A program made the translations under genes and the position numbers. The notes beneath the pieces were generated by a model, which saw only the letters and a list, made by a program, of their open reading frames with translations, searched no databases and had not been told where the DNA came from. Shown here in pieces: positions 1 through 64,000 of a stretch of DNA of 64,000 nt; the first letter of the stretch is position 1, and every line of letters starts with the position of its first letter. The DNA is from Primula veris (lineage: Eukaryota > Streptophyta > Magnoliopsida > Ericales > Primulaceae). Location of the stretch: contig OY821745.1 of NCBI GenBank assembly GCA_963682055.1, positions 25,913,342-25,977,341 of the forward strand, written 5' to 3'.

Positions 1-1032
1 AAGCTCACTTAAATTACACACTTATATAAAACATGCGTTTAAATGAGTTGCACAATTAACAAATAAAATGAATAAAAGTATCGAACAACATATGAACTCT
101 ATTAGTTGGAATTATATAAATATATCTTTACAAAGCCATTGAAGTAAAACTATACTTTCTAACAACTCAATTTCAATGATTTTTTTTTTTTTTTTTCATT
201 TCTTCATGTATAATTAAATACATAGAATAAAGTAAAAACTTGTTAATATCATCCTACATAAATAAAATTTGAATATAATAAAATCAAATGTATATGAGTT
301 AGAATCTAATTAAACTCTTATTTTATTTTAGCATAAGACTCATCATTCAAAAAATTTATTAGTCTTTAAAAAATTTAATAATAAACTTACATAGCACGAA
401 AAAAAACGATTTAGCTTATATTAGTTAATTTGTAGCATATTATTTGATAGTTTTATATCATTTTTAAATTTACATTAACAAAAATTGTTTTTTTTTTCAT
501 TTTACATATGAAGATGTATTTGCATTTGATAGTTTTATAAGATTTCGTATAAGTGTTTTTATATTTGTGTAATTTTTATAAATTTTAAGCGTTTATCGTA
601 AATTTTTAAACTGTACGGATTAATTTGAAACTTCAAAATGGTTTCCATCCAAAAAATGTAACGGCGGGTCATAAAACAACCCAAACTATAAACTTAGGTC
701 ACTAAAACGGTATTGTTAAAAGTTGTGTCACCAATTTTAAAAGTAGCCAAAAAACGGGTCACCAAAGCATAATTAACCCCGATCAATATACACTGATTTA
801 TTTGAACTTTATTTTTGGAAACTAGTTCTGAAATTATTGTGTTGCAGGCAAACATCAGTCATCATCATTCATTGTATATTTGTGCATATGTACAAGCATG
901 TATTAATAGATCTCGACTTGTAAGAAACTTTTTTTTTATTCTTAAACCATAAAATTAGTTTATTTAAACTGATTGTTGGATTATTTGAAATTTGATTAGA
1001 ATGATGATTCAAAATGGATTATGCATGTACAG
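1..1032 (+). other. Intron upstream of the SPL exon; no other feature seen
   Basis: AT-rich DNA with homopolymer runs, including T-runs near 180-196. It must be intron, because the exon starting at 1033 begins in the middle of a codon after an AG acceptor. The exon holding the first part of the SBP domain therefore lies left of the window. I see no coding sequence, RNA gene or clear transposon end here. Confidence 0.6.
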
Positions 1033-2374
1033 ATTTCATTTGCTGATGGAGTTTGATAACGGGAAAAGGAGTTGCAGAAAGAGGTTAGCGGATCATAACC
1101 GCAGAAGGAGGAAGTCTAATAACCAAGCCAATACGGACCAAGACCAGCACAACCAACTTGCCCTCGTACACTCCCCTTCTGATATCGCTAGTAAGCATCT
1201 GTTAAGAAAGCTAATAATTCTCCCAGATTGAGTTAATTTTGGGTGTGTGGAGTTTTGAGTAATTATTAGACCTTATAATTAAGTTCACATCAGATTAGAA
1301 TTTACATCTCAATTAGGAAATATGGAGAACTTGTACATATATACGTTCAGTCGTCCATTAGAAATATCATGTCCTTTCTCAACTTGTAAACATAATAACA
1401 TTATCGTTTGCTTTAGTAAAAAACGTAATATACATATCGTTTTTTATAATCTTTTTCCCTACTACCAGAAATTCAATATTCAATGTTATGAACTAATTGT
1501 GTATAGATATTCTTCATACATTTTTAATTTCATACTTTTATCATGTTTATTTTACTTAATATATAGTTAATACTGTATATAGATTTTTTTTATGTCTAAT
1601 TTTCTCTTCTATTTACCGTGTCATAGATAATTTCATAAGTACATTAAAACATTTTCCACAGCACCGTTACTGTACTAGTAGAATTTTACATCTTTTTTTA
1701 ATATAGACTCTTTTGAGACAAGTTTCCCAGGTTTAGTTAAGACAAGTAAACTACAAATAATTGCACTATGTCTGAACTGCAAGTAAATCCCATGAAATTT
1801 TTACGCGTATGTATTACTTGCAAAAGACCTAATATTCAACTTTTTGCTCACTGCTTCATCTTAGATCATTCTTTTCCCATCACACACATATCTACGCACG
1901 CAAGTAATGGAGTTGGAATCAATTTCATAAAATACGTTTATCTTCCTGGAAAACGATTAGTTCGCGAAAACTGCTCTAGTTGACTTCTTTTTGGTTAAAC
2001 TTTCTCTTAGGTTTGAGGATTTGGGATCATAACGTAAATAGTACGCTGAAAAAGAAACACAAAATTATTTCATTCTAAAACTGGAGCAGGGGTTTGTTTG
2101 CAACAATTTGATTATGTTTATTGTAAAAGACCCGTGAAAACATGAGTTTCATTCACAGAACACCCACACTAATTGATGATAATTTTCATTTTCTTCCTTT
2201 AACCATATCTAGAAAAGAATAAGGCCTAGTACTTGATACTGACAAATAAATGGTGATTGCTTTACTATAGGGTCTCCACAAGATTCCGGTACTCCGTCGA
2301 CTTCATCATCGTCAATGGCTATCTCATCTCCGGGAATTTCATTTGATTACTTTCGACAAGGGACGTCATATTAA
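1033..2374 (+). CDS. SPL8-like: SBP-box transcription factor, SPL8-like (3' part, two exons)
   Basis: Exons 1033-1190 and 2271-2374 encode the second half of an SBP (SQUAMOSA-promoter binding) DNA-binding domain and the protein C-terminus. The first exon reads [19 protein letters not shown] and continues into the basic DHNRRRRK. This is the end of the second zinc-binding unit and the bipartite nuclear localisation signal of the family. The split just before FHLL is the conserved SBP intron position. The acceptor is AG at 1031-1032, the donor GT at 1191, the next acceptor AG at 2269-2270, and the stop is TAA at 2372-2374. Phases agree across the 1.08-kb intron. The C-terminus is serine-rich and ends [15 protein letters not shown]. 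The [21 protein letters not shown] wording and the FRQ-containing tail suggest SPL8, but other SPL clades are not excluded. The N-terminal half is outside the window. SPL8 proteins act in the nucleus in anther and pollen-sac development. Confidence 0.85.
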
Positions 2375-3862
2375 GCTTTCATTGCTGCCACATCATCACC
2401 ATCAACAAGCTCTCCTTCTCTCCAATCGATCTCCATCAAATACACTAAGAAGGCCTATTATTATAACTAGTAGCTAGCGTGACTTAATTTGCTAAAGGAC
2501 AAGTTAGATGCATGTTTATCCTAATTATTTGTTATTTCTAGCATGTTTAGACTCTATTGTAGCTTAATGAGTACCTAATGTCTGTAACTAATCTACTAGA
2601 GACGTCTAAAGTTGTTGACTGTGTTGTATCTAATTTCCTTCATGGAAACTGTTTACACCCGTTAACGAAACTCCTTAATTATCTTATACTTTGGTGTTTA
2701 AATTTAAATTTTCTACTTGTCGAGGTTAGATGTGAACATTGCAATCAAAAAAGTTGTCATATATATATATATATATATATATTCCACTTGTCGAGGTTAG
2801 ATACATATAATTAAACATTGCAATCAAATTGGTTCTAGAGTAGAGTATGGTTTTTATATTAACTAGTAAGCACCATAAAGTTTTCTAGAAAGGTTATTCA
2901 AGTATGAGTACTACATGATTTTAATAAGTACTTCATGTGATAGTTATGGTTGTTATAGCTAGCTATGATTTTATACCTTTATATGAATATTTGGAAATGC
3001 AATATATTTACGTGTAATTGATTACACTATTATTTTATTTACATATCATGTGGCATCTATTTGTCCATTTTGTTTTTCAGGTAATAGTGGAAATTAAGAA
3101 AGGAAACTATTGAGAAAAACTGTAAATTAAAATACGGTTGGATTGATTTATAATGCATGCATAATTACAACCTTCACTAATTATTGTTATATTTCACTTT
3201 TTCCACTTTGCATGTTTATTTTATATTAATATTAAAGGACAAGGTCTTAAATGGGTGGTGGTTTTAGGCAGGCAGGGCAGTGCAGGTCCAGTTCCCTTAA
3301 ATGGGTCTGTTGAATTATTTTGGTCTGTCTGTCATTTGATATTTTCTCTGAAATTTGCGAACTAATGATCAGCACCCTATGGAAAAAGCTACAAAACAAA
3401 AGTAACACACGTATGTACTATCAGTTTATTCAAATGGAATTTTAACTTTTAAGTATAGGCAAATAAACATTACAGTATTATTAAGGAAAATGATTGTAAT
3501 TAATAACTCACAAATTATACTTTCCCCTCCCGTGTAATTAAAGTATCTAATTGCGACATTTAATAGTAGATGAAGGGGTGTCTCCCCACTGGAAACAATG
3601 ATTTCATTTGTTGATTGAGGCGTTTTTTTTTTATTAATTAATTTATTTATAAAACTGTTGGCTCAAATCTGATGGAGATTTTAGTCTAATTGCCCACGCC
3701 TCCATATCTTAGGTAGAATAAGTTCATTTTTTTTTTCTCAACACACTATATTAAGTTTTCTTTAAATTTGCAATAACTGATGTTGTGGTAATAATGCAAG
3801 TTTATCTTTATCTAACCCAAAACCGAGCTCGTCTTGTTCTACAAATATTTTCAGCCTAAGCT
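2375..3862. other. SPL 3' untranslated and flanking DNA
   Basis: The first ~100 bases after the stop are still GC-richer and codon-like (CAT/CAC-rich) and are probably 3' UTR. A (TA)n microsatellite lies at about 2759-2780. The rest is AT-rich with no supported gene. Confidence 0.4.
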
Positions 3863-4043
3863 GAAAAATAAAGTTGCTTTAGTGACGGTACCGTCATAAA
3901 GTTGTCACAAATTTAATAAGTTATCGCAAAATGATTACAAATCGACCAAATTGTTACAAAATTGTCACATAAACCGTCTACAAACAAATTGTCACTAAAA
4001 TAGCCATCATTGTCATCAATATTTGGGCATCTTTTTTGTAGTG
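3863..4043 (-). mobile_element. CACTA-type (En/Spm) terminal fragment
   Basis: On the minus strand the segment starts CACTACAAAAAAG (4043-4031), the terminus typical of plant CACTA elements. It continues with repeated GTGAC/TTGTCAC units and a local GACGGTACCGTC palindrome (about 3876-3887), like CACTA subterminal repeats. I find no matching opposite end within several kb, so this is probably a truncated end rather than a whole element. Confidence 0.5.
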
Positions 4044-4836
4044 CTATTTTGCACATGACTTGCTTCATTTTAAGGTTAGAATTGCTTCTCTTGACAAACT
4101 AATGGTACAAACTGTTAGTCGGATTACATACACCTTATAAGAGATGATATAAAATAGTTACCACTCATGACTGCTTATACGAACGGCGATATATTTATAA
4201 GGTTTGTAATTGTGGGCGGTTTAGTCTCTTTATGTGTGTAACATGTATGAGATGCAAATTTGGAGGTCCAAGAGTTTGTTCTAGGCATGCTCATCTGTGT
4301 ATTTTTTAAAATTTCACAATATGATCAATTTCCTCTTCATGACGTATCAGCATAAAACCACTAATGGACGACATTGTGATTCTCGGGTAGCTTGTCGAAT
4401 TTTGTGCTATACATATCGTTCATTTGACTATTTTGAGTGTGTGCTCGTTCTTATCGTTTTAGTAATTTTAACTATACCTCTTTGTACTTTAAGCTGATTC
4501 TGTGCCCTAGTGAGTATTAGGTGATGCTGGGACTGTATGAGTTTGGAGTACAACATTGTTTTCCAACATATCAATTGGTAATGCTTGAACTTGTCTTTAA
4601 CTCTTAACTTATAATGGTGTTATGCAAACTTATGTTCATTTACATCAAAGCCTGCTCGTGTGCTCGCTACTGCTGTTCTATATATACAACATAATTATTA
4701 AAAATTAACGATCTATTATATTACCAAATACCATGTTTATTGTGGTAATAAATCATCGTCATTCCCATTTGAATCATAAGACACGAAGATTAATACTCGA
4801 GTCATATGAATTCCAACAAAGGGAGTATCAAGTATG
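4044..4836. other. Intergenic DNA, nothing recognised
   Basis: AT-rich sequence between the CACTA end and the solo LTR. No open frame with family resemblance and no clear repeat end was found. Confidence 0.4.
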
Positions 4837-5925
4837 CTATGTGCTGAACCATGAGTTCAATAATTGATTTTGATTATACGTGTGATTATGGATTAATGGT
4901 TTTACGATTTTTCTATTCGATGATTTAATACTTCACCTTTTCCAAAAATAGATAATGTATATTTCAGAACTTAAAATGATAGAGCAATTAATAACGAAGT
5001 CAACGGTTCAAACGGAAGTCGATTCGGAGTCCAAACGAGTAAATTAGTGCTAACCCACCAATGTATCTTACATGGTAACACCCACCAGTGGGTTATACAG
5101 AATCCACGAGTGGGCTAAAGTTGCAGAACCAAACAATATTTCACCCATCGGTGTGTCAAATTGCACATCACAAAAATATCTTTTTTGTTTTTTTCAAAAA
5201 GTGGCTTTAACCATTGGATAAAACTCTTAAACACGGTCATGAGAGATCCAATAGACTTTTTTGTCTATAAAAACCCTCAAATAACTCTCATAAACACACC
5301 AATCACACACTCAATCTCTATAGCAATTCAGTACAAGATCAAAGCAAATAAAAGATTTATACTACATATTTCTTACTTGTAATCTTATAAATTCTAGAGT
5401 GTACTCTTATTGTAATCTTATAAACACTTCAAGAATATTTGTATGTGAGCGATACATTTTCGATTCAAATCGTAGAGTGAATCATAAACTCATTTGTAAG
5501 CGAGTGATCGGGTAGAGCCTTTGTAAGCGAGTGTTACTTAAAACCTCTAGATTTTTTCATTCGATATACCCATAGAGTGAGGGGGAACTTAATCTGCGAA
5601 TTAGCTCATTAGGTTGTAATTTTGGAAAGAAAATTATAGTGAAATACTCGGTAGTGTGAATACCGAGAAGAGGACTAGGCAGGTTTACCGGACCTCTATA
5701 TATCGTGGTGTCAATCTCTTCTCTTACTCTTTAATTTTAACAACTTATTTATTTGTGATTGTGTTTATGCTTTAATTCATTATTTATCATCGCATATGTA
5801 TTGTCGCACATAGTTATCAAGCTAGTTGAGTTTATTAGTTGCGCGTAAGTCTTTAATTCCGCAAAAAATGCCTAAACTCTTATTCACCTCATATAAGGTT
5901 TAACCGCTTACAAGCCAACACTATG
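4837..5925 (+). mobile_element. Solo LTR, Sirevirus-type copia family, TSD CTATG
   Basis: The LTR runs 4842-5920. It begins TGCTGAACC, ends CAAGCCAACA, and is flanked by the 5-bp duplication CTATG at 4837-4841 and 5921-5925. It is collinear with the 3' LTR at 43955-44973. Shared blocks include the CAAAAAGTGGCTTTAACCAT stretch, the GAGCGATAC and GTGATCGGGTAGAG blocks, and the AATACCGAGAAGAGGACTAG block of U5. At 5054-5157 it carries four degenerate ACCCACCAGTGGGT-like palindromes, where its relative carries such motifs. An intact duplication with no internal region indicates LTR-LTR recombination. Confidence 0.9.
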
Positions 5926-8519
5926 TTAATCAGAAGGAGGTATGAATTGAATGTAAATCATGTTTGATAGTTTAGTAGCAGAAGAGCTCATTTTTTTGTG
6001 TAAATTAATTCATTATTATCTTCTGGCAAGAACAAAATTTTCAAGGATACGAGTGAGGATCATGACGCTATATTATTGTGGTACTCACTCACATGTAGAA
6101 TTAATTAATCTAAGGTGTGCCAATTTTTTTTTAATTAAGAAAAAGTATAAGTAGAATGTACCATGTGAATAAAAAGTCTGCAGTTACTCAACTCAAAATA
6201 TATTTCTCACCTTCATGGTCAGACAACATTAAAAATGTTAGGAGAAATGTCACTTTCACTGCACCATCTCAGTTTATGCTATTGTCCTTTCTTTCACAAA
6301 AATTACAAATCATATATTTAAGACTTCTATGTATATTTGATGCAGACTCTATCTAATCTTAAATTGATTGTAGCTTTCAGTATTTGGATGGTTGAAGATT
6401 AGTTTATGGAATTGAACTTGAGTTCAACATGTTTCTTTCCATTTGACTTTTATGTTGATGCCATATAAAGTCATTACAAGGGGAAAAAGAGAGAAATTGT
6501 TGAGAATTACCAAGCTCTAGAACAAGTGAGAATAAATTTCCTTTTTGATAATTTTGAAAGGAGCAAAAGTTCTATTAAAAGCCAAAACGTAACAAATAAG
6601 CTGAAACCATGTCATTCTATGCACAGAAAATTATCAGTTCAATTGGAGAATAGAAGAGACTCTTTGCCCGTGTTGGCGTAGACTGAAGTCTAGCAAAACA
6701 ACACATTATCAATGTCCTCACAATCAACTAGCTTGAGCCGAACTAGATCATATTACGTATTCTTAGTCTTGAAGTGTAAGTAATTTTGAGAGTAGTATTA
6801 AGCACAGCCTTGACTCAACAATTCTGTGTATATTGCCACATGTATATGAGATACTTTTCTAATTTACTGTAAAAGCAAGTTTCACATATGTAATTAGGCC
6901 TGCTTCAGAGTATTTCCCGATTTAAGGTACCATCTGTTATACACAAAAAATATTCTGTGTAGGAAATCACAATTTCACTGGAACCAAACTAGTTACCTAA
7001 TAAAAATGTTGATGACATTTACTTCGCTTGCTTATGTACAAAGAGATTCACATGCCAAACTTTTAGATTTTGCACTTCCAAATGCAGTAACAAAAAGTAT
7101 TAGTTAAGGTGATTTTGGAAGCTTCAACGTTTTTCTTATTGCATAATAGCACTACTTTTAGTCAAAACTAACACGCGGAATGTACATTGCGGATTAGAAG
7201 AAGAAAGAATAAATTACAACATAATTCCTTAACTCTATGCAGAAGTTTTTTCTTTGTTTAGTTCTAAAAACAAAGAAGTGGAATTTCTAAACTCCTTGCT
7301 GCAAAGCTTTAATGAACATGAGTTCTAGCTGAAGAAAATAGAATAATTTAATAAATACGTAATTTAGTTGAGCCGGAACATTAGACAAAGAACCACTTCA
7401 GTGATTGGGTTGTAAAGTTCTTGACGATGAGGCAAGACATTGCTCGGTAATTTATTAGATACTAAATGGCTCCACTTCCAAAAACTGAAATATATGTATG
7501 AAATATCTGTAATAAGGATGTTTATGAAAATAAGATTTCGCAATTCATGCACTCGTGCTTTCGAGTTTCTGCCAAACACAGCCGATCAAGCAACAAATGG
7601 AGAAAGATACACAACAAAAAGATGGTAGAAGTAACGAAGAGAAAAAAAAAGGGTTCCGAAGCAGATGTAAAATACTAGTTCTGAGTAATTCCTATTTTGT
7701 TGAGGCGGTTTTGGTTACCAATTCTGTTAAGACTTATTTTGATGAACATGATGATTTTGATCACCAGTTGTCTGTCTTCAAATATAATTAGCATTTTGAT
7801 AACTAAATTTAAGAAAAAAACAAAAGCATCTCCCCTTGCAATTTTCCAGTGGTTGGTTTAAGAAAAATAGAGAAAGGAAGGAAAAGAGTTGGTGGTTGAT
7901 CTCTTGTTATTGTATATTTGGACTTAAATTCTTTATTCACTTTGGAAACTAATAAAAGACTGGTGATACTGATTAAAGGTCTGTTCTATCGAAATACTTA
8001 CATCAATTCATGTGAGGCAAAAAAAATTATAAGCTTGTTCATAAAATTGAAGGCACAAAACAGATCGCTTACTATTTGTTCTTCGATATCCAGTAGATAT
8101 ATAATGGTCAAACCTATGTTCCCGAACCACCACGATAAATGACTAAACAAGGTGAAGCATTTGATCAATTGGACTGGATTTCAACTCGATTTGGAGCATA
8201 ACAAGATATATCAAAAACTAATATTATCGTGTTTACCCATATTATCTTTTCACGGTTGGAATTTAAGTAGAAGACTAGAAAAGCTTTTTTACTTAAAACA
8301 TTATTATTGTGTTTTACATATAATTACTTAAACTGGAAACTACTATAAAAAGTTGATAATACTTAGTAGTCATCAAATATTTTTGTATCCCAATGAAATT
8401 GAGTTGGACTTGAGGAATATATATGATTGTAAATAGAGAAACAGATCTGGTTATTTAGGCACTTAAGAGAATGTTAGTTTTATATTTCACTATTCAGTGC
8501 ATATATGACGCGTTCAACT
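5926..8519. other. Intergenic DNA, nothing recognised
   Basis: About 2.6 kb of AT-rich sequence with only short chance frames. I see no domain, RNA gene or repeat boundary I can support. Confidence 0.4.
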
Positions 8520-8530
8520 ATCCCACATTG
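8520..8530 (+). promoter_or_regulatory. USE-like element abutting the U6 copy
   Basis: ATCCCACATTG differs by one base from the plant snRNA upstream sequence element (RTCCCACATCG). It ends only 3 bases before the U6 start. In functional plant U6 genes it sits roughly 60 bases upstream, above a TATA box. A TATA-like ATATAT lies at 8501-8506, about -33, so the order of the two elements is reversed here. Confidence 0.5.
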
Positions 8531-8533
8531 ACT

Positions 8534-8638
8534 GTCCCTTCGGAGACATCCGATAAAATTGGAATGATACAGAGAAAATTAGCATGGCCTCTGTGCAAGG
8601 ATGACACGCACAAATCGAGAAATGGTCCAAATTTTTTT
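8534..8638 (+). ncRNA. U6: U6 snRNA copy, probable pseudogene
   Basis: The sequence matches U6 spliceosomal RNA over its whole length. It has the 5' stem GTCCCTTCGG, the ACAGAGA box, the AGCATGGCC stretch, GGATGACACGCACAAATCG, and the 3' GGTCCAAATTTTTTT with a pol III T-run at 8631-8638. Compared with the consensus as I know it, I see about five differences (in CGGAGAC, GGAATGATAC, GAAAATT, and two in CCTCTGTGC). All are C-to-T or G-to-A. That pattern and the abnormal promoter spacing argue for a methylated, decaying copy, but the length and terminator are complete. U6 acts in the nucleus in pre-mRNA splicing. Confidence 0.88.
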
Positions 8639-9991
8639 GGACATTTTTGCTCCTAAACCTCTGTTCAAAACTAGTTTTATTCTTTTTGAAATTTTCAAAA
8701 GCTAAAGAGTTACACTCTGTCTGTGTCAAAAATACGTATCTATCAATGCATTTAAAAATAGTCTCTTCAAAATAAGTTCTGTATTATTGTGATATACGTG
8801 GAAATCTTGCTTTCGATTTCTTAAGCTTTTAGTTGCTGATAACATCTTTCACTGTAATTTACATAATGGAGTTCAAAAAGTAATGAATTAGAAAGAACAA
8901 AATTTGAGTAGAGTATTAAATTTATAAAGATCTCTTCAATTTTCTAGTCATGCTTTAAAATCGAGTGTTAGCGGAGGTATCAGTAGGTTGTGACGTTGTG
9001 TTTATGTATATACTGTACATGCCGCTTCACTGTATGAATATTCCGTAAACTTCTCTTTTGCATATAGGATGAGAGGTAGTTTGGAATTTGTATGTGTAAC
9101 AAAAACTCTTCGATGAGATTACGGTTTCAATTTCCTTGAACTGTTTATGATTGTTTTGCATCTCGGTTTTTGATAGTTACTGTAACTGTTCAGGTCTTTT
9201 TTTTTCTAATCGATTATAACATGAATCATTTTCTCTTTTAAACAAGTCTATTGTTTTTCTCTGTCCTTACATGTATGTATTTTTTGTTATTGTAATCACG
9301 GACTACGGTCTATTGAAATTCTAACAAAAATTATAACTGTTGGTTTCGGTTTCCACTACACCACCAAGTGCAGTATCAGTATATACTTGAAGCTAACATA
9401 TATCATCATTTCTTGATTTGGGGTTACCAATAAGAATTACCCTGGTATTATTAAGACGAATACTGTATGTAAATTATTAAAATGTATAGAGTAATAGAAT
9501 GCACTATGGTTAGCTTCGGGAGCAGCTTTTGTGGAATGTAGATAGCGATTTCAGAAGGGGAAAGAAAACAATAATGCGCCTATCAAAAAGTTTTAAACTT
9601 TCTAGCTGAATTAGTCCATAACAGAACAGCATAATATAAAAGCCAGCAGGCAAATGGACATAAGGGGCTGCAAGTTAAAAAAATATCAAGGAAATAAAGA
9701 ATATATTAACGCTTGTCTGGTTGCAGATTTTAACACCAAATTATTATTTTCATAATCTTTTTTAGCAAATTTGGTTTACCAGCTTAATATCTAAACAATT
9801 TATTGGCTTCTGAGAGAAACTGCTGGTATACTAAAGTTGTTTGAATAAAATTTCTAGCCAAGTCTCAACGATCTTTTTGTTCTGCTGTTTAATAGTAAAA
9901 TTCTCGGCTAGAGATGCGGTAAAGCCAAGTGGCAAGATGAAAATATAAAGACTACTGACTTCTCTGTTCATGGCATTTGAGATTTGTTATT
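8639..9991. other. Intergenic DNA, nothing recognised
   Basis: AT-rich sequence up to the duplication flanking the first Sirevirus-type element. No supported gene or repeat. Confidence 0.4.
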
Positions 9992-9996
9992 GTTCA

Positions 9997-10812
9997 TGAA
10001 ATAAATAAATGTTTTAATACTATATGCAATGACGCAGTTTTCAGTTACAACTCAACTTTATAGTTTTCAGTTCCCAGTTGTAACTGAAAATAGACCAGGA
10101 ATAAGTTTATGCAATTTTATGATCAAACGTACTGAATAAGAAAAGAACATGACACGTTTGATAACGGAGTTCGATCTATTCTACTCTCCGGAGCTCTTGC
10201 TCAGATTAGAATATTGAAAAAGCTTACAAGATGTATTTAAGTCTTATAAATCAGTAGCACTCTAACTGTTTATGCCTATACAACCATTGATATTACTCTT
10301 CTCAACTATTCAGTATAGCCTCTTGCGGTAGTCTATCTCTCTTAGTCAATAACTCTGTATTCTCTAGAAAAATAAACTTTTTTGTTCAGAATACATAATC
10401 AAACCCTATGGCTTGTTATGCACTTATATATTATGTTTTACAAAAGAAGGTAACACAATATTCTTAAGAATAAACTTTCCAATTTTATTCAACGTGATTG
10501 ATTTCTCAACCTGATCTTTAAATGCTGACTTTGGTAGATGAATATTTGCTGCGCAAATTTTCATATGATATATTCTGAGATTGCATATCCACGAAATATA
10601 TTCTTATCATAATATGCATTGATCAACAAACTGCAAGTTCCTAGAAATCTTGACCTGTCTGTCAAAAGCTGTCAGTTGTAAAAGTCAGTGACAACTGAAA
10701 GTGTAACTTATATAAGAACCATTAGAAGCATATTGGATATATGACTGAGTGTTGTTTATCAAAATGGTTATAACCAAGAAAATTATTAGGTGATACAAAG
10801 TAGGACCTAACA
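9997..10812 (-). repeat. 3' LTR of the first Sirevirus-type element, with polypurine tract
   Basis: 816 bp. In element orientation it starts TGTTAGGTCC (plus-strand end 10812) and ends TTATTTCA (9997). It aligns throughout with 18271-20269 once that copy's nested insertion is removed (816 versus about 819 bp). Just inside it, the minus strand reads AATTGGGAGAT before TG, the polypurine tract. It carries MYB-like palindromes at 10041-10054, 10075-10087 and 10671-10701. Confidence 0.9.
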
Positions 10813-13581
10813 ATCTCCCAATTTGTCACTGTTTTTGTAAAAAAAATACTTAGTTTGTTTTAATTTCAAAAAGACAGAAACTCCCCCCGAGTTTTAGACC
10901 ATAATTTTTTCAGTTACAACTGAAATCTCACTATTTTTGGACCTGCAGTTTCATTAGAGAGAATATGGTTATAATAAGAAAAAAAATAAAGCATGTACCA
11001 ACATATTACAGCCCAAGAAAAACAAGTTCAAATTATTACACCTCAAAAACAAATATTCAGAATAGAGAACATAAAACATAGAGAAGTTTGTTTGAAAAAC
11101 ATAGAACATAAAGCGATCTTAAACAAAAACATATGCTCCTCCTTTTTGCCAAAGTCAGTGACAACGAAAGACAAATTATTCATCCTCATCAGCTGACAAG
11201 GATTCATTCTCAGCATTCTCAATTGTAGCATCTGCAAGCACAGAGAAATTTCCATCTTCAGTTCCCAAAGAGATCACAGTACTAGCAGCCTCTGCAACCA
11301 ACACATCTTCTTGTTCAGCAGTAATGTCTGCCTCCATCTCAGCATCAGCCATAGCCTCCACCTTGGCAGCATTTCCAACAGCATTAGCAGCTTTCAACTC
11401 AGCATCCTCTTTTTCCATATCCTCTAACTCAGTCTCCGTAGCAGTATTTTCGTCCAAAGATAAACCTGTAGGAAGTTTTTCAGTTAAAATTGAATCACTT
11501 TGCACAGACCATGTACCCACTGTGGATTCATCCACTTGCTCAATGACAGGCTCATTAGGATTCATAGGCAGATTAACTTTCTCTTTTCCCTTGGCACTAG
11601 ACACAACTTTCTCATCACCTTTAGCAGTATAAGCATCAATTTCATCTTCTAATCTCTGAAGAGAGGAATATGTTTGCATAGGTTCAGTTGCTTGCTTTTC
11701 TTGGACTTTTCCTTTCTGGTTTTTGAAGAACCAACAGATTTTGTAGATTTTGTCTTAGAGGGACTGGGATTTTGTGTGAGAGACCTAGGTGATTTTGGAA
11801 TTTTAGGAGAGGCACTTGGGGATTTTGGTAAACTGGAATCACCACCACCAATGAGCTTGCATCTCAGACTTGCTTCCTCTTTTACTAGGTTCAGCCTTTG
11901 CTTTTCCAGAGCTCCCATTTCAATTCAGAGGGACCAGAGGGGAGATTTGTGGATATATCATTGATATGACCCTCAGAAAGGAGTTTAGAGGAGAGGTTTA
12001 AAGGATGTTTAAGCTGATCAGGTTTTTCACTAGAGGAAATAATGGTATCTTTAACAATCTGATCAAAAAGAATATTGCAGATGAGGGAAGGATAAGGCAA
12101 CATTTTGGATTTGGTTCCTACCAGAGCATGTTCCCATATAGCCTGAAACACATGAACCCCAAAGTTTAACCATACTCCTTGACCTATCCTATAGAGAAAG
12201 AGACAGATATCCTTATTAAGCACATATTGCTAATTGGTAGGTACCTAGTTCCACAAGCAGATTTTATGCAAGATTGCATAAGTAAGAGTTAGATCAGCAG
12301 CTTTGACTCCAGTATTATCCCAAACTTTCACTATACCAGACAGGATAGAGGCAACATCATTCAATTTAGAAACATCAATCTCCTCAGTTACAACTGAGTC
12401 CTAAACTCCTAGGAACATATTTATTCTAGACGGACTAAAATCCAAAGTGAAACCTCGAATGTATACCCTACCAAAACTGGGAGAAGATGGTATAAACACT
12501 TCCTCAGATAGATTAGCAAAAAATTCTCTCACAACCTCACTGTAAAAATCCCTAGGGTAGTTCAGAGTGACACCTAACCCAGATGCATCAATTAAGTTAA
12601 GAATATGATCTTTCATCTCTAAAACTTTAACAAATTCAACTTTAATTTCAGCAAAAATACTCTTGGACTTTAAACCATCATATTTAGACACAATCAGGAT
12701 TTAGAAATTTTTCTGCCCTATCAACACTAGTTCCAGAGTACCAAAATTCATCATCAACAGGGGAAAATCTAGAAGTCCTACCATTTTTAACAGAATTTTT
12801 GGCCACAGTCTTAACTCACTTAGGCTTGGATGCAAAATTTTCAAAGATAGAGTTACCAAAAAAACTCAGCAATCAGTTGCAACAAAATAGGACAGAGTTT
12901 CCATTAAAAAAAGTTTAAAAAATGACCTTATCAATTAAATCCCATTGAGACTCCGAAGTTACCATAATTTGAGTTTTTTTAAAAAAAAACACATTGAGAA
13001 CCAGATATGATTGATTAAATCCACGTATTACCAAATAATATCTTGCAAAAAATATATTGTGAGCACGAAAGAAAAACTTTAAATAATTCAGTACCAAAAC
13101 ACACAACAACAGACTACATGCAGCATTCAGTTATAACTGAGATATGAAACTGTATGGAGGAGTCAGTAAAAGCAAAGAGAATTCTCCTCCAAGAAACATC
13201 AATTAGTCTTGTTTACCCAGTTTTAGGGATTTGACACATTATGAAACAATATATTCTCAACAAAATGAATTTTGAACCTCATCATCTTTTTTTTTGTATT
13301 CAGTCAGATCATAGTACCAGTCCCAGTTATAGCTGAGCTTTAACTCGTTCTGGTGCCATCAGGCCGCGTGTTGAGTTCTAAACTGGTCAACCAATGGAGA
13401 AAAAAAAGGATAAAAAAATATCTCTATAAGAGTAGTAAGAGATCTTAGTCCAGTATGTCAAACACCCTTCTAAAATAAGCAAGACAGTTATGAAAATTTT
13501 AAAGATTTTTCAATGCAGCTCATGCAGTTTTACACAAATCTTTACAACTTTCAGAGATGTAGTGTATTGGCAAGTAATGGA
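10813..13581 (-). pseudogene. Third open region (Sirevirus extra ORF), broken
   Basis: Between the RNase H end and the 3' LTR lie minus-strand blocks at 12401-12691, 11891-12223, 11649-11918 and 11176-11679 in differing frames. The 12401-12691 block contains VVREFFANL, then VYIRGFTLDFSPSRINMFLG. This resembles the 'putative plant transposon protein' domain that often occupies this position, and it is related to the block at 42101-43490. The 11649-11918 block is basic and Ser/Pro-rich, and 11176-11679 is strongly acidic and Ala/Glu-rich. Stops and frameshifts separate the blocks. No function is established for this ORF. It has been called envelope-like in the Sirevirus literature, but I see no clear membrane segment. 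Confidence 0.65.
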
Positions 13582-16500
13582 TTATGTAGATTCAAAGAGG
13601 CAGATCGCTAAGTCACTTCTTAGGCTTTCAAACCTTTTTACATCTAAAGGCTTAGTAAATATATCTGCAAGTTGTTTTTCAGTTATAACATGTTTAAGAA
13701 TCAAACTTTGGTTTTCAACTAGTTCTCTTATAAAGTGATGTCTCGAATCAATGTGTTTAGTTCTAGAATGATTAACAAGATTTTTTGCAAGATCAATAGA
13801 ACTTTTGTTATCACAGAAAAGAGTAAAAATTTCATCTTTCACATCATAATCTCTTGACATTTGTCACATCCATAACAATTGAGTACAAGCACTTCCTGCA
13901 GCTATATATTCTGCTTCTGCTGTAGATAAGGAAATACTATTTTTCTTTTTAGTGAACCAAGAAACCAAGTTATTTCTAAAATCGAAGCATCCCCCTGAAG
14001 TACTTTTCCTATCATCAACACTTCCTACCCAATCACCATCACTGTAACCAACTAGGTGATTGTGAGTGTCCCTAGTGTACCAAATGCCTAGCTTGGAGGT
14101 TCCCTTAACATACATAATCACTCTTTTAAGTGCAGCTAGATGAGTTTCTAAAGGATTAGCTTGAAACCTAGCACATATACCCACACTAAGACAGATGTCA
14201 GGTCTGCTGAAAGTAAGATACAGAAGACTACATATCATAGATTTATAAAGGTTGTGACTGATTTGTTTACTAGAATCATTCTTAGTCAGTTTGAGAGTAG
14301 TACTCATGGGAGTTCTCTTGCACTTAGCATCAGAAAGATTAAACTTGTTCACTAGATTTTCAACATATTTAGTCTAAGCCAGAAAGATGCCTTTATTGGG
14401 TTGTTTAACTTGAAGTCCTAAAAAGAAACTAATTTCACCTCCTCCATTCATTTCAAATTCACTCTTCATATCAGTGATAAACAGTTGAACCAATTTCATG
14501 CAAGTAGAGCCAAATACTATGTCATCCACATAGATTTGAGCAATCATGATAGCATTAGGAGTTTTATTAATGAAAATAGTTCTATCAACACCACCCCTAA
14601 AGAATCATTTCTTAAGAAGAAATTTAGTTAACTAATCATATCAGGCTCTAGGAGCTTGCTTAAGACCATATAGAGCCTTTTTAAGATGATACACATGTTT
14701 AATTTTAACCGAGTCATCAAAACCTTTAGGCTTATTAACATAAACTTCTTTAATAATATCACCATTCAAGAAAGCACTCTTTACATCTAACTGAAACAGT
14801 TTAAAATCATATAGACATGCAAGAGAAAACAACATTCTTATGGATCAATCCTAGCAGCAGGGGCAAAAATTTCTTCAAAATCAATTCCTTCAATTTGAGT
14901 GTAGACCTGTGAAACTAACCTAGTTTTGTTTCTAGTTATAAAACCATTTTCATCACTTTTATTCCTGAAGACCCACTTAGTTCCTATGCTGTTTTTGTTG
15001 GCAGGCTTAGGTACAAGAGTCCATACATCATTTCTTTCAAACTGTAACAATTCTTCCTGCATAGCTTCACTCCACTCAGGATGCTCTAAGGATTCATTAA
15101 CATTCATTGGTTCTAATTGGAAGACATAACAAGGAAAACTTAAAAGATTACATACTCTTTTTCTATTTTGCATTCCTTCATTCACATTACCAATAACATT
15201 ATCCAAAGAGTGGTTTTTCTGAGTTCTCACATACCTGACTTTCCTTTCTGATGCACTACCTTGTTGAAAAGTGCCTCTATCCTTTGTATCACTTTCATTT
15301 TCTAGAGCACTCTCAGTTCTAACAGATTCACCACCTGGATCTGCAGTGTTCTCTTCTTCATCTGCTAACTCATCTGCCAAATTTTCAGTTACAACTGAAA
15401 TTTCTTTTTGTTCCTCTTTTTGCTTAATCTTTGCAGCTCCAGTAGCATCATCTTCATCTATACACTCATTTATAGTTTTAGCATCATCAAAAATCACATT
15501 AAATGATTCTATGATAGTTTGAGTTCTCAAGTTATACACTATGTATGCTCTACTATCTGTAGCATAGCCAAGAAAGATTCTTTCATCACTTTTTGAGTCA
15601 AACTTCCCTAAGTTTTCCCTGTCTCTTAGAACATAACAAACACACCCAAAGACATGCAAATATTTCAAGTTGGGTTTTCTACCTTTTCAAAGCTCATATG
15701 CAGTTTTATTGGTACATTTTGTGACATAAACTCTATTAATGATGTGACAAGTTGTACTTACTGCTTCTGCCCACATTCTTTTGGCAAGTTTCTTACATTT
15801 TAACATAACTCTAGCCATTTCTTGAATAGTTCTGTTATGTTCTTTCTTTCAACAATACCATTTTGCTGAGGAGTTTTAGGTATAGAAAACTCATGAGAGA
15901 TACCAACAATATCACAAAAAACAGGAAATTTATAATTTTCGAATTCTTTTCCATGATCACTCTTGATTCTCACTATTCTTCCAATTTTGTGGTTTTTTCT
16001 CATTTTGAAGTTTGATACACAGGTTTTTAAAAGCATTGTAAGCATCAGATTTCTCTCTCAAAAACATTACCCATGAATATCTAGAAAAGTCATCCACAAC
16101 AACCAAAATATTTTTTTTTGTCACCATAACTTTCAGTCTGCATTGGACCCATAAGATCTATGTGTAAGAGTTCCAACACATGATTTGTGTAAATTTGACT
16201 AAGGCTTTTATGAAACATTTTAATTTTCTTGCCTTTCACACAATCACCACATGTACCAAAACTCTTAACATTTATCTTAGGAATGCCATGTACAGCACCG
16301 GATTTAACAATTTTACTCAGAGTTTTATAGTTAACATGCCCAAGTTTTTGATGCCAGATTTCAGCCAAACTGATTTTTCCTTGGTTACCGCTGAGTTTTT
16401 CAGAATTGGAATTTTCAAAGATATAGCAGTTATTAGCAGATCTGATTCCAGACATAATGACCTTATTTTTTGAATCAGTAGCTGTGTATCTTTCTTTGGA

Positions 16501-16740
16501 AAAATCAATTATCCTATCACTATCACAAAGTTGACTGATGCTAATTATATTTGCTCTCAAACCTTTGACCAAGAGAACATTTTTTATGCTGGGCATTCTT
16601 GTCACACAAATAGTTCTTTTTCCAATAGTTGGGCCTGTATCACCACTTCCAAAAACAACAGTACTGTTTTTTACTTTTTCAAAATTTTCAAGATAATATG
16701 GATTGGCAGCATGTGTTTTGAGCAACCACTGTCAAAGTAT
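13582..16740 (-). pseudogene. pol: Copia pol: protease, integrase, reverse transcriptase, RNase H, broken
   Basis: Minus-strand blocks follow copia order. A protease active-site DSGCSKHM is at about 16700-16740, out of frame with what follows. 16090-16725 carries the integrase zinc-binding segment (HQKLGH ... CGDC). 15800-16045 holds the integrase core with SDHGKEFEN and PQQNGIVER. 14838-15668 holds the integrase C-terminal part, a charged linker and the start of reverse transcriptase. 14641-14835 holds LDVKSAFLNG. YVDDI is at about 14520. 13864-14352 and 13582-13860 hold RNase H, with SDGDWVGS and [13 protein letters not shown]. At least five frame breaks or stops separate the blocks. The intact element would have made one polyprotein for cDNA synthesis and integration. 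Confidence 0.88.
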
Positions 16741-18170
16741 CAGGAATTAGGGCAAGTAGCTTTTAGAGACATCATAGTGACAGTGTGACATGTAGTAGAG
16801 ATATCACTATTCTTTTTAACAAGCCAGACCATCCTACAAGTTGAGTAGTTAGTTTTCTTATAGTAAGATTTACTCCAGTAATCTTTGTTAATTTTCTTAA
16901 AGCAGTTTGATTCAACATGCTCAATCCTGCTACAGTAATAGCAAATATGTCTAGTGTACTTCACAGATTTCAACCATGGCTTAGGTTTGTAGTAAGCTTG
17001 AATTTTTTCTTTTTCATTTACAACTGAATTCTTACCTGCTCTTACCTTTTCCTTGGTGGAGCTTTCAGCTTCTTCTTGAATAGCTCTTACAAACACTGTG
17101 GCGCCTTTTCTTCCTAAGCCATTGTATCCCAATCTACTTTCATCCTGTGATGATCTTTGAGATGATAGAATCTCATCTAGTTTCTCTGAGGCTGAGATTG
17201 AGGTGTCATCAGAAGATGACATTTTAGCTATTGTTTCTTTCTTAAAGTGTTAGCATATTCTGCCTGAATATGACCACGACCACCACAAGCTCTACACTTT
17301 ATTCCTTTAGGCATTTGACTGTTAGGAGAATCATTACTTTTAAAGTTTTTGTTGAAACTGTCTTTAGGAGCCCATTTATTTTCAGATTTTTTAGAGTCAT
17401 GGTTGTTTTCTTGATATCCATTTTGATCACTAAAAGGTTTTTTTAAAGAATTTTTTATATAGTTTTTTAGCAAAATATGCAAATTTTTCATCATCACTCT
17501 TAGTTTCAGTTACAACTGATTTCTCCTTCTTTACTTGGAGTGAAACTCCTCTCAGAGGTGCCTTTTTGAAATGCTTAGACTCATAGGTGCTTAGGTTCCC
17601 TATTAACTCTTCCAGTTTCAGTGTCTCAAGTTCACTAGATTGTTCAATAGCAGTAACTTTCATGTCAAATCTAGATGGCAGACATCTTAGGGTTTTCTTT
17701 ACAAGTTTCGTTTCAGAAATCTTTTTACCTAGTGATTTAACATTACCAGCAAGAGAGCATATCCTGATATTAAATTGTTCAACAGCTTCTTCTTCTTCCA
17801 TTTTTAAGTCCTCAAAGTCAGTAGCTAACTGTTGAAGTCTAAAGGCCTTAACTTTAGTGGTTCATTCAAAAGTGACTTCTAAAATTTTCCAGCATTCTTT
17901 ACTATTAGCAAATTGAGAGATTAAGGAAAACAGATTTAAAGTTACCCCGTTATAGAGAGCATACACATCTTTTGAGTCACCTAGAGCTTGTCTCTTGTGT
18001 TCATCATTCCATGTTGTCTTGGCCACATTTGATACCTTTCTTTCAGCATCAGTCAAGGTTGGTGGGGTCCATCCATCTTCTACCATGTTCCATGCATCCT
18101 CATCTATCTGCTTGATGTATGCCTTCATCTTAACCTTCCATAGTCCATAATTTGCAGCGCCTCTTAACAA
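16740..18170 (-). pseudogene. gag: Copia gag with two zinc-knuckle segments, broken
   Basis: The minus-strand gag starts near 18170 or slightly upstream (ANYGLWKVKMKAYI, the usual copia gag opening). An in-frame stop at about 17859-17861 and later frameshifts split it into 17862-18170, 17430-17801, 17228-17497 and 16740-17222. The first zinc knuckle, CRACGGRGHIQAEY, has lost its last cysteine (Tyr instead). A second, CYYCSRIEHVESNC, lies at about 16905-16950. LDEILSSQ followed by RLGYNG is shared in spirit with the gag at 61644-63662 and is typical of Sirevirus gags. Gag packages element RNA into cytoplasmic particles. Confidence 0.85.
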
Positions 18171-18256
18171 TGGTGGTTTTCCACTAGAATTTCCTTATTC
18201 CATAAGATCCATAGTTTTTAGAGTACATGATCCACACCACGTGTATCTGATGTGAT

Positions 18257-18268
18257 GTTCTGATACCA
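18257..18268 (-). other. Primer-binding site (initiator tRNA-Met)
   Basis: On the minus strand TGGTATCAGAAC lies 2 bases inside the 5' LTR. It matches 11 of 12 bases of TGGTATCAGAGC, the usual plant copia site complementary to initiator methionine tRNA. Confidence 0.85.
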
Positions 18269-18270
18269 AT

Positions 18271-20269
18271 TGAAATAACTAAATGCCTTAATATTCTAAG
18301 ATGCAATGACGCAGGTTTCAGTTACGACTGAACTTTATAGATTACAGTTCTCAGTTGTAACTGAAACTAGATCAGGAATAAGTTTATGCAATTTTATGAT
18401 CAAACGTACTGAATAAAAAAAGAACACAACACTTTTGATAACGAAGTTCGATCTAGTCTACTCTCCCGAGCTCTTGCTCATATTAGAATATTGAGAAAGT
18501 TTACAAGGTGTATTTAAGTTTTATAAATAAGTACCACTATAATTGTTTATGCCTATACAACCATTGCTATCACTCTTCTCAACTATTCAGTATAGCCTCC
18601 TGCGGCAGTCTATCTCTCTTAGCCAATAGCTCTGTATTCTCTAAAAAAATAAACTCTTTTGTTCAGAGTACATAATCAAACCCTACGGCTTGTTATGCGG
18701 GAGATTCTTTTTTTAATATGCAAAATGCTGGTTTCTATAACAGACGTGGGATTGGGAATCCCACGTCTACGTGGCAAGCCATGTGTCGCTGCGAAATTAT
18801 TATTATTATTATTATTTTCTTCTCTTCTCTTCTGTTTTGTTTTTTGTGTGATTTCATTTTTATATATCAAAAACTTTCCCAATTTTACCCAAAAACTTCA
18901 CCAATTTTATCCAAAAAAACCCTAACCATCAACCATCAAATTCCTTCATATATAAATTTAATATATATTTTTTATCAAATCAACATCACTTTACCCCTAC
19001 AATTATCCCCAATTTTACCAAAAAAAAAACCTCTAGCAATTTACCCAAAAAAAAAACTTCCCCAATTTTATCCAGAAAAAACTCTAACCATCAAACATCA
19101 AACTCCTTCATATATCAAATTAATATATTTTTTTCTCAAATCAATATCACTCTACCACTACATTTATCATCAATTTTACCCAAAAAAAAAAAAGCTATCC
19201 CAATTTACCAAAATAAAACCTCCTACAATTTTACAAAAAATAAACTCTAACCATCAACCACTAAACTACTTCTATATCAAATTAAGATCATTTTTTTTCT
19301 CAGAACTCGTGTAATTTTTTTATCAGGTTTTATTTTGGTAAATTGGGGGAGGTTTTATTTTGGTAAATTGGGATAGGTTTTTTTTTTGGGTAAAATTGGG
19401 GATAAATGTAGTGGTAGAGTGATGTTGATTTGAGAAAAAAATATATTAATTTGATATATGAAGGAATTTGATGGTTGATGGTTAGGGTTTTTTTTTGGGT
19501 AAAATTGGGAAAAAAAAATTTTTGGGTAAATTGGGAGAGTTTTTTTTTTTTGGTTAAAATTGGGGATAATTGTAGTGATAGAGTGATGTTAATTTGATAA
19601 AAAAATATATTAATTTGATATATGAAGGAATTTGATGGTTGATAGTTAGAGTTTTTTTTTGGATAAAATTGGGGAAGTTTTGTAATAAAATTGGGAAAGT
19701 TTTTGATATATAAAAATGAAATCACAGAAAAAACGAAACAGAAGAGAAGAGAAGAAAAGAAAAAAATAATAATTTCGCAGCGACACGTGGCCTGCCACGT
19801 AGACGTGGGATTCCCAATCCCACGTCTGTTATAGAACCAGCATTTTGCATATTGAAAAAATAATCTTCCTCGTTATGCACTTATATATTGTGCTTTGCAA
19901 AAGAAGGTAACACACTATTTTTAAGAATAAACTTTCCAAGTTTATTCAACGTGATTGATTTCTCAATCTGATCTTTAAATGTTGACTTTGGTAGATGAAT
20001 GCTTGCTGCGCAAATCTTCATATGATACATTCTGAAATTGCATATCCACGAAATATATTCTTATCATAATATACCTTGATCAACAAACTGCAAGTTTCCA
20101 GAAATCTTGACATGTCTATCAAAATCTTTCAGTTGTAAAAGTCAGTTACAACTGAAAGTGTAACTTATATAAGAACCATTAGAAGCATATTGGATATATG
20201 ACTGAGTGTTGTTTATTAAAATAGTTACAAACAATGAAATTATTAGGTGATACAAAGTAGGACCTAACA
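18271..20269 (-). repeat. 5' LTR of the first Sirevirus-type element, interrupted
   Basis: The LTR is split by a foldback element at 18699-19869. The LTR pieces are 18271-18698 and 19870-20269, together about 819 bp plus the duplication. They share the internal landmarks of the 3' LTR (TATAGCCTCCTGCGG, GTAGGACCTAACA). Confidence 0.9.
18690..19878. mobile_element. Foldback Mutator-type MITE, 1.17 kb, 9-bp TSD
   Basis: The insertion is 18699-19869. The flanks are TTGTTATGC (18690-18698) and TCGTTATGC (19870-19878), a 9-bp duplication with one mismatch, as Mutator-type transposition makes. The ends are inverted copies beginning GGGAGATTCTTTTT and GGAAGATTATTTTT. The inverted repeat continues almost to the centre near 19300-19330, so nearly the whole element folds into one long hairpin. 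Near each end is a small perfect palindrome, GACGTGGGATT and its inverse around a 3-base loop. Each arm contains about three tandem units of roughly 170 bp (CAAATTCCTTCATATA ... CCCCAATTTTACC). It has no transposase. Long frames in the arms are low-complexity and not real genes. Confidence 0.88.
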
Positions 20270-20274
20270 GTTCA

Positions 20275-21502
20275 CTTATATATGAGTATTACTGTAATGA
20301 CTAGTTTGAACTCTCAAATCTTTTGAAATTTGATTATGTGCAACGTGATGTCACTTAACCTTCACTTTATGTTTTCCCTTTTGTCTTGGGACTCGCCAGC
20401 CGCTTCGCCGTTGCTATGCTAGCTAAACAACAACAAGAACAACAGTTTCCGTAAGTCAATTGTTTTATTCGATTATGTAGTTTTATTCATTTTTATTTGA
20501 TAGGCAGAAAGCATTAGTGATTAAAAGGAAAAAGGCAAATGGCTAGCACACAGGAAAACTTATGCGGCTTACAAATTAGTCGAGTAAGTTAAGGGAGAAC
20601 TGAACAATCAAATTATGAAAAATGTGTGGAATTATTGAAACAAATATGAGTTAAAGCTTCAGCGTACTACTTAATTAGCCCAATAGCAATTCAGAATATC
20701 CAACGGACAGTAAATAATATAAAGTTTTCAAACTCTAGAGTTAAGAGCGATAAGTGATCCCTTTTTAGCATCAGAAAATCGTGCGTTTGACACATGAAAG
20801 TTAACATTGGGAGACTTTGTGAATTAAATTTAAGACTGTAGGGATTAGTTGCATCAAACTTTTATATATAGTAGAATTGTTAACCATTTTTAGAAGAGAT
20901 CGAGAACCATAGACCGAATTTGCATAATTAAAATGCACTGATTAAAAATCATTAATGATATTTGTTTTCCCTTCTCCAATTTGCAGAAACAAAACCTATT
21001 TAAACGAAATCTCTGCGAGTTTGAAAAAATCCATGCATGTCATAAGTGCACAACAAAATAGAAGTGGCTGAACTTAGCTTAGTTTTTCATGAGATGACCC
21101 CTTGATGGGGTTTCTATGCAAGAAGGTTTACCGTAGAGAGAAATTTTAATGATAACAAAAAGCTGAAAGAAAAAAGTTGGAACTCCTAGTTTGTCACGAA
21201 AGAGAAAACAGTTATAGGTGCCTAAGTATTCCGGTAAAAGTTTCTATAATTTAAAGTCATTAATGTAGTGAACCAGTTGAACATTTGTAGATGGCTTATC
21301 CATTCGTTTGTATTCTTTCCAGGGTTGAAATTACTATTTAACCAGAAATTTAAGAAATAATAGGTTGCAAGCAATAGTACCGGACATCCTTAGTAGTTAA
21401 ATGCAGTTCACCGGTTGTAACTTGTAAGTGAGATACAGTATACACATATCATATTTTAGTTTCCGGCTGAAAAAAATAATTTGAGCTTAGGTCATATATA
21501 TA
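20275..21502. other. Intergenic DNA with a shared repeat
   Basis: Apart from the segment at 20560-20880 that is repeated at 45515-45805, I recognise nothing here. Confidence 0.4.
20560..20880 (+). repeat. Dispersed repeat, copy 1 (second copy 45515-45805)
   Basis: About 300 bp align in direct orientation with 45515-45805. Shared landmarks are GCGTACTACTTAATTAGCCC, TTTTTAGCATCAGAAAATCG, ACACATGAAAGTTAAC and AATTTAAGACTGTAGGGAT. No terminal repeats or coding content are visible. It may be an old dispersed element or a relic of a local duplication. Confidence 0.75.
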
Positions 21503-21540
21503 CTAGTAATCGTGCCACACGCGTTGCGTGTGCGGCGCGT
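21503..21540 (-). mobile_element. Helitron-like 3' end
   Basis: On the minus strand a GC-rich hairpin (stem CACACGC/GCGTGTG at 21516-21532, 3-base loop) is followed 9 bases later by CTAG (21506-21503) and then T. A hairpin followed by CTRR, inserted before T, is the Helitron 3' signature. I could not identify the 5' TC end to the right, so the element's extent is unknown. Confidence 0.55.
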
Positions 21541-22814
21541 AATGCAATAAAAATATAGAAAATATTTATAGTTATGATATAAATATGTGGATAATACAAA
21601 ATAAAAACATATTTTAAGATTTAAAATAATGTTTGGTTGTTAAAGAGTGATAAATAGTTTTATTAGTTTTTACTTTTTATATTTTTATGTGAGTATGATA
21701 TTATTGTAATTAATATGAACGTGTAGAAGTATTTTTGAAAAAAAATGGCTAAATTGGACAGACTCATTTGATTTGGGTTGGTCTATTATAATAAAATAAT
21801 GATAGCAAATGTAACTAATCATGATTAAGGTGGCATATTGGTTTAATAACGAATATGTAATTCTGAAATGATGGTTAATTTAAGGAATTTTCCATCATTT
21901 CAAGATTACATATGCTATATTAAAACAAGCCTTTTTTTTTATAGTGAATTTCCTAACTTTTTGTTAAGATTGTCAATATTAAGAAAGTCTGTATAATCGA
22001 AAAATGATGTGATTAGTGTCAAATTATAAAGAAATTCTCCAAATAATAACCTGGTGTAATGCAGTCTTCTTGGCTCAGTCGAAGCGGGCAAATAGGAAAT
22101 TTTAATAGCAAACACAAAGATTCTTATATCTACAGATTAGAGATTCCAAATTTTGTTACGGTATGATCAATTTCGAAATTACGTCTACAAGCTTTGCGTG
22201 ACTATACTGTGTAACAATTAGTACGAAGAAAATCACTGATGGATGAAATGGGATCATGGGGGAAGTAAATGGTGTCCCATTCGAGTGTCAATTTCTCTTA
22301 ATCATATACGTGACTAGGAATGAGCTCTTAATCCTGAATAGGCTAATTTTCTGATCTTTCACCTGCAACAAGCTCTTTTCACCCGATTTCTTTAATTAAT
22401 CCCCTCTCTCTGGAGATGAATCCTAAACCTTTTTCTACCCTTTTCATAATCGTTTTTTTGTTTTGGTTTTCATCATCACAAGAAAGCTCTTTTCGTCCTT
22501 AACATTACGAAAATCCTAACGCTAATATTGGTCCTTTGAATTTGCCTTAGATTTGAGTCTTTAACATCGATAACAAACCATTCTTCTTCTGATATCTTTT
22601 TGGGGCTGGGGTTATAACCTTTTTTGAAGCAATCTTATCTTATTAAGAAACTGCTGTTCAAGAAGCTCTAAATTGTGAGATAATATTGATGAGTCCTCGT
22701 CCTACTATCAGAATTTCTTTAATCGACTTTAAAAGATGATAGATTCTTTTTTAAGTTAATTTTCCTAAATGGTATTCAAGAGATGAGATCGGGAAACTCA
22801 AACCTTCATCTTAA
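21541..22814. other. Possible Helitron body, no coding content
   Basis: AT-rich DNA that may belong to the Helitron ending at 21503. No Rep/helicase sequence is visible. A CT-rich patch at 22375-22500 resembles a 5' leader, but no following open frame is supported. Confidence 0.3.
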
Positions 22815-22950
22815 GGCCCGTTTCACCGTTTGGTGCAAGGATTTTACATGGGAAGTTGGGATAGATAATTTATAATTTTGATCATTTTGTTGAATAGAAT
22901 TTTTTGGTAGGAATTTTCTCTTCAAGAAATCCTTGTATCAAACGAGGCCC
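22815..22950. mobile_element. Short hAT-like MITE
   Basis: A 136-bp segment starts GGCCCGTTTCACCGTTTGG and ends with the inverse of GGGCCTCGTTTGATACAAG. This gives imperfect inverted termini that include TGCAAGGATTT/AAATCCTTGTA. The flanking duplication is not clear. Confidence 0.6.
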
Positions 22951-23457
22951 AAATATAAAATGCTTTTTAAGGAATCGTCCCAGAACTGTAAAGTCGAACC
23001 ATTTGAATTTTTAACACATGAGCTCATATTCCAGACAAAACCAAAGTAAATCTTATTATTTTTGGAACACCCAGACTATATTCTGTAACTATATTAACCA
23101 AATAATTAAGAACATCCAAGGACAGGGATAACATACAAATAGAAGATAAAAAAAATTTGCCTTATTTATAAGTTGCCAATTTTAATCTGTTTTTGTTTGA
23201 AACCAATGGTGAGTGAAGACAAAAACCTGATAAATATTTACAAGTTTGGAAAAATAAAATTTGGGTATTCTTTAATGATGTTTTAGAGCTTACCCTTCTT
23301 TAGCAAATGAATCAATGCATGCACTGTAATTCATGCAAAATGTTCTAAAGAAGAGAGAATACCATTATGGGAATTTTTTTCAGCTTTTGTGGTACTCAAA
23401 ATCCTTAGATTATTTGTGAGAACTTTATAAATACGGGATCTAAAAAAAGAACAAAGT
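22951..23457. other. Intergenic DNA, nothing recognised
   Basis: AT-rich sequence before the LINE remnant. No feature supported. Confidence 0.4.
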
Positions 23458-23749
23458 GGGGGATTACCTATTGATATTAATTTTGCTAATGATTATTTAC
23501 ACTGTTTGGATCATAATGAGCTTGAGAAGTTAGATTATAAGGGTTCTTGCCATACTTGGTGGAACAAGAGAAGTGGTGAACATATTATTTTGGAAAGATT
23601 TGACAAAGTCTGTATCAATAACTCTTTTAAAGGGCTTTTTAATGATATTGAACTAGATCACCTTAATAGATTAAAGGGCTTTTTAATGATATTGAACTTA
23701 GAGCACCTTAATAAGAGGAGTTATGACCACTCTCCTCTTTTACTTACTT

Positions 23750-24168
23750 TAAGAGCATTTGCATTAGTGTCCTTAAAAAGTACAATCTGCTTAAAATTTA
23801 AGGATTTAGCACTATAAAGTACATGGCTCAGTTACCTTACATCCACCTTAAAAATAAGGAAATGCTCAAAAGTGGTTCACTTTTCCACAAATTCAAGGAA
23901 CATGACCATTCCGCTATCAATATAATATTCTATTCATTTTTTTATTATATTTCTCTCTCCCATCACTCCTATAAATATGCGTAAAAGATATTATAATATT
24001 AAAAAACTAAAAAAAAAAAGAGAATAGTAATATACTATAACATACATGGATCATGCTAGGAAAGCTGATATTTTGCATAAATATAAAATGAGTGTTAAAA
24101 TTATAATAGTTTGGATGTTCATTTCAAATATAAGGAGAGTCATGAATAAACTGATGCGGATGTTCTAA
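23750..24168. mobile_element. Tourist-like (PIF/Harbinger) MITE in the LINE, TSD TAA
   Basis: The 413-bp insertion at 23753-24165 has imperfect inverted ends GAGCATTTGCATTAG and GAACATCCGCATCAG (right end read inverted). The flanks are TAA at 23750-23752 and 24166-24168. The LINE reading resumes right after it, which confirms an insertion. It has no coding capacity. Confidence 0.8.
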
Positions 24169-26247
24169 CCTCTGGTTGGGACAAAAACCTTAAAAGGTTT
24201 GTATTTCAAAAAATTTGGACAAAGCATAAACATTTTGAAAAGTTGATTAAGGAGAACTTGGTGAATTTTCAGAGGGGTAATGCTTTGGTTTCAGTTTAAG
24301 TCCTTTTTGTAATAAAATTCTGTCTAAAATTCTAGCTATAAGGCTGGCAACTATTCTCGCTAATTTTATTTCTCAAAATCAAAGTGGCTTTATCAAAATA
24401 AGGATATTACTGATAATATTTTATTGGCACAGGAATTACTTGGCACTATGGGTTCTAAAAAGTCTGGAGTAAATATAGCTATCAAATTAGACATCAAGAA
24501 GGTTTGTGACGTGGTTTCTTGGCTTTTTCTTACCAAATTTATGAGAAGATTGAGTTTTAATGAGGTGTGGACTGATAGAGTTTGAAAATTAATTTCTAAT
24601 ATTTTCTTCTCAGTATCGGTTAATGGAGCTGCTAGTGGGTTTTTTAAATCTAGTAGGGGACTGGGACATAGGGATCCATTATCTTCGGGTTTTTTATTAT
24701 TTGTTCAGAAGTGTTGTCTAGAATCTTAAATGCACTGATTTATAGATGTTTTAAAGTATCTGCCGGGTGTGCTAACATTTCTCAATTTGCTTATGCTAAT
24801 TATTAGCTCATCTTTTCCTCTGCAACGAAAAGGTCAGTTACTGAGATTAGTAAAGTTCTTACTTTGTATGAAAATGATTCTGAATAAGAAATAAATGTGG
24901 ATAAAAGTGCTGGTTATTACTCTGTAAAGGTTAATTACTCCCAAAAAAGTTTTATTGTGGAGAAAATGAAGATTAATATTAAGTAAACTCCTTTTATTTA
25001 TTAGGGGTGTAAACATTACTCTGGTAGAAAGAAATGTATTTATTTCTTGCATCTGATTTCTAATGTTAGAGAGAAGTTGACTGAATAGAAATCTAATTGG
25101 CTATCTATGAGATCAAAGTTAATTCTTATCAAGCATGTTCTACAATCTGTTCCTATTTATACTTTAGTTGAACCTCCTAAGAAGAGCATTATGGATATTG
25201 AAAGACTATTTGCTATCTGTAGGGTCGGGATGAAGATAAAAATATATTACATTGGCTAAAATGGGAAAAAGTTTGTAGACGTATAGAGGGGGAGGACTTG
25301 GTCTAAGAAGTATGACTAATATATTTCTAAGGCCTTTTCTATTAAATTTGTGATAGAAATTTAGAGCTCAAAATTCTCTTTGAGCTGAGTTTATTAAGTG
25401 TAAGTACAGTAAAAAAAAATTTTTTATCCTAATAAGGCTCAAAAAGCCACTAATGGTGGTACTTGGAGCAGAATGTTAGAGATTAGAAAAGTTGCAAAAT
25501 AAATATTTTGTGGTGTTAAGGGGATAATAATGTGAGTGTGAATGGATAACTTGTGTGATATATATGGGACCGATTCTGTCAGATGATATTAATGAAGATA
25601 TGCTTATTAAATAACTTTGGGATAATAATGAGTGGAGTAGAAATAAATTTTTGGAGAAAATACCGAATAATTTGCTGCAGTGGTTTGATAAAACTCCAAA
25701 AATTCTTTTTGGTGGTGATGATAAAATGATCTGGAAACCTGCAAAAAATGAAAATTTTAGTATTAAATTAGCTTGGGAATTGATTAGAGAAAAGGATAAT
25801 ATTGTCCGGAATAATGCTCTTTGTTGAGATAATATACTTCCCTTAAGGATTTCTTGCTTTAACCGGAAGATAAATAAATATTATTCTTGTGAATAATAAT
25901 ATTCATAAGAAAGGGATTAATTTGGCCTCACATCTGTAATTATTATAAGAGAAATGAAGAAAATATAGACCATCTGTTTAGAAAAGGTCTTTTGGCTTCA
26001 AAAGTTTGGTCTCCATTTGATAATCTTTTGGGCGTTAATTATTCTGACACTAGTTTGAGAGGAAGACTTACTATTTTGCTGGAAAAAAACAAATTCCAGT
26101 TTAAAAGGTAAATGATTCCAGATTATTCCCTCTATTTTAATTTGGAGTATTTGGAAAACTCGATGCGAAAGCAGGTTTGATCATTATATAATGAATGAGG
26201 AATATATTATTAAAGATATTTATTATCAGTTCAAGCTTTTTCTTAGT

Positions 26248-26553
26248 AAAAGCAGGCTATACTTAGTTCATTTGATCATCATCTATTTCGACAGAAGTAC
26301 TTGACAAAGCTTTAGTTTGATATTTGAAATGAATTTAGTGTGTATGTTTCTCTTTTTGCTGTATTTTTGTTTTACCATGATGGATCTGGACGGTAGTACC
26401 TGAGTATGAGGATTTCAGACACTCTGAATGGTTTTGCATTAGGCATTTTTACTTAACCCCTTGGATTCTATTCCAGGGGCATCTGAACTCTATATTCTGA
26501 CCCGTTATTTGCAATAATAATAAGTTTTTACCACAAACACAAAAAAGCAGGCT
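26248..26553 (+). mobile_element. 5'-truncated LINE tail inserted in the LINE, 11-bp TSD
   Basis: A 284-bp segment at 26259-26542 is flanked by AAAAGCAGGCT at 26248-26258 and 26543-26553. It holds only LINE-type 3' untranslated sequence (GATGGATCTGGACGG ... AATAATAATAAG) ending in an A-rich tail, ACAAACACAAA. Variable-length duplication plus an A-rich 3' end is what target-primed reverse transcription leaves. Confidence 0.8.
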
Positions 26554-26970
26554 TTATCCAAAAAAGTTTGACTTATTTCAGATGGATTCTAATTAATTCT
26601 ACACCTACAAGATAGAAAGTTATTATTATTAAATGGTCTACCTCCAGGTGTGATTAAGATTAATGCAGCTGGTGGCTTCAAATCTAGGAATATTAAAGGG
26701 AGGATGTGGTGTTATTTTTTCATGGATTGTTATATGCTAATTTGTGAAAAGGTATGTCTATATCTACGTATGGTACTTCTGCCCGACAAATGGAGGCTCA
26801 TGCAATAGTTTTGGGTTTACAAGCTAGTGATAATGAAAAGATAATTATTGAATCAAATTCCTTAAGCCTGATAAATATTCTTAATAATTCTCATCAATTC
26901 CCTTGGAAAATTATTCAATGTTATTGATGAAATCATACAACTGATGACAAGGAAAAAAGTGAAGATTATT

Positions 26971-27378
26971 GATTCAAATTCTCTATAGTTCATAATACAC
27001 TTATATCATCCAAAGTTCAATATAACGGATGAAATAAAAACAATTTAATAGTTTAGATTTAGGCTTGAGTTTTGAAATTTTCATTTTATATAATTTCAAT
27101 ATATAAATTATAAATTATGATTTTGTAAATTAAATATTAAGTTTACAACACACTAAAAACTCAAATAAAAAATTATAGAAAAACAGTTGAGACTACCTTA
27201 AATTTAAGTATTAATTAAAAATAATAAAAAAATATCAATGATTTCAATATATCTTATTTTATATATTAAAATTATATAAAAAGAAAATTACAAAACGCAC
27301 GCCTAAATCTAAACAATTGGATTGTTTTTATTTCATACGTTAAATTGAGTGCACTATAAACTCTAGAGAATTTGAATC
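26971..27378. mobile_element. Foldback MITE, about 408 bp
   Basis: The left end GATTCAAATTCTCTATAG and the right end, read inverted, GATTCAAATTCTCTAGAG open an inverted repeat of about 80-90 bp. It also includes ATGAAATAAAAACAAT and GTTTAGATTTAGGC. The middle is AT-rich. The flanking duplication is uncertain, so the superfamily is not assigned. Confidence 0.75.
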
Positions 27379-28300
27379 TTAATATTATGCATATCTTTTG
27401 AGAATCTAACCTAGTTGCAGATGCGTGGCAAAAGCGGACGAAGACATTATCGATTGTGAGTTGAAAGATTTTCCATTTAATGTGCATGACAAGATCAATC
27501 GGTGTTGATAATCTCAAAATTCTGAATTTTAGAGTTTCATCGTGATCTCTCTCTCTATTGCGTGGAAGATGAAACGAGACAAGAATGCGTGTCCCCAGCT
27601 ATCGACGAAGCCCAATGTTTACTTTTTTACTCATTCAAGTTTTTTATGTTGTTTTATCAAGTCCATCAGCTTTGGTGATGGTCACACATGTACGCTACTT
27701 TTCTATGTTGCACATTTGCAGGTGCTTAATATTGTTGCTTTATGACCATCCCACCCCCGCACACATTTTTATAAATAAATAAATAAAAGGGGTTTTTTTC
27801 TCACCAGTTATATATATAAATAAATAAAATAAAATAAAAAAGTTATAGCACATCAACCGAAAACAGCATTAAAACAAGCTATATGACTAAGTCAAGGGCA
27901 CTAATCTTAAGTAAAAAAAAGAATCAATTAGTTATTTTTCACAAATTCACCTGGGAGGCAAGCTATGGACTCGTAATCTGGCCACGAAACGGTTAAAATC
28001 CCAAGCACATGGGCGACTTTGGTTTAACGCCAATAATATGCAAGTAATTATCCAGTTTCGGAAATGCAACAATTAATGGAGGAACAAGTAGTAAACTAAA
28101 AGGGGCAACAAAAACCCCATATTGACAAAAAACCGATATTTAACTATGTATTTTGGAAAAAAAACTATTTATTTCAGCTTTTCAGCACACCATAATTACA
28201 ACAACAAAAAGTTATCATTACACAACTGACCGAGGAGCTTTCCAAACACAACCTCAGCTCTTGTGAAAGAGAATATATATTGAATATGCCATTTGCAACA
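27379..28300. other. Intergenic DNA up to the MULE
   Basis: AT-rich sequence with simple TAAA-type repeats at about 27770-27840. No gene supported. Confidence 0.4.
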
Positions 28301-28309
28301 ATGTCTTTA

Positions 28310-28400
28310 GGGTAAATTTTGGATTGGTCCATGAAAACACAAGTATTTAAGGATTGGTCCATGAAACTGAAACTAATTAAGGATTGGTCCATTTGCTGAC
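28310..28400 (+). repeat. MULE left terminal repeat with 30-bp-spaced units
   Basis: GGATTGGTCCA occurs at 28321, 28351 and 28381, exactly 30 bp apart, with related spacers (TGAAAACACAAGTATTTAA, TGAAACTGAAACTAATTAA). The repeat is mirrored in the right end. Regular spacing of near three helical turns would put repeated sites on one DNA face. That they bind transposase is inference. A CT-rich leader at about 28456-28516 follows, ahead of the protease gene. Confidence 0.85.
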
Positions 28401-28581
28401 ATCATTAAAAAATTGCTGACGTCATCATAACACAATTAAAAAAAACAGAAACTTTTTTTCTCTCTCTCTCCTCTCTCTCTCATCTCTCTCTCCGAAAACC
28501 CTGAAACTTTCTCTCTTTAAACCGCCAACAAATCCGGCTATCAAACTGAAAAACCTCTCTTCGTTAATTTCAGAAAACAAC

Positions 28582-31500
28582 ATGGTGAAGGTAAGTTTAT
28601 TAATCGTTGTTTTTATTAAAACAGTCTGAAAAATATATAAATTAATTTAATTAGGGTAAGTTCAGTGACATTTTACATAAATTAGGGTTATTAATTGTGT
28701 TTACCCATTTTATATATAAATTAGGGTTCATACTCTATTGTTCATACTCTATTTTTAAATAAAAATTGCGATTCTAATAATATTTGTTGAAAATATTATT
28801 CAGACTGTTTATATTCAGTTGTTTTGGGAATAAAAACATAAAACAGCCTGGAAAAAAGTATTCAGACTGTTTATATTCAGTTGTTTTGGGAATAAAAACA
28901 TAAAACAGCCTGGAAAAAAGTATTCAGACTGTTTAGTGATTCAGACTGTTTAGTGATCTATATGTAATTGTTGAAAATATTATTCAGACTGTTTATGTTT
29001 AGTGATTCTAATAAAATTCGTATTCAGACTGTTTATATTCAGTTATTTTCGTAATAAAATTGGTAAAAATAGTATTCAGACTGTTTATGTTTAGTGATTC
29101 TAATAAAATTCGTATTCAGACTGTTTATATTCAGTTATTTTCGTAATAAAATTGGTAAAAATAGTATTCAGACTGTTTTTATGTTTAGCGATTCTAATAA
29201 AATTGGTACTCATACTCTTTATATTCTAATAGGATTATGTTGGAAAAATACTCAGACTGTTTACTTTCTCTGTATTTTAATATGTGCATGAGTTTACACA
29301 GACTGTTTACATACTTTTTGTTATTGTTTTTAGAAACATATTGCCATCAAACATTCGACAAACCCCAAAAACCAACCATCTGACACCACAAACACCAAAA
29401 AAGGCAACATACAGTACAAATCAAACCTGGTTACTGTAATCAAGTTCTTTGTCGAAACAAATTTCAATCCGGCACAACTTGAATTAGTTAAGCAACACTG
29501 TCCGTTCTGGGAATTGATCAATGCTTCTAGAAATGGAGAATTAACCACTAACCAGGCTAGGAAAAGTGATAAAGAATTGTACCAGATGGCCTTGAGGTAC
29601 GACCGAAACTCACAGGCCCTTAAGCTAGGTAGATTCACAGTTCCAATAGAGAGAGACCGTGTGCGTGACATTTATGGAATTTCTGGTAATGCTGAAAATC
29701 CAATAGCTCTCACAAGCTTTGCTAAAAACCAAGAAGCCTACCACAGCTTTGTTGAAAGATGCTTTTCAAATAAACTCAACAAATCCAACCTAACCAAAAC
29801 AGCTATCGTAAAGGCATTGAACGAAGCATTGGTATTAACAACAAAAGTTGGTAGAGAGGACGTCGTCCGACTGGTAACATTGTACATGCTAAATGCATTT
29901 TTCTTGACGGTGAGCGGCATGACCATAGCATTGGGGTACTTGAAAATAGTTGCCGGTGACATCAAAGAGATAAAGGAATATGATTGGGCAACTCATATAC
30001 ATGAGAAGCTTATGGAGTCGCTCAACAACCAAGACCCAAGATCACTGTCCACGTGTCTACTCACGATACCGGTACAATAAAATTACTTCTCAAGACCTTT
30101 TTTTATTAGTTCATACTCTTTTTTATAAGTTAGTACTCTTTTTATATGTTCATAATGTTCTTAAGTTGTTTATTATTACATCAGACTCTTTATTTATTTC
30201 CATTATAAATCAGACTGTATTATTACTATCATAAATCAGACTGTATTAAATCTCAGTATGTTTAAAAAATATCAAAAAATCTCAGACTGTTTTTACAAAA
30301 CTGTAAAAACAGTCTGAATAATACTAAAAACAGTCTGAATAATATATTATTAAATCTCATAATGTATTGTTACTATCATTTAAGACAATATACTAAAAAA
30401 CAGTCTGAATCATTTAAAAAACAGTCTGAATCATTTAAAAAACAGTCTGAATCATTTAAAAAACAGTCTGAATCATTTAAGACAATATATTATTGCTCTA
30501 TCTATCTCAGACTGTTTTTACAAAAACTGTAAAAAGAGTCTGAATAATACTAGAAACAGTCTGAAAATAGATTATTAAAAATCACACTGTATTGTTACTA
30601 TCATTTAAATCTCAGACTGTATTCTTAAATACTGTATTTCCATCTGTACAGTATGTCATCCTTGAAAAGTTCAATATTTCAAACCCGGACATGACAAAAG
30701 AATCTCAGACTGTTTTTACAAAACTGTAAAAACAGTCTGAATAATACTAAAAACAGTCTGAATAATATATTATTAAATCTCATAATGTATTGTTACTATC
30801 ATTTAAGACAATATACTAAAAAACAGTCTGAATCATTTAAAAAACAGTCTGAATCATTTAAGACAATATATTATTGCTCTATCTATCTCAGACTGTTTTT
30901 ACAAAAACTGTAAAAACAGTCTGAAAATATATTATTAAAAATCAGACTGTATTGTTACTATCATTTAAATCTCAGACTGTATTCTTAAAAACTGTATTTC
31001 CATCTGTACAGTATGTCATCCTTGAAAAGTTCAATATTTCAAAACCGGACATGACAAAAGAAGCATCCACAAAGGCTTTGTGTGTCAAATGGGACGTCTT
31101 TTCATTCTTCAAGTTGTGTTCCTCAAGGTTCACAATTGTAGACCTGTGCAATGAAAAGGTATAACACTATTTCTATACAATTGTAGACTGTTTTTATTCT
31201 ATCTATACAATTGCTTCTAAAAACCTTATCATTCTTTAAATTATCATCATAGGGATGTAGAAAACAATCAAAAAACCTCGTTATTTATGATGGTAAAAAG
31301 AAGCTACCTCCGAAACCAAAGCGATTAACAGATGAGGAGTTGGAGAAAGAGATAGACGAAGATGTTGAAGATCCTCAGAATGTTTACTCTAGTTCAACAG
31401 AAGAGGAAGGCTTGGAAAACTCTGAAAATGAAGGCTCGGAAAACACAGAAGAAGACTCTGGGAGCGAAAATGAGTCAGACAACAATTTTACCATCTCCCT

Positions 31501-34500
31501 TCGGAAACAATTCGGAACACCAAAAACTCCAAAATTCAATGAAATAATGGAAACATCTAAGAGCACCGAATATGACGAGGGAGGTCCCTCTGGAGGTGGT
31601 GGCTGTTATAATTACAGTGCCGATGATATGCATGTGAATGAAAGTCCAATTCACGAAGAGAGGAGAGAAGAAGAGTCCGAAAAAGAAGAGACCAAAGTGG
31701 CTGAATTGCAGAAAAACCTAGATGAGGCAATTTTGCAAATTAAAGAGTATAAAGACCTAACAACCACAATGCAGAAAAGCATCAACGACCTTGGGAAATC
31801 TTTGGCTTTAGAAGAAAGATTAAAGTCCAAGTGGGTACCTGAGTGGAAACAAAAGATTGAACAAATGGTTGAGGAAAAGAAAATGCTCGAGAAGGAAATA
31901 AAAGGTAAACGCCATAAAATGCAATTCAAACTCTTCCTCTCTTGTCTAATTTTTTTTCCATTAGCTTGGTTTCCCTAAGTCAGACTGTTTGTGTTATAGA
32001 AAAGGAGGAGATGATCACCAAATACCAAAGAATTGTCTCTGATCTCCAGCAAGAGGCATATGTAGAAAAAAATAAAATGCGAAACAAAGAAGTCGAGATG
32101 AAGCAAAGAATGGAAAAATTGGAGAATGAAAAAAAGCAGCTTGAGGAAGACCTACAAGGTAAAGGTAGAGTACCTCTATTGTAATCATATAAACTATTTT
32201 GCATTCATATTCTATTACTAAAAACAGTCTGAAAATATATTATTAAAATCTCAGACTGTATTGTTACTATACTTCGTAATGTATTATTAAAAACAGTCTG
32301 AATCCCTTTATTTTGCTTAGTAAATTTGTTTCAATGAAATATATCAACTAGAAACCTCAGACTGTATTATTACTATCATAAATCAGACTGTATTATTTCA
32401 ATGAATTATTCAGACTGTTTTTGAATTATTACAGTACAAAACTGTAAAAAGAGTCTGAATAATACAAAAATTATTTGAATATTAATGCAACTATTTTCAT
32501 TCATATTGTATTACTAAAAACAGTCTGAAAATATATTATTAAAATCTCAGACTGTATTGTTACTATCATTCGTAATGTATTATTAAAAACAGTCTGAATC
32601 CCTTTCTTTTGCTTAGTAAATTCTTCTTTCAATGAAATATATCAAATAGAAACCTCAGACTGTATTATTACTATCATAATCAGACTGTATTATTTCAATG
32701 AATTATTCAGACTATTTTTCCTCCTATTGTTGCAGGGGAACATGAGCTAAAAGAAGGGCTATACAATGATGCACAGGTGTATGCGGCACACGACTACTCA
32801 CAAAAGTGCCGAATCGATGAAGTTATAACTGATGCTCTCCTAAATGCGGATATACAGACTCCACAGCTAGATTTAATCCGCAAAGAAATTCTGGAAAGAC
32901 TCGGTTATGAGTATGATGGTCCGGGATCCAACATTCTCCGTATCAGAGCAAGAACAGATAGGAGACCACCAGTGAAGTACACACCAAGTAAAATAGACTC
33001 TCCAACAAAAATCCAAGAAAATGAGAACCAGCTACGGAAACGTAAGCAAGCTGATCAAGATGACAAGTCTGAAATGGTCGCAGACGTAGGCGCTCCTGAG
33101 CCGTTGTTGGAAAAACCAAATAAAAAACCAAAGGGTGGACGAACAGCAAAAGGGAGAGCATCAAAAAAGAAAACTCCTGTACTGGACGACCAAGGTGGCG
33201 AAGGCTATTTCCCACAAATCGACTTCAGTAGTCTAGTAGACCATGTACCGGACAAAACAGAGAGAGCACACGATATCATCACAAATAAAAATGAGAATGA
33301 TATCACAACAAAGCTCCCTGACAACATCTTCAGCAAAATTCAAGAAATTCACAACGCAAATGGACCATTGTAAGTCAGACTCTTTTTATTTTTGTGTTTA
33401 TGATACAATTAGGTCTCACACTCTTTACATTTACCTCAGACTGTTTAAAACAGTATGAATTGTTTTAATGAAGACTGTTTTGTATTTATGATACTTTTAT
33501 ATAGCTTGGACTCTTTTTAATTTTAGTTCAGACTGTTTTTATAGACTGTTCAGACTGTTTTTAGTTCTTTTTTATATAGCTCACTCTTTTTAAAAAATGA
33601 TCAATTGTGTTTTTGTCAGACTGTTTAGTTCAGACTGTTTTTTGTTAGAAAGTTTAGTTCAGACTGTTTAGTTCAGAATGATAAATTTAGTTCAGACTGT
33701 TTTTTTATACAAGCCCCATACTGTTTTTTAATAGCTCAGACTCTTTTTTATATAGCTCAGACTCTTTAAAAAAAATGATCTATTGTGTCCCTTTTATATA
33801 CAACTTTTAATGTTTTTTTTTAACTCAGACTGTTTTGTTGTCATACTGTTTTTTTCAATCTCAGACTGTTTTATCTCAGACTGTTTTGTTGTCAGACTGT
33901 TTTTTTCAATCTCAGACTGTTTTGTGCTTACTATAAAATTTTAATTTACAGTGCCGCCTTGTTCTCAAAACTCGGTTCAAACAATAAGGATTACTTCATC
34001 ACTCTCAACGACATCTACAACTTAATTAATGGCCAGTTGCTATGCTGTAATGTAAGTATACAGGGATCGTACAATTTTATTGCTTGCTTACAAGCTCTTG
34101 TACTCATACTCTTTCTAAAACTTGTCCTTATCGCAGATCATAAATGGGTATACCCACATATTGAGGCAAGAATACCAGGCAAAATCTACAAAAAAATTCA
34201 AGATATTGACCTCCGTATTATGGGTAAAAACACAAACTCTTTTTATGTTGTCAATGCATCACTTTGTTTCTTTACAAAAAGAGTCTGAGATTTTATCTTA
34301 AACCTTTTCGTTGTTGTTTGGTTTGTAGTTTTTTTTAAAAGACAGGAAAAGATACGAGGATGAGCTCGATGCGAAAATCACCGATAAGCTGAGGAAGCAC
34401 GTTCAGAACGGATACAAGTTATTGTTCTTCCCTATTAACTCGAATAGGAACCGACCCATTGACGTAGAGGCAGACCACTGGACTCTATTGGTTCTGAACG

Positions 34501-35053
34501 TCGAATCGAAAAAGTGGGGTTTTTATAATAGCAACATACCTCCTTGCAATATCAACAGACCAGACCCTTACCTTGATGACGCCAAACTAGTGGTAATTCA
34601 GACTCTTTTTAAAATACAACAGTCTGAATTTGCAAAAACTACCCTCTTCATCTTTTAAATGTATATATTTTTTTTAATGTTACAGATGGCCTTTGTACAA
34701 GAAAAATTGAAAATGATAGCTGATGTGCCCTCCTTCTCACTTGATTCACAAGATGGGTACACGTTAGACGTTGTAACAGACTGTCCCTATCAAGGAGCCA
34801 CGTAAGAAAAATATGTGCCTACTGATATTCAGACTGTTTTTACTATTCATCTAAATCAAAATTAATTTTACATGTTTTATTTTTTTACAGATCAGACTGT
34901 GCATTGTATGTGTGCTACAACATGGAGACAATCATCAATGGTGAACCTGTCACAAGAGAGACGACTTCCGACAAGATACTAGAGTTCAAGGCCAAGATAA
35001 TAACGAGAATCGTCAATCGATACATTCAGTCTGAATTAACAAAAACAGTTTGA
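28582..35053 (+). CDS. Ulp1-like (C48) cysteine protease of the MULE, 11 exons
   Basis: Inferred exons are 28582-28590, 29334-30071, 31012-31158, 31253-31904, 32000-32158, 32736-33369, 33952-34051, 34137-34223, 34329-34592, 34686-34801 and 34891-35053. All have GT-AG borders and consistent phase, giving 1022 codons plus TGA. The N-terminal part (residues ~1-300) is the plant-specific region of these proteins. Residues ~330-400 are acidic, ~410-565 are a predicted coiled coil rich in Glu/Lys, and ~640-690 are basic. The C-terminal protease domain has His892 in DHWTLLVLN, Asn909 in FYNSN where C48 enzymes have Asp or Asn, Gln966 in PYQGAT and Cys972 in SDCALYVC. Such enzymes cleave SUMO-like conjugates, but the substrate here is unknown. 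The 9-base first exon (ATGGTGAAG) is the least certain part. Confidence 0.85.
30279..31061 (+). repeat. Tandem duplication in protease intron 2 with a decoy exon start
   Basis: About 423 bp (30279-30701) are repeated as 30702-31061, the second copy being shorter by a few motif units. The duplicated part includes the acceptor and the first 50 bp of exon 3. A near-identical exon start (TATGTCATCCTTGAAAAG) therefore stands at 30652, 360 bp before the real one at 31012. The decoy runs into intron repeats without a good donor, so the downstream copy is the one that keeps the frame. Confidence 0.85.
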
Positions 35054-36225
35054 TTAATGTAAAAATTAGTTGTAAACAGTCTGAATGTAAAAATAGTTCC
35101 ATTATTTGTAAACAGTCTGAATAGAAAAGAGTTCTATTATTTTGTTCGAATATGATTTCGTTTCTTTTCCATTTTCTTTCGCCAATATATTTTTCAATGA
35201 ATCTTAAGACTGTATTATTACTATCAATCATAAATGTATTATTAAAAACATATAAAAACGTATTTATACTGTATTACAAAAAACAGTCTGAAAAATATTA
35301 TTAAATCTCAGACTGTATTATTACTATCATTTATACTGTATTATTATAAACAGTCTGAATCTCAGACCGTTTCAGTACTCACACAATTCAGACTGTTTTA
35401 AAGATATCTATTGACTAAAAAAAAAGAGTCTGAATAATATGATTGATGTAACTAGTTTGCTTCACTTTATTTCTTCCGTTAATATATTTCAATGAAATAT
35501 AAACAGTCTGAAAATATATTATTAAATCTCAGACTGTATTATTACTATCAATTATACTGTATTATTATAAACAGTCTGAATCATTTACGACAATATACTA
35601 AAAAAACATCATATGACATGTATCATTAGAAACTCAGACTGTTTTTATGTTCATTAGAGTATCATACTGTTTTCAGAAAGAATCTCAGACTGTTTCATTA
35701 CTCACAATTCAGACTGTTTTAAAGAAGTCTATTGACTAATAAAAAAGAGTCTGAATAATATGATGATTGATGTAACTAGTTTTCTTCGTTTTCTTTATTA
35801 CAATCGTAAAAATAAGACTGTATTATTAAAAACAGTCTGAAAACATATAAACAGTCTGTATTACAATCATAATCTCAGACTGTTTTTAATATAAAACTGT
35901 AAATCAAAACTGTAAACAGTCTGAATAAATACCTGTGCACAAACGAATCCATCAGAAAAAATACCTGTGCACAAAAAACATAACAGCAATTGATCTCTAA
36001 AACAGTCTGAAAACAGTCTGAATAAGAATAATAATAAAAAAAACGCAATTGATCTGTAAAAAGAACTCTAAATAACTGATTTGTAAAACAGTATGAATAC
36101 AAGAACCTCATATTGTATTATTAATATCATAAAATCAGACTGTATTATTAAAAACAGTCTGAAAAAGGCCAACATCATATAAAACTAAAAAAAGTCTAAT
36201 ATACAACTAAAAAATCTATTCACGA
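35054..36225. other. Convergent intergenic region of the MULE
   Basis: This region separates the 3' ends of the two MULE genes and is filled with the TCAGACTGTTT motif in both orientations. At 35929-35973 it holds a stray copy of the transposase gene's 5' end (GAATCCATCAGAAAAAATAC, which recurs at 38811-38830). This is evidence of internal copying within the element. No other gene is seen. Confidence 0.7.
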
Positions 36226-38818
36226 TCATCCTTCAGAAGAAAGCTTCTCTTTGCACGTCCGTTGATTATGATTTGCATATTTCTTGCACCTCCCGCATTG
36301 ATTAGCTTTCTTCTTTTTCGCGACTGGATTTGCCTCACCACCTGATGGAATACGCTTCTTTTGAGGCCTTCCCGGAGGCCTTGATGTTTCTGGAGGTTTA
36401 ATGTTTGACTCATTAATCAATTCAGAATCTCGCCAAATAGAACTAGGGACTGGGTTGATTGGCGTATTGTACGAACTTCGATAAATGTCCACAAAGAACC
36501 ATTTTTCAACAAAATTCTCCATAGGCAGTTTGTCCCTAGAAATACACAAAACTGCATGTTGGCACGGGAACCCAGTCCTCTTCCATTCATGACATGAGCA
36601 TTGCCGATGTCCCAGGTCCACGTATTCGGATGGAGCTGACAGCACTTCATATTTCCAAAACCCTGACCTCACAACCAAAAACGACAGACCGTTGTGAATG
36701 AATGTGTCCCATTTTTCTTGGTAGAAAGGACACAGAACACCTTTCCATGTTGCTGCAAAAAAAAAAACATAACCAAAAATCTCTTAAAAACGTATACCTA
36801 GTAAAAACAGTCTGATATGATGACAAACACGAATTCACATAACAGTCTGAGTTGCCACAAACCTGCTTTGATTCTTCTTTCATCGAACCATTTCATCAAT
36901 TTCAATCTTAGCTTATCAATCAGTTCAGTGATAGGTAATTCTCTAATATCATTGATCCAATTATTGAATGATTCCACAGCATTGGAAGTTGTCTCACCAT
37001 ATCGCGACTTTACACAATATGCTTCGGCCCATTTCATAGGATTGCAATTCTCCATAAATTTATCTATTTTACGACCCCCCATATTGCGCAACAACTTCAT
37101 ATTCTGTTCAAACAAAGGAATTGTAGCAGAAGTTGCACAAGTTTGCAACAAATTAATAATTTCAGTCCTTTTTGTTCCATCACCCCCACTAAACTTCAAT
37201 TTCAAATTATCCTTCAAATGGCGTAGACAGTAATAATGGTCTGCGTTGGGAAAAATCCGAGACATACCATCCAACAACCCAATATGTCTATCCGAGAAAA
37301 ATGTCAAAGGACGGTCATCACCTATAGTTAACTTCAGTTGTTCTAGAAACCAACCCCAATTATCAATATTCTCACTGCTAACAATAGCAAAAGCAAGTGG
37401 ATACAACCCTGTAACATTAAAAAAATCAAAAACAGTCTGAAAATCAAAAACAGTCTGAAAATCAAAAACAGTCTGATAACAAAAACAGTCTGATAACAAA
37501 AACAATCTGATAACAAAAACAGTCTGATAACAAAAACAATCTGGTAACAAAAACATTTTTATAAAACAGTCTGATATAACAAAAGTTGTATATAAAACAG
37601 TCTGATAACAACACAATTTAGGCTTGTATAACAAAACAGTCTGAACTAAATTTAAAAACAGTCTGAGTTATATAAACCATTAATGTAACAAAAAACAAAC
37701 AAAAAAAGAGCTTGAAAAAGGAAAAACAAACCTTTATTGCCATTCTTGCCGACTGCGGACAATAAAACACCCTTATATTTTCCTTTTAAAAATGTTCCGT
37801 CAATGAAAAGCATGGGGCGAACATCCCTAAACCCTTTTATGCAGCCATGAAGAGAGAAAAATACCCTTTTGAATTGATTTGAACCATTCCCATCCTTATC
37901 AAGTTCCAGGACACTGCGACTCCCAGGATTTGTCGATTCTAAACCCACAAAATACCTTTCTAATTGGTTGTATGATTCATCGATATCCCCACTGTGCATT
38001 CCGCTAGACATTTGGACAGCATTCCAAGCTTTATAATAGCTTATCTCCAACCCATAACCAATCCTTAAATGCGATATTATAGCAGAAGGGGCTAAATTTG
38101 GATTTTCCCTCACATATTCATCCATTATTTTCGATATGAGCTTGCTATTTACATGCTTGTTCAGAGCACCTGGGGCTAACTTTTTGCATGTATGTTGTGA
38201 TTCAAACTTTCTAATCTTAAATTGTTGGTCTGAGGTCCACACACCAGCATATATGTACCAGCTACAGCCAATACTATCCCTCTCTTCACAATAAGCGACC
38301 ACCCTAACCGAGTTATTCCTTCCAAACCAGGGGACATGACCTTCATATATACAAAATTTCCGTAATGACTCTCTAAAGTGATCAGCACAACTAAAAATCT
38401 GCCCAACCCCAGTTATCAAGTTTGCCCACTCACTCGTTTTATAAACCTTCCTAACAGCTAAACTAGAACCTGCATCACACCAATCATCATCATCCGAAAA
38501 TTCAGAACAATCAGCACTTATTTCCTTCGAAGTACCAACAGTGCAAGTGGATACAGTCCCAACAAAAACTAGAATCTCTACTATTTTTTTTCCCAACACG
38601 TTAAACAGAGCGACCATATCTTTCAACTCATCATCCGATCTCAATAAACATCGCTCATCTCTAATTGCTAAGTAGGTTAGAGACACTGAATCCAAATTCA
38701 AGCTAAACCTATTACTTATTGTATGTAATAACTCCGCATAGGTCATACGCTTATTCAGAGCAACAGGGACACATTGATCATTATATCGACAATACATTAC
38801 TAAATCAAACGAATCCAT
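36226..38818 (-). CDS. MURA-type MULE transposase, 3 exons, 719 aa
   Basis: Exons (minus strand) are 38818-37732, 37408-36863 and 36752-36226, with GT-AG introns and consistent phase. Residues 1-95 resemble the PB1-like N-terminal domain of plant MULE transposases. About 125-215 fit the Mutator DNA-binding domain (C/H-rich, SQHTCKK). The MULE catalytic domain follows, with Asp340 in FIDGTFLKGKYKG, Asp402 in FFSDRHIGLL and Glu508 in SNAVESFN as the probable DDE triad. A SWIM zinc finger has C596, C598, C608 and H610 (CSCHEWKRTGFPCQH). A zinc knuckle, CGRCKKYANHNQRTC, lies at 697-711, just before the end. The length is normal for the family and I see no inactivating change. The protein would bind the terminal repeats and cut and join the element in the nucleus. 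An untranslated leader intron in the tandem region upstream is possible. Confidence 0.9.
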
Positions 38819-39800
38819 CAGAAAAAATACCTGTGCACAAAAACAGTATGAAGTATTAAATTTTAATAATAAACGCAATTGATCTCTAAAAACCTAACAA
38901 AAACCTACATTGTGTTACAAAAAACAGTCTGAGTTATTATATAATAAGAATACAATAGCTCAGACTGTTTATAATAACTCAGACTGTTTTCTGTAACTCT
39001 AGAATACAATAGCTCAGACTGTTTTTAAAAACAGTCTGAATACAAGAAAAAACAGTATGAACTCTTAAATTTTAACAATACAAAATCATACAGAACAGTC
39101 TGAATTATTATAATAAACACTGTTTTTTAAAACAGTCTGAATACAAGAAAAAAACAGTATGAAGTATTGAATTTTAATAATAAACGCAATTGATCTCTAA
39201 AAACCTAACAAAAACCTACATTGTGTTACAAAAAACAGTCTGAGTTATTATATAATAAGAATACAATAGCTCAGACTGTTTATAATAACTCAGACTGTTT
39301 TCTGTAACTCTAGAATAAATAGCTCAGACTGTTTTTAAAAACAGTCCGAATACAAGAAAAAACAGTATGAACTCTTGAATTTTAACAATACAAAATCATA
39401 CAGAACAGTCTGAATTATTATAATAAACACTGTTTTTTAAAACAGTCTGAATGCAAGAAAAAAACAGTATAAAGTATTGAATTTTAATAATAAACGCAAT
39501 TGATCTCTAAAAACCTAACCAAAACATGCATTGTGTTACAGAAAACAGTCTGAGTTATTATATAACAAGAAATACAGTAGCTCAGACTGTTTATTAATAA
39601 CTCAGACTGTTTTCTGTAACTCTTGAATACAATAGCTCAAACTGTTTTTTTAAAACAGTCTGAATAAATCATACATTGTGTTAGAAAATTCTGATTTATT
39701 ATTTATTATAATAAATCTCTAAAACCTAAATTCAGCAAAGCAATTTGAGCTAAACTCAGCAAGAAAAACGAAGCTAGCAATAAAAAAACAGTTTGAAGAG
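38819..39800 (-). repeat. Transposase leader: three ~310-bp tandem units rich in the motif
   Basis: A unit marked by AAACGCAATTGATCTCTAAA recurs at 38871, 39182 and 39492 (periods 311 and 310). Each unit contains roughly seven motif copies, in both orientations, and a perfect or near-perfect motif palindrome. It lies between the transposase start codon and the right terminal repeat, so it is probably 5' untranslated or leader-intron sequence, and copy number could affect expression. Confidence 0.85.
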
Positions 39801-39984
39801 AGAGAACCTGTCTGTCGAGAGAGAGAGATATACAGAAATTTGATAAAATTCGTTCAGTGAGAGAGATATACAGCTAATAGTGTATATAGATGGTTTAGAG
39901 AGAGAGAGATGGAGAGAAACGGTTTAGAGAGAGAGAGATAGATACAACTGTTTAAAAAAACAGAATATGTATAGTATATATATA

Positions 39985-40097
39985 GTGGACCAATCCTTAA
40001 TTAGTTTCATAAATAATGGACCAATCCTTAAATGAATTTTATAGCTGGACCAATCCTTAAATACTTTTGTTTTCGTGGACCAATCCTTAATTTTCTC
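39985..40097 (-). repeat. MULE right terminal repeat with four spaced units
   Basis: Read inverted, GGATTGGTCCA occurs four times (plus-strand starts 39986, 40017, 40046, 40076, spaced 31, 29 and 30 bp). The outer two spacers match those of the left end. A GA-rich stretch at 39810-39940, the inverse of the CT-rich leader at the other end, leads into the transposase gene. Confidence 0.85.
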
Positions 40098-40106
40098 ATG
40101 TCTTTA

Positions 40107-40355
40107 TTTATGTGTAGAAGTTTTGCAACAATGTGAAAATATATCTACTTTTGCGGATGACTTGAAATCCACAAACAGTGGTTATTTTGTGAATGTTTGA
40201 ATGTTTATAAGCTAACTTTAGAAAGACGATTTGGGTCTGAGTAGGATGTAGCTTCTTTTCATGATTTTTTAATCGCTTCTTTTTGCCTCTATAGCAATCC
40301 CTTGATTGATGTTGATCCGGTGCATTGAATTCTAGTTAATCCTTCTCGTACGAAT
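40107..40355. other. Short spacer between MULE and second Sirevirus-type element
   Basis: AT-rich flanking DNA of 249 bp. Nothing is recognised in it. Confidence 0.5.
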
Positions 40356-40360
40356 CGTAC

Positions 40361-40889
40361 TGTTGAACCGTGTTTTGTAAAATCCCATTTTAATGATAAA
40401 CAAAGTGAATTAACACTAAATATGCTCATTAAGTGTTTCTAATATATTTTCAAGTGTTGTTGTTTGAAAGGAATTTATCACTTGTCAAAATTCATTTTCG
40501 GAAACAAAATCAACCAAGTGTAAACAACCACCCGTGGGTCTTACAGAACCCACCAATGGGTCAAGTGGACAGAACAAGAAGAATTTTCTCAGATACTACC
40601 CACCAATGGGTCAATGTTCCAGAACCAGCAAAGATTTCACCCACCAATGGGTTAGAAGACACCCACCGGTGGGTCAAAGTGCAGATAAAAAAAAACAGTT
40701 TTTTAGCTTTTTCAAAAAGTGGCTTTAACCATTGGATAAAGTTGTTAACCACTCCAAACGGTCATGAGAGATATGATAGACATTTTCGGTCTACAAAAAC
40801 CCCCAAATACCTCTCAAAAATACATCAATCACACACCCAATCTTAATAGCAATTAAATCCAAAATCAAAGCACGAAAAGCTTTATACTA
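40361..40889 (+). repeat. Truncated 5' LTR with palindrome cluster
   Basis: It matches the first ~450 bases of the 3' LTR at 43955 and then breaks off at about 40889. Five motifs of the form ACCCACCAATGGGT or ACCCACCGGTGGGT lie at 40528, 40549, 40599, 40639 and 40661. The 3' LTR retains only three (44118-44210), having lost the segment with the last two. Confidence 0.88.
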
Positions 40890-40904
40890 GATGGCATATT
40901 TGTA

Positions 40905-41609
40905 ACAAAGCTAGACAAAGATGAATCCGACATTCGTATGGATCAAAAACTATATAGAGGTATGATTGGATCCCTCTTATATTTAACCTCAAATAGACCC
41001 GATATCATATTTAGTGTTTATTTGTGTGCTATATATCAATATTGTCCTAAAGAATCGCATGTTGTTGCCGTTAAACGCATTTTTAGATATCTTGTAGGTA
41101 CTTGTAATCTAGGATTATTTTACCCTCATGATACTTCATTTGATTTGCTAGGCTATTCCGACGCCGACTTTGTCGGTTGTCGTTTGGATAGAAAAAGTAC
41201 TAGTGGCACTTGCCAACTTTTAGGAAATGAATTAGTTTCTTGCCATAGCAAGAAACAAAACTCAGTTGCACTTTCTACGACAGAGGCGGAATACGTCCCC
41301 GCGGGTAGTTGTTGTGTGCAAATTCTTTGGATGCGTCAACAATTGAATGATTTTGATTTATCGTATGATAAAGTGCCTATTTTGTGTGATAATACTAGTG
41401 CTATTAATCTTTCTAAAAATCCTATCCAACACTCTCGTACAAAACATATTAATTTACGCCATCATTTTTTACGAAATCATGTTCAAAAAGGGGATATTTT
41501 ATTAGAATATATTAACACCGATAGACAATTAGCCGATATTTTTACAAAACCGCTTAATGAAAAACAATTTTGTTATATTCGTAGAGAGCTCGGAATGTTT
41601 GATATATAA
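40905..41609 (+). pseudogene. pol: C-terminal reverse transcriptase/RNase H remnant
   Basis: An open frame from the deletion junction to TAA at 41607-41609 encodes the end of copia pol: LYRGMIGSLLYLT, the RNase H segments YSDADFVGCRLDRKSTSG and TTEAEYVPAGSCC, CDNTSAINLSKNPIQHS and [10 protein letters not shown]. It lacks the catalytic YVDD part and everything before it. No stops occur in what remains, so the deletion is the main damage. Confidence 0.88.
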
Positions 41610-42100
41610 TACGCATAGTTATATATGTGGTTTGTTAATTTTATTATGTATTTTTATTTATTTGTAACTCCTAGAATTTCCCACCTATAAAACTTGAAAG
41701 AAAAAAAAAACTGCAGAAAAACCCAATGTTGGGTTTAACACCAGCCACCGGTGGCCTTTTTTTTTAAGCCCCTGACTTCTAACCCATTGGTGGGTATTCG
41801 TCCAACCACCGGTGGGTCTGACTTTTTCAGATTTTTTTTTTCTTTCTTGTTCTTCTGAGAACAAACACACACATATATCAAACCCATTTCTCACTCTCTC
41901 CGGTTGTCTCTCCTCTCAAACTCTAAAATTGTCAAATTTCACTCAAATTCAACCTTTTTTTCTCACAAATCTACTCTTATTTCATCCTAGAACAACTATC
42001 TAACATCATTTTAGATCCAAATCCACTATATAATCCTAAATCAACACACCCACTTTAAACCCTAATTTTTTTTAAAATCCAATTTTCTTTACAATGTCAA
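41610..42100 (+). other. Spacer with palindromes between pol and third ORF
   Basis: Non-coding stretch with four further family palindromes at about 41724-41818 (for example GCCACCGGTGGC and CAACCACCGGTGGGT), so the motif is not confined to the LTR. Confidence 0.7.
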
Positions 42101-43490
42101 ATGGGGAGAACAAAGGGACAAGGATCTTCGAAACCCACAGCCAATAATCCTCCAACGAAAAAAAGTCAAAAGTCAAGGAAGGAAGTCGACACCGACTTTA
42201 ATCCCAATTTACAACCGGTCATTGTTGAACCGCCTATTTCTTATCGACGTGGTCGTGCCACATCTTCTTCCACTCCTCTTCTACTTCCTCCTCCTACTAA
42301 TGTAAGTTATTCATCTCCTTTGAAACCTCATGATATTCTAGATATTACTAAAAATCATGGTCTAGTTCATCATCATTTGGTTGATTGGACGCTCTTTGTT
42401 GATCAATTTTCGTTTGTTGTTGAAAAATGGACTTTTCAAGGTTGGAAACCTTTGCTTGATTTGAAAGCTCCGGTGTATGTTAATTATGTCCGAGAATTCT
42501 ATTCACATCTTAAATTTAGTTTTGACAAAAATACGGGTGGTTATATGGTTGAGACGGTCATTCGGGGAGAAACTTTAAAATTTCCATCTACGTTTTTTTG
42601 TACCGTACTCAACATTCCTTTGGGTGGTATCTCTTTCTCTTCGTTTAGCTATACAGATGATCTTGCTGTTGAAGACGAACAAGCTATGGCTAGGTCTATC
42701 TATGAAAATTCCACTCGCTTATCTAGTTATCCTTCGGCTAATTCTCTTAAATTTGAATGCAAATTACTTCAATCTATTTTTGTAAGGTGTATTAGACTCA
42801 TTGCTTCAAGTTTTACTCCTATGAGCAAATCACTCACTTTTTACACTTATTGTGTCAACTCGAAAATAAAGCTCGATCTTTGTCAAATAATCCGTACTAA
42901 AATGACTCATGCTAAGAAAACAAAAACGGATTATCTTCCATACGGAGCTTTGATAATAAAAATCATTTTACATCTAAAAGTCCGTATTCCCGAGACTAGT
43001 TCTACTTTGACGCTTCTAGATCTTAAAATCATTGGTGAGAAAAATTTAACTAAAATGGGTATTATTGTCCTAGATGACAAATCCGTCTTGTGGGACAACC
43101 GTTTGGTACTCGGACCAAATTTCATCTCATTAGAACCCAATGAAAATCAATCATCTTCTTCGGCTTCTCATACTCAAACCAAAACTCTCTCTCATTCTCC
43201 CCCAGTCTCTAGAAATAGTTCTCGTCCTCATTCAGAATCTCCTCCTTCTCGTTCTTTGAAAAAATACATTAGTGGTTTTTTTTTCCATTCTTACCCGGGT
43301 TACCAAAAGGGTTCGGAAAAATGCTTGTGAAGATAGGATAACAAAGCGTGCTCAACATGGAGAAACACATGAGATTGCTCAATCAGAAACGGACTCCTTA
43401 GATCAAGATAGTGACGAAGATAGGAAAGTTATCGAAGAGCTTTTTGTAAAGGGTCCGGATGACGACGATGCTCATACCTCCTCTCATTAA
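42101..43490 (+). pseudogene. Third open region of the Sirevirus-type element, one frameshift
   Basis: A 409-codon frame from ATG at 42101 shifts to another frame near 43280-43330, which continues to TAA at 43488-43490. The N-terminus is basic. The core has VNYVREFYSHLKFSFD, then ETVIRGETLKFPSTFF and VLNIPLGG, like the 'putative plant transposon protein' domain also glimpsed at 12401-12691. The C-terminal part is Ser-rich, then Asp/Glu-rich. The role is unknown. I see no signal peptide or membrane segment to support an envelope function. Confidence 0.7.
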
Positions 43491-43503
43491 TAGTGGTCTA
43501 CTT

Positions 43504-43954
43504 GTTTTTGATGTTGACAAAGGGGGAGATTTAACCATATTTTGCTATTACTTTATGATATCTGTTGTTTAAAACTTTAAGCTCTTTTGTTAGAATTTGG
43601 TTGTGTTTGGCTTTTGGGTTGTAATATTTAAGCAAACTTTTAGCTCTTTCGTTTATGGCTATTATGATAAGGTTTTGCTTGCATTATTGTGTTATTCTTA
43701 CTTGAAATTTTCGTTGTCTATTTGAAACATGTTGCTATTGATTTTTACATTGTATCTTTGCTTTGTTATGTTTTTTTTTGAACGATGGATTTTTAAGCGA
43801 AATGATGCTCGATTTTTTACTCGCATTTATGGTTTTATCTTGTATGTGCGATGTGTATCTCATCTATACCCTTTTATCATGTATATTCGTTTTTTATTGA
43901 AAAAGCTTATTTAGAATTAATTCAAGTTTTGTCAATCATCAAAAAGGGGGAGAT
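43504..43954 (+). other. Polypurine tract and its upstream look-alike
   Basis: The true tract AAAAAGGGGGAGAT (43941-43954) abuts the 3' LTR. A second one, TGATGTTGACAAAGGGGGAGA, occurs at about 43509-43529 just after the third open region. A similar pair is seen on the minus strand of the gag-only element (61368-61376 and about 61467-61490). Conserved extra tracts of this kind are known for Sireviruses. Confidence 0.75.
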
Positions 43955-44973
43955 TGTTGAACCGTGTATTGTAAAATTCCATTTTAATGATAAACAAAGT
44001 GAATTAACACTAAATATGCCCATTAAGTGTTTCTAATATATTTTCAAGTGTTGTTGTTTGAAAGAAATTTATCACTTGTCAAAATTCATTTTCGGAAACA
44101 AAATCAACCAAGTGTAAACACCCACTCGTGGATCTTACAGAACCCACCAGTGGGTCAAGTGGACAGAACAAGAAGAATTTTTTCAGATACTACCCACAAG
44201 TGGGTCAATATTCCAGAACCAGCAAAGATTTTTTCAAAAAGTGGCTTTAACCATTGGGTAAAGCTTTTAACCACTCCAAACGGTCATGAGAGATACAATA
44301 GACATTTTCGGTCTACAAAAACCCCCAAATACCTCTCAAAAATACACCAATCACACACCCAATCTTAATAGCAATTAAATCCAACATCAAAGCAAGAAAA
44401 GTTTTATATTACACATTTCTCACTTGTATTCATATAAATTCTTGAGTGTAACATTATTGTAATCATATAAACACCAAGATATTATTTGTTAGTGAGCGAT
44501 ACTCTCTCGATTCAAATTGTAGAGTGAATTATAAACTCATTTGTGAGCGAGTGATCGGGTAGAGGATTTGTAAGCAAGTGTAGCTTAAAAGTTCTAGCTC
44601 TTTTTATTTGGAATACTCATAGAGTGAGGGGGAGTTTTATCGGTTGATTAGCTCGTTAGGTTATAATCTTAGAAACAAGATTATAGTGAAATACTCGGTA
44701 GCGTGAATACCGAGGAGAAGACTAGGCGGGTTTGCCGAACCTCTATATATTGTGGTGTCAATCTCTTCACTTATTCTTTAATTTCCGCACTTATATTATT
44801 GCTTAATTGGTTGCTTACGTAGCTTAAGTTAGCCTAGTAATTGACGTTGCTTTTGATTAAGTTTATAATCTCGCTTTTGGGTTGATATTTGCTCTAATAT
44901 TTTATTTTGAAAATCGTACGTAAATCTTATTCAATCCCTCCCTCTCTAAGGTTTAGCCACTTACGGGCCAACA
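43955..44973 (+). repeat. 3' LTR of the second Sirevirus-type element
   Basis: 1019 bp, TGTTGAACCGTG to CGGGCCAACA. Its U5 part contains AATACCGAGGAGAAGACTAG and GGTTTGCCGAACCTCTATA. These blocks are shared with the solo LTR at 4842-5920 and, inverted, with the LTRs at 60125 and 63725. Confidence 0.92.
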
Positions 44974-44978
44974 CGTAC

Positions 44979-46104
44979 GATAAAGTTGACGCAATGTCAT
45001 CTTCTTTCCAAACTCAAGATGATTATTTTTTTCTTATTTGAATGTTAAAAGTTGAACAAATCCATTTCCATACAGATGTCTTGCCTTCATATTTTCTTAA
45101 AGTAGACATTAGGATCTAGAATTCGGTCTCTCTGCTTGTTATAGAGAAACAGAATGATTCTGAAGTACTGTTGGTTGTTAAAAAATGTTTTTTTTCTTAA
45201 AGAGGTTTTGTAATTTTGTATATATAGATCCCTTTTCTGTACCTATTGAGAATGTAGCATTGGGCAAGGGTAGCCTCATTTTGTGCCGTGAGTTAGACTG
45301 TATAATGTCCAGTCACCTTTACAACCATTAGATTAAAAAATTAAGTGTTAGATGATAACTTTTCAATAACTAATTTAATTTTTCAATTTTTATCATATAT
45401 TAAACAAATTCAGATATAATAAATTAAAAACAAATTTTACAACACAATAAAAATAAAAATATAGAAACTAGCGGATACTACCCTAAATTTATAAAAAGAG
45501 AGTGGCTTACAAAATTAATCAAGTAAGTTTAGGAAGAACAGAACGATAAAATTATGACCAATTTGTGGATTTATTGAAACTTATACGAGTTAAAGCTTCG
45601 GCGTACTACTTAATTAGCCCAATAGCAATTTAGAATATCTGAGGAAAGTAAATCATGTAAAGTGTTGTTGCTTTTTAGCATCAGAAAATCGTGCGTTTTT
45701 TTTTTTAAAATCGTGCGTTTCACACATGAAAGTTAACACTGGGAGATTATTTCTGAATTAAATTTAAGACTGTAGGGATCAATTGCATCAAAGTCTTATA
45801 GTAAAACTGCAATTCGGCATGGATAAGAATCAACACCAGCAGCAAGCTACGTTGGAAGAGGAAAAGAAAATTTGCAATCTTTTGTTAAAAAAAAAAATCA
45901 AATTTATATTACAACTACTAAAATGTCCAGTAAAGAGAAAGAAAAAGTTCTTTCGAATTAAAATTCTATTATCGCTGCTATAATTTATGCGCAATCAGAC
46001 ATTTCTCCAAGCTCTACATCACTACCACGACCCCTAAATTTGGCTAGCCAAAGATTAGTAAATACAAATAAACTAGATTCGATATTTCAATTATCAAGTT
46101 CCAT
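44979..46104. other. Intergenic DNA downstream of HAP2
   Basis: It contains the second copy of the dispersed repeat (45515-45805). The rest is AT-rich. The HAP2 3' untranslated region probably occupies the few hundred bases below 46105. Confidence 0.45.
45515..45805 (+). repeat. Dispersed repeat, copy 2
   Basis: Direct-orientation relative of 20560-20880. It differs by a local duplication around a T-run (AATCGTGCGTTT repeated at about 45686-45721). Confidence 0.75.
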
Positions 46105-49100
46105 CTAGAATGTTTGTTTCACGTGTAGTTTCTGATGCTTTTCACCCACAGTTACATGCTTGTGCTTGTGATGTCCCTTCTGATCAACATCATCAAAATG
46201 TGTAAGCTCTTCTATAGTTTCTCTTTCTCTCTTGCGTCGATGGCCAATATGCACGTTTTCCACATCCCCCTTAGTTATTTGTCGTAAAATGATAGACCCT
46301 TTGCTTTTTCCGTGCTTGTGCTTGTCCTTGTGAACATGATAAAGATAATGATGATGATCATCGCTATGTACCAAGTGCTGATGTCTATGTTCCCTGTGGA
46401 TGTTTCTTCTCTTCTTATGGGTATCATGTTTATGATGTTTCTTGACATGGGGTTTCGTAACATCAATATGATGATGCCCATTCTTCTTTCTGGTTCCGTA
46501 AATTGGTTCTTCGTCCACAAAGTGATCTTCCCACCAATCATAAAAAGGATCAAATACACCTTTTTGATGAAGAAGCCAAAGTAGCACAACAACTGTAACT
46601 CCAACAAAGTAAATTAGGAATTTGGATTCTGTTGTGTAAATAGGAAACAATCAAACTAGTCATAGTTTTGTGTGGCAGATAAAAACCTGTGGGGAAAATT
46701 GCTAGAAGCAGACCAAACATCACCACCCAACTCATGCAAATGTACTGTATATGGCAGCTAAATTCAAAGAAACCGGAGCATTTTCTTCTGTTCAAGGACA
46801 AAAAGAATGTATCATTATAATTAATTAGTTTTTTAGGTGTCAAAAAGAATGTATCAGTGTCAATGTTTGGAGGTTGTATTACAAATACAAAAGAGTTTAG
46901 TTTATTTTTCCAGTTTTTCTGGAATGTAAGTCTTGTTGCTCAGTATTTTAGGATTGCCTTGTTAAGAAGCACGATTATGTCTAGTTATTGATTAGATTAG
47001 ATTAGATTAGTTTCTTTTCGGCTACACAAACCTTACAAAAGGAAAACTACTACAAAAGGAAGTTCCGGACAGACCAAGGAGGACCTGGAAAAAAAATTTG
47101 CTTCTTATTATTTTAGCTCTGGACAGACCAAGGAAAACTACTACAAAAGGAAGTTCCGGAAGAAGAACTTTTTATGCCTACACCTAGAAGAAGACTAATT
47201 TGTTTCCGATTAACATTTTAAGTGAACCAAACATATTAAGATTGTGGACAAGTTCCACTTTCAAACTGGTGTTTGGCTATGCGAATTGTGGGATGATACT
47301 ATGATTGTCCTCTTACTAAAAGTACCTGCAAGTTTTTCCTGTAATGAAGTCTGCAATACCACCCCAGAAGTTACTAAGGAAGCTCTCAATAGACCCAAAG
47401 AAACCATGCATACCCATCTCCGGTGGTTGGAAAGCTGTCTGAAAATATATATTTTTCACAAAATAAAATAAATCGAACTCTCGCAAGTGTCCAAAATACA
47501 ATACTTGCATCGTGTGCCAGTCGTTCGAAGCACTTTTATACTAATAGTTACTATCAGAAAGTTTTATTGGTATTTCACAAATACCTTGGAAAACCATCTT
47601 ATAGCTTACACGATTGCTACTTTAAAACAAATCCCATCTGTAACCAGAATGAAATTAGGCAACTAACCTGTGTGCCGTTATCTATAATCGTAGCAGTAGT
47701 GGTAAATTGGCATTCCGCTCTATTTACTTCCTTAAAAGTAGAGTCCTTCAGTATAGCTACAATCAAACACATTATGCAGGTATGAGTTTTAAATTCACAA
47801 CAATGTAATTAAATAAAACTCAAAAGCCAAAAGAAGTAAAAATTTGGCATACCTGTGCATACATATTTAGCAGCTTGATCTGTGGTAGGGTACAATTTGA
47901 ATGGTTGAGCATGAATTTCTTTCGGCTTCATAATATAAAATTGCTCCTAAAATAATACAAACATTTCATCAACAAAAAGTTTGGTATTCTGTAATACAGT
48001 ATAAAAGAATCTTTCCTAAATCCAAATGACACCCAGAGCAGATGACCCTACAAATTAATTATCTTCATAAAACTATGAAATCAAGTTGTAAATTTATCAA
48101 TTATCACTTCAAATGATCATGCTACAAAGAACAAAAAATTGAATACCTCCATTTGACTCACACCTCCAGAGCAATCAAACTGCAAGATGAGAACTGTCAC
48201 TAAACATACAGTATTTAACAGAATAAACAAAGCCAGGTATATGTCTAGCTATAAGCCTATAACTCAAGCAGATTCTAATTACTAATTAAAAAAGAATATG
48301 AAAGTTAAGAGAGAAACTAAAAACCAAAAATACATTGTTATTGAAAGGTATAATGTATTCATGGCAGTGCATACCGTAAGGCTATATGATGCTTCCATTT
48401 CACCAATATTTTTAGTCGTGATGATAGCAGTTCCAAATTGAGTTAAGGCCTCAAAAGTTGGCACAGTAATACCAACAATTTCTCCAGGGCTCCTACATAT
48501 TGTTCGGTGACACAATGAATATCTGTAAACTAAGCGATAACATAACAAAGATGAATTCTACAGAATGTGGTTGTAGCACCCCAAGAACTAATGTAAAGAT
48601 CTGATTTGAGAGGTATTTACATGCTTTGTTATGCAAACATAATTCAACTCGTCTGGTGCAGAATTAGAGCTTCTGTAATAAGAATATTCGTAAGAAAAAT
48701 TCCAACTCTAATTGAGGACAAGGGAGTGACAAATGAAGTTCCAATATGCAGATCAAGATCCTCGGTAACAGTATAACCGTCTTACTATCTCATATCACAG
48801 AATGAAAATAAACCAAGCTAAACATTGAAAACTAGGCACACAAGTATATGAAAGACTTAGTCATCATGATTTGCAAAACAATTTCTATTATCATTAAAAC
48901 AAACAATCACAAAACACCAGAATTATTGGGTACGGCGAATTGAATAATAAAAGGTTTTTTCCAAAGGAAGAAAATAAATATTAAACAGACTATTACTAAG
49001 GGGTGTGTTGAAAATGTAGCGCAAGAGCTACCTGCAGTTGCAGCTTAAAATGAAAAACCTTTTTATCTTAATCTCTGCCATTCATCCACATCATCATATT

Positions 49101-52100
49101 TATAGACTTTGTAAGGGATATATGATTAAGGCATCGTCCAAATAAAAATCAAACGGTCATATACTTAGCTGGAATAGATACTAATAAACAAATGATCTCC
49201 AAAACTTTATAGATCTCGTAATCAAAGCAAGTAATATTGACCTTTGGTAGACATATTCGATATCATCAGCACTTAGTTCTATCAGGAGGTTTGTATTTAG
49301 AACTTCAGTTATTCCAATTGAAAATGAGCGACTCCCAGAGTTCTGCACAACGAAACTAATCAGAAACTAAAATGACGACAAACTTGAGACAATGAAGCCA
49401 ATAATAGTAAATGAAATATAACTGGATGCTGATTAATTCTCTGAAACCTTCCTTCCACTACATAAAGTGGAGTCTGATTCCGACCCATTCGATTCATATC
49501 TGTCTGGGGGGAGAGAAAAAATAAGCTTCAGAATAAACAATTTTGCACACCTAAAGCAGTTTAAAACAAAAACTCCACTAACAACCAGCATCATATGAAT
49601 TACGATTATCAGCTTCTTTTTCTAACCATTCTCTTCAGTTTTTTTTTTTAAATCCCCTCAATGTATAATAAAAGAAGTTGGTACGCGATTTTATTGGAAA
49701 AGTAGCATTGTATCAACAAATATCACAGAAGACTTGAAGCATGATGGTAATCAGAGATTGCCAGATGATTCAATTTATTTGTGATGAATGATAAAAAAAA
49801 ATGAAGGAATACCCAATAAATTACCAAAAGATAACAACAAATCGGAGTAAAACTTTTTCACATAAAATTCCTACTGGCATACTTATCTGGAATTAATTAA
49901 ATCAAGTCTTCTATAGATGAACAAAGCAGCATGAATGAAATATATACATACATTTATGAATTCTTAACTTTAAGTACTTAAGACGGGATGAGGTCGAAAA
50001 GGCAATCGAAGTACATATCTTGATAATAATTTGATACATGGTTATGAAAGTTATATTATGTCAAATTTGAAAAGAATGCTAACCTCCCAGAAGTTCCACA
50101 ACTGATTGTGCAAGCAGCTCCAAAACGGCGAAGAGCAGAAATCTGGTTGTCCATTGAAGGCATCATAACCAACACCGATTTTATTGCACTCAATACCATC
50201 TAAGGTAAACCGAACTCTCTCAAGTAACATCCACAAGGAATAGTTCTTCCCCAAATCTTGTGGCTGACCAGGCCCACCCTTTCAACACAAAAAGAAACAA
50301 AAAAAATTTCAATTGTATGATCTGATTTTGTTAATGGTGGCAAACGCGGAAACTTCATTTTTCCATATGAACAACAGGCAAAAGAGTTCTCGCAAACAAT
50401 AGGAAAATGTTCCATTTGCAAGATGGTGGATGGATATCTCCAGCACTAGAGAATGGTTTCATTTTTTATCCCTCCGAAAATAAAAATAAAAATAAAAACA
50501 CACTTAAAATCACAGTAGATGGTTATCTGCAGCATTTGAGAATGGTTTCATATTTTATCGGCCTAAAAAGAAAAAAAGCACTAGAGTATATTCATCATAG
50601 TTAGCTTACGAGCCAGGGAATGACCAGGTAATACTCATCAAACGAAGGTATATTTGTGTATCCGGCATAATCACCAATTAGGTTAGCTCTTAGAAATTTA
50701 TCTTGGGATATGACTGTTCTGTTAGCTGGCCCCACAATCACTTCCTGTGGGGGAAAAAAACAAAGGAATCTTATATTTTCAAGAGCTGCCAGGAACTGGT
50801 GCAGTATTTGGTTATACAGCCCATATTAAAAATGGTAATATGTTCAAGTTAATTTGTAACATAACAAGAATAAACTAAAAAGTTAAATTTGCTAGCAAAC
50901 ATTGATAAAGTACATACCGAGATTTTAGAATCTGTCTTCACCTCAATTTTGATACTAAACCCTAGGGAGCGCTGACCAATACCGAAAACGTGAAACCTGA
51001 CAACAAAATATAAGTGATATGGAAAAATATAGAGTCAAAAAAATGCATTTTAAAATAAGATAACAAGGCAAATTACAAAACTAAGTATGTCATTTCAATC
51101 AGGGGAAGAGCTAGTTGGGGTCTGGCAGGGGCTACAAGCGCCACCTCCCCCCCCCCCCCCCCCCCAATATTTAAAAAAAAAAAAAATTTTACAGTGCAAA
51201 ATTTTTTTTTAACGAAAAATAGGTATTTAGCCCCCCCATATTGAAATTATAAAATCCAGCCCCCTTCCATCTACTGATCCTGGCTCCGCCGCTGCTTTCA
51301 ATATGAGGAAATGAATGTTAATTACAGGGTCATTTGTATATACTAATTGGATAAACATGAAGCACAACAACTAAAAAAATATCTACTACTACTTTCAGAA
51401 ATGCATAACCAAACCAGTTTATCAAACCTCATCTACTTGCTTATTTCTATAACTAATATTTGAGAAAAGACAATTTTAATGAGTGTCAAGCCATACCAAT
51501 CACCTGGATATCGAAGACAATGTGCCGTTTTAGCCTTTCCTTTCAGCATCTTGTCAACTTGTAAACACAAAGTTTAAGAATCATTTCTCAGTTGCCCTTC
51601 AGACTAACAATGGTTTTAACTAAATATATGAAAAAGGATAGCCTTACAAAAGTTTCCACACGACGAAGGAACCCTACGCTGATCACCACAAGGACAGCAT
51701 GTTGGCTGCACAAGGAAGCATAAGAAAATATAAAAAGACTGAAGTAAATGGATGTAAATTTTCAAATTAGCATGTAAAAGAAAAGGTTCATTTTGTAGAA
51801 AAAATACATACTCCTATAACTTAAGGTCACAAGGGTTAAAACCAACACCAAATCAGTCGGTCTCAAGGAACAATACCTTAGTGTTCTCAATAATGTGGCC
51901 TTCTCCATCTCGCAACCTATGTCGATTTATGAACACATTTAGTCAAGTATAGAAAATTTAGTAACACTGATATATAACAAATATTTAAGAAAAAAACCTA
52001 AGTAATAAGAAAACTGTTTATACTCTAGATTTATCTGTAGTTATCTGGATATTCAATCAAACTTACTCTAGATTTATCAGGAATGCTGATCATAGATATC

Positions 52101-53957
52101 AAAAGTAAGTACTAATCAACCAAGTCGAAAAGTTAACAGAAGAAGGTTCCTCGAAAATGCTAGTATGTACTATGTACCCGAGAAAGTTTAGCAGCTGATT
52201 TAAAATGGAGTAACTAACATTTCGATTCTACATCGGTCTACCTTTATCATTGGATAATCCAAAACGTTAATATTTTAACATTTTAAAACTCATTCTAAAT
52301 GTGTCTATCTAGGATGTTCCATGTGCGTGTGACAATGGGCTCATCTCATTTCTTAATCGGTCCCTTCAATGGGAGTGTATGATATACGTTACTTGACAAC
52401 GATAAAATTTTTTGAAAAATTGTACTCCAACAGCAATTAGACCTTGGAACAGCTACTTGTACTACTAACATCTCAGTAAGAATAAACAAAATGTATGATA
52501 AAAGATGGTACAAGCCTCTCGCAGTTCTTCACAACATGTGCACCAGCATCTGACATGCATTTTCTTGTTTGAACAAAGAACTCCTCAGGTTTATAAGCAA
52601 CATCCTAAGAAATGTCAAAACACCTTAAGTTACTAAAGCTATGAGGGGATACATGACGAAATTATGACTTCAACCCTCATCTAAATAACATAAAACAATT
52701 AAAGTTTCTTAAAAGTTCAAAAACATAGAATGAATCAAATAGTAGATTCATGGGAAAAGGGAAAACTAATAATGTTCAACCTTGATCTACCGTCTTCAAA
52801 CTCTGAAACGCCACAGCATACCAACTATTTTTTCAGTTATAGATACACACTAAAACATTTTATTACTTCAAAAGGACGAGTATTTCATTAAGTTACCCCT
52901 CATCCGGGTCCACTGATATAAAGAAAACTTGAAAAGCCTGTGTAGATTTGCTGAAATGAGCCCTACTTTAGGCCAACGAAAGAAAAGCATTACGCTAAGG
53001 ATGCATACTATATATGGACTTATTGCGATACAAATGCTAGTTTTAAATAATTTCGAAATGACAACTCCACGATTTTGAGACTGATAGCAAGTTAGCAACG
53101 TTTTTGCCATTGACCATGATCCGATATGCATCCAATATCCAAGTTTCATAAATGTTTATCTATAAATATCTGTATGCGTCAGCCAAACTGCATTTATATA
53201 ATTTAACCCTTAGCATTACAATTAAAAGTGCTGAGTACTCACTCGTATATATGTCAATTCAAACAAGGCATAAGCAGCGGATTTGTTAACTGTGATAACA
53301 GGTGGAGTTCTCAGGGCTCGCATCTCGGAGGTCGAATTCTCCTCTACCTCCACCAACTGCGCCACGACCGATGCCTCTCCTCCACTCTGAACAGCCATCC
53401 CAGCGTAAATTATGTTTATAGTCGATAACTTTTAACTATAAGTCCATTATCACACAGGGATGAAAAAGTAACAAATTAAGTTCCCAACTATTTGGAAAAT
53501 TCACTTATTTGATCTCTTCTAATTTTTTTTCCCTTTTCACATTTAAATCTCTATGCACGCGATGAGTAGACAACATCAAAATCCAAAACCATTCAAAGGA
53601 ATTTATTATAAATAATTTATAAAAAGGAATTGCCTGTGTAGCAATGATTACGTTTCATACTAATTTGTACACTAAAACTTGTTAATTGTTAACAGATTTT
53701 CAACCTATGGTGTTAACAGATTTTCAATCTAAAGGACACATTACTTCATTGGAGAGAGGAATAAAAATGATGCATACCGAATCGCTAGGAACAGCCATAT
53801 TGATGATGATCTTGTTGGTGCAGTTGATGTCATCAGAACCGGATCCCTTTTCGCATTTTTCCAACTTTGATTTGGAAAGGATTTGGGTGCCGAAAACACC
53901 CGCATAGTAATGAGAGATAAAGCTGAAGGCGAGTAAAACTATCACTGGAAGTCTCAT
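46105..53957 (-). CDS. HAP2: HAP2/GCS1 male gamete fusion protein, 18 exons, 732 aa
   Basis: Exons on the minus strand: 53957-53778, 53386-53243, 52604-52516, 51916-51877, 51705-51648, 51557-51497, 50996-50918, 50744-50610, 50278-50084, 49503-49423, 49342-49242, 48492-48375, 48179-48147, 47946-47853, 47756-47668, 47438-47326, 46787-46687, 46592-46105. Total 2199 bases in one frame. HAP2/GCS1 is the conserved class-II fusogen on sperm cells that merges gamete membranes. Visible features are a signal peptide (about 1-24), the opening QILSKSKLEKCEK, the cysteine-rich CCPCGDQRR segment, PGDWFHVFGIGQRSLGF, SLWMLLERVRFTLDG, FCSSPFWSCLHNQLWNF, a membrane segment (about 553-580) and a long His/Lys-rich cytoplasmic tail. 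Length is normal for plants. All introns are GT-AG except intron 3, which seems to be GC-AG. Introns hold a hAT-like MITE and a tandem repeat. Confidence 0.96.
47041..47160. repeat. 91-bp tandem duplication in a HAP2 intron
   Basis: GGAAAACTACTACAAAAGGA and the following AGTTCCGGA occur at 47041 and 47132. GGACAGACCAAGGA occurs at 47067 and 47121. It lies in the intron between exons 16 and 17. A GATTA pentamer run lies nearby at about 46989-47010. Confidence 0.85.
51092..51302. mobile_element. hAT-like MITE in a HAP2 intron, 8-bp TSD
   Basis: 195-bp insertion at 51100-51294 with inverted ends CAGGGGAAGAGCTAG and CAGCGGCGGAGCCAG (right end inverted). Flanks are ATTTCAAT (51092-51099) and CTTTCAAT (51295-51302), one mismatch. 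It contains a C-run of about 20 at 51148-51167 and an A-run. A relative lies at 56225-56398. It sits in the intron between exons 6 and 7. Confidence 0.8.
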
Positions 53958-54395
53958 TGTACAGTACGGAAATTTCTTTCTGATAAAATTATATCAAAAG
54001 AAACAAAACCAATAAATCATATAACTTCTTTCTGTCATGTCTAAATTGTTAGAAGGAAATTACGCATATTTGTTAACTATACAGAAGCTAGATTACAAAT
54101 CAAAAGACGAAGTCAACTGAAGAACTTCAAAAGAAAACATACAACCTTGTCTAAAACATGAACAACATTAACATTGGCAAAACGTTTAATTAGATTTTAT
54201 TATTCTGTTTTATAAGAAAATAAATTTTTTTTACTTTTCTTAAGTTTTGTATCAAATCCTAGCCACATGAAAAACAACCAAGTACAAGAAAAAGAGAAAA
54301 AGATTATAATTCCTCTCTTTCGACCATCTAAAACATATATTCGAAAAGAAAGTACGCATATCATCAAACTTATTTATCTTTTTTCACTTTGTAAT
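53958..54395 (-). other. HAP2: HAP2 upstream region
   Basis: 438 bp between the HAP2 start codon and the Cassandra insertion. It must contain the 5' leader and proximal promoter, but I could not single out a TATA box with confidence. Confidence 0.4.
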
Positions 54396-54696
54396 GGTAC
54401 TGTGACGACCCAGATTTCCAGGAAGGAAATTCTGTTGTGCGGTGTTGTGCGTCAGTCCCACATCGCCCAGATATGAGAGTACTCGTGTGGTATATGAGCT
54501 TAAATATTCATTTCCTATCAACAAGGCCTTTTAAAGCCGTGCGGCACAATAGCGAGGACGGAACTCAGCAGTTAAGCGTGCTTAGCTTGGAGTAGTATCA
54601 GGATGGGTGACCCCCCTGAGAAGTTGTGCCAAAGCGGACAATATTGTTGATACGGGCATGGCGGTTCGGTCCGTAGGGCCGGGTCGTTACAGGTAC
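54396..54696 (+). mobile_element. Cassandra (TRIM) solo LTR, TSD GGTAC
   Basis: The LTR is 54401-54691 (291 bp). It begins TGTGACGACCC, ends GGGTCGTTACA, and is flanked by GGTAC at 54396-54400 and 54692-54696. A 5S-rRNA-like segment inside it identifies the Cassandra family of terminal-repeat retrotransposons in miniature. Only one LTR remains. It sits about 440 bp upstream of the HAP2 start codon. Confidence 0.92.
54530..54630 (+). ncRNA. 5S rRNA-like sequence in the Cassandra LTR
   Basis: The segment contains GAACTCAGCAGTTAAGCGTG, AGTAGTATCAGGATGGGTGA and CCTGAGAAG, matching the middle and 3' half of plant 5S rRNA. It includes the pol III internal control region (A box at about 54570-54582, C box at about 54600-54612). 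The 5' part diverges. It is not a 5S gene, although Cassandra copies can recruit pol III. Confidence 0.88.
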
Positions 54697-55163
54697 ACAG
54701 AAAAAATGAAATAAATTTTCTACCCCTGTTTTTACTTCTACTAATCTATTTCAACTTCAAAATTGTCTAAAAAATAAATGGGAAATAATTAAAAGAGAAT
54801 TCTCTAAGGTTTGTACTTATTACCTGCCTAAGTTACAAATTCACAAACCGTTCAATGTTGATGAAAACGACAAAAAAAAAACCCGAGAATTTCCAACTTT
54901 TCAACCATTTATCGGTCTTTAATAAATATGAAGCAAAGAAAAAGAGCAATGAACCTAACACACACAAGCATTTACTTTAAATACTTAGTTGTTTCTGTAA
55001 AACAACAAACAAAACCATAAAAAGGTTAAATAAAGATAGGTGATACTAAAATTCTCTTTTATCTACAGAAAATTTTAATCATGCAAAAAAAAAAAAAAAC
55101 CTTTACATGGGTAGCAATTAAATCAATGAAAAAACTAACATTTACTTGGGTCGTCCCAGTCAC

Positions 55164-55201
<38 letters not shown>

Positions 55202-55547
55202 AGAAGAGAGCAGTTGCAATTTGCAAAGTCAGTTTTTAAGTTGTATGTATCTACACTGTTACTTTATCTTAGCAGAGGTTGAAAAATTACACATGATTTT
55301 ATAAATTAAAAAAAAAAAAAAAAAAAAAAATTGTAACTGTCAAAGTTCAAAATAGAATACCAATTACTATTTTAATAAAACTAAAAAATAACTTATCTAT
55401 CCCTATTCTGCACTCTCTCTCTTTTCACTCTCAGGTATTACTCTTCCTGTTATGTTTATGGTTATAAGTGTTTTTTTATTGTAAAATTGAGTTTGTGTTG
55501 CTAATTACTTTTGTTTAATATTTCACAACAATTTATACATCTACGCG
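54697..55547. other. Intergenic DNA with simple repeats
   Basis: (GA)n at about 55168-55199, an A-run at about 55310-55330. May include the body of the Helitron-like element ending at 55582. No gene supported. Confidence 0.45.
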
Positions 55548-55582
55548 TTACATCACGCATCGCGTGGACGCATATGCACTAG
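55548..55582 (+). mobile_element. Helitron-like 3' end
   Basis: Stem CACGC/GCGTG (55554-55566, loop ATC), then 12 bases, then CTAG (55579-55582) followed by T. This is the same signature as the minus-strand end at 21503. The 5' end was not identified. Confidence 0.5.
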
Positions 55583-56224
55583 TGTACATTATGTTTACCG
55601 CACTATTTTAAAAGTTGATATAATTGGCCATTTCGATATTAAAAAAGGAAAACATAAAAGAATAGAAAAGCGTTAAGAGTATTATTTAAGGTTTGGATCA
55701 GTTTTGAAACCGGAAAAAATACACTTAGTACGCTTAACTACAGGACGTTAATAAAAAATGCACCGAACTAGCTATCGACATTAATAATTTAAATATCGAA
55801 CTTTGTTTTATTTTCAAAAATCAGACATTTCCCATAAATTGATCTCATAATCGTGTTATGTGCGATCACACAAACTAATTAATAGGTTTTTTTATTTTTT
55901 ATTTTTTTCCTGTTTTCTCCCTTCAAATTGAAGGGTAAAATTTGTTGTATGATACTATATTTCTTGTTTTTTGAGGGAAAAAACTGAGGAGGAAAGTTAA
56001 ATACACTTTAATCTGGTCGTGTGATGGCGTGTGCCACGATTATGAGATCGATTTGGCCAAAAGAACTGATTTGTAAAAACAGAACAATATATGGTACTTA
56101 AATTGTTAATACTAATAATTTGGTATTATTTTTGTTAACGTTTGTTAGTTTGATGTACTAAACTTATTTTTTTTCGTATTGAAACATATTTAATTGCTAG
56201 GCTAATTTAAGAAACTATCTTATG
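55583..56224. other. Intergenic DNA, nothing recognised
   Basis: AT-rich sequence. No feature supported. Confidence 0.4.
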
Positions 56225-56398
56225 CAAGGGAGGAGCTCTGTTAGGGATGGCACGAGCTACACCACCACCACCCCTAAATATTTTTAAAATAAATTTTTAC
56301 AGTGCAAAATTTTATTTTTAGTATGAAAATAACGATTTTGCATCCTATATTTAATTTTTTAAATTCATCCCCATCTACTAATCATCGCTCCGCCACTG
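56225..56398. mobile_element. hAT-like MITE, relative of 51100-51294
   Basis: It shares the layout and the phrases TTTTTACAGTGCAAAATTTT, CATCTACTAATC and GCTCCGCCACTG with the HAP2 intron copy. TATCTTATG occurs on both sides (56216-56224 and 56401-56409), a probable duplication offset by two bases on the right. Confidence 0.7.
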
Positions 56399-57290
56399 AT
56401 TATCTTATGATTTAGACCATGACATAAACCCTTAAAATTATAATTCACATCAAATCCCAAATTTGTCTCTCCTTACATTGACATAGCCAATGAGCAGACG
56501 TAGAGTCGTTTTTTTCATAATAATTACGTATGCCCTCACTTTGGAGATGGCATGGCCGAAGCATGTTCACGTGGAGAGTATAGCAAACGCATCAGTTTTC
56601 TTATATTTTTTCTCATATTTAATATAATTAGCATCACTTTTATGTTTTTAGGGTAACAGTTTAACTTTATACATTTTCCAGCTTTCCTATCAAATTTATT
56701 ATCATAACTAAATATTACTATATTTTAATATACTTCTATCAATTTTTTTCAACCCAAATTAATTTACTAGAGCAACCACATTAAATAACTTACAAGTTTT
56801 CTCGTATTTAAAATAAAAAGTACACTTTTACAACTTATAAGGAAACGTTTTGTTTTATACAAATTATCAGTTTTTTTTATAAATGTTGTTTAGAATAATT
56901 GATGCAGACTGGTTTTAAACAAGTCTTCTATATATTTAAGGAAAATAAAGAACTTTAAGATAATTTAGTATGTTTACTTATCCTTTTACAATGGATAAAG
57001 ATAGCTAAAAGAATCTATGGTTTTGAACGATTTAAGTTTCATTGAACGGTAAATATGCTTACATTTTTCATTAATCTATCTTTGACATGACAAATGGTTA
57101 TTGGATCGTTATGATCGGCTCGTCTTACACTTTAAACTCTCTCAATGAATGTAAGGACAAAAACACAAAATTTCAAAAAAAATATATATATATATACAAA
57201 AACACACGAAGACCAATTTACTTAATTTATTCTTGTCACATGCACATGTATATAGGAACTAGAAAGTGTAGAATTACAAGATTCACGTTC
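56399..57290. other. Intergenic DNA, nothing recognised
   Basis: AT-rich sequence with a short (TA)n at about 57181-57195. No feature supported. Confidence 0.4.
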
Positions 57291-57635
57291 TGGTGAATCA
57301 GTTTACGATCAGTATATGTGTATATTTAGTGTGAAATGATCAAAAAACATATTTTTATTAATAAAATGAAAAGTATATGTGTATATTTAGAGAGAGAGGA
57401 TCGAAAAACATATTTTTATTAATAAAATGAAATGAATAATAAAACTAGCTGGAGAAATTATTTATAGTTTATAGTTTCTCAGGTTTACAATTGAGTCCTC
57501 TAAATCACAAAACACACACATTTAGTCTAATGGAAACATAGTTACAGTTCAGTACTCTAAGTTACAAAATGTTACAAATTAGTTCTGTAATATTTCAAAG
57601 TTACAAATTATGATTAAACTACAATACTCTTCATA
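57291..57635 (-). repeat. Probable 3' LTR of the degraded copia element
   Basis: On the minus strand pol ends just before TTGAGGGGGCG, a copia polypurine tract at about 57636-57646, which marks the LTR start at about 57635. The far LTR boundary is not certain. Inside, a 61-bp unit (AGTATATGTGTATATTTAG...) is tandemly duplicated at 57311 and 57372. The matching 5' LTR is beyond the window. Confidence 0.5.
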
Positions 57636-57642
57636 CGCCCCC

Positions 57643-60124
57643 TCAAGATGGGGAGTGAAGAGATAAAACACCTATTTTGACAAGTAAATGCTGAAAACAA
57701 GTTTCACCAACATATTTAGTAAACAAATATGCAACATTATCATTAGTATGGATATGTAATGGATGAACAATATTTTTAATGATCAAATCCCTAATAAAAT
57801 GACAATCAAACTCAATATGTTTAGTACTTTCATGATTAACAAGATTATATGCTAAAACCAAAGCACTTTTACTATCTGTAAATAAAGCAACTGATTTTTC
57901 AATTTTAAAACATAAATCCTTAGTTAATTGTAATAACCACATACTCAGCCTCAGCACTACTCCTAGATACCACATTCTGTTTTTTTCTTTTCCAATATAT
58001 TAATGAATTACCAAGAAAAATACTAAAACCTGTAACTGACATTTTTGTGTCAACACAAGCTGCCCAATCTGAATCACTATATGCCTTCAAATTAATAGAA
58101 GATTGAGAGGAGAAAAATATAACTTGAGCTGGATCTTTTTTTATGTACCTTAACACCCTTAATGCTTCTGCATAATGACTTTTGCTAGTAGCTGCTAAAA
58201 ATTGGATTAAAACATGTACACAAAAGCTAATGTCTGGTCTAGTTCTGGTTAGATATAACAATTTTCCAATTAATCTCGTGTATAAAGTAATATCATGAAA
58301 TTTATCATTATCAGTACACGTGAATTTTTGTTTAGTGTACATTGGAAAATTACTTGGTTTTGAGGCTAAAAGTCCTGCATCAGCTAACACTTCTAGAGCA
58401 TACTTTATTTGACAAATGTGAATTCCATCTTTATTTCTAGTTACCTCTAATCCTAAAAAGTATTTTAAAGGACCCAAATCTTTTAATTTGAAATGAGTAT
58501 TAAGAAAAAGTTTAACCTCATTAATTAAATCTGAACATGAACTCCCTAAAATGATGTCATCTACATATACTAATAAAGCCATAAACTTACTATTTCTGGT
58601 GATAGTAAAAAAAGAATAATCAGTTATAGATTGAACAAAACCCCAAAAAAAATGAGAGAATAACTTAATTTTGAAAATCATTCCCTAAATACTTGTTTTA
58701 AGCCATATAATGATTTCTGCAATTTACATACCAATTTACTATTTTTTTGTACAAAACCAGGTGGGGGTACCATATAAACCTCTTCATTAAGATCTACATA
58801 TAAAAAGCATTATTAAAATCTACTTGGCCTAAAACCCTATTTTGAGATGTTGTTATTGCCAAAAAACACCCAAGTGTTGTTATTTTAGCTATTTATGAGA
58901 AAGTGGCTTCAAATTCAATTCCTTCTAATTGGGTATACCCTTTTGCAACTAATCTAGCCTTATATCGCTCTACTATACCATCAACTTTGTATTGAACACT
59001 CTAAACTCATTTGCTACCAATTGGTTGTTTAATTTCCTAGTGGTAACTCAGTTAAAAACCAAGTTTTATTAAGTTTTAAAGCCTTAATTTCTTCTTTCAT
59101 AGCTTGTACCCATAATGGATCAACACTTGCTTGTTTATAAGTAGCAAGTTCAATTATAGAAGAAACTATCAAACAATAATTCTTGTGATTTTATGAGATT
59201 TTGTCATAAGAAATAAAACATGACAAGTCATTGGGATTGAATTTCTTATTATTAAAGAGAACAATATTGATATTACAATGAAAATCTTTTAGATACTCGG
59301 GTGCATAAGTTTTTCTAACAGATTTTTTACATGCAAGACTAGTATCAGGACTAGCATTATTAATGTTATTATCAGTATTAACATGATGAGTAACAATATC
59401 GTAATGAACACTATTAGAATTAACACTATCAGATTGAGCATTAACATTATTATGAGAATCTAAATGAACAGTATCATAATCATAAAAAATAACATCTCTT
59501 TAAAGAAAAATATCATGAGTATCAATATCAACAACTTTATAACCCTTAGTATTAGTTCCATAACAAATAAAAGCATATTTTCTTCCTCTAACATCAAATT
59601 TAGTCATCTTTCTACTCAAACTAGTTGCATAACACAGAAAGCCAAAAATTCTTAAATGATTATAAGTAGGTTTTTTGTTATATAGCATTGCTTATGGACT
59701 TTTATTCATCAATATATAAAGGATAAGGTGTTCTGGGTATTAAATAAGCTGCAGTTAATACAAAGTCACCCCAAAAACTTAAAGCCAAGAAAATTTGAAT
59801 CTAAGAGCCCTAGGCATATTTAAAAGATATTGATGCTTTCTTTCTACTACATCATTTTGTTGTTGTGTTTCAACACAACTTGTCTAATGAATAATGCCAT
59901 TTTGAGAATAAAAATCAAGTAAATTGAACTCAGTGCCATTATCACTTCTTAATATCATAATTTTATACTGACATTGATTTTCAACCATTTTATAAAAGTT
60001 ACGTATAATTACAGCAATTTCATATTTATATTTTAACAACAAAATTCATGTACATCTTGTAAAATCGTCTACAATAGTAAATAAATAATGAAAAACATCA
60101 TAAGTAGAGGCAGCATAAAAACCC
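57643..60124 (-). pseudogene. pol: Copia pol remnant (integrase, RT, RNase H), non-Sirevirus lineage
   Basis: Minus-strand blocks are 59500-59688 (integrase C-terminal part, TYNHLRIFGFLCY), frame-broken reverse transcriptase at 58700-59100, 57920-58681 with LLVYVDDIILGSS, KDLGPLKYFLGLE and RNase H start SDSDWAACVDTKMSVTG, and 57643-57975 with TKHIEFDCHFIRDL. Weak integrase-core traces lie to about 60120. Stops and frameshifts are numerous. The sequence is closer to the common plant RE/Ale-like copia elements than to the Sirevirus type. It is cut at 60124 by the gag-only element, so its 5' part should continue beyond 64000. Confidence 0.82.
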
Positions 60125-61367
60125 TGTTGGCCCGTGTGCGGCTAAACCTTAGAGAGGGGGGGGGGGGGGGGTGAATAAGGTTAATGGCGATTTTCGCCTA
60201 ATTAAAATTCTATGCAACTAACCACCCAACTTATGCAATTCTAAGCTTAAGCGTTTTAACAAGAGTTAATAAATTGCTAAGATAACTAAACGCAAGCAAT
60301 AAATACGCAAGAATATAAGTTGCGGAAAGAAAAAGCAAGGGAAGAAAATGACACCGTGATTTATAGAGGTTCGGCAAACGCGCCTACGTCCTCTCCTCGG
60401 TACTACCGAGTATTTCACTAAAATGTTTCTTCCGGATTTTACAAACCCTATCGAGCTCAATCGACCGATTGGCTCACCCTCTACCCGAGGTTCCTACTCT
60501 TGATACAAGTGCAAGAGAACACGTCTTCGAGTCTACGACTGCCCCTCAATTTATGAGTACCCGAATGAAAAACCTAGAGCTTTTAAGCTTCACTTGCTTA
60601 CAAAGCCTCTACCCGTTCACTCGCTCACAATTGAGTTTATAAAACACTCGATACAAATTTTGTTACAAAAATGTAACTACACTCACTATTCTAATTGCTT
60701 CTTAAAAAGCTAATTGGTGAGTTTTTTATGATGATCGAGCTTGAATCTCTTTCTCTTTGATTTTCCTCTTTCTCGAATATATAAGCACCAAAATGGTGAT
60801 ATTAGGGTTTTTAATGAGAGGTTGAAGCAAGTTGATTGGTATTGTGATTTGTTAGATTTGAAAGAGATATTGGGTGGTATATATATATGCCAAAAGGTCT
60901 GTTTTTCTGTGTTATGACCGTTAGAAGTGGTTGAGGCTGTTTTAAGCTATTTTCCAGAAAAAGCTGAAGAGCTGTTTTCGAATTCGGTAGAAAACGATCG
61001 GTCGTTTTCTACAGTCGATCGGTCGTTTTCCAGAAAACGATCGGTCGTTTCTAAAAAACGATCGGTCGTTTTTTCGATGTCCTCACTGGAAGAAATTGGG
61101 ACAAAAACGATCGGTCGTTTTTGTCCAGTCGATCGGTCGTCTGTTCTTCTGGCAGTTTTTCGGTCTTCTTCGAAAGCCCATAACTCCTTCGTTTTAGCTC
61201 CGATTTTGGTTCCGCTTGAACCTTTAGCTTCGTTTTTCTGTTCTCTATCTTTCTGGCGTGCTGAAATTTTCATTTACTTCTTTTGGAAAAGACAAGCGTT
61301 ACATCATCGAAATCGTAAAATCATTAAAGACATAATCAAAATCTATTATTGAACTCTAAGTTCAACA
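60125..61367 (-). repeat. 3' LTR of the gag-only element with CGATCGGTCG cluster
   Basis: 1243 bp, TGTTGAACTTAG to CACGGGCCAACA in element orientation. Six copies of CGATCGGTCG lie at 60995, 61016, 61038, 61059, 61108 and 61130, in the part of U3 where the 40361 family keeps its own palindromes. The U5 part shares ATACCGAGGAG-like and TTTGCCGAACCTCTATA blocks with that family. A G-run of about 18 lies at 60156-60172. Confidence 0.9.
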
Positions 61368-61643
61368 ATCTCCCCCATTTTGATTATGACAAACTAATGA
61401 TGATTTTACAAGAAAAATAATGTCTCCTCCATTTTAACAAAACGCATTATCTCTAAGTATATCATTTTTCTCCCCCTTTGGCATTATCAAAATGCAAAAA
61501 AAAATATGGGGTAATGTGAAGGGTTTTTAACGAAAAACCAAGACATGAAAAATGTTATAAAGATGCATATGCCCCCACCTAATCACATATATGTAAATAT
61601 TAAAGATTAGAGTATACCGAATATGTGATGTCGAGGCCGCTCG

Positions 61644-63662
61644 CTAATGGCATTTGCATTGAGCGTTGCCAAGTCCAAATAGGTGGTACCATTTGTTGGT
61701 ATGCCTTCCACCTTTGTCGATTAATGGCACTTCATTCTTGACGGTGGAGTCGATCTTCTTGACTTCCACGACTTTTGAGGGTGTTGCCAACCATTTGTTG
61801 ATTTTCTCCTTTTGGATGGAGATACCTACAACACAATTTTTGTCCTTTGGTACCCAATTTCTTTTGGGTCCGACATTGTTAGTGGCTCGGGTCTTTACTA
61901 CCCATTTCAAATCGCTTCTACTAACATGAAAGCGATTTGGGCATTTAGAAGAATTATGCTCACTTCTACTACAATGAATGCAATGCATAGATTTTTTCGA
62001 ATAACGAGAACTATGCGACTTTTTGTAGGAAGTTTTAGAAGTATGATGAGCGGTTTTGGTTTGAAAACCTAAACCTCTTCTATTATTACAAGAGTTTGGC
62101 AAAACTCTTGAAGTGCTCCCTTGTGTAAAAACAACCTTTTGTATAGGCGGAATAGGAGTTGTAGACATGCTAGAAGATTTGACATAGCGGGTTGTGCTTG
62201 AGCCAATAGAGTTGGAAACGAAACCCAAACCGCTTTTGTCATTGACATCTTTTTGACAACTCAAAATTTCGTCCAACACGGTTTTCCCTTTGGAAAACCT
62301 TGAGATTGTTAACTCGAGTTTCTTTACCGCAATGACAAGCTCATCGTTTTTATTTTTCAAAGAGTCATTTTCGGTTTTTAAAAACTCGTTTTTATCTTTT
62401 AAGTCTTCCTTTTCGTCATCTACATCATGAAGAGAAAATGACGATGTCGGAATAGACTCATTTTCAATTTTATCTCTTTTTAAGGATCTTATTTCTTCAT
62501 TGAGAGAAGAATTTATCCTTTTAAGAGAGTCGACCTTTTCGACAAGCTTAGGAACTTTTTTAGAATAAACATCGCACATATGAAGTAATTCATCATAAGA
62601 AAGATCATTTACCTCATCGGCTTCGCTTTCATTTTCGCTTGACGAAGATTGGTTAAGCTCATTGTTGTCTTCCAAGGCCACATAGCAACCAAGGTGAGCG
62701 ACTTCATCTTGGTCGGAGCTATCGCTAGAGCTTGAAGCGGATATCTTCTTCTTTCCTTTGCTCTTGCGATTCATGACGCAATCTCTCGCCATGTGTCCTT
62801 TCTTGCCACAAGTATAGCAAACAAAATCGTTAGAATAAATTGAATTATTTGACGATTTACCTTTATGTTTGCGGTGGTCTTTTAGCTTGAGTATTTCTTT
62901 GACGATTCGAATGATTTGCCTAGAATTTTCGTCGTCATTGGATAGCTCATTGCTTTCGTCACAAGTTGTTCCTTTGAAAGCTATCTCCCTCTTTTTCGAG
63001 ATTGGCTTGTGACTATTAAGGGTGATCTCGTGAGTAATGAGTGAACCCGTCAATGCATCAAGAGTGTAGGTATTCATGTCGTGCGCCTCTTGAATTGCGG
63101 TGACCTTTGGTTCCCATTCCTTTGGTAAGCTCCGAATCACCTTTGAGACCATTTCCTTACAAGATAAATGCTTACCAAGAGATGTTAATCCGTTAGTAAT
63201 AGTAGTAAATCTAGCAAGCATATCGGAAATAGTTTCACCCTCGCTCATTTTAAAAAGCTCGTAGTCATGAACTAATAGTTGAAGTTTGCAATCCTTAACT
63301 TGGTTAGTCCCTTCATGCATTACTACTAGCTTATCCCACATACCCTTAGCGGTTTTACAAGCGGAAATTTTGTTGTACTCGTTAGGAGAAACGGCACAAA
63401 CAATAGCGTACATCGCTTTGGCGTTCGTAGAGTAGGCTTCTAGTTGAGCATTATCTAGGTCCTCTACGGGGATTGGGTTCTCGCTATTTTCGGATGTAGG
63501 TACGGAATATCCTACTTTTATGGTCATCCAAAGTCTAACATTATAGCTTTGTAAAAACATGCTCATCCTATCCTTCCAATATGAAAAATTAATTCCACCA
63601 AAATAAGGTGGAGTATTTGGGGATAAAGCTATCCCGGATGCGAAATTGTACAAATTAGCCAT
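61644..63662 (-). CDS. gag: Sirevirus-type gag, 672 aa, intact
   Basis: The frame runs from ATG at 63662, 49 bases after the primer-binding site, to the stop at 61644. Residues ~20-50 (PPYFGGINFSYWKDRM) and ~60-215 are the usual copia gag domains. A zinc knuckle, CYTCGKKGHMARDC, lies at 282-295. A Ser/Asp/Glu-rich stretch follows, then a coiled-coil region (about 380-460), LDEILSCQ with GLGFVSN, and a second Cys/His segment CIHCSRSEHNSSKC near 560. The second knuckle and the LDEIL...GLGF segment also occur in the broken gag at 16740-18170 and mark the Sirevirus type. It forms the RNA-packaging particle. No pol follows, so any particle would need enzymes from another element. Confidence 0.93.
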   Translation of the reverse strand: MANLYNFASGIALSPNTPPYFGGINFSYWKDRMSMFLQSYNVRLWMTIKVGYSVPTSENSENPIPVEDLDNAQLEAYSTNAKAMYAIVCAVSPNEYNKISACKTAKGMWDKLVVMHEGTNQVKDCKLQLLVHDYELFKMSEGETISDMLARFTTITNGLTSLGKHLSCKEMVSKVIRSLPKEWEPKVTAIQEAHDMNTYTLDALTGSLITHEITLNSHKPISKKREIAFKGTTCDESNELSNDDENSRQIIRIVKEILKLKDHRKHKGKSSNNSIYSNDFVCYTCGKKGHMARDCVMNRKSKGKKKISASSSSDSSDQDEVAHLGCYVALEDNNELNQSSSSENESEADEVNDLSYDELLHMCDVYSKKVPKLVEKVDSLKRINSSLNEEIRSLKRDKIENESIPTSSFSLHDVDDEKEDLKDKNEFLKTENDSLKNKNDELVIAVKKLELTISRFSKGKTVLDEILSCQKDVNDKSGLGFVSNSIGSSTTRYVKSSSMSTTPIPPIQKVVFTQGSTSRVLPNSCNNRRGLGFQTKTAHHTSKTSYKKSHSSRYSKKSMHCIHCSRSEHNSSKCPNRFHVSRSDLKWVVKTRATNNVGPKRNWVPKDKNCVVGISIQKEKINKWLATPSKVVEVKKIDSTVKNEVPLIDKGGRHTNKWYHLFGLGNAQCKCH

Positions 63663-63710
63663 CGGGATCTTAACTCTAAAATCGTTAGATTCCTATATGC
63701 AAGAGCCTCG

Positions 63711-63722
63711 GCTCTGATACCA
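63711..63722 (-). other. Primer-binding site (initiator tRNA-Met)
   Basis: TGGTATCAGAGC on the minus strand, 2 bases from the 5' LTR. It is a full 12-base match to the common plant copia site. Confidence 0.9.
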
Positions 63723-63724
63723 AT

Positions 63725-64000
63725 TGTTGGCCCGTGTGCGGCTAAACCTTAGAGGGGGGGGGGGGGGGGTGAATAAGGTTTATGGCGATTTTTGCCTAAT
63801 TAAAATTCTATGCAACTAACCACCCAACTTATGCAATTCTAAGCTTAAGCGTTTTAACAAGAGTTAATATATTGCTAAGATAACTAAACGCAAGCAATAA
63901 ATACGCAAGAATATAAGTTGCGGAAAGTAAAAGTAAGGGAACAAAATGACACCGTGATTTATAGAGGTTCGGCAAACGCGCCTACGTCCTCTCCTCGGTA
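63725..64000 (-). repeat. 5' LTR of the gag-only element, cut by window end
   Basis: The first 276 bases (U5 end) are nearly identical to 60125-60399. The visible differences are few (length of the G-run at 63753-63769, a handful of substitutions), pointing to recent insertion. Confidence 0.9.

Follow-up and report, generated by a model that had tools for sequence, protein, structure and literature searches.

Dense 11-bp motif arrays in the non-coding DNA of a Primula veris MULE family: candidate docking sites for a transposon-encoded anti-silencing protein

The locus analyzed here raises the question of why a single 11-bp word, TCAGACTGTTT, should recur in great numbers through the non-coding DNA of a transposable element, and what, if anything, recognizes it there. 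The window, that is, the whole stretch of DNA that was analyzed, is 64 kb long, has an A+T content of 67% and forms part of contig C6 of a genome of 436.5 Mb in 34 contigs.

The element, its genes and the placement of the motif

The window contains a complete MULE of 11,788 bp, recognized by its gene content, its inverted ends and the perfect 9-bp duplication ATGTCTTTA on both sides, a combination of ends and a target-site duplication of about 9 bp that is characteristic of MULEs (Table 1). The ~30-bp tandem unit found at both ends contains GGATTGGTCCA. The element carries two genes with open reading frames, whose models are predictions drawn by eye from the genomic sequence alone; GT and AG border all ten introns of gene 1 (10/10). 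Gene 2 encodes a transposase of the MULE/mudrA type, as identified by its Pfam domains: MULE transposase (PF10551, E 3.2e-20), MuDR DNA-binding (PF03108, E 6.7e-7), PB1 (PF00564) and SWIM (PF04434, E 5.9e-6).

Table 1. Features of the element and their positions in the window. Motif copies are exact matches, with their orientation on the forward (+) or reverse (-) strand in brackets.
Feature	Position	Strand	Remarks
Target-site duplication, left copy	28301..28309	.	9 bp, ATGTCTTTA; read by eye
Complete MULE, inverted ends	28310..40097	.	11,788 bp; ends and 9-bp duplication read by eye, gene content
Left terminal repeat	28310..28400	+	~30-bp unit (GGATTGGTCCATGAAA...), repeated ~2.4 times in tandem; motif-free; approximate inner limit
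Gene 1, VANC/KIU-like candidate	28582..35053	+	11 exons, 1022 aa, no internal stop; by eye
Gene 1, exons 1-6	28582-28590, 29334-30071, 31012-31158, 31253-31904, 32000-32158, 32736-33369	+	by eye
Gene 1, exons 7-11	33952-34051, 34137-34223, 34329-34592, 34686-34801, 34891-35053	+	by eye
Gene-1 intron	28591..29333	+	11 copies (10 +, 1 -)
Gene-1 intron	30072..31011	+	16 copies (4 +, 12 -)
Gene-1 intron	32159..32735	+	5 copies (1 +, 4 -)
Gene-1 intron	33370..33951	+	12 copies (all +)
Convergent intergenic region	35054..36225	.	16 copies (5 +, 11 -)
Gene 2, MULE transposase	36226..38818	-	exons 38818-37732, 37408-36863, 36752-36226; 719 aa, no internal stop; by eye
Transposase intron 1	37409..37731	-	9 copies, each oriented as the transposase gene; tandem unit of 17 bp (37427-37555)
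Transposase leader	38819..39830	-	15 copies (8 +, 7 -); mostly 310-bp tandem repeat (38839-39666)
Right terminal repeat	40005..40097	-	~2.5 copies of a ~29-bp unit, inverted; motif-free; inner limit approximate
Target-site duplication, right copy	40098..40106	.	9 bp, ATGTCTTTA; read by eye

The exact word occurs 87 times in the window, 42 times on the forward and 45 times on the reverse strand, and every copy lies within the element. Allowing one mismatch raises the count to 133 (68 and 65), again entirely within the element, and at up to two mismatches 151 copies lie inside and 23 outside it. A first-pass annotation of this DNA, made from the letters alone, had estimated more than 100 copies including close variants and none in full in the flanks, and both estimates agree with these counts.

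For the compartment counts, the limits of the element were taken as 28311-40099. All 87 exact copies fall within the 6,020 nt of internal non-coding DNA: 46 in the 3,403 nt of gene-1 introns, 10 in the 433 nt of gene-2 introns, 16 in the 1,172 nt of convergent intergenic region and 15 in the 1,012 nt of gene-2 leader. No exact copy was found in the 5,229 nt of coding DNA (which holds 2 copies with one mismatch and 2 with two), in the first 271 nt or the last 269 nt of the element, or in the 52,211 nt of the window outside it. These figures bear out the earlier description of a motif present in both orientations in the introns of both genes, the intergenic region and the transposase leader, and placed according to non-coding status rather than distance from the ends. 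The dinucleotide-shuffle control that had been proposed with it was run 100 times on the internal non-coding segments and yielded on average 0.04 exact copies (maximum 1) against the 87 observed, and 0.42 copies with at most one mismatch (maximum 3) against 131 observed in non-coding DNA. Copies number 5-16 in each of the five introns that exceed 300 nt and 0-1 in each of the seven that measure 85-110 nt; the spacing of copies modulo 10.5 shows no clear bias.

A genome-wide family with rapidly changing arrays

The motif had initially been assigned to one MULE, which turned out to be too narrow. Across the genome, the exact word is present 7,843 times on one strand and 7,553 times on the other (15,396 in total), about 58 times more often than the reversed word (150 + 117 = 267); its rarity elsewhere is judged from the 52 kb of flank and this genome count rather than from a census of all 15,396 copies. 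A search of the genome with the transposase, in which 62 of 1,768 candidates were scored, yielded 127 exon matches, with 84-99% identity for the first exon. Among the best 30 transposase loci, each extended by flanks of 1.5 kb, are the window's own copy and one that is almost identical to it (L009/L010, also listed as L020). Every one of the 30 contains the motif, the 29 others as well as the window's own (L026); transposase intron 1 holds between 9 and 15 exact copies, and exon 1 is free of them. The motif is therefore the mark of a family spread through the genome.

The arrays differ between closely related members of this family. Among pairs of loci with an identical exon 1, which share members and so are not independent, 20 of 36 differ in the length of intron 1, by up to 6 motif copies, which indicates that the arrays change faster than point mutations accumulate. 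Long open frames in some copies had suggested that intron 1 might be coding there. We rejected this possibility, since there are in-frame stops, all 30 copies retain the GT and AG, and the lengths cover all residues modulo 3; the sequence is a real intron with a growing and shrinking array. Two features of VANC-type targets are found in this family, namely a motif dense in its non-coding DNA and rapid change of copy number between related copies.

Ten stretches of contig C1 (L009-L018), picked from the first motif hits, were also read. Two of them, L009 and L010, jointly make up a full copy. L011 contains a 3.6-kb element with the same ends as the window's MULE and a perfect 9-bp duplication of its own, TTGTTTCTA, and L013 one of 1.3 kb whose ends are of that type and which has 16 motif copies in one orientation; neither has a match to the gene-1 or gene-2 protein, and the long frames inside L011 are derived from repeats. 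L015, in which both end regions and the leader are matched at 73-91% and which has 7 exact copies, looks like a deletion derivative, although a search allowing one mismatch located only one end word. L014 holds 4 motif copies and matches the family end at 78% over 83 nt, without the short end word. L016, L017 and L018 each contain a single exact copy and lack the end word; a stretch of 93 nt in L016 resembles gene-1 intron 2, and the lone copies of L017 and L018 may be due to chance. L012 contains no motif copy.

Gene 1 and the systems known from Arabidopsis

Gene 1 ends in a Ulp1 domain (PF02902, E 6.9e-10 in a Pfam scan), a trait of the KIU subtype. The best Pfam match of its N-terminal part is a weak one to DUF1985 (residues 133-231, E 0.0084), which at 16.5 bits lies below the cut-off of 35.1 and is absent from the Pfam listing of the full-length protein at E<=1. 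We take the protein to consist of a DUF1985-like N-terminus, a charged middle part that forms a coiled coil and a Ulp1-type C-terminus. For the C-terminal part, a search of solved structures returned only Ulp1 (1euv), in a weak alignment with an E-value of 0.15, in which the His, Gln and Cys of gene 1 stand opposite those of the yeast protein and an Asn stands opposite its Asp. For the N-terminal part, a search of this kind gave one chance match at E 0.65, with no VANC entry among the matches, and a single-sequence structure model of exon 2 reached a mean pLDDT of 42.5.

Among 7,985 candidates scored from a protein collection, the whole gene-1 protein had no homologue at E<=1e-3. For exon 2, only one of 314 candidates matched at E<=1, with 100% identity across 66%; it is given without a source, and we take it to be the window's own. 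In the genome, 12 Ulp1 matches were listed, and the one place that was read, L051 (C6:20702000-20711999), was considered as another Ulp1 gene and rejected: it lacks the motif and any above-chance match to gene 1 or gene 2, and looks like a host SUMO protease gene.

The first-pass annotation knew of no description of such motif arrays, but the same arrangement, with other motifs, is described for VANDAL21 and VANDAL6 of Arabidopsis by Hosaka et al. (2017, PMC5735166). In that study, VANC21 of VANDAL21 is shown to bind the motif YAGTATTAY in the element's introns and in its intergenic and terminal non-coding DNA, loss of DNA methylation across VANDAL21 is shown as well, and the authors argue that motif density matters; the target arrays gain and lose copies rapidly as tandem repeats. 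VANC6 works likewise with the motifs AGTTGTCC and AGTTGTAC, and is also active on unrelated elements that hold its motif (AT9TSD1). RNA-directed DNA methylation targets those same non-coding regions, as stated in a 2023 paper (PMC10398659). Ulp1-carrying VANC genes are described as acting likewise on related elements in a 2026 review (PMC13317346), which also cites Sasaki et al. (2022) for KIU (Kaonashi), the Ulp1-carrying MULEs of eudicots.

Set against these sources, the Primula element shares with VANDAL21 its nature as a MULE with a 9-bp duplication (VANDAL group, PMC6446971), a short motif in introns, intergenic and other non-coding DNA but not in exons, arrays within tandem repeats that grow or shrink from one related copy to another, a high motif density that separates the family from the remainder of the genome, and a gene for a candidate DUF1985-type protein, the match being below the cut-off here. 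It differs in the motif itself, which is YAGTATTAY there and TCA[GT]ACT[GC]T[TA]T here, a consensus that takes in most of the tolerated variants; the two agree at 7 of 8 overlapping positions, a likeness that 19% of shuffled motifs reach and that is not significant. It also differs in its mixed orientation, as opposed to the same-direction arrays reported for VANDAL21, in the two genes found here as opposed to vanA, vanB and vanC, in the Ulp1 domain at the end of gene 1, whose DUF1985 match is sub-threshold, and in its clear terminal inverted repeats, which in VANDALs are absent or degenerate (PMC6446971). VANDAL6 with VANC6 offers a related protein with another motif in the same non-coding tandem arrangement (PMC5735166), although that motif is unrelated to ours (4 of 8 positions at best). 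With KIU elements, compared by description only, the element shares a Ulp1 domain on a VANC-type MULE gene that is said to act on non-coding motifs of its relatives (PMC13317346). The arrangement as such is already known from Arabidopsis; here it comes with another word, and gene-less relatives are packed with that word.

Possible roles of the arrays

On the basis of the distribution and turnover of the motif, the Ulp1 domain and the weak DUF1985 match, we read its copies as docking sites for a transposon-encoded DNA-binding protein with anti-silencing activity, most likely the product of gene 1, and give this reading a probability of roughly 0.7. It is also favored by the genome-wide excess of the word over its reversed control, by its presence in all 30 transposase loci, by the arrays of the gene-less L011 and by the fewer changes at motif sites in L015. 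Against it weigh the sub-threshold DUF1985 match, the non-significant likeness to the VANC21 motif, the mixed orientation, the motif sites of the older copies L049 and L050, which have diverged at the pace of the surrounding non-coding DNA, and the only slightly lower variability of the motif among young copies. In the mechanism that we infer, gene 1 would bind the motif, and the protein would gather along the whole element on the dense arrays of its introns, intergenic DNA and transposase leader, where it would remove or block DNA methylation and so keep both genes and the ends usable. Host DNA without dense arrays would be spared; elements without genes of their own, but with these ends and arrays, would borrow the protein and benefit from it.

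It is improbable that the arrays are instead sites for the transposase, or for a host transcription factor driving both genes, with a role in transposition or transcription rather than in anti-silencing. Such sites would fit the density of the motif in the transposase leader, where promoters lie, and the gene-less L011 and L013, which keep both ends and the motif, as expected if the motif were a transposase site. However, the ends are free of the motif and have their own ~30-bp repeated unit, a more natural site for a transposase, and neither a transposase nor a promoter factor needs copies in introns and in convergent intergenic DNA, kilobases away from both promoters.

We also consider it unlikely that the motif is a selfish or neutral short tandem repeat with no binder, an arbitrary word spread by slippage and unequal exchange wherever coding constraint permits. 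Its tandem structure and fast turnover are what such a process would produce, and coding constraint alone would explain its absence from exons. Part of the array content is indeed ordinary tandem duplication, with a 310-bp unit in the leader and a 17-bp unit in transposase intron 1. When the 87 exact copies are grouped by their flanks, a loose threshold (14 of 24 flank letters) leaves 15 contexts and places 67 of the 87 in one cluster, as this alternative would predict, although A+T richness inflates loose grouping. There are 36 contexts at 16 of 24 letters and 40 at the strict threshold of 18 of 24, 29 of them unique; with about 40 contexts, one large duplication is insufficient to account for the arrays. 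A neutral repeat also sits poorly with the presence of both orientations and of copies in every internal non-coding compartment, and with L011 and L013, which have the same kind of ends and other interiors and carry the same word in different spacers. The mismatches speak in the same direction: apart from the 87 exact copies, non-coding DNA contains 44 with a single mismatch (131 in all), and in 35 of these the change falls at position 4 (G replaced by T or A), position 8 (G replaced by C or A) or position 10 (T replaced by A), while the invariance of positions 2, 5 and 9 is partly built in, the set having been chosen by its likeness to the consensus.

The conservation of motif sites between copies bears on the same alternative. 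Over its whole length, the near-identical copy L009/L010, with 89 exact motif copies to the window's 87, differs from the latter at 3 of 1,335 motif sites (degenerate motif), as against 30 of 4,599 other non-coding and 8 of 5,229 coding sites, and two of the three differing motif sites lie in one variant copy, changing it to the consensus. A second comparison of the near-identical copy gave 4/955 motif and 42/4994 other non-coding sites. Two older copies show no extra conservation at motif sites relative to the remaining non-coding DNA, as a neutral repeat would predict: L049 differs at 53/484 motif, 257/2380 other non-coding and 186/3108 coding sites, and L050 at 45/465, 237/2258 and 232/4147, respectively. 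Purifying selection on motif sites was considered for L049 and L050 and is not apparent there; since these are decaying copies, their changes probably mostly followed insertion. In both, A/T sites change less inside the motif than outside it and C/G sites change as much or more, many of the latter being C-to-T and G-to-A changes such as would be expected of methylated CAG/CTG sites. The fragmentary copy L015 has fewer differences in the motif (1/55) than in other non-coding DNA (46/312) and so leans towards conservation of the motif, as does the second comparison of the near-identical copy. Across 30 young copies that were aligned, the motif varies only slightly less than the rest of the non-coding DNA, with variable columns at 30/231 motif, 89/562 other non-coding and 318/2097 coding positions, and non-singleton variable columns at 9/231, 32/562 and 34/2097.

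Four explanations had been offered in the first-pass annotation. The one favored here, a binding site for an element protein together with evasion of silencing, was among them; splicing enhancers and a hairpin system are disfavored because copies run both ways in introns and also occur in intergenic DNA and in elements that match neither gene. A signal at the RNA level, either a splicing enhancer or hairpins that feed or evade small-RNA silencing, is very improbable: some inverted neighbors do form hairpins (e.g., near 30282-30320) and sense copies prevail in the first introns (10/11 and 9/9), in 33370-33951 (12/12) and over all introns (39/56), but antisense copies prevail in introns 30072-31011 (12/16) and 32159-32735 (4/5), the intergenic and leader copies lie in both orientations, 60 of 86 neighboring pairs have the same orientation (26 the opposite), so that most cannot pair, seven short introns manage with 0-1 copies, and L011 and L013 match neither gene.

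Should the docking-site reading be correct, an Arabidopsis-type sequence-specific anti-silencing system would be visible from raw sequence in another plant genome, together with a very high motif density, gene models that stay open in near-identical copies, and elements without genes that may take advantage of that system. The motif and its candidate binder stand side by side, which makes binding specificity directly testable, and protein-motif pairs could be listed across plants by looking for words that saturate the non-coding DNA of a single transposon family and nothing else.

A more tentative extension concerns the gene-less MULEs such as L011, which may be pure anti-silencing parasites, consisting of transposase ends, 185 putative docking half-site words and little else. 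They would then vie with the autonomous copies for the shield protein, whose motif they would shape in an internal arms race, and a CpG-centered palindromic variant, AAACAGTCCGGACTGTTT, could perhaps represent a second binding class. Over about 3 kb of L011 (~5780 to 8760), arrays of AAACAGTC..ACTGTTT words follow one another with short spacers; the half-sites, 107 AAACAGT and 78 ACTGTTT, make up 35% of its letters together with their neighbors, and the observed/expected ratio of CpG in L011 is 1.35.

Variation of the motif and its near-copies in coding sequence

A second variant of the 11-bp motif, TCATACTCTTT, was found three times in the window, at 29210-29220, 30111-30121 and 34104-34114. 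Comparison with the near-identical full copy of the element (L009/L010) suggests conversion between motif copies, because there the first of these sites is altered at two positions and matches the consensus. Within the coding sequence of the window element, near-copies of the motif are confined to position 31375 and the last exon of gene 1 (34891-35053), which carries motif-like sequence at its start and end (34892, 35024 and 35043; one to two mismatches). In the Ulp1 domain (34329-35053), a weak alignment places Asn opposite the Asp of yeast Ulp1, with His, Gln and Cys retained.

The transposase and its family

The transposase (36226-38818) carries a PB1 domain at its N-terminus (PF00564, E 1.6e-6), a feature known from domesticated MUSTANG genes and apparently unusual on a mobile MULE. 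In the whole-genome search, its exon 1 matched several transposase loci on different contigs at 99%, which indicates that the family has recently amplified.

The gene-less element and other repeats

The gene-less element has a CpG observed/expected ratio of 1.35, compared with 0.59 for the window element and 0.61 for the DNA flanking it in the window. The arrays of the gene-less element also use a CpG-centred palindrome, AAACAGTCCGGACTGTTT, alongside the standard motif.

Gene-less element and additional repeats or transposon remains
Feature	Position	Details
Gene-less element	L011:5463-9110	C1:5591462-5595109
Copia-type retrotransposon fragments	window 14841-17222, 57923-58681, 61647-63662	both sides of window element
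409-aa frame	window 42101-43327	match to PF20167 (Transposase_32, a putative plant transposon protein) at E 9.4e-13
Tandem units, ~162 bp	window 18868-19725	two clusters

By eye, the consensus letters of the two tandem-unit clusters seem complementary.
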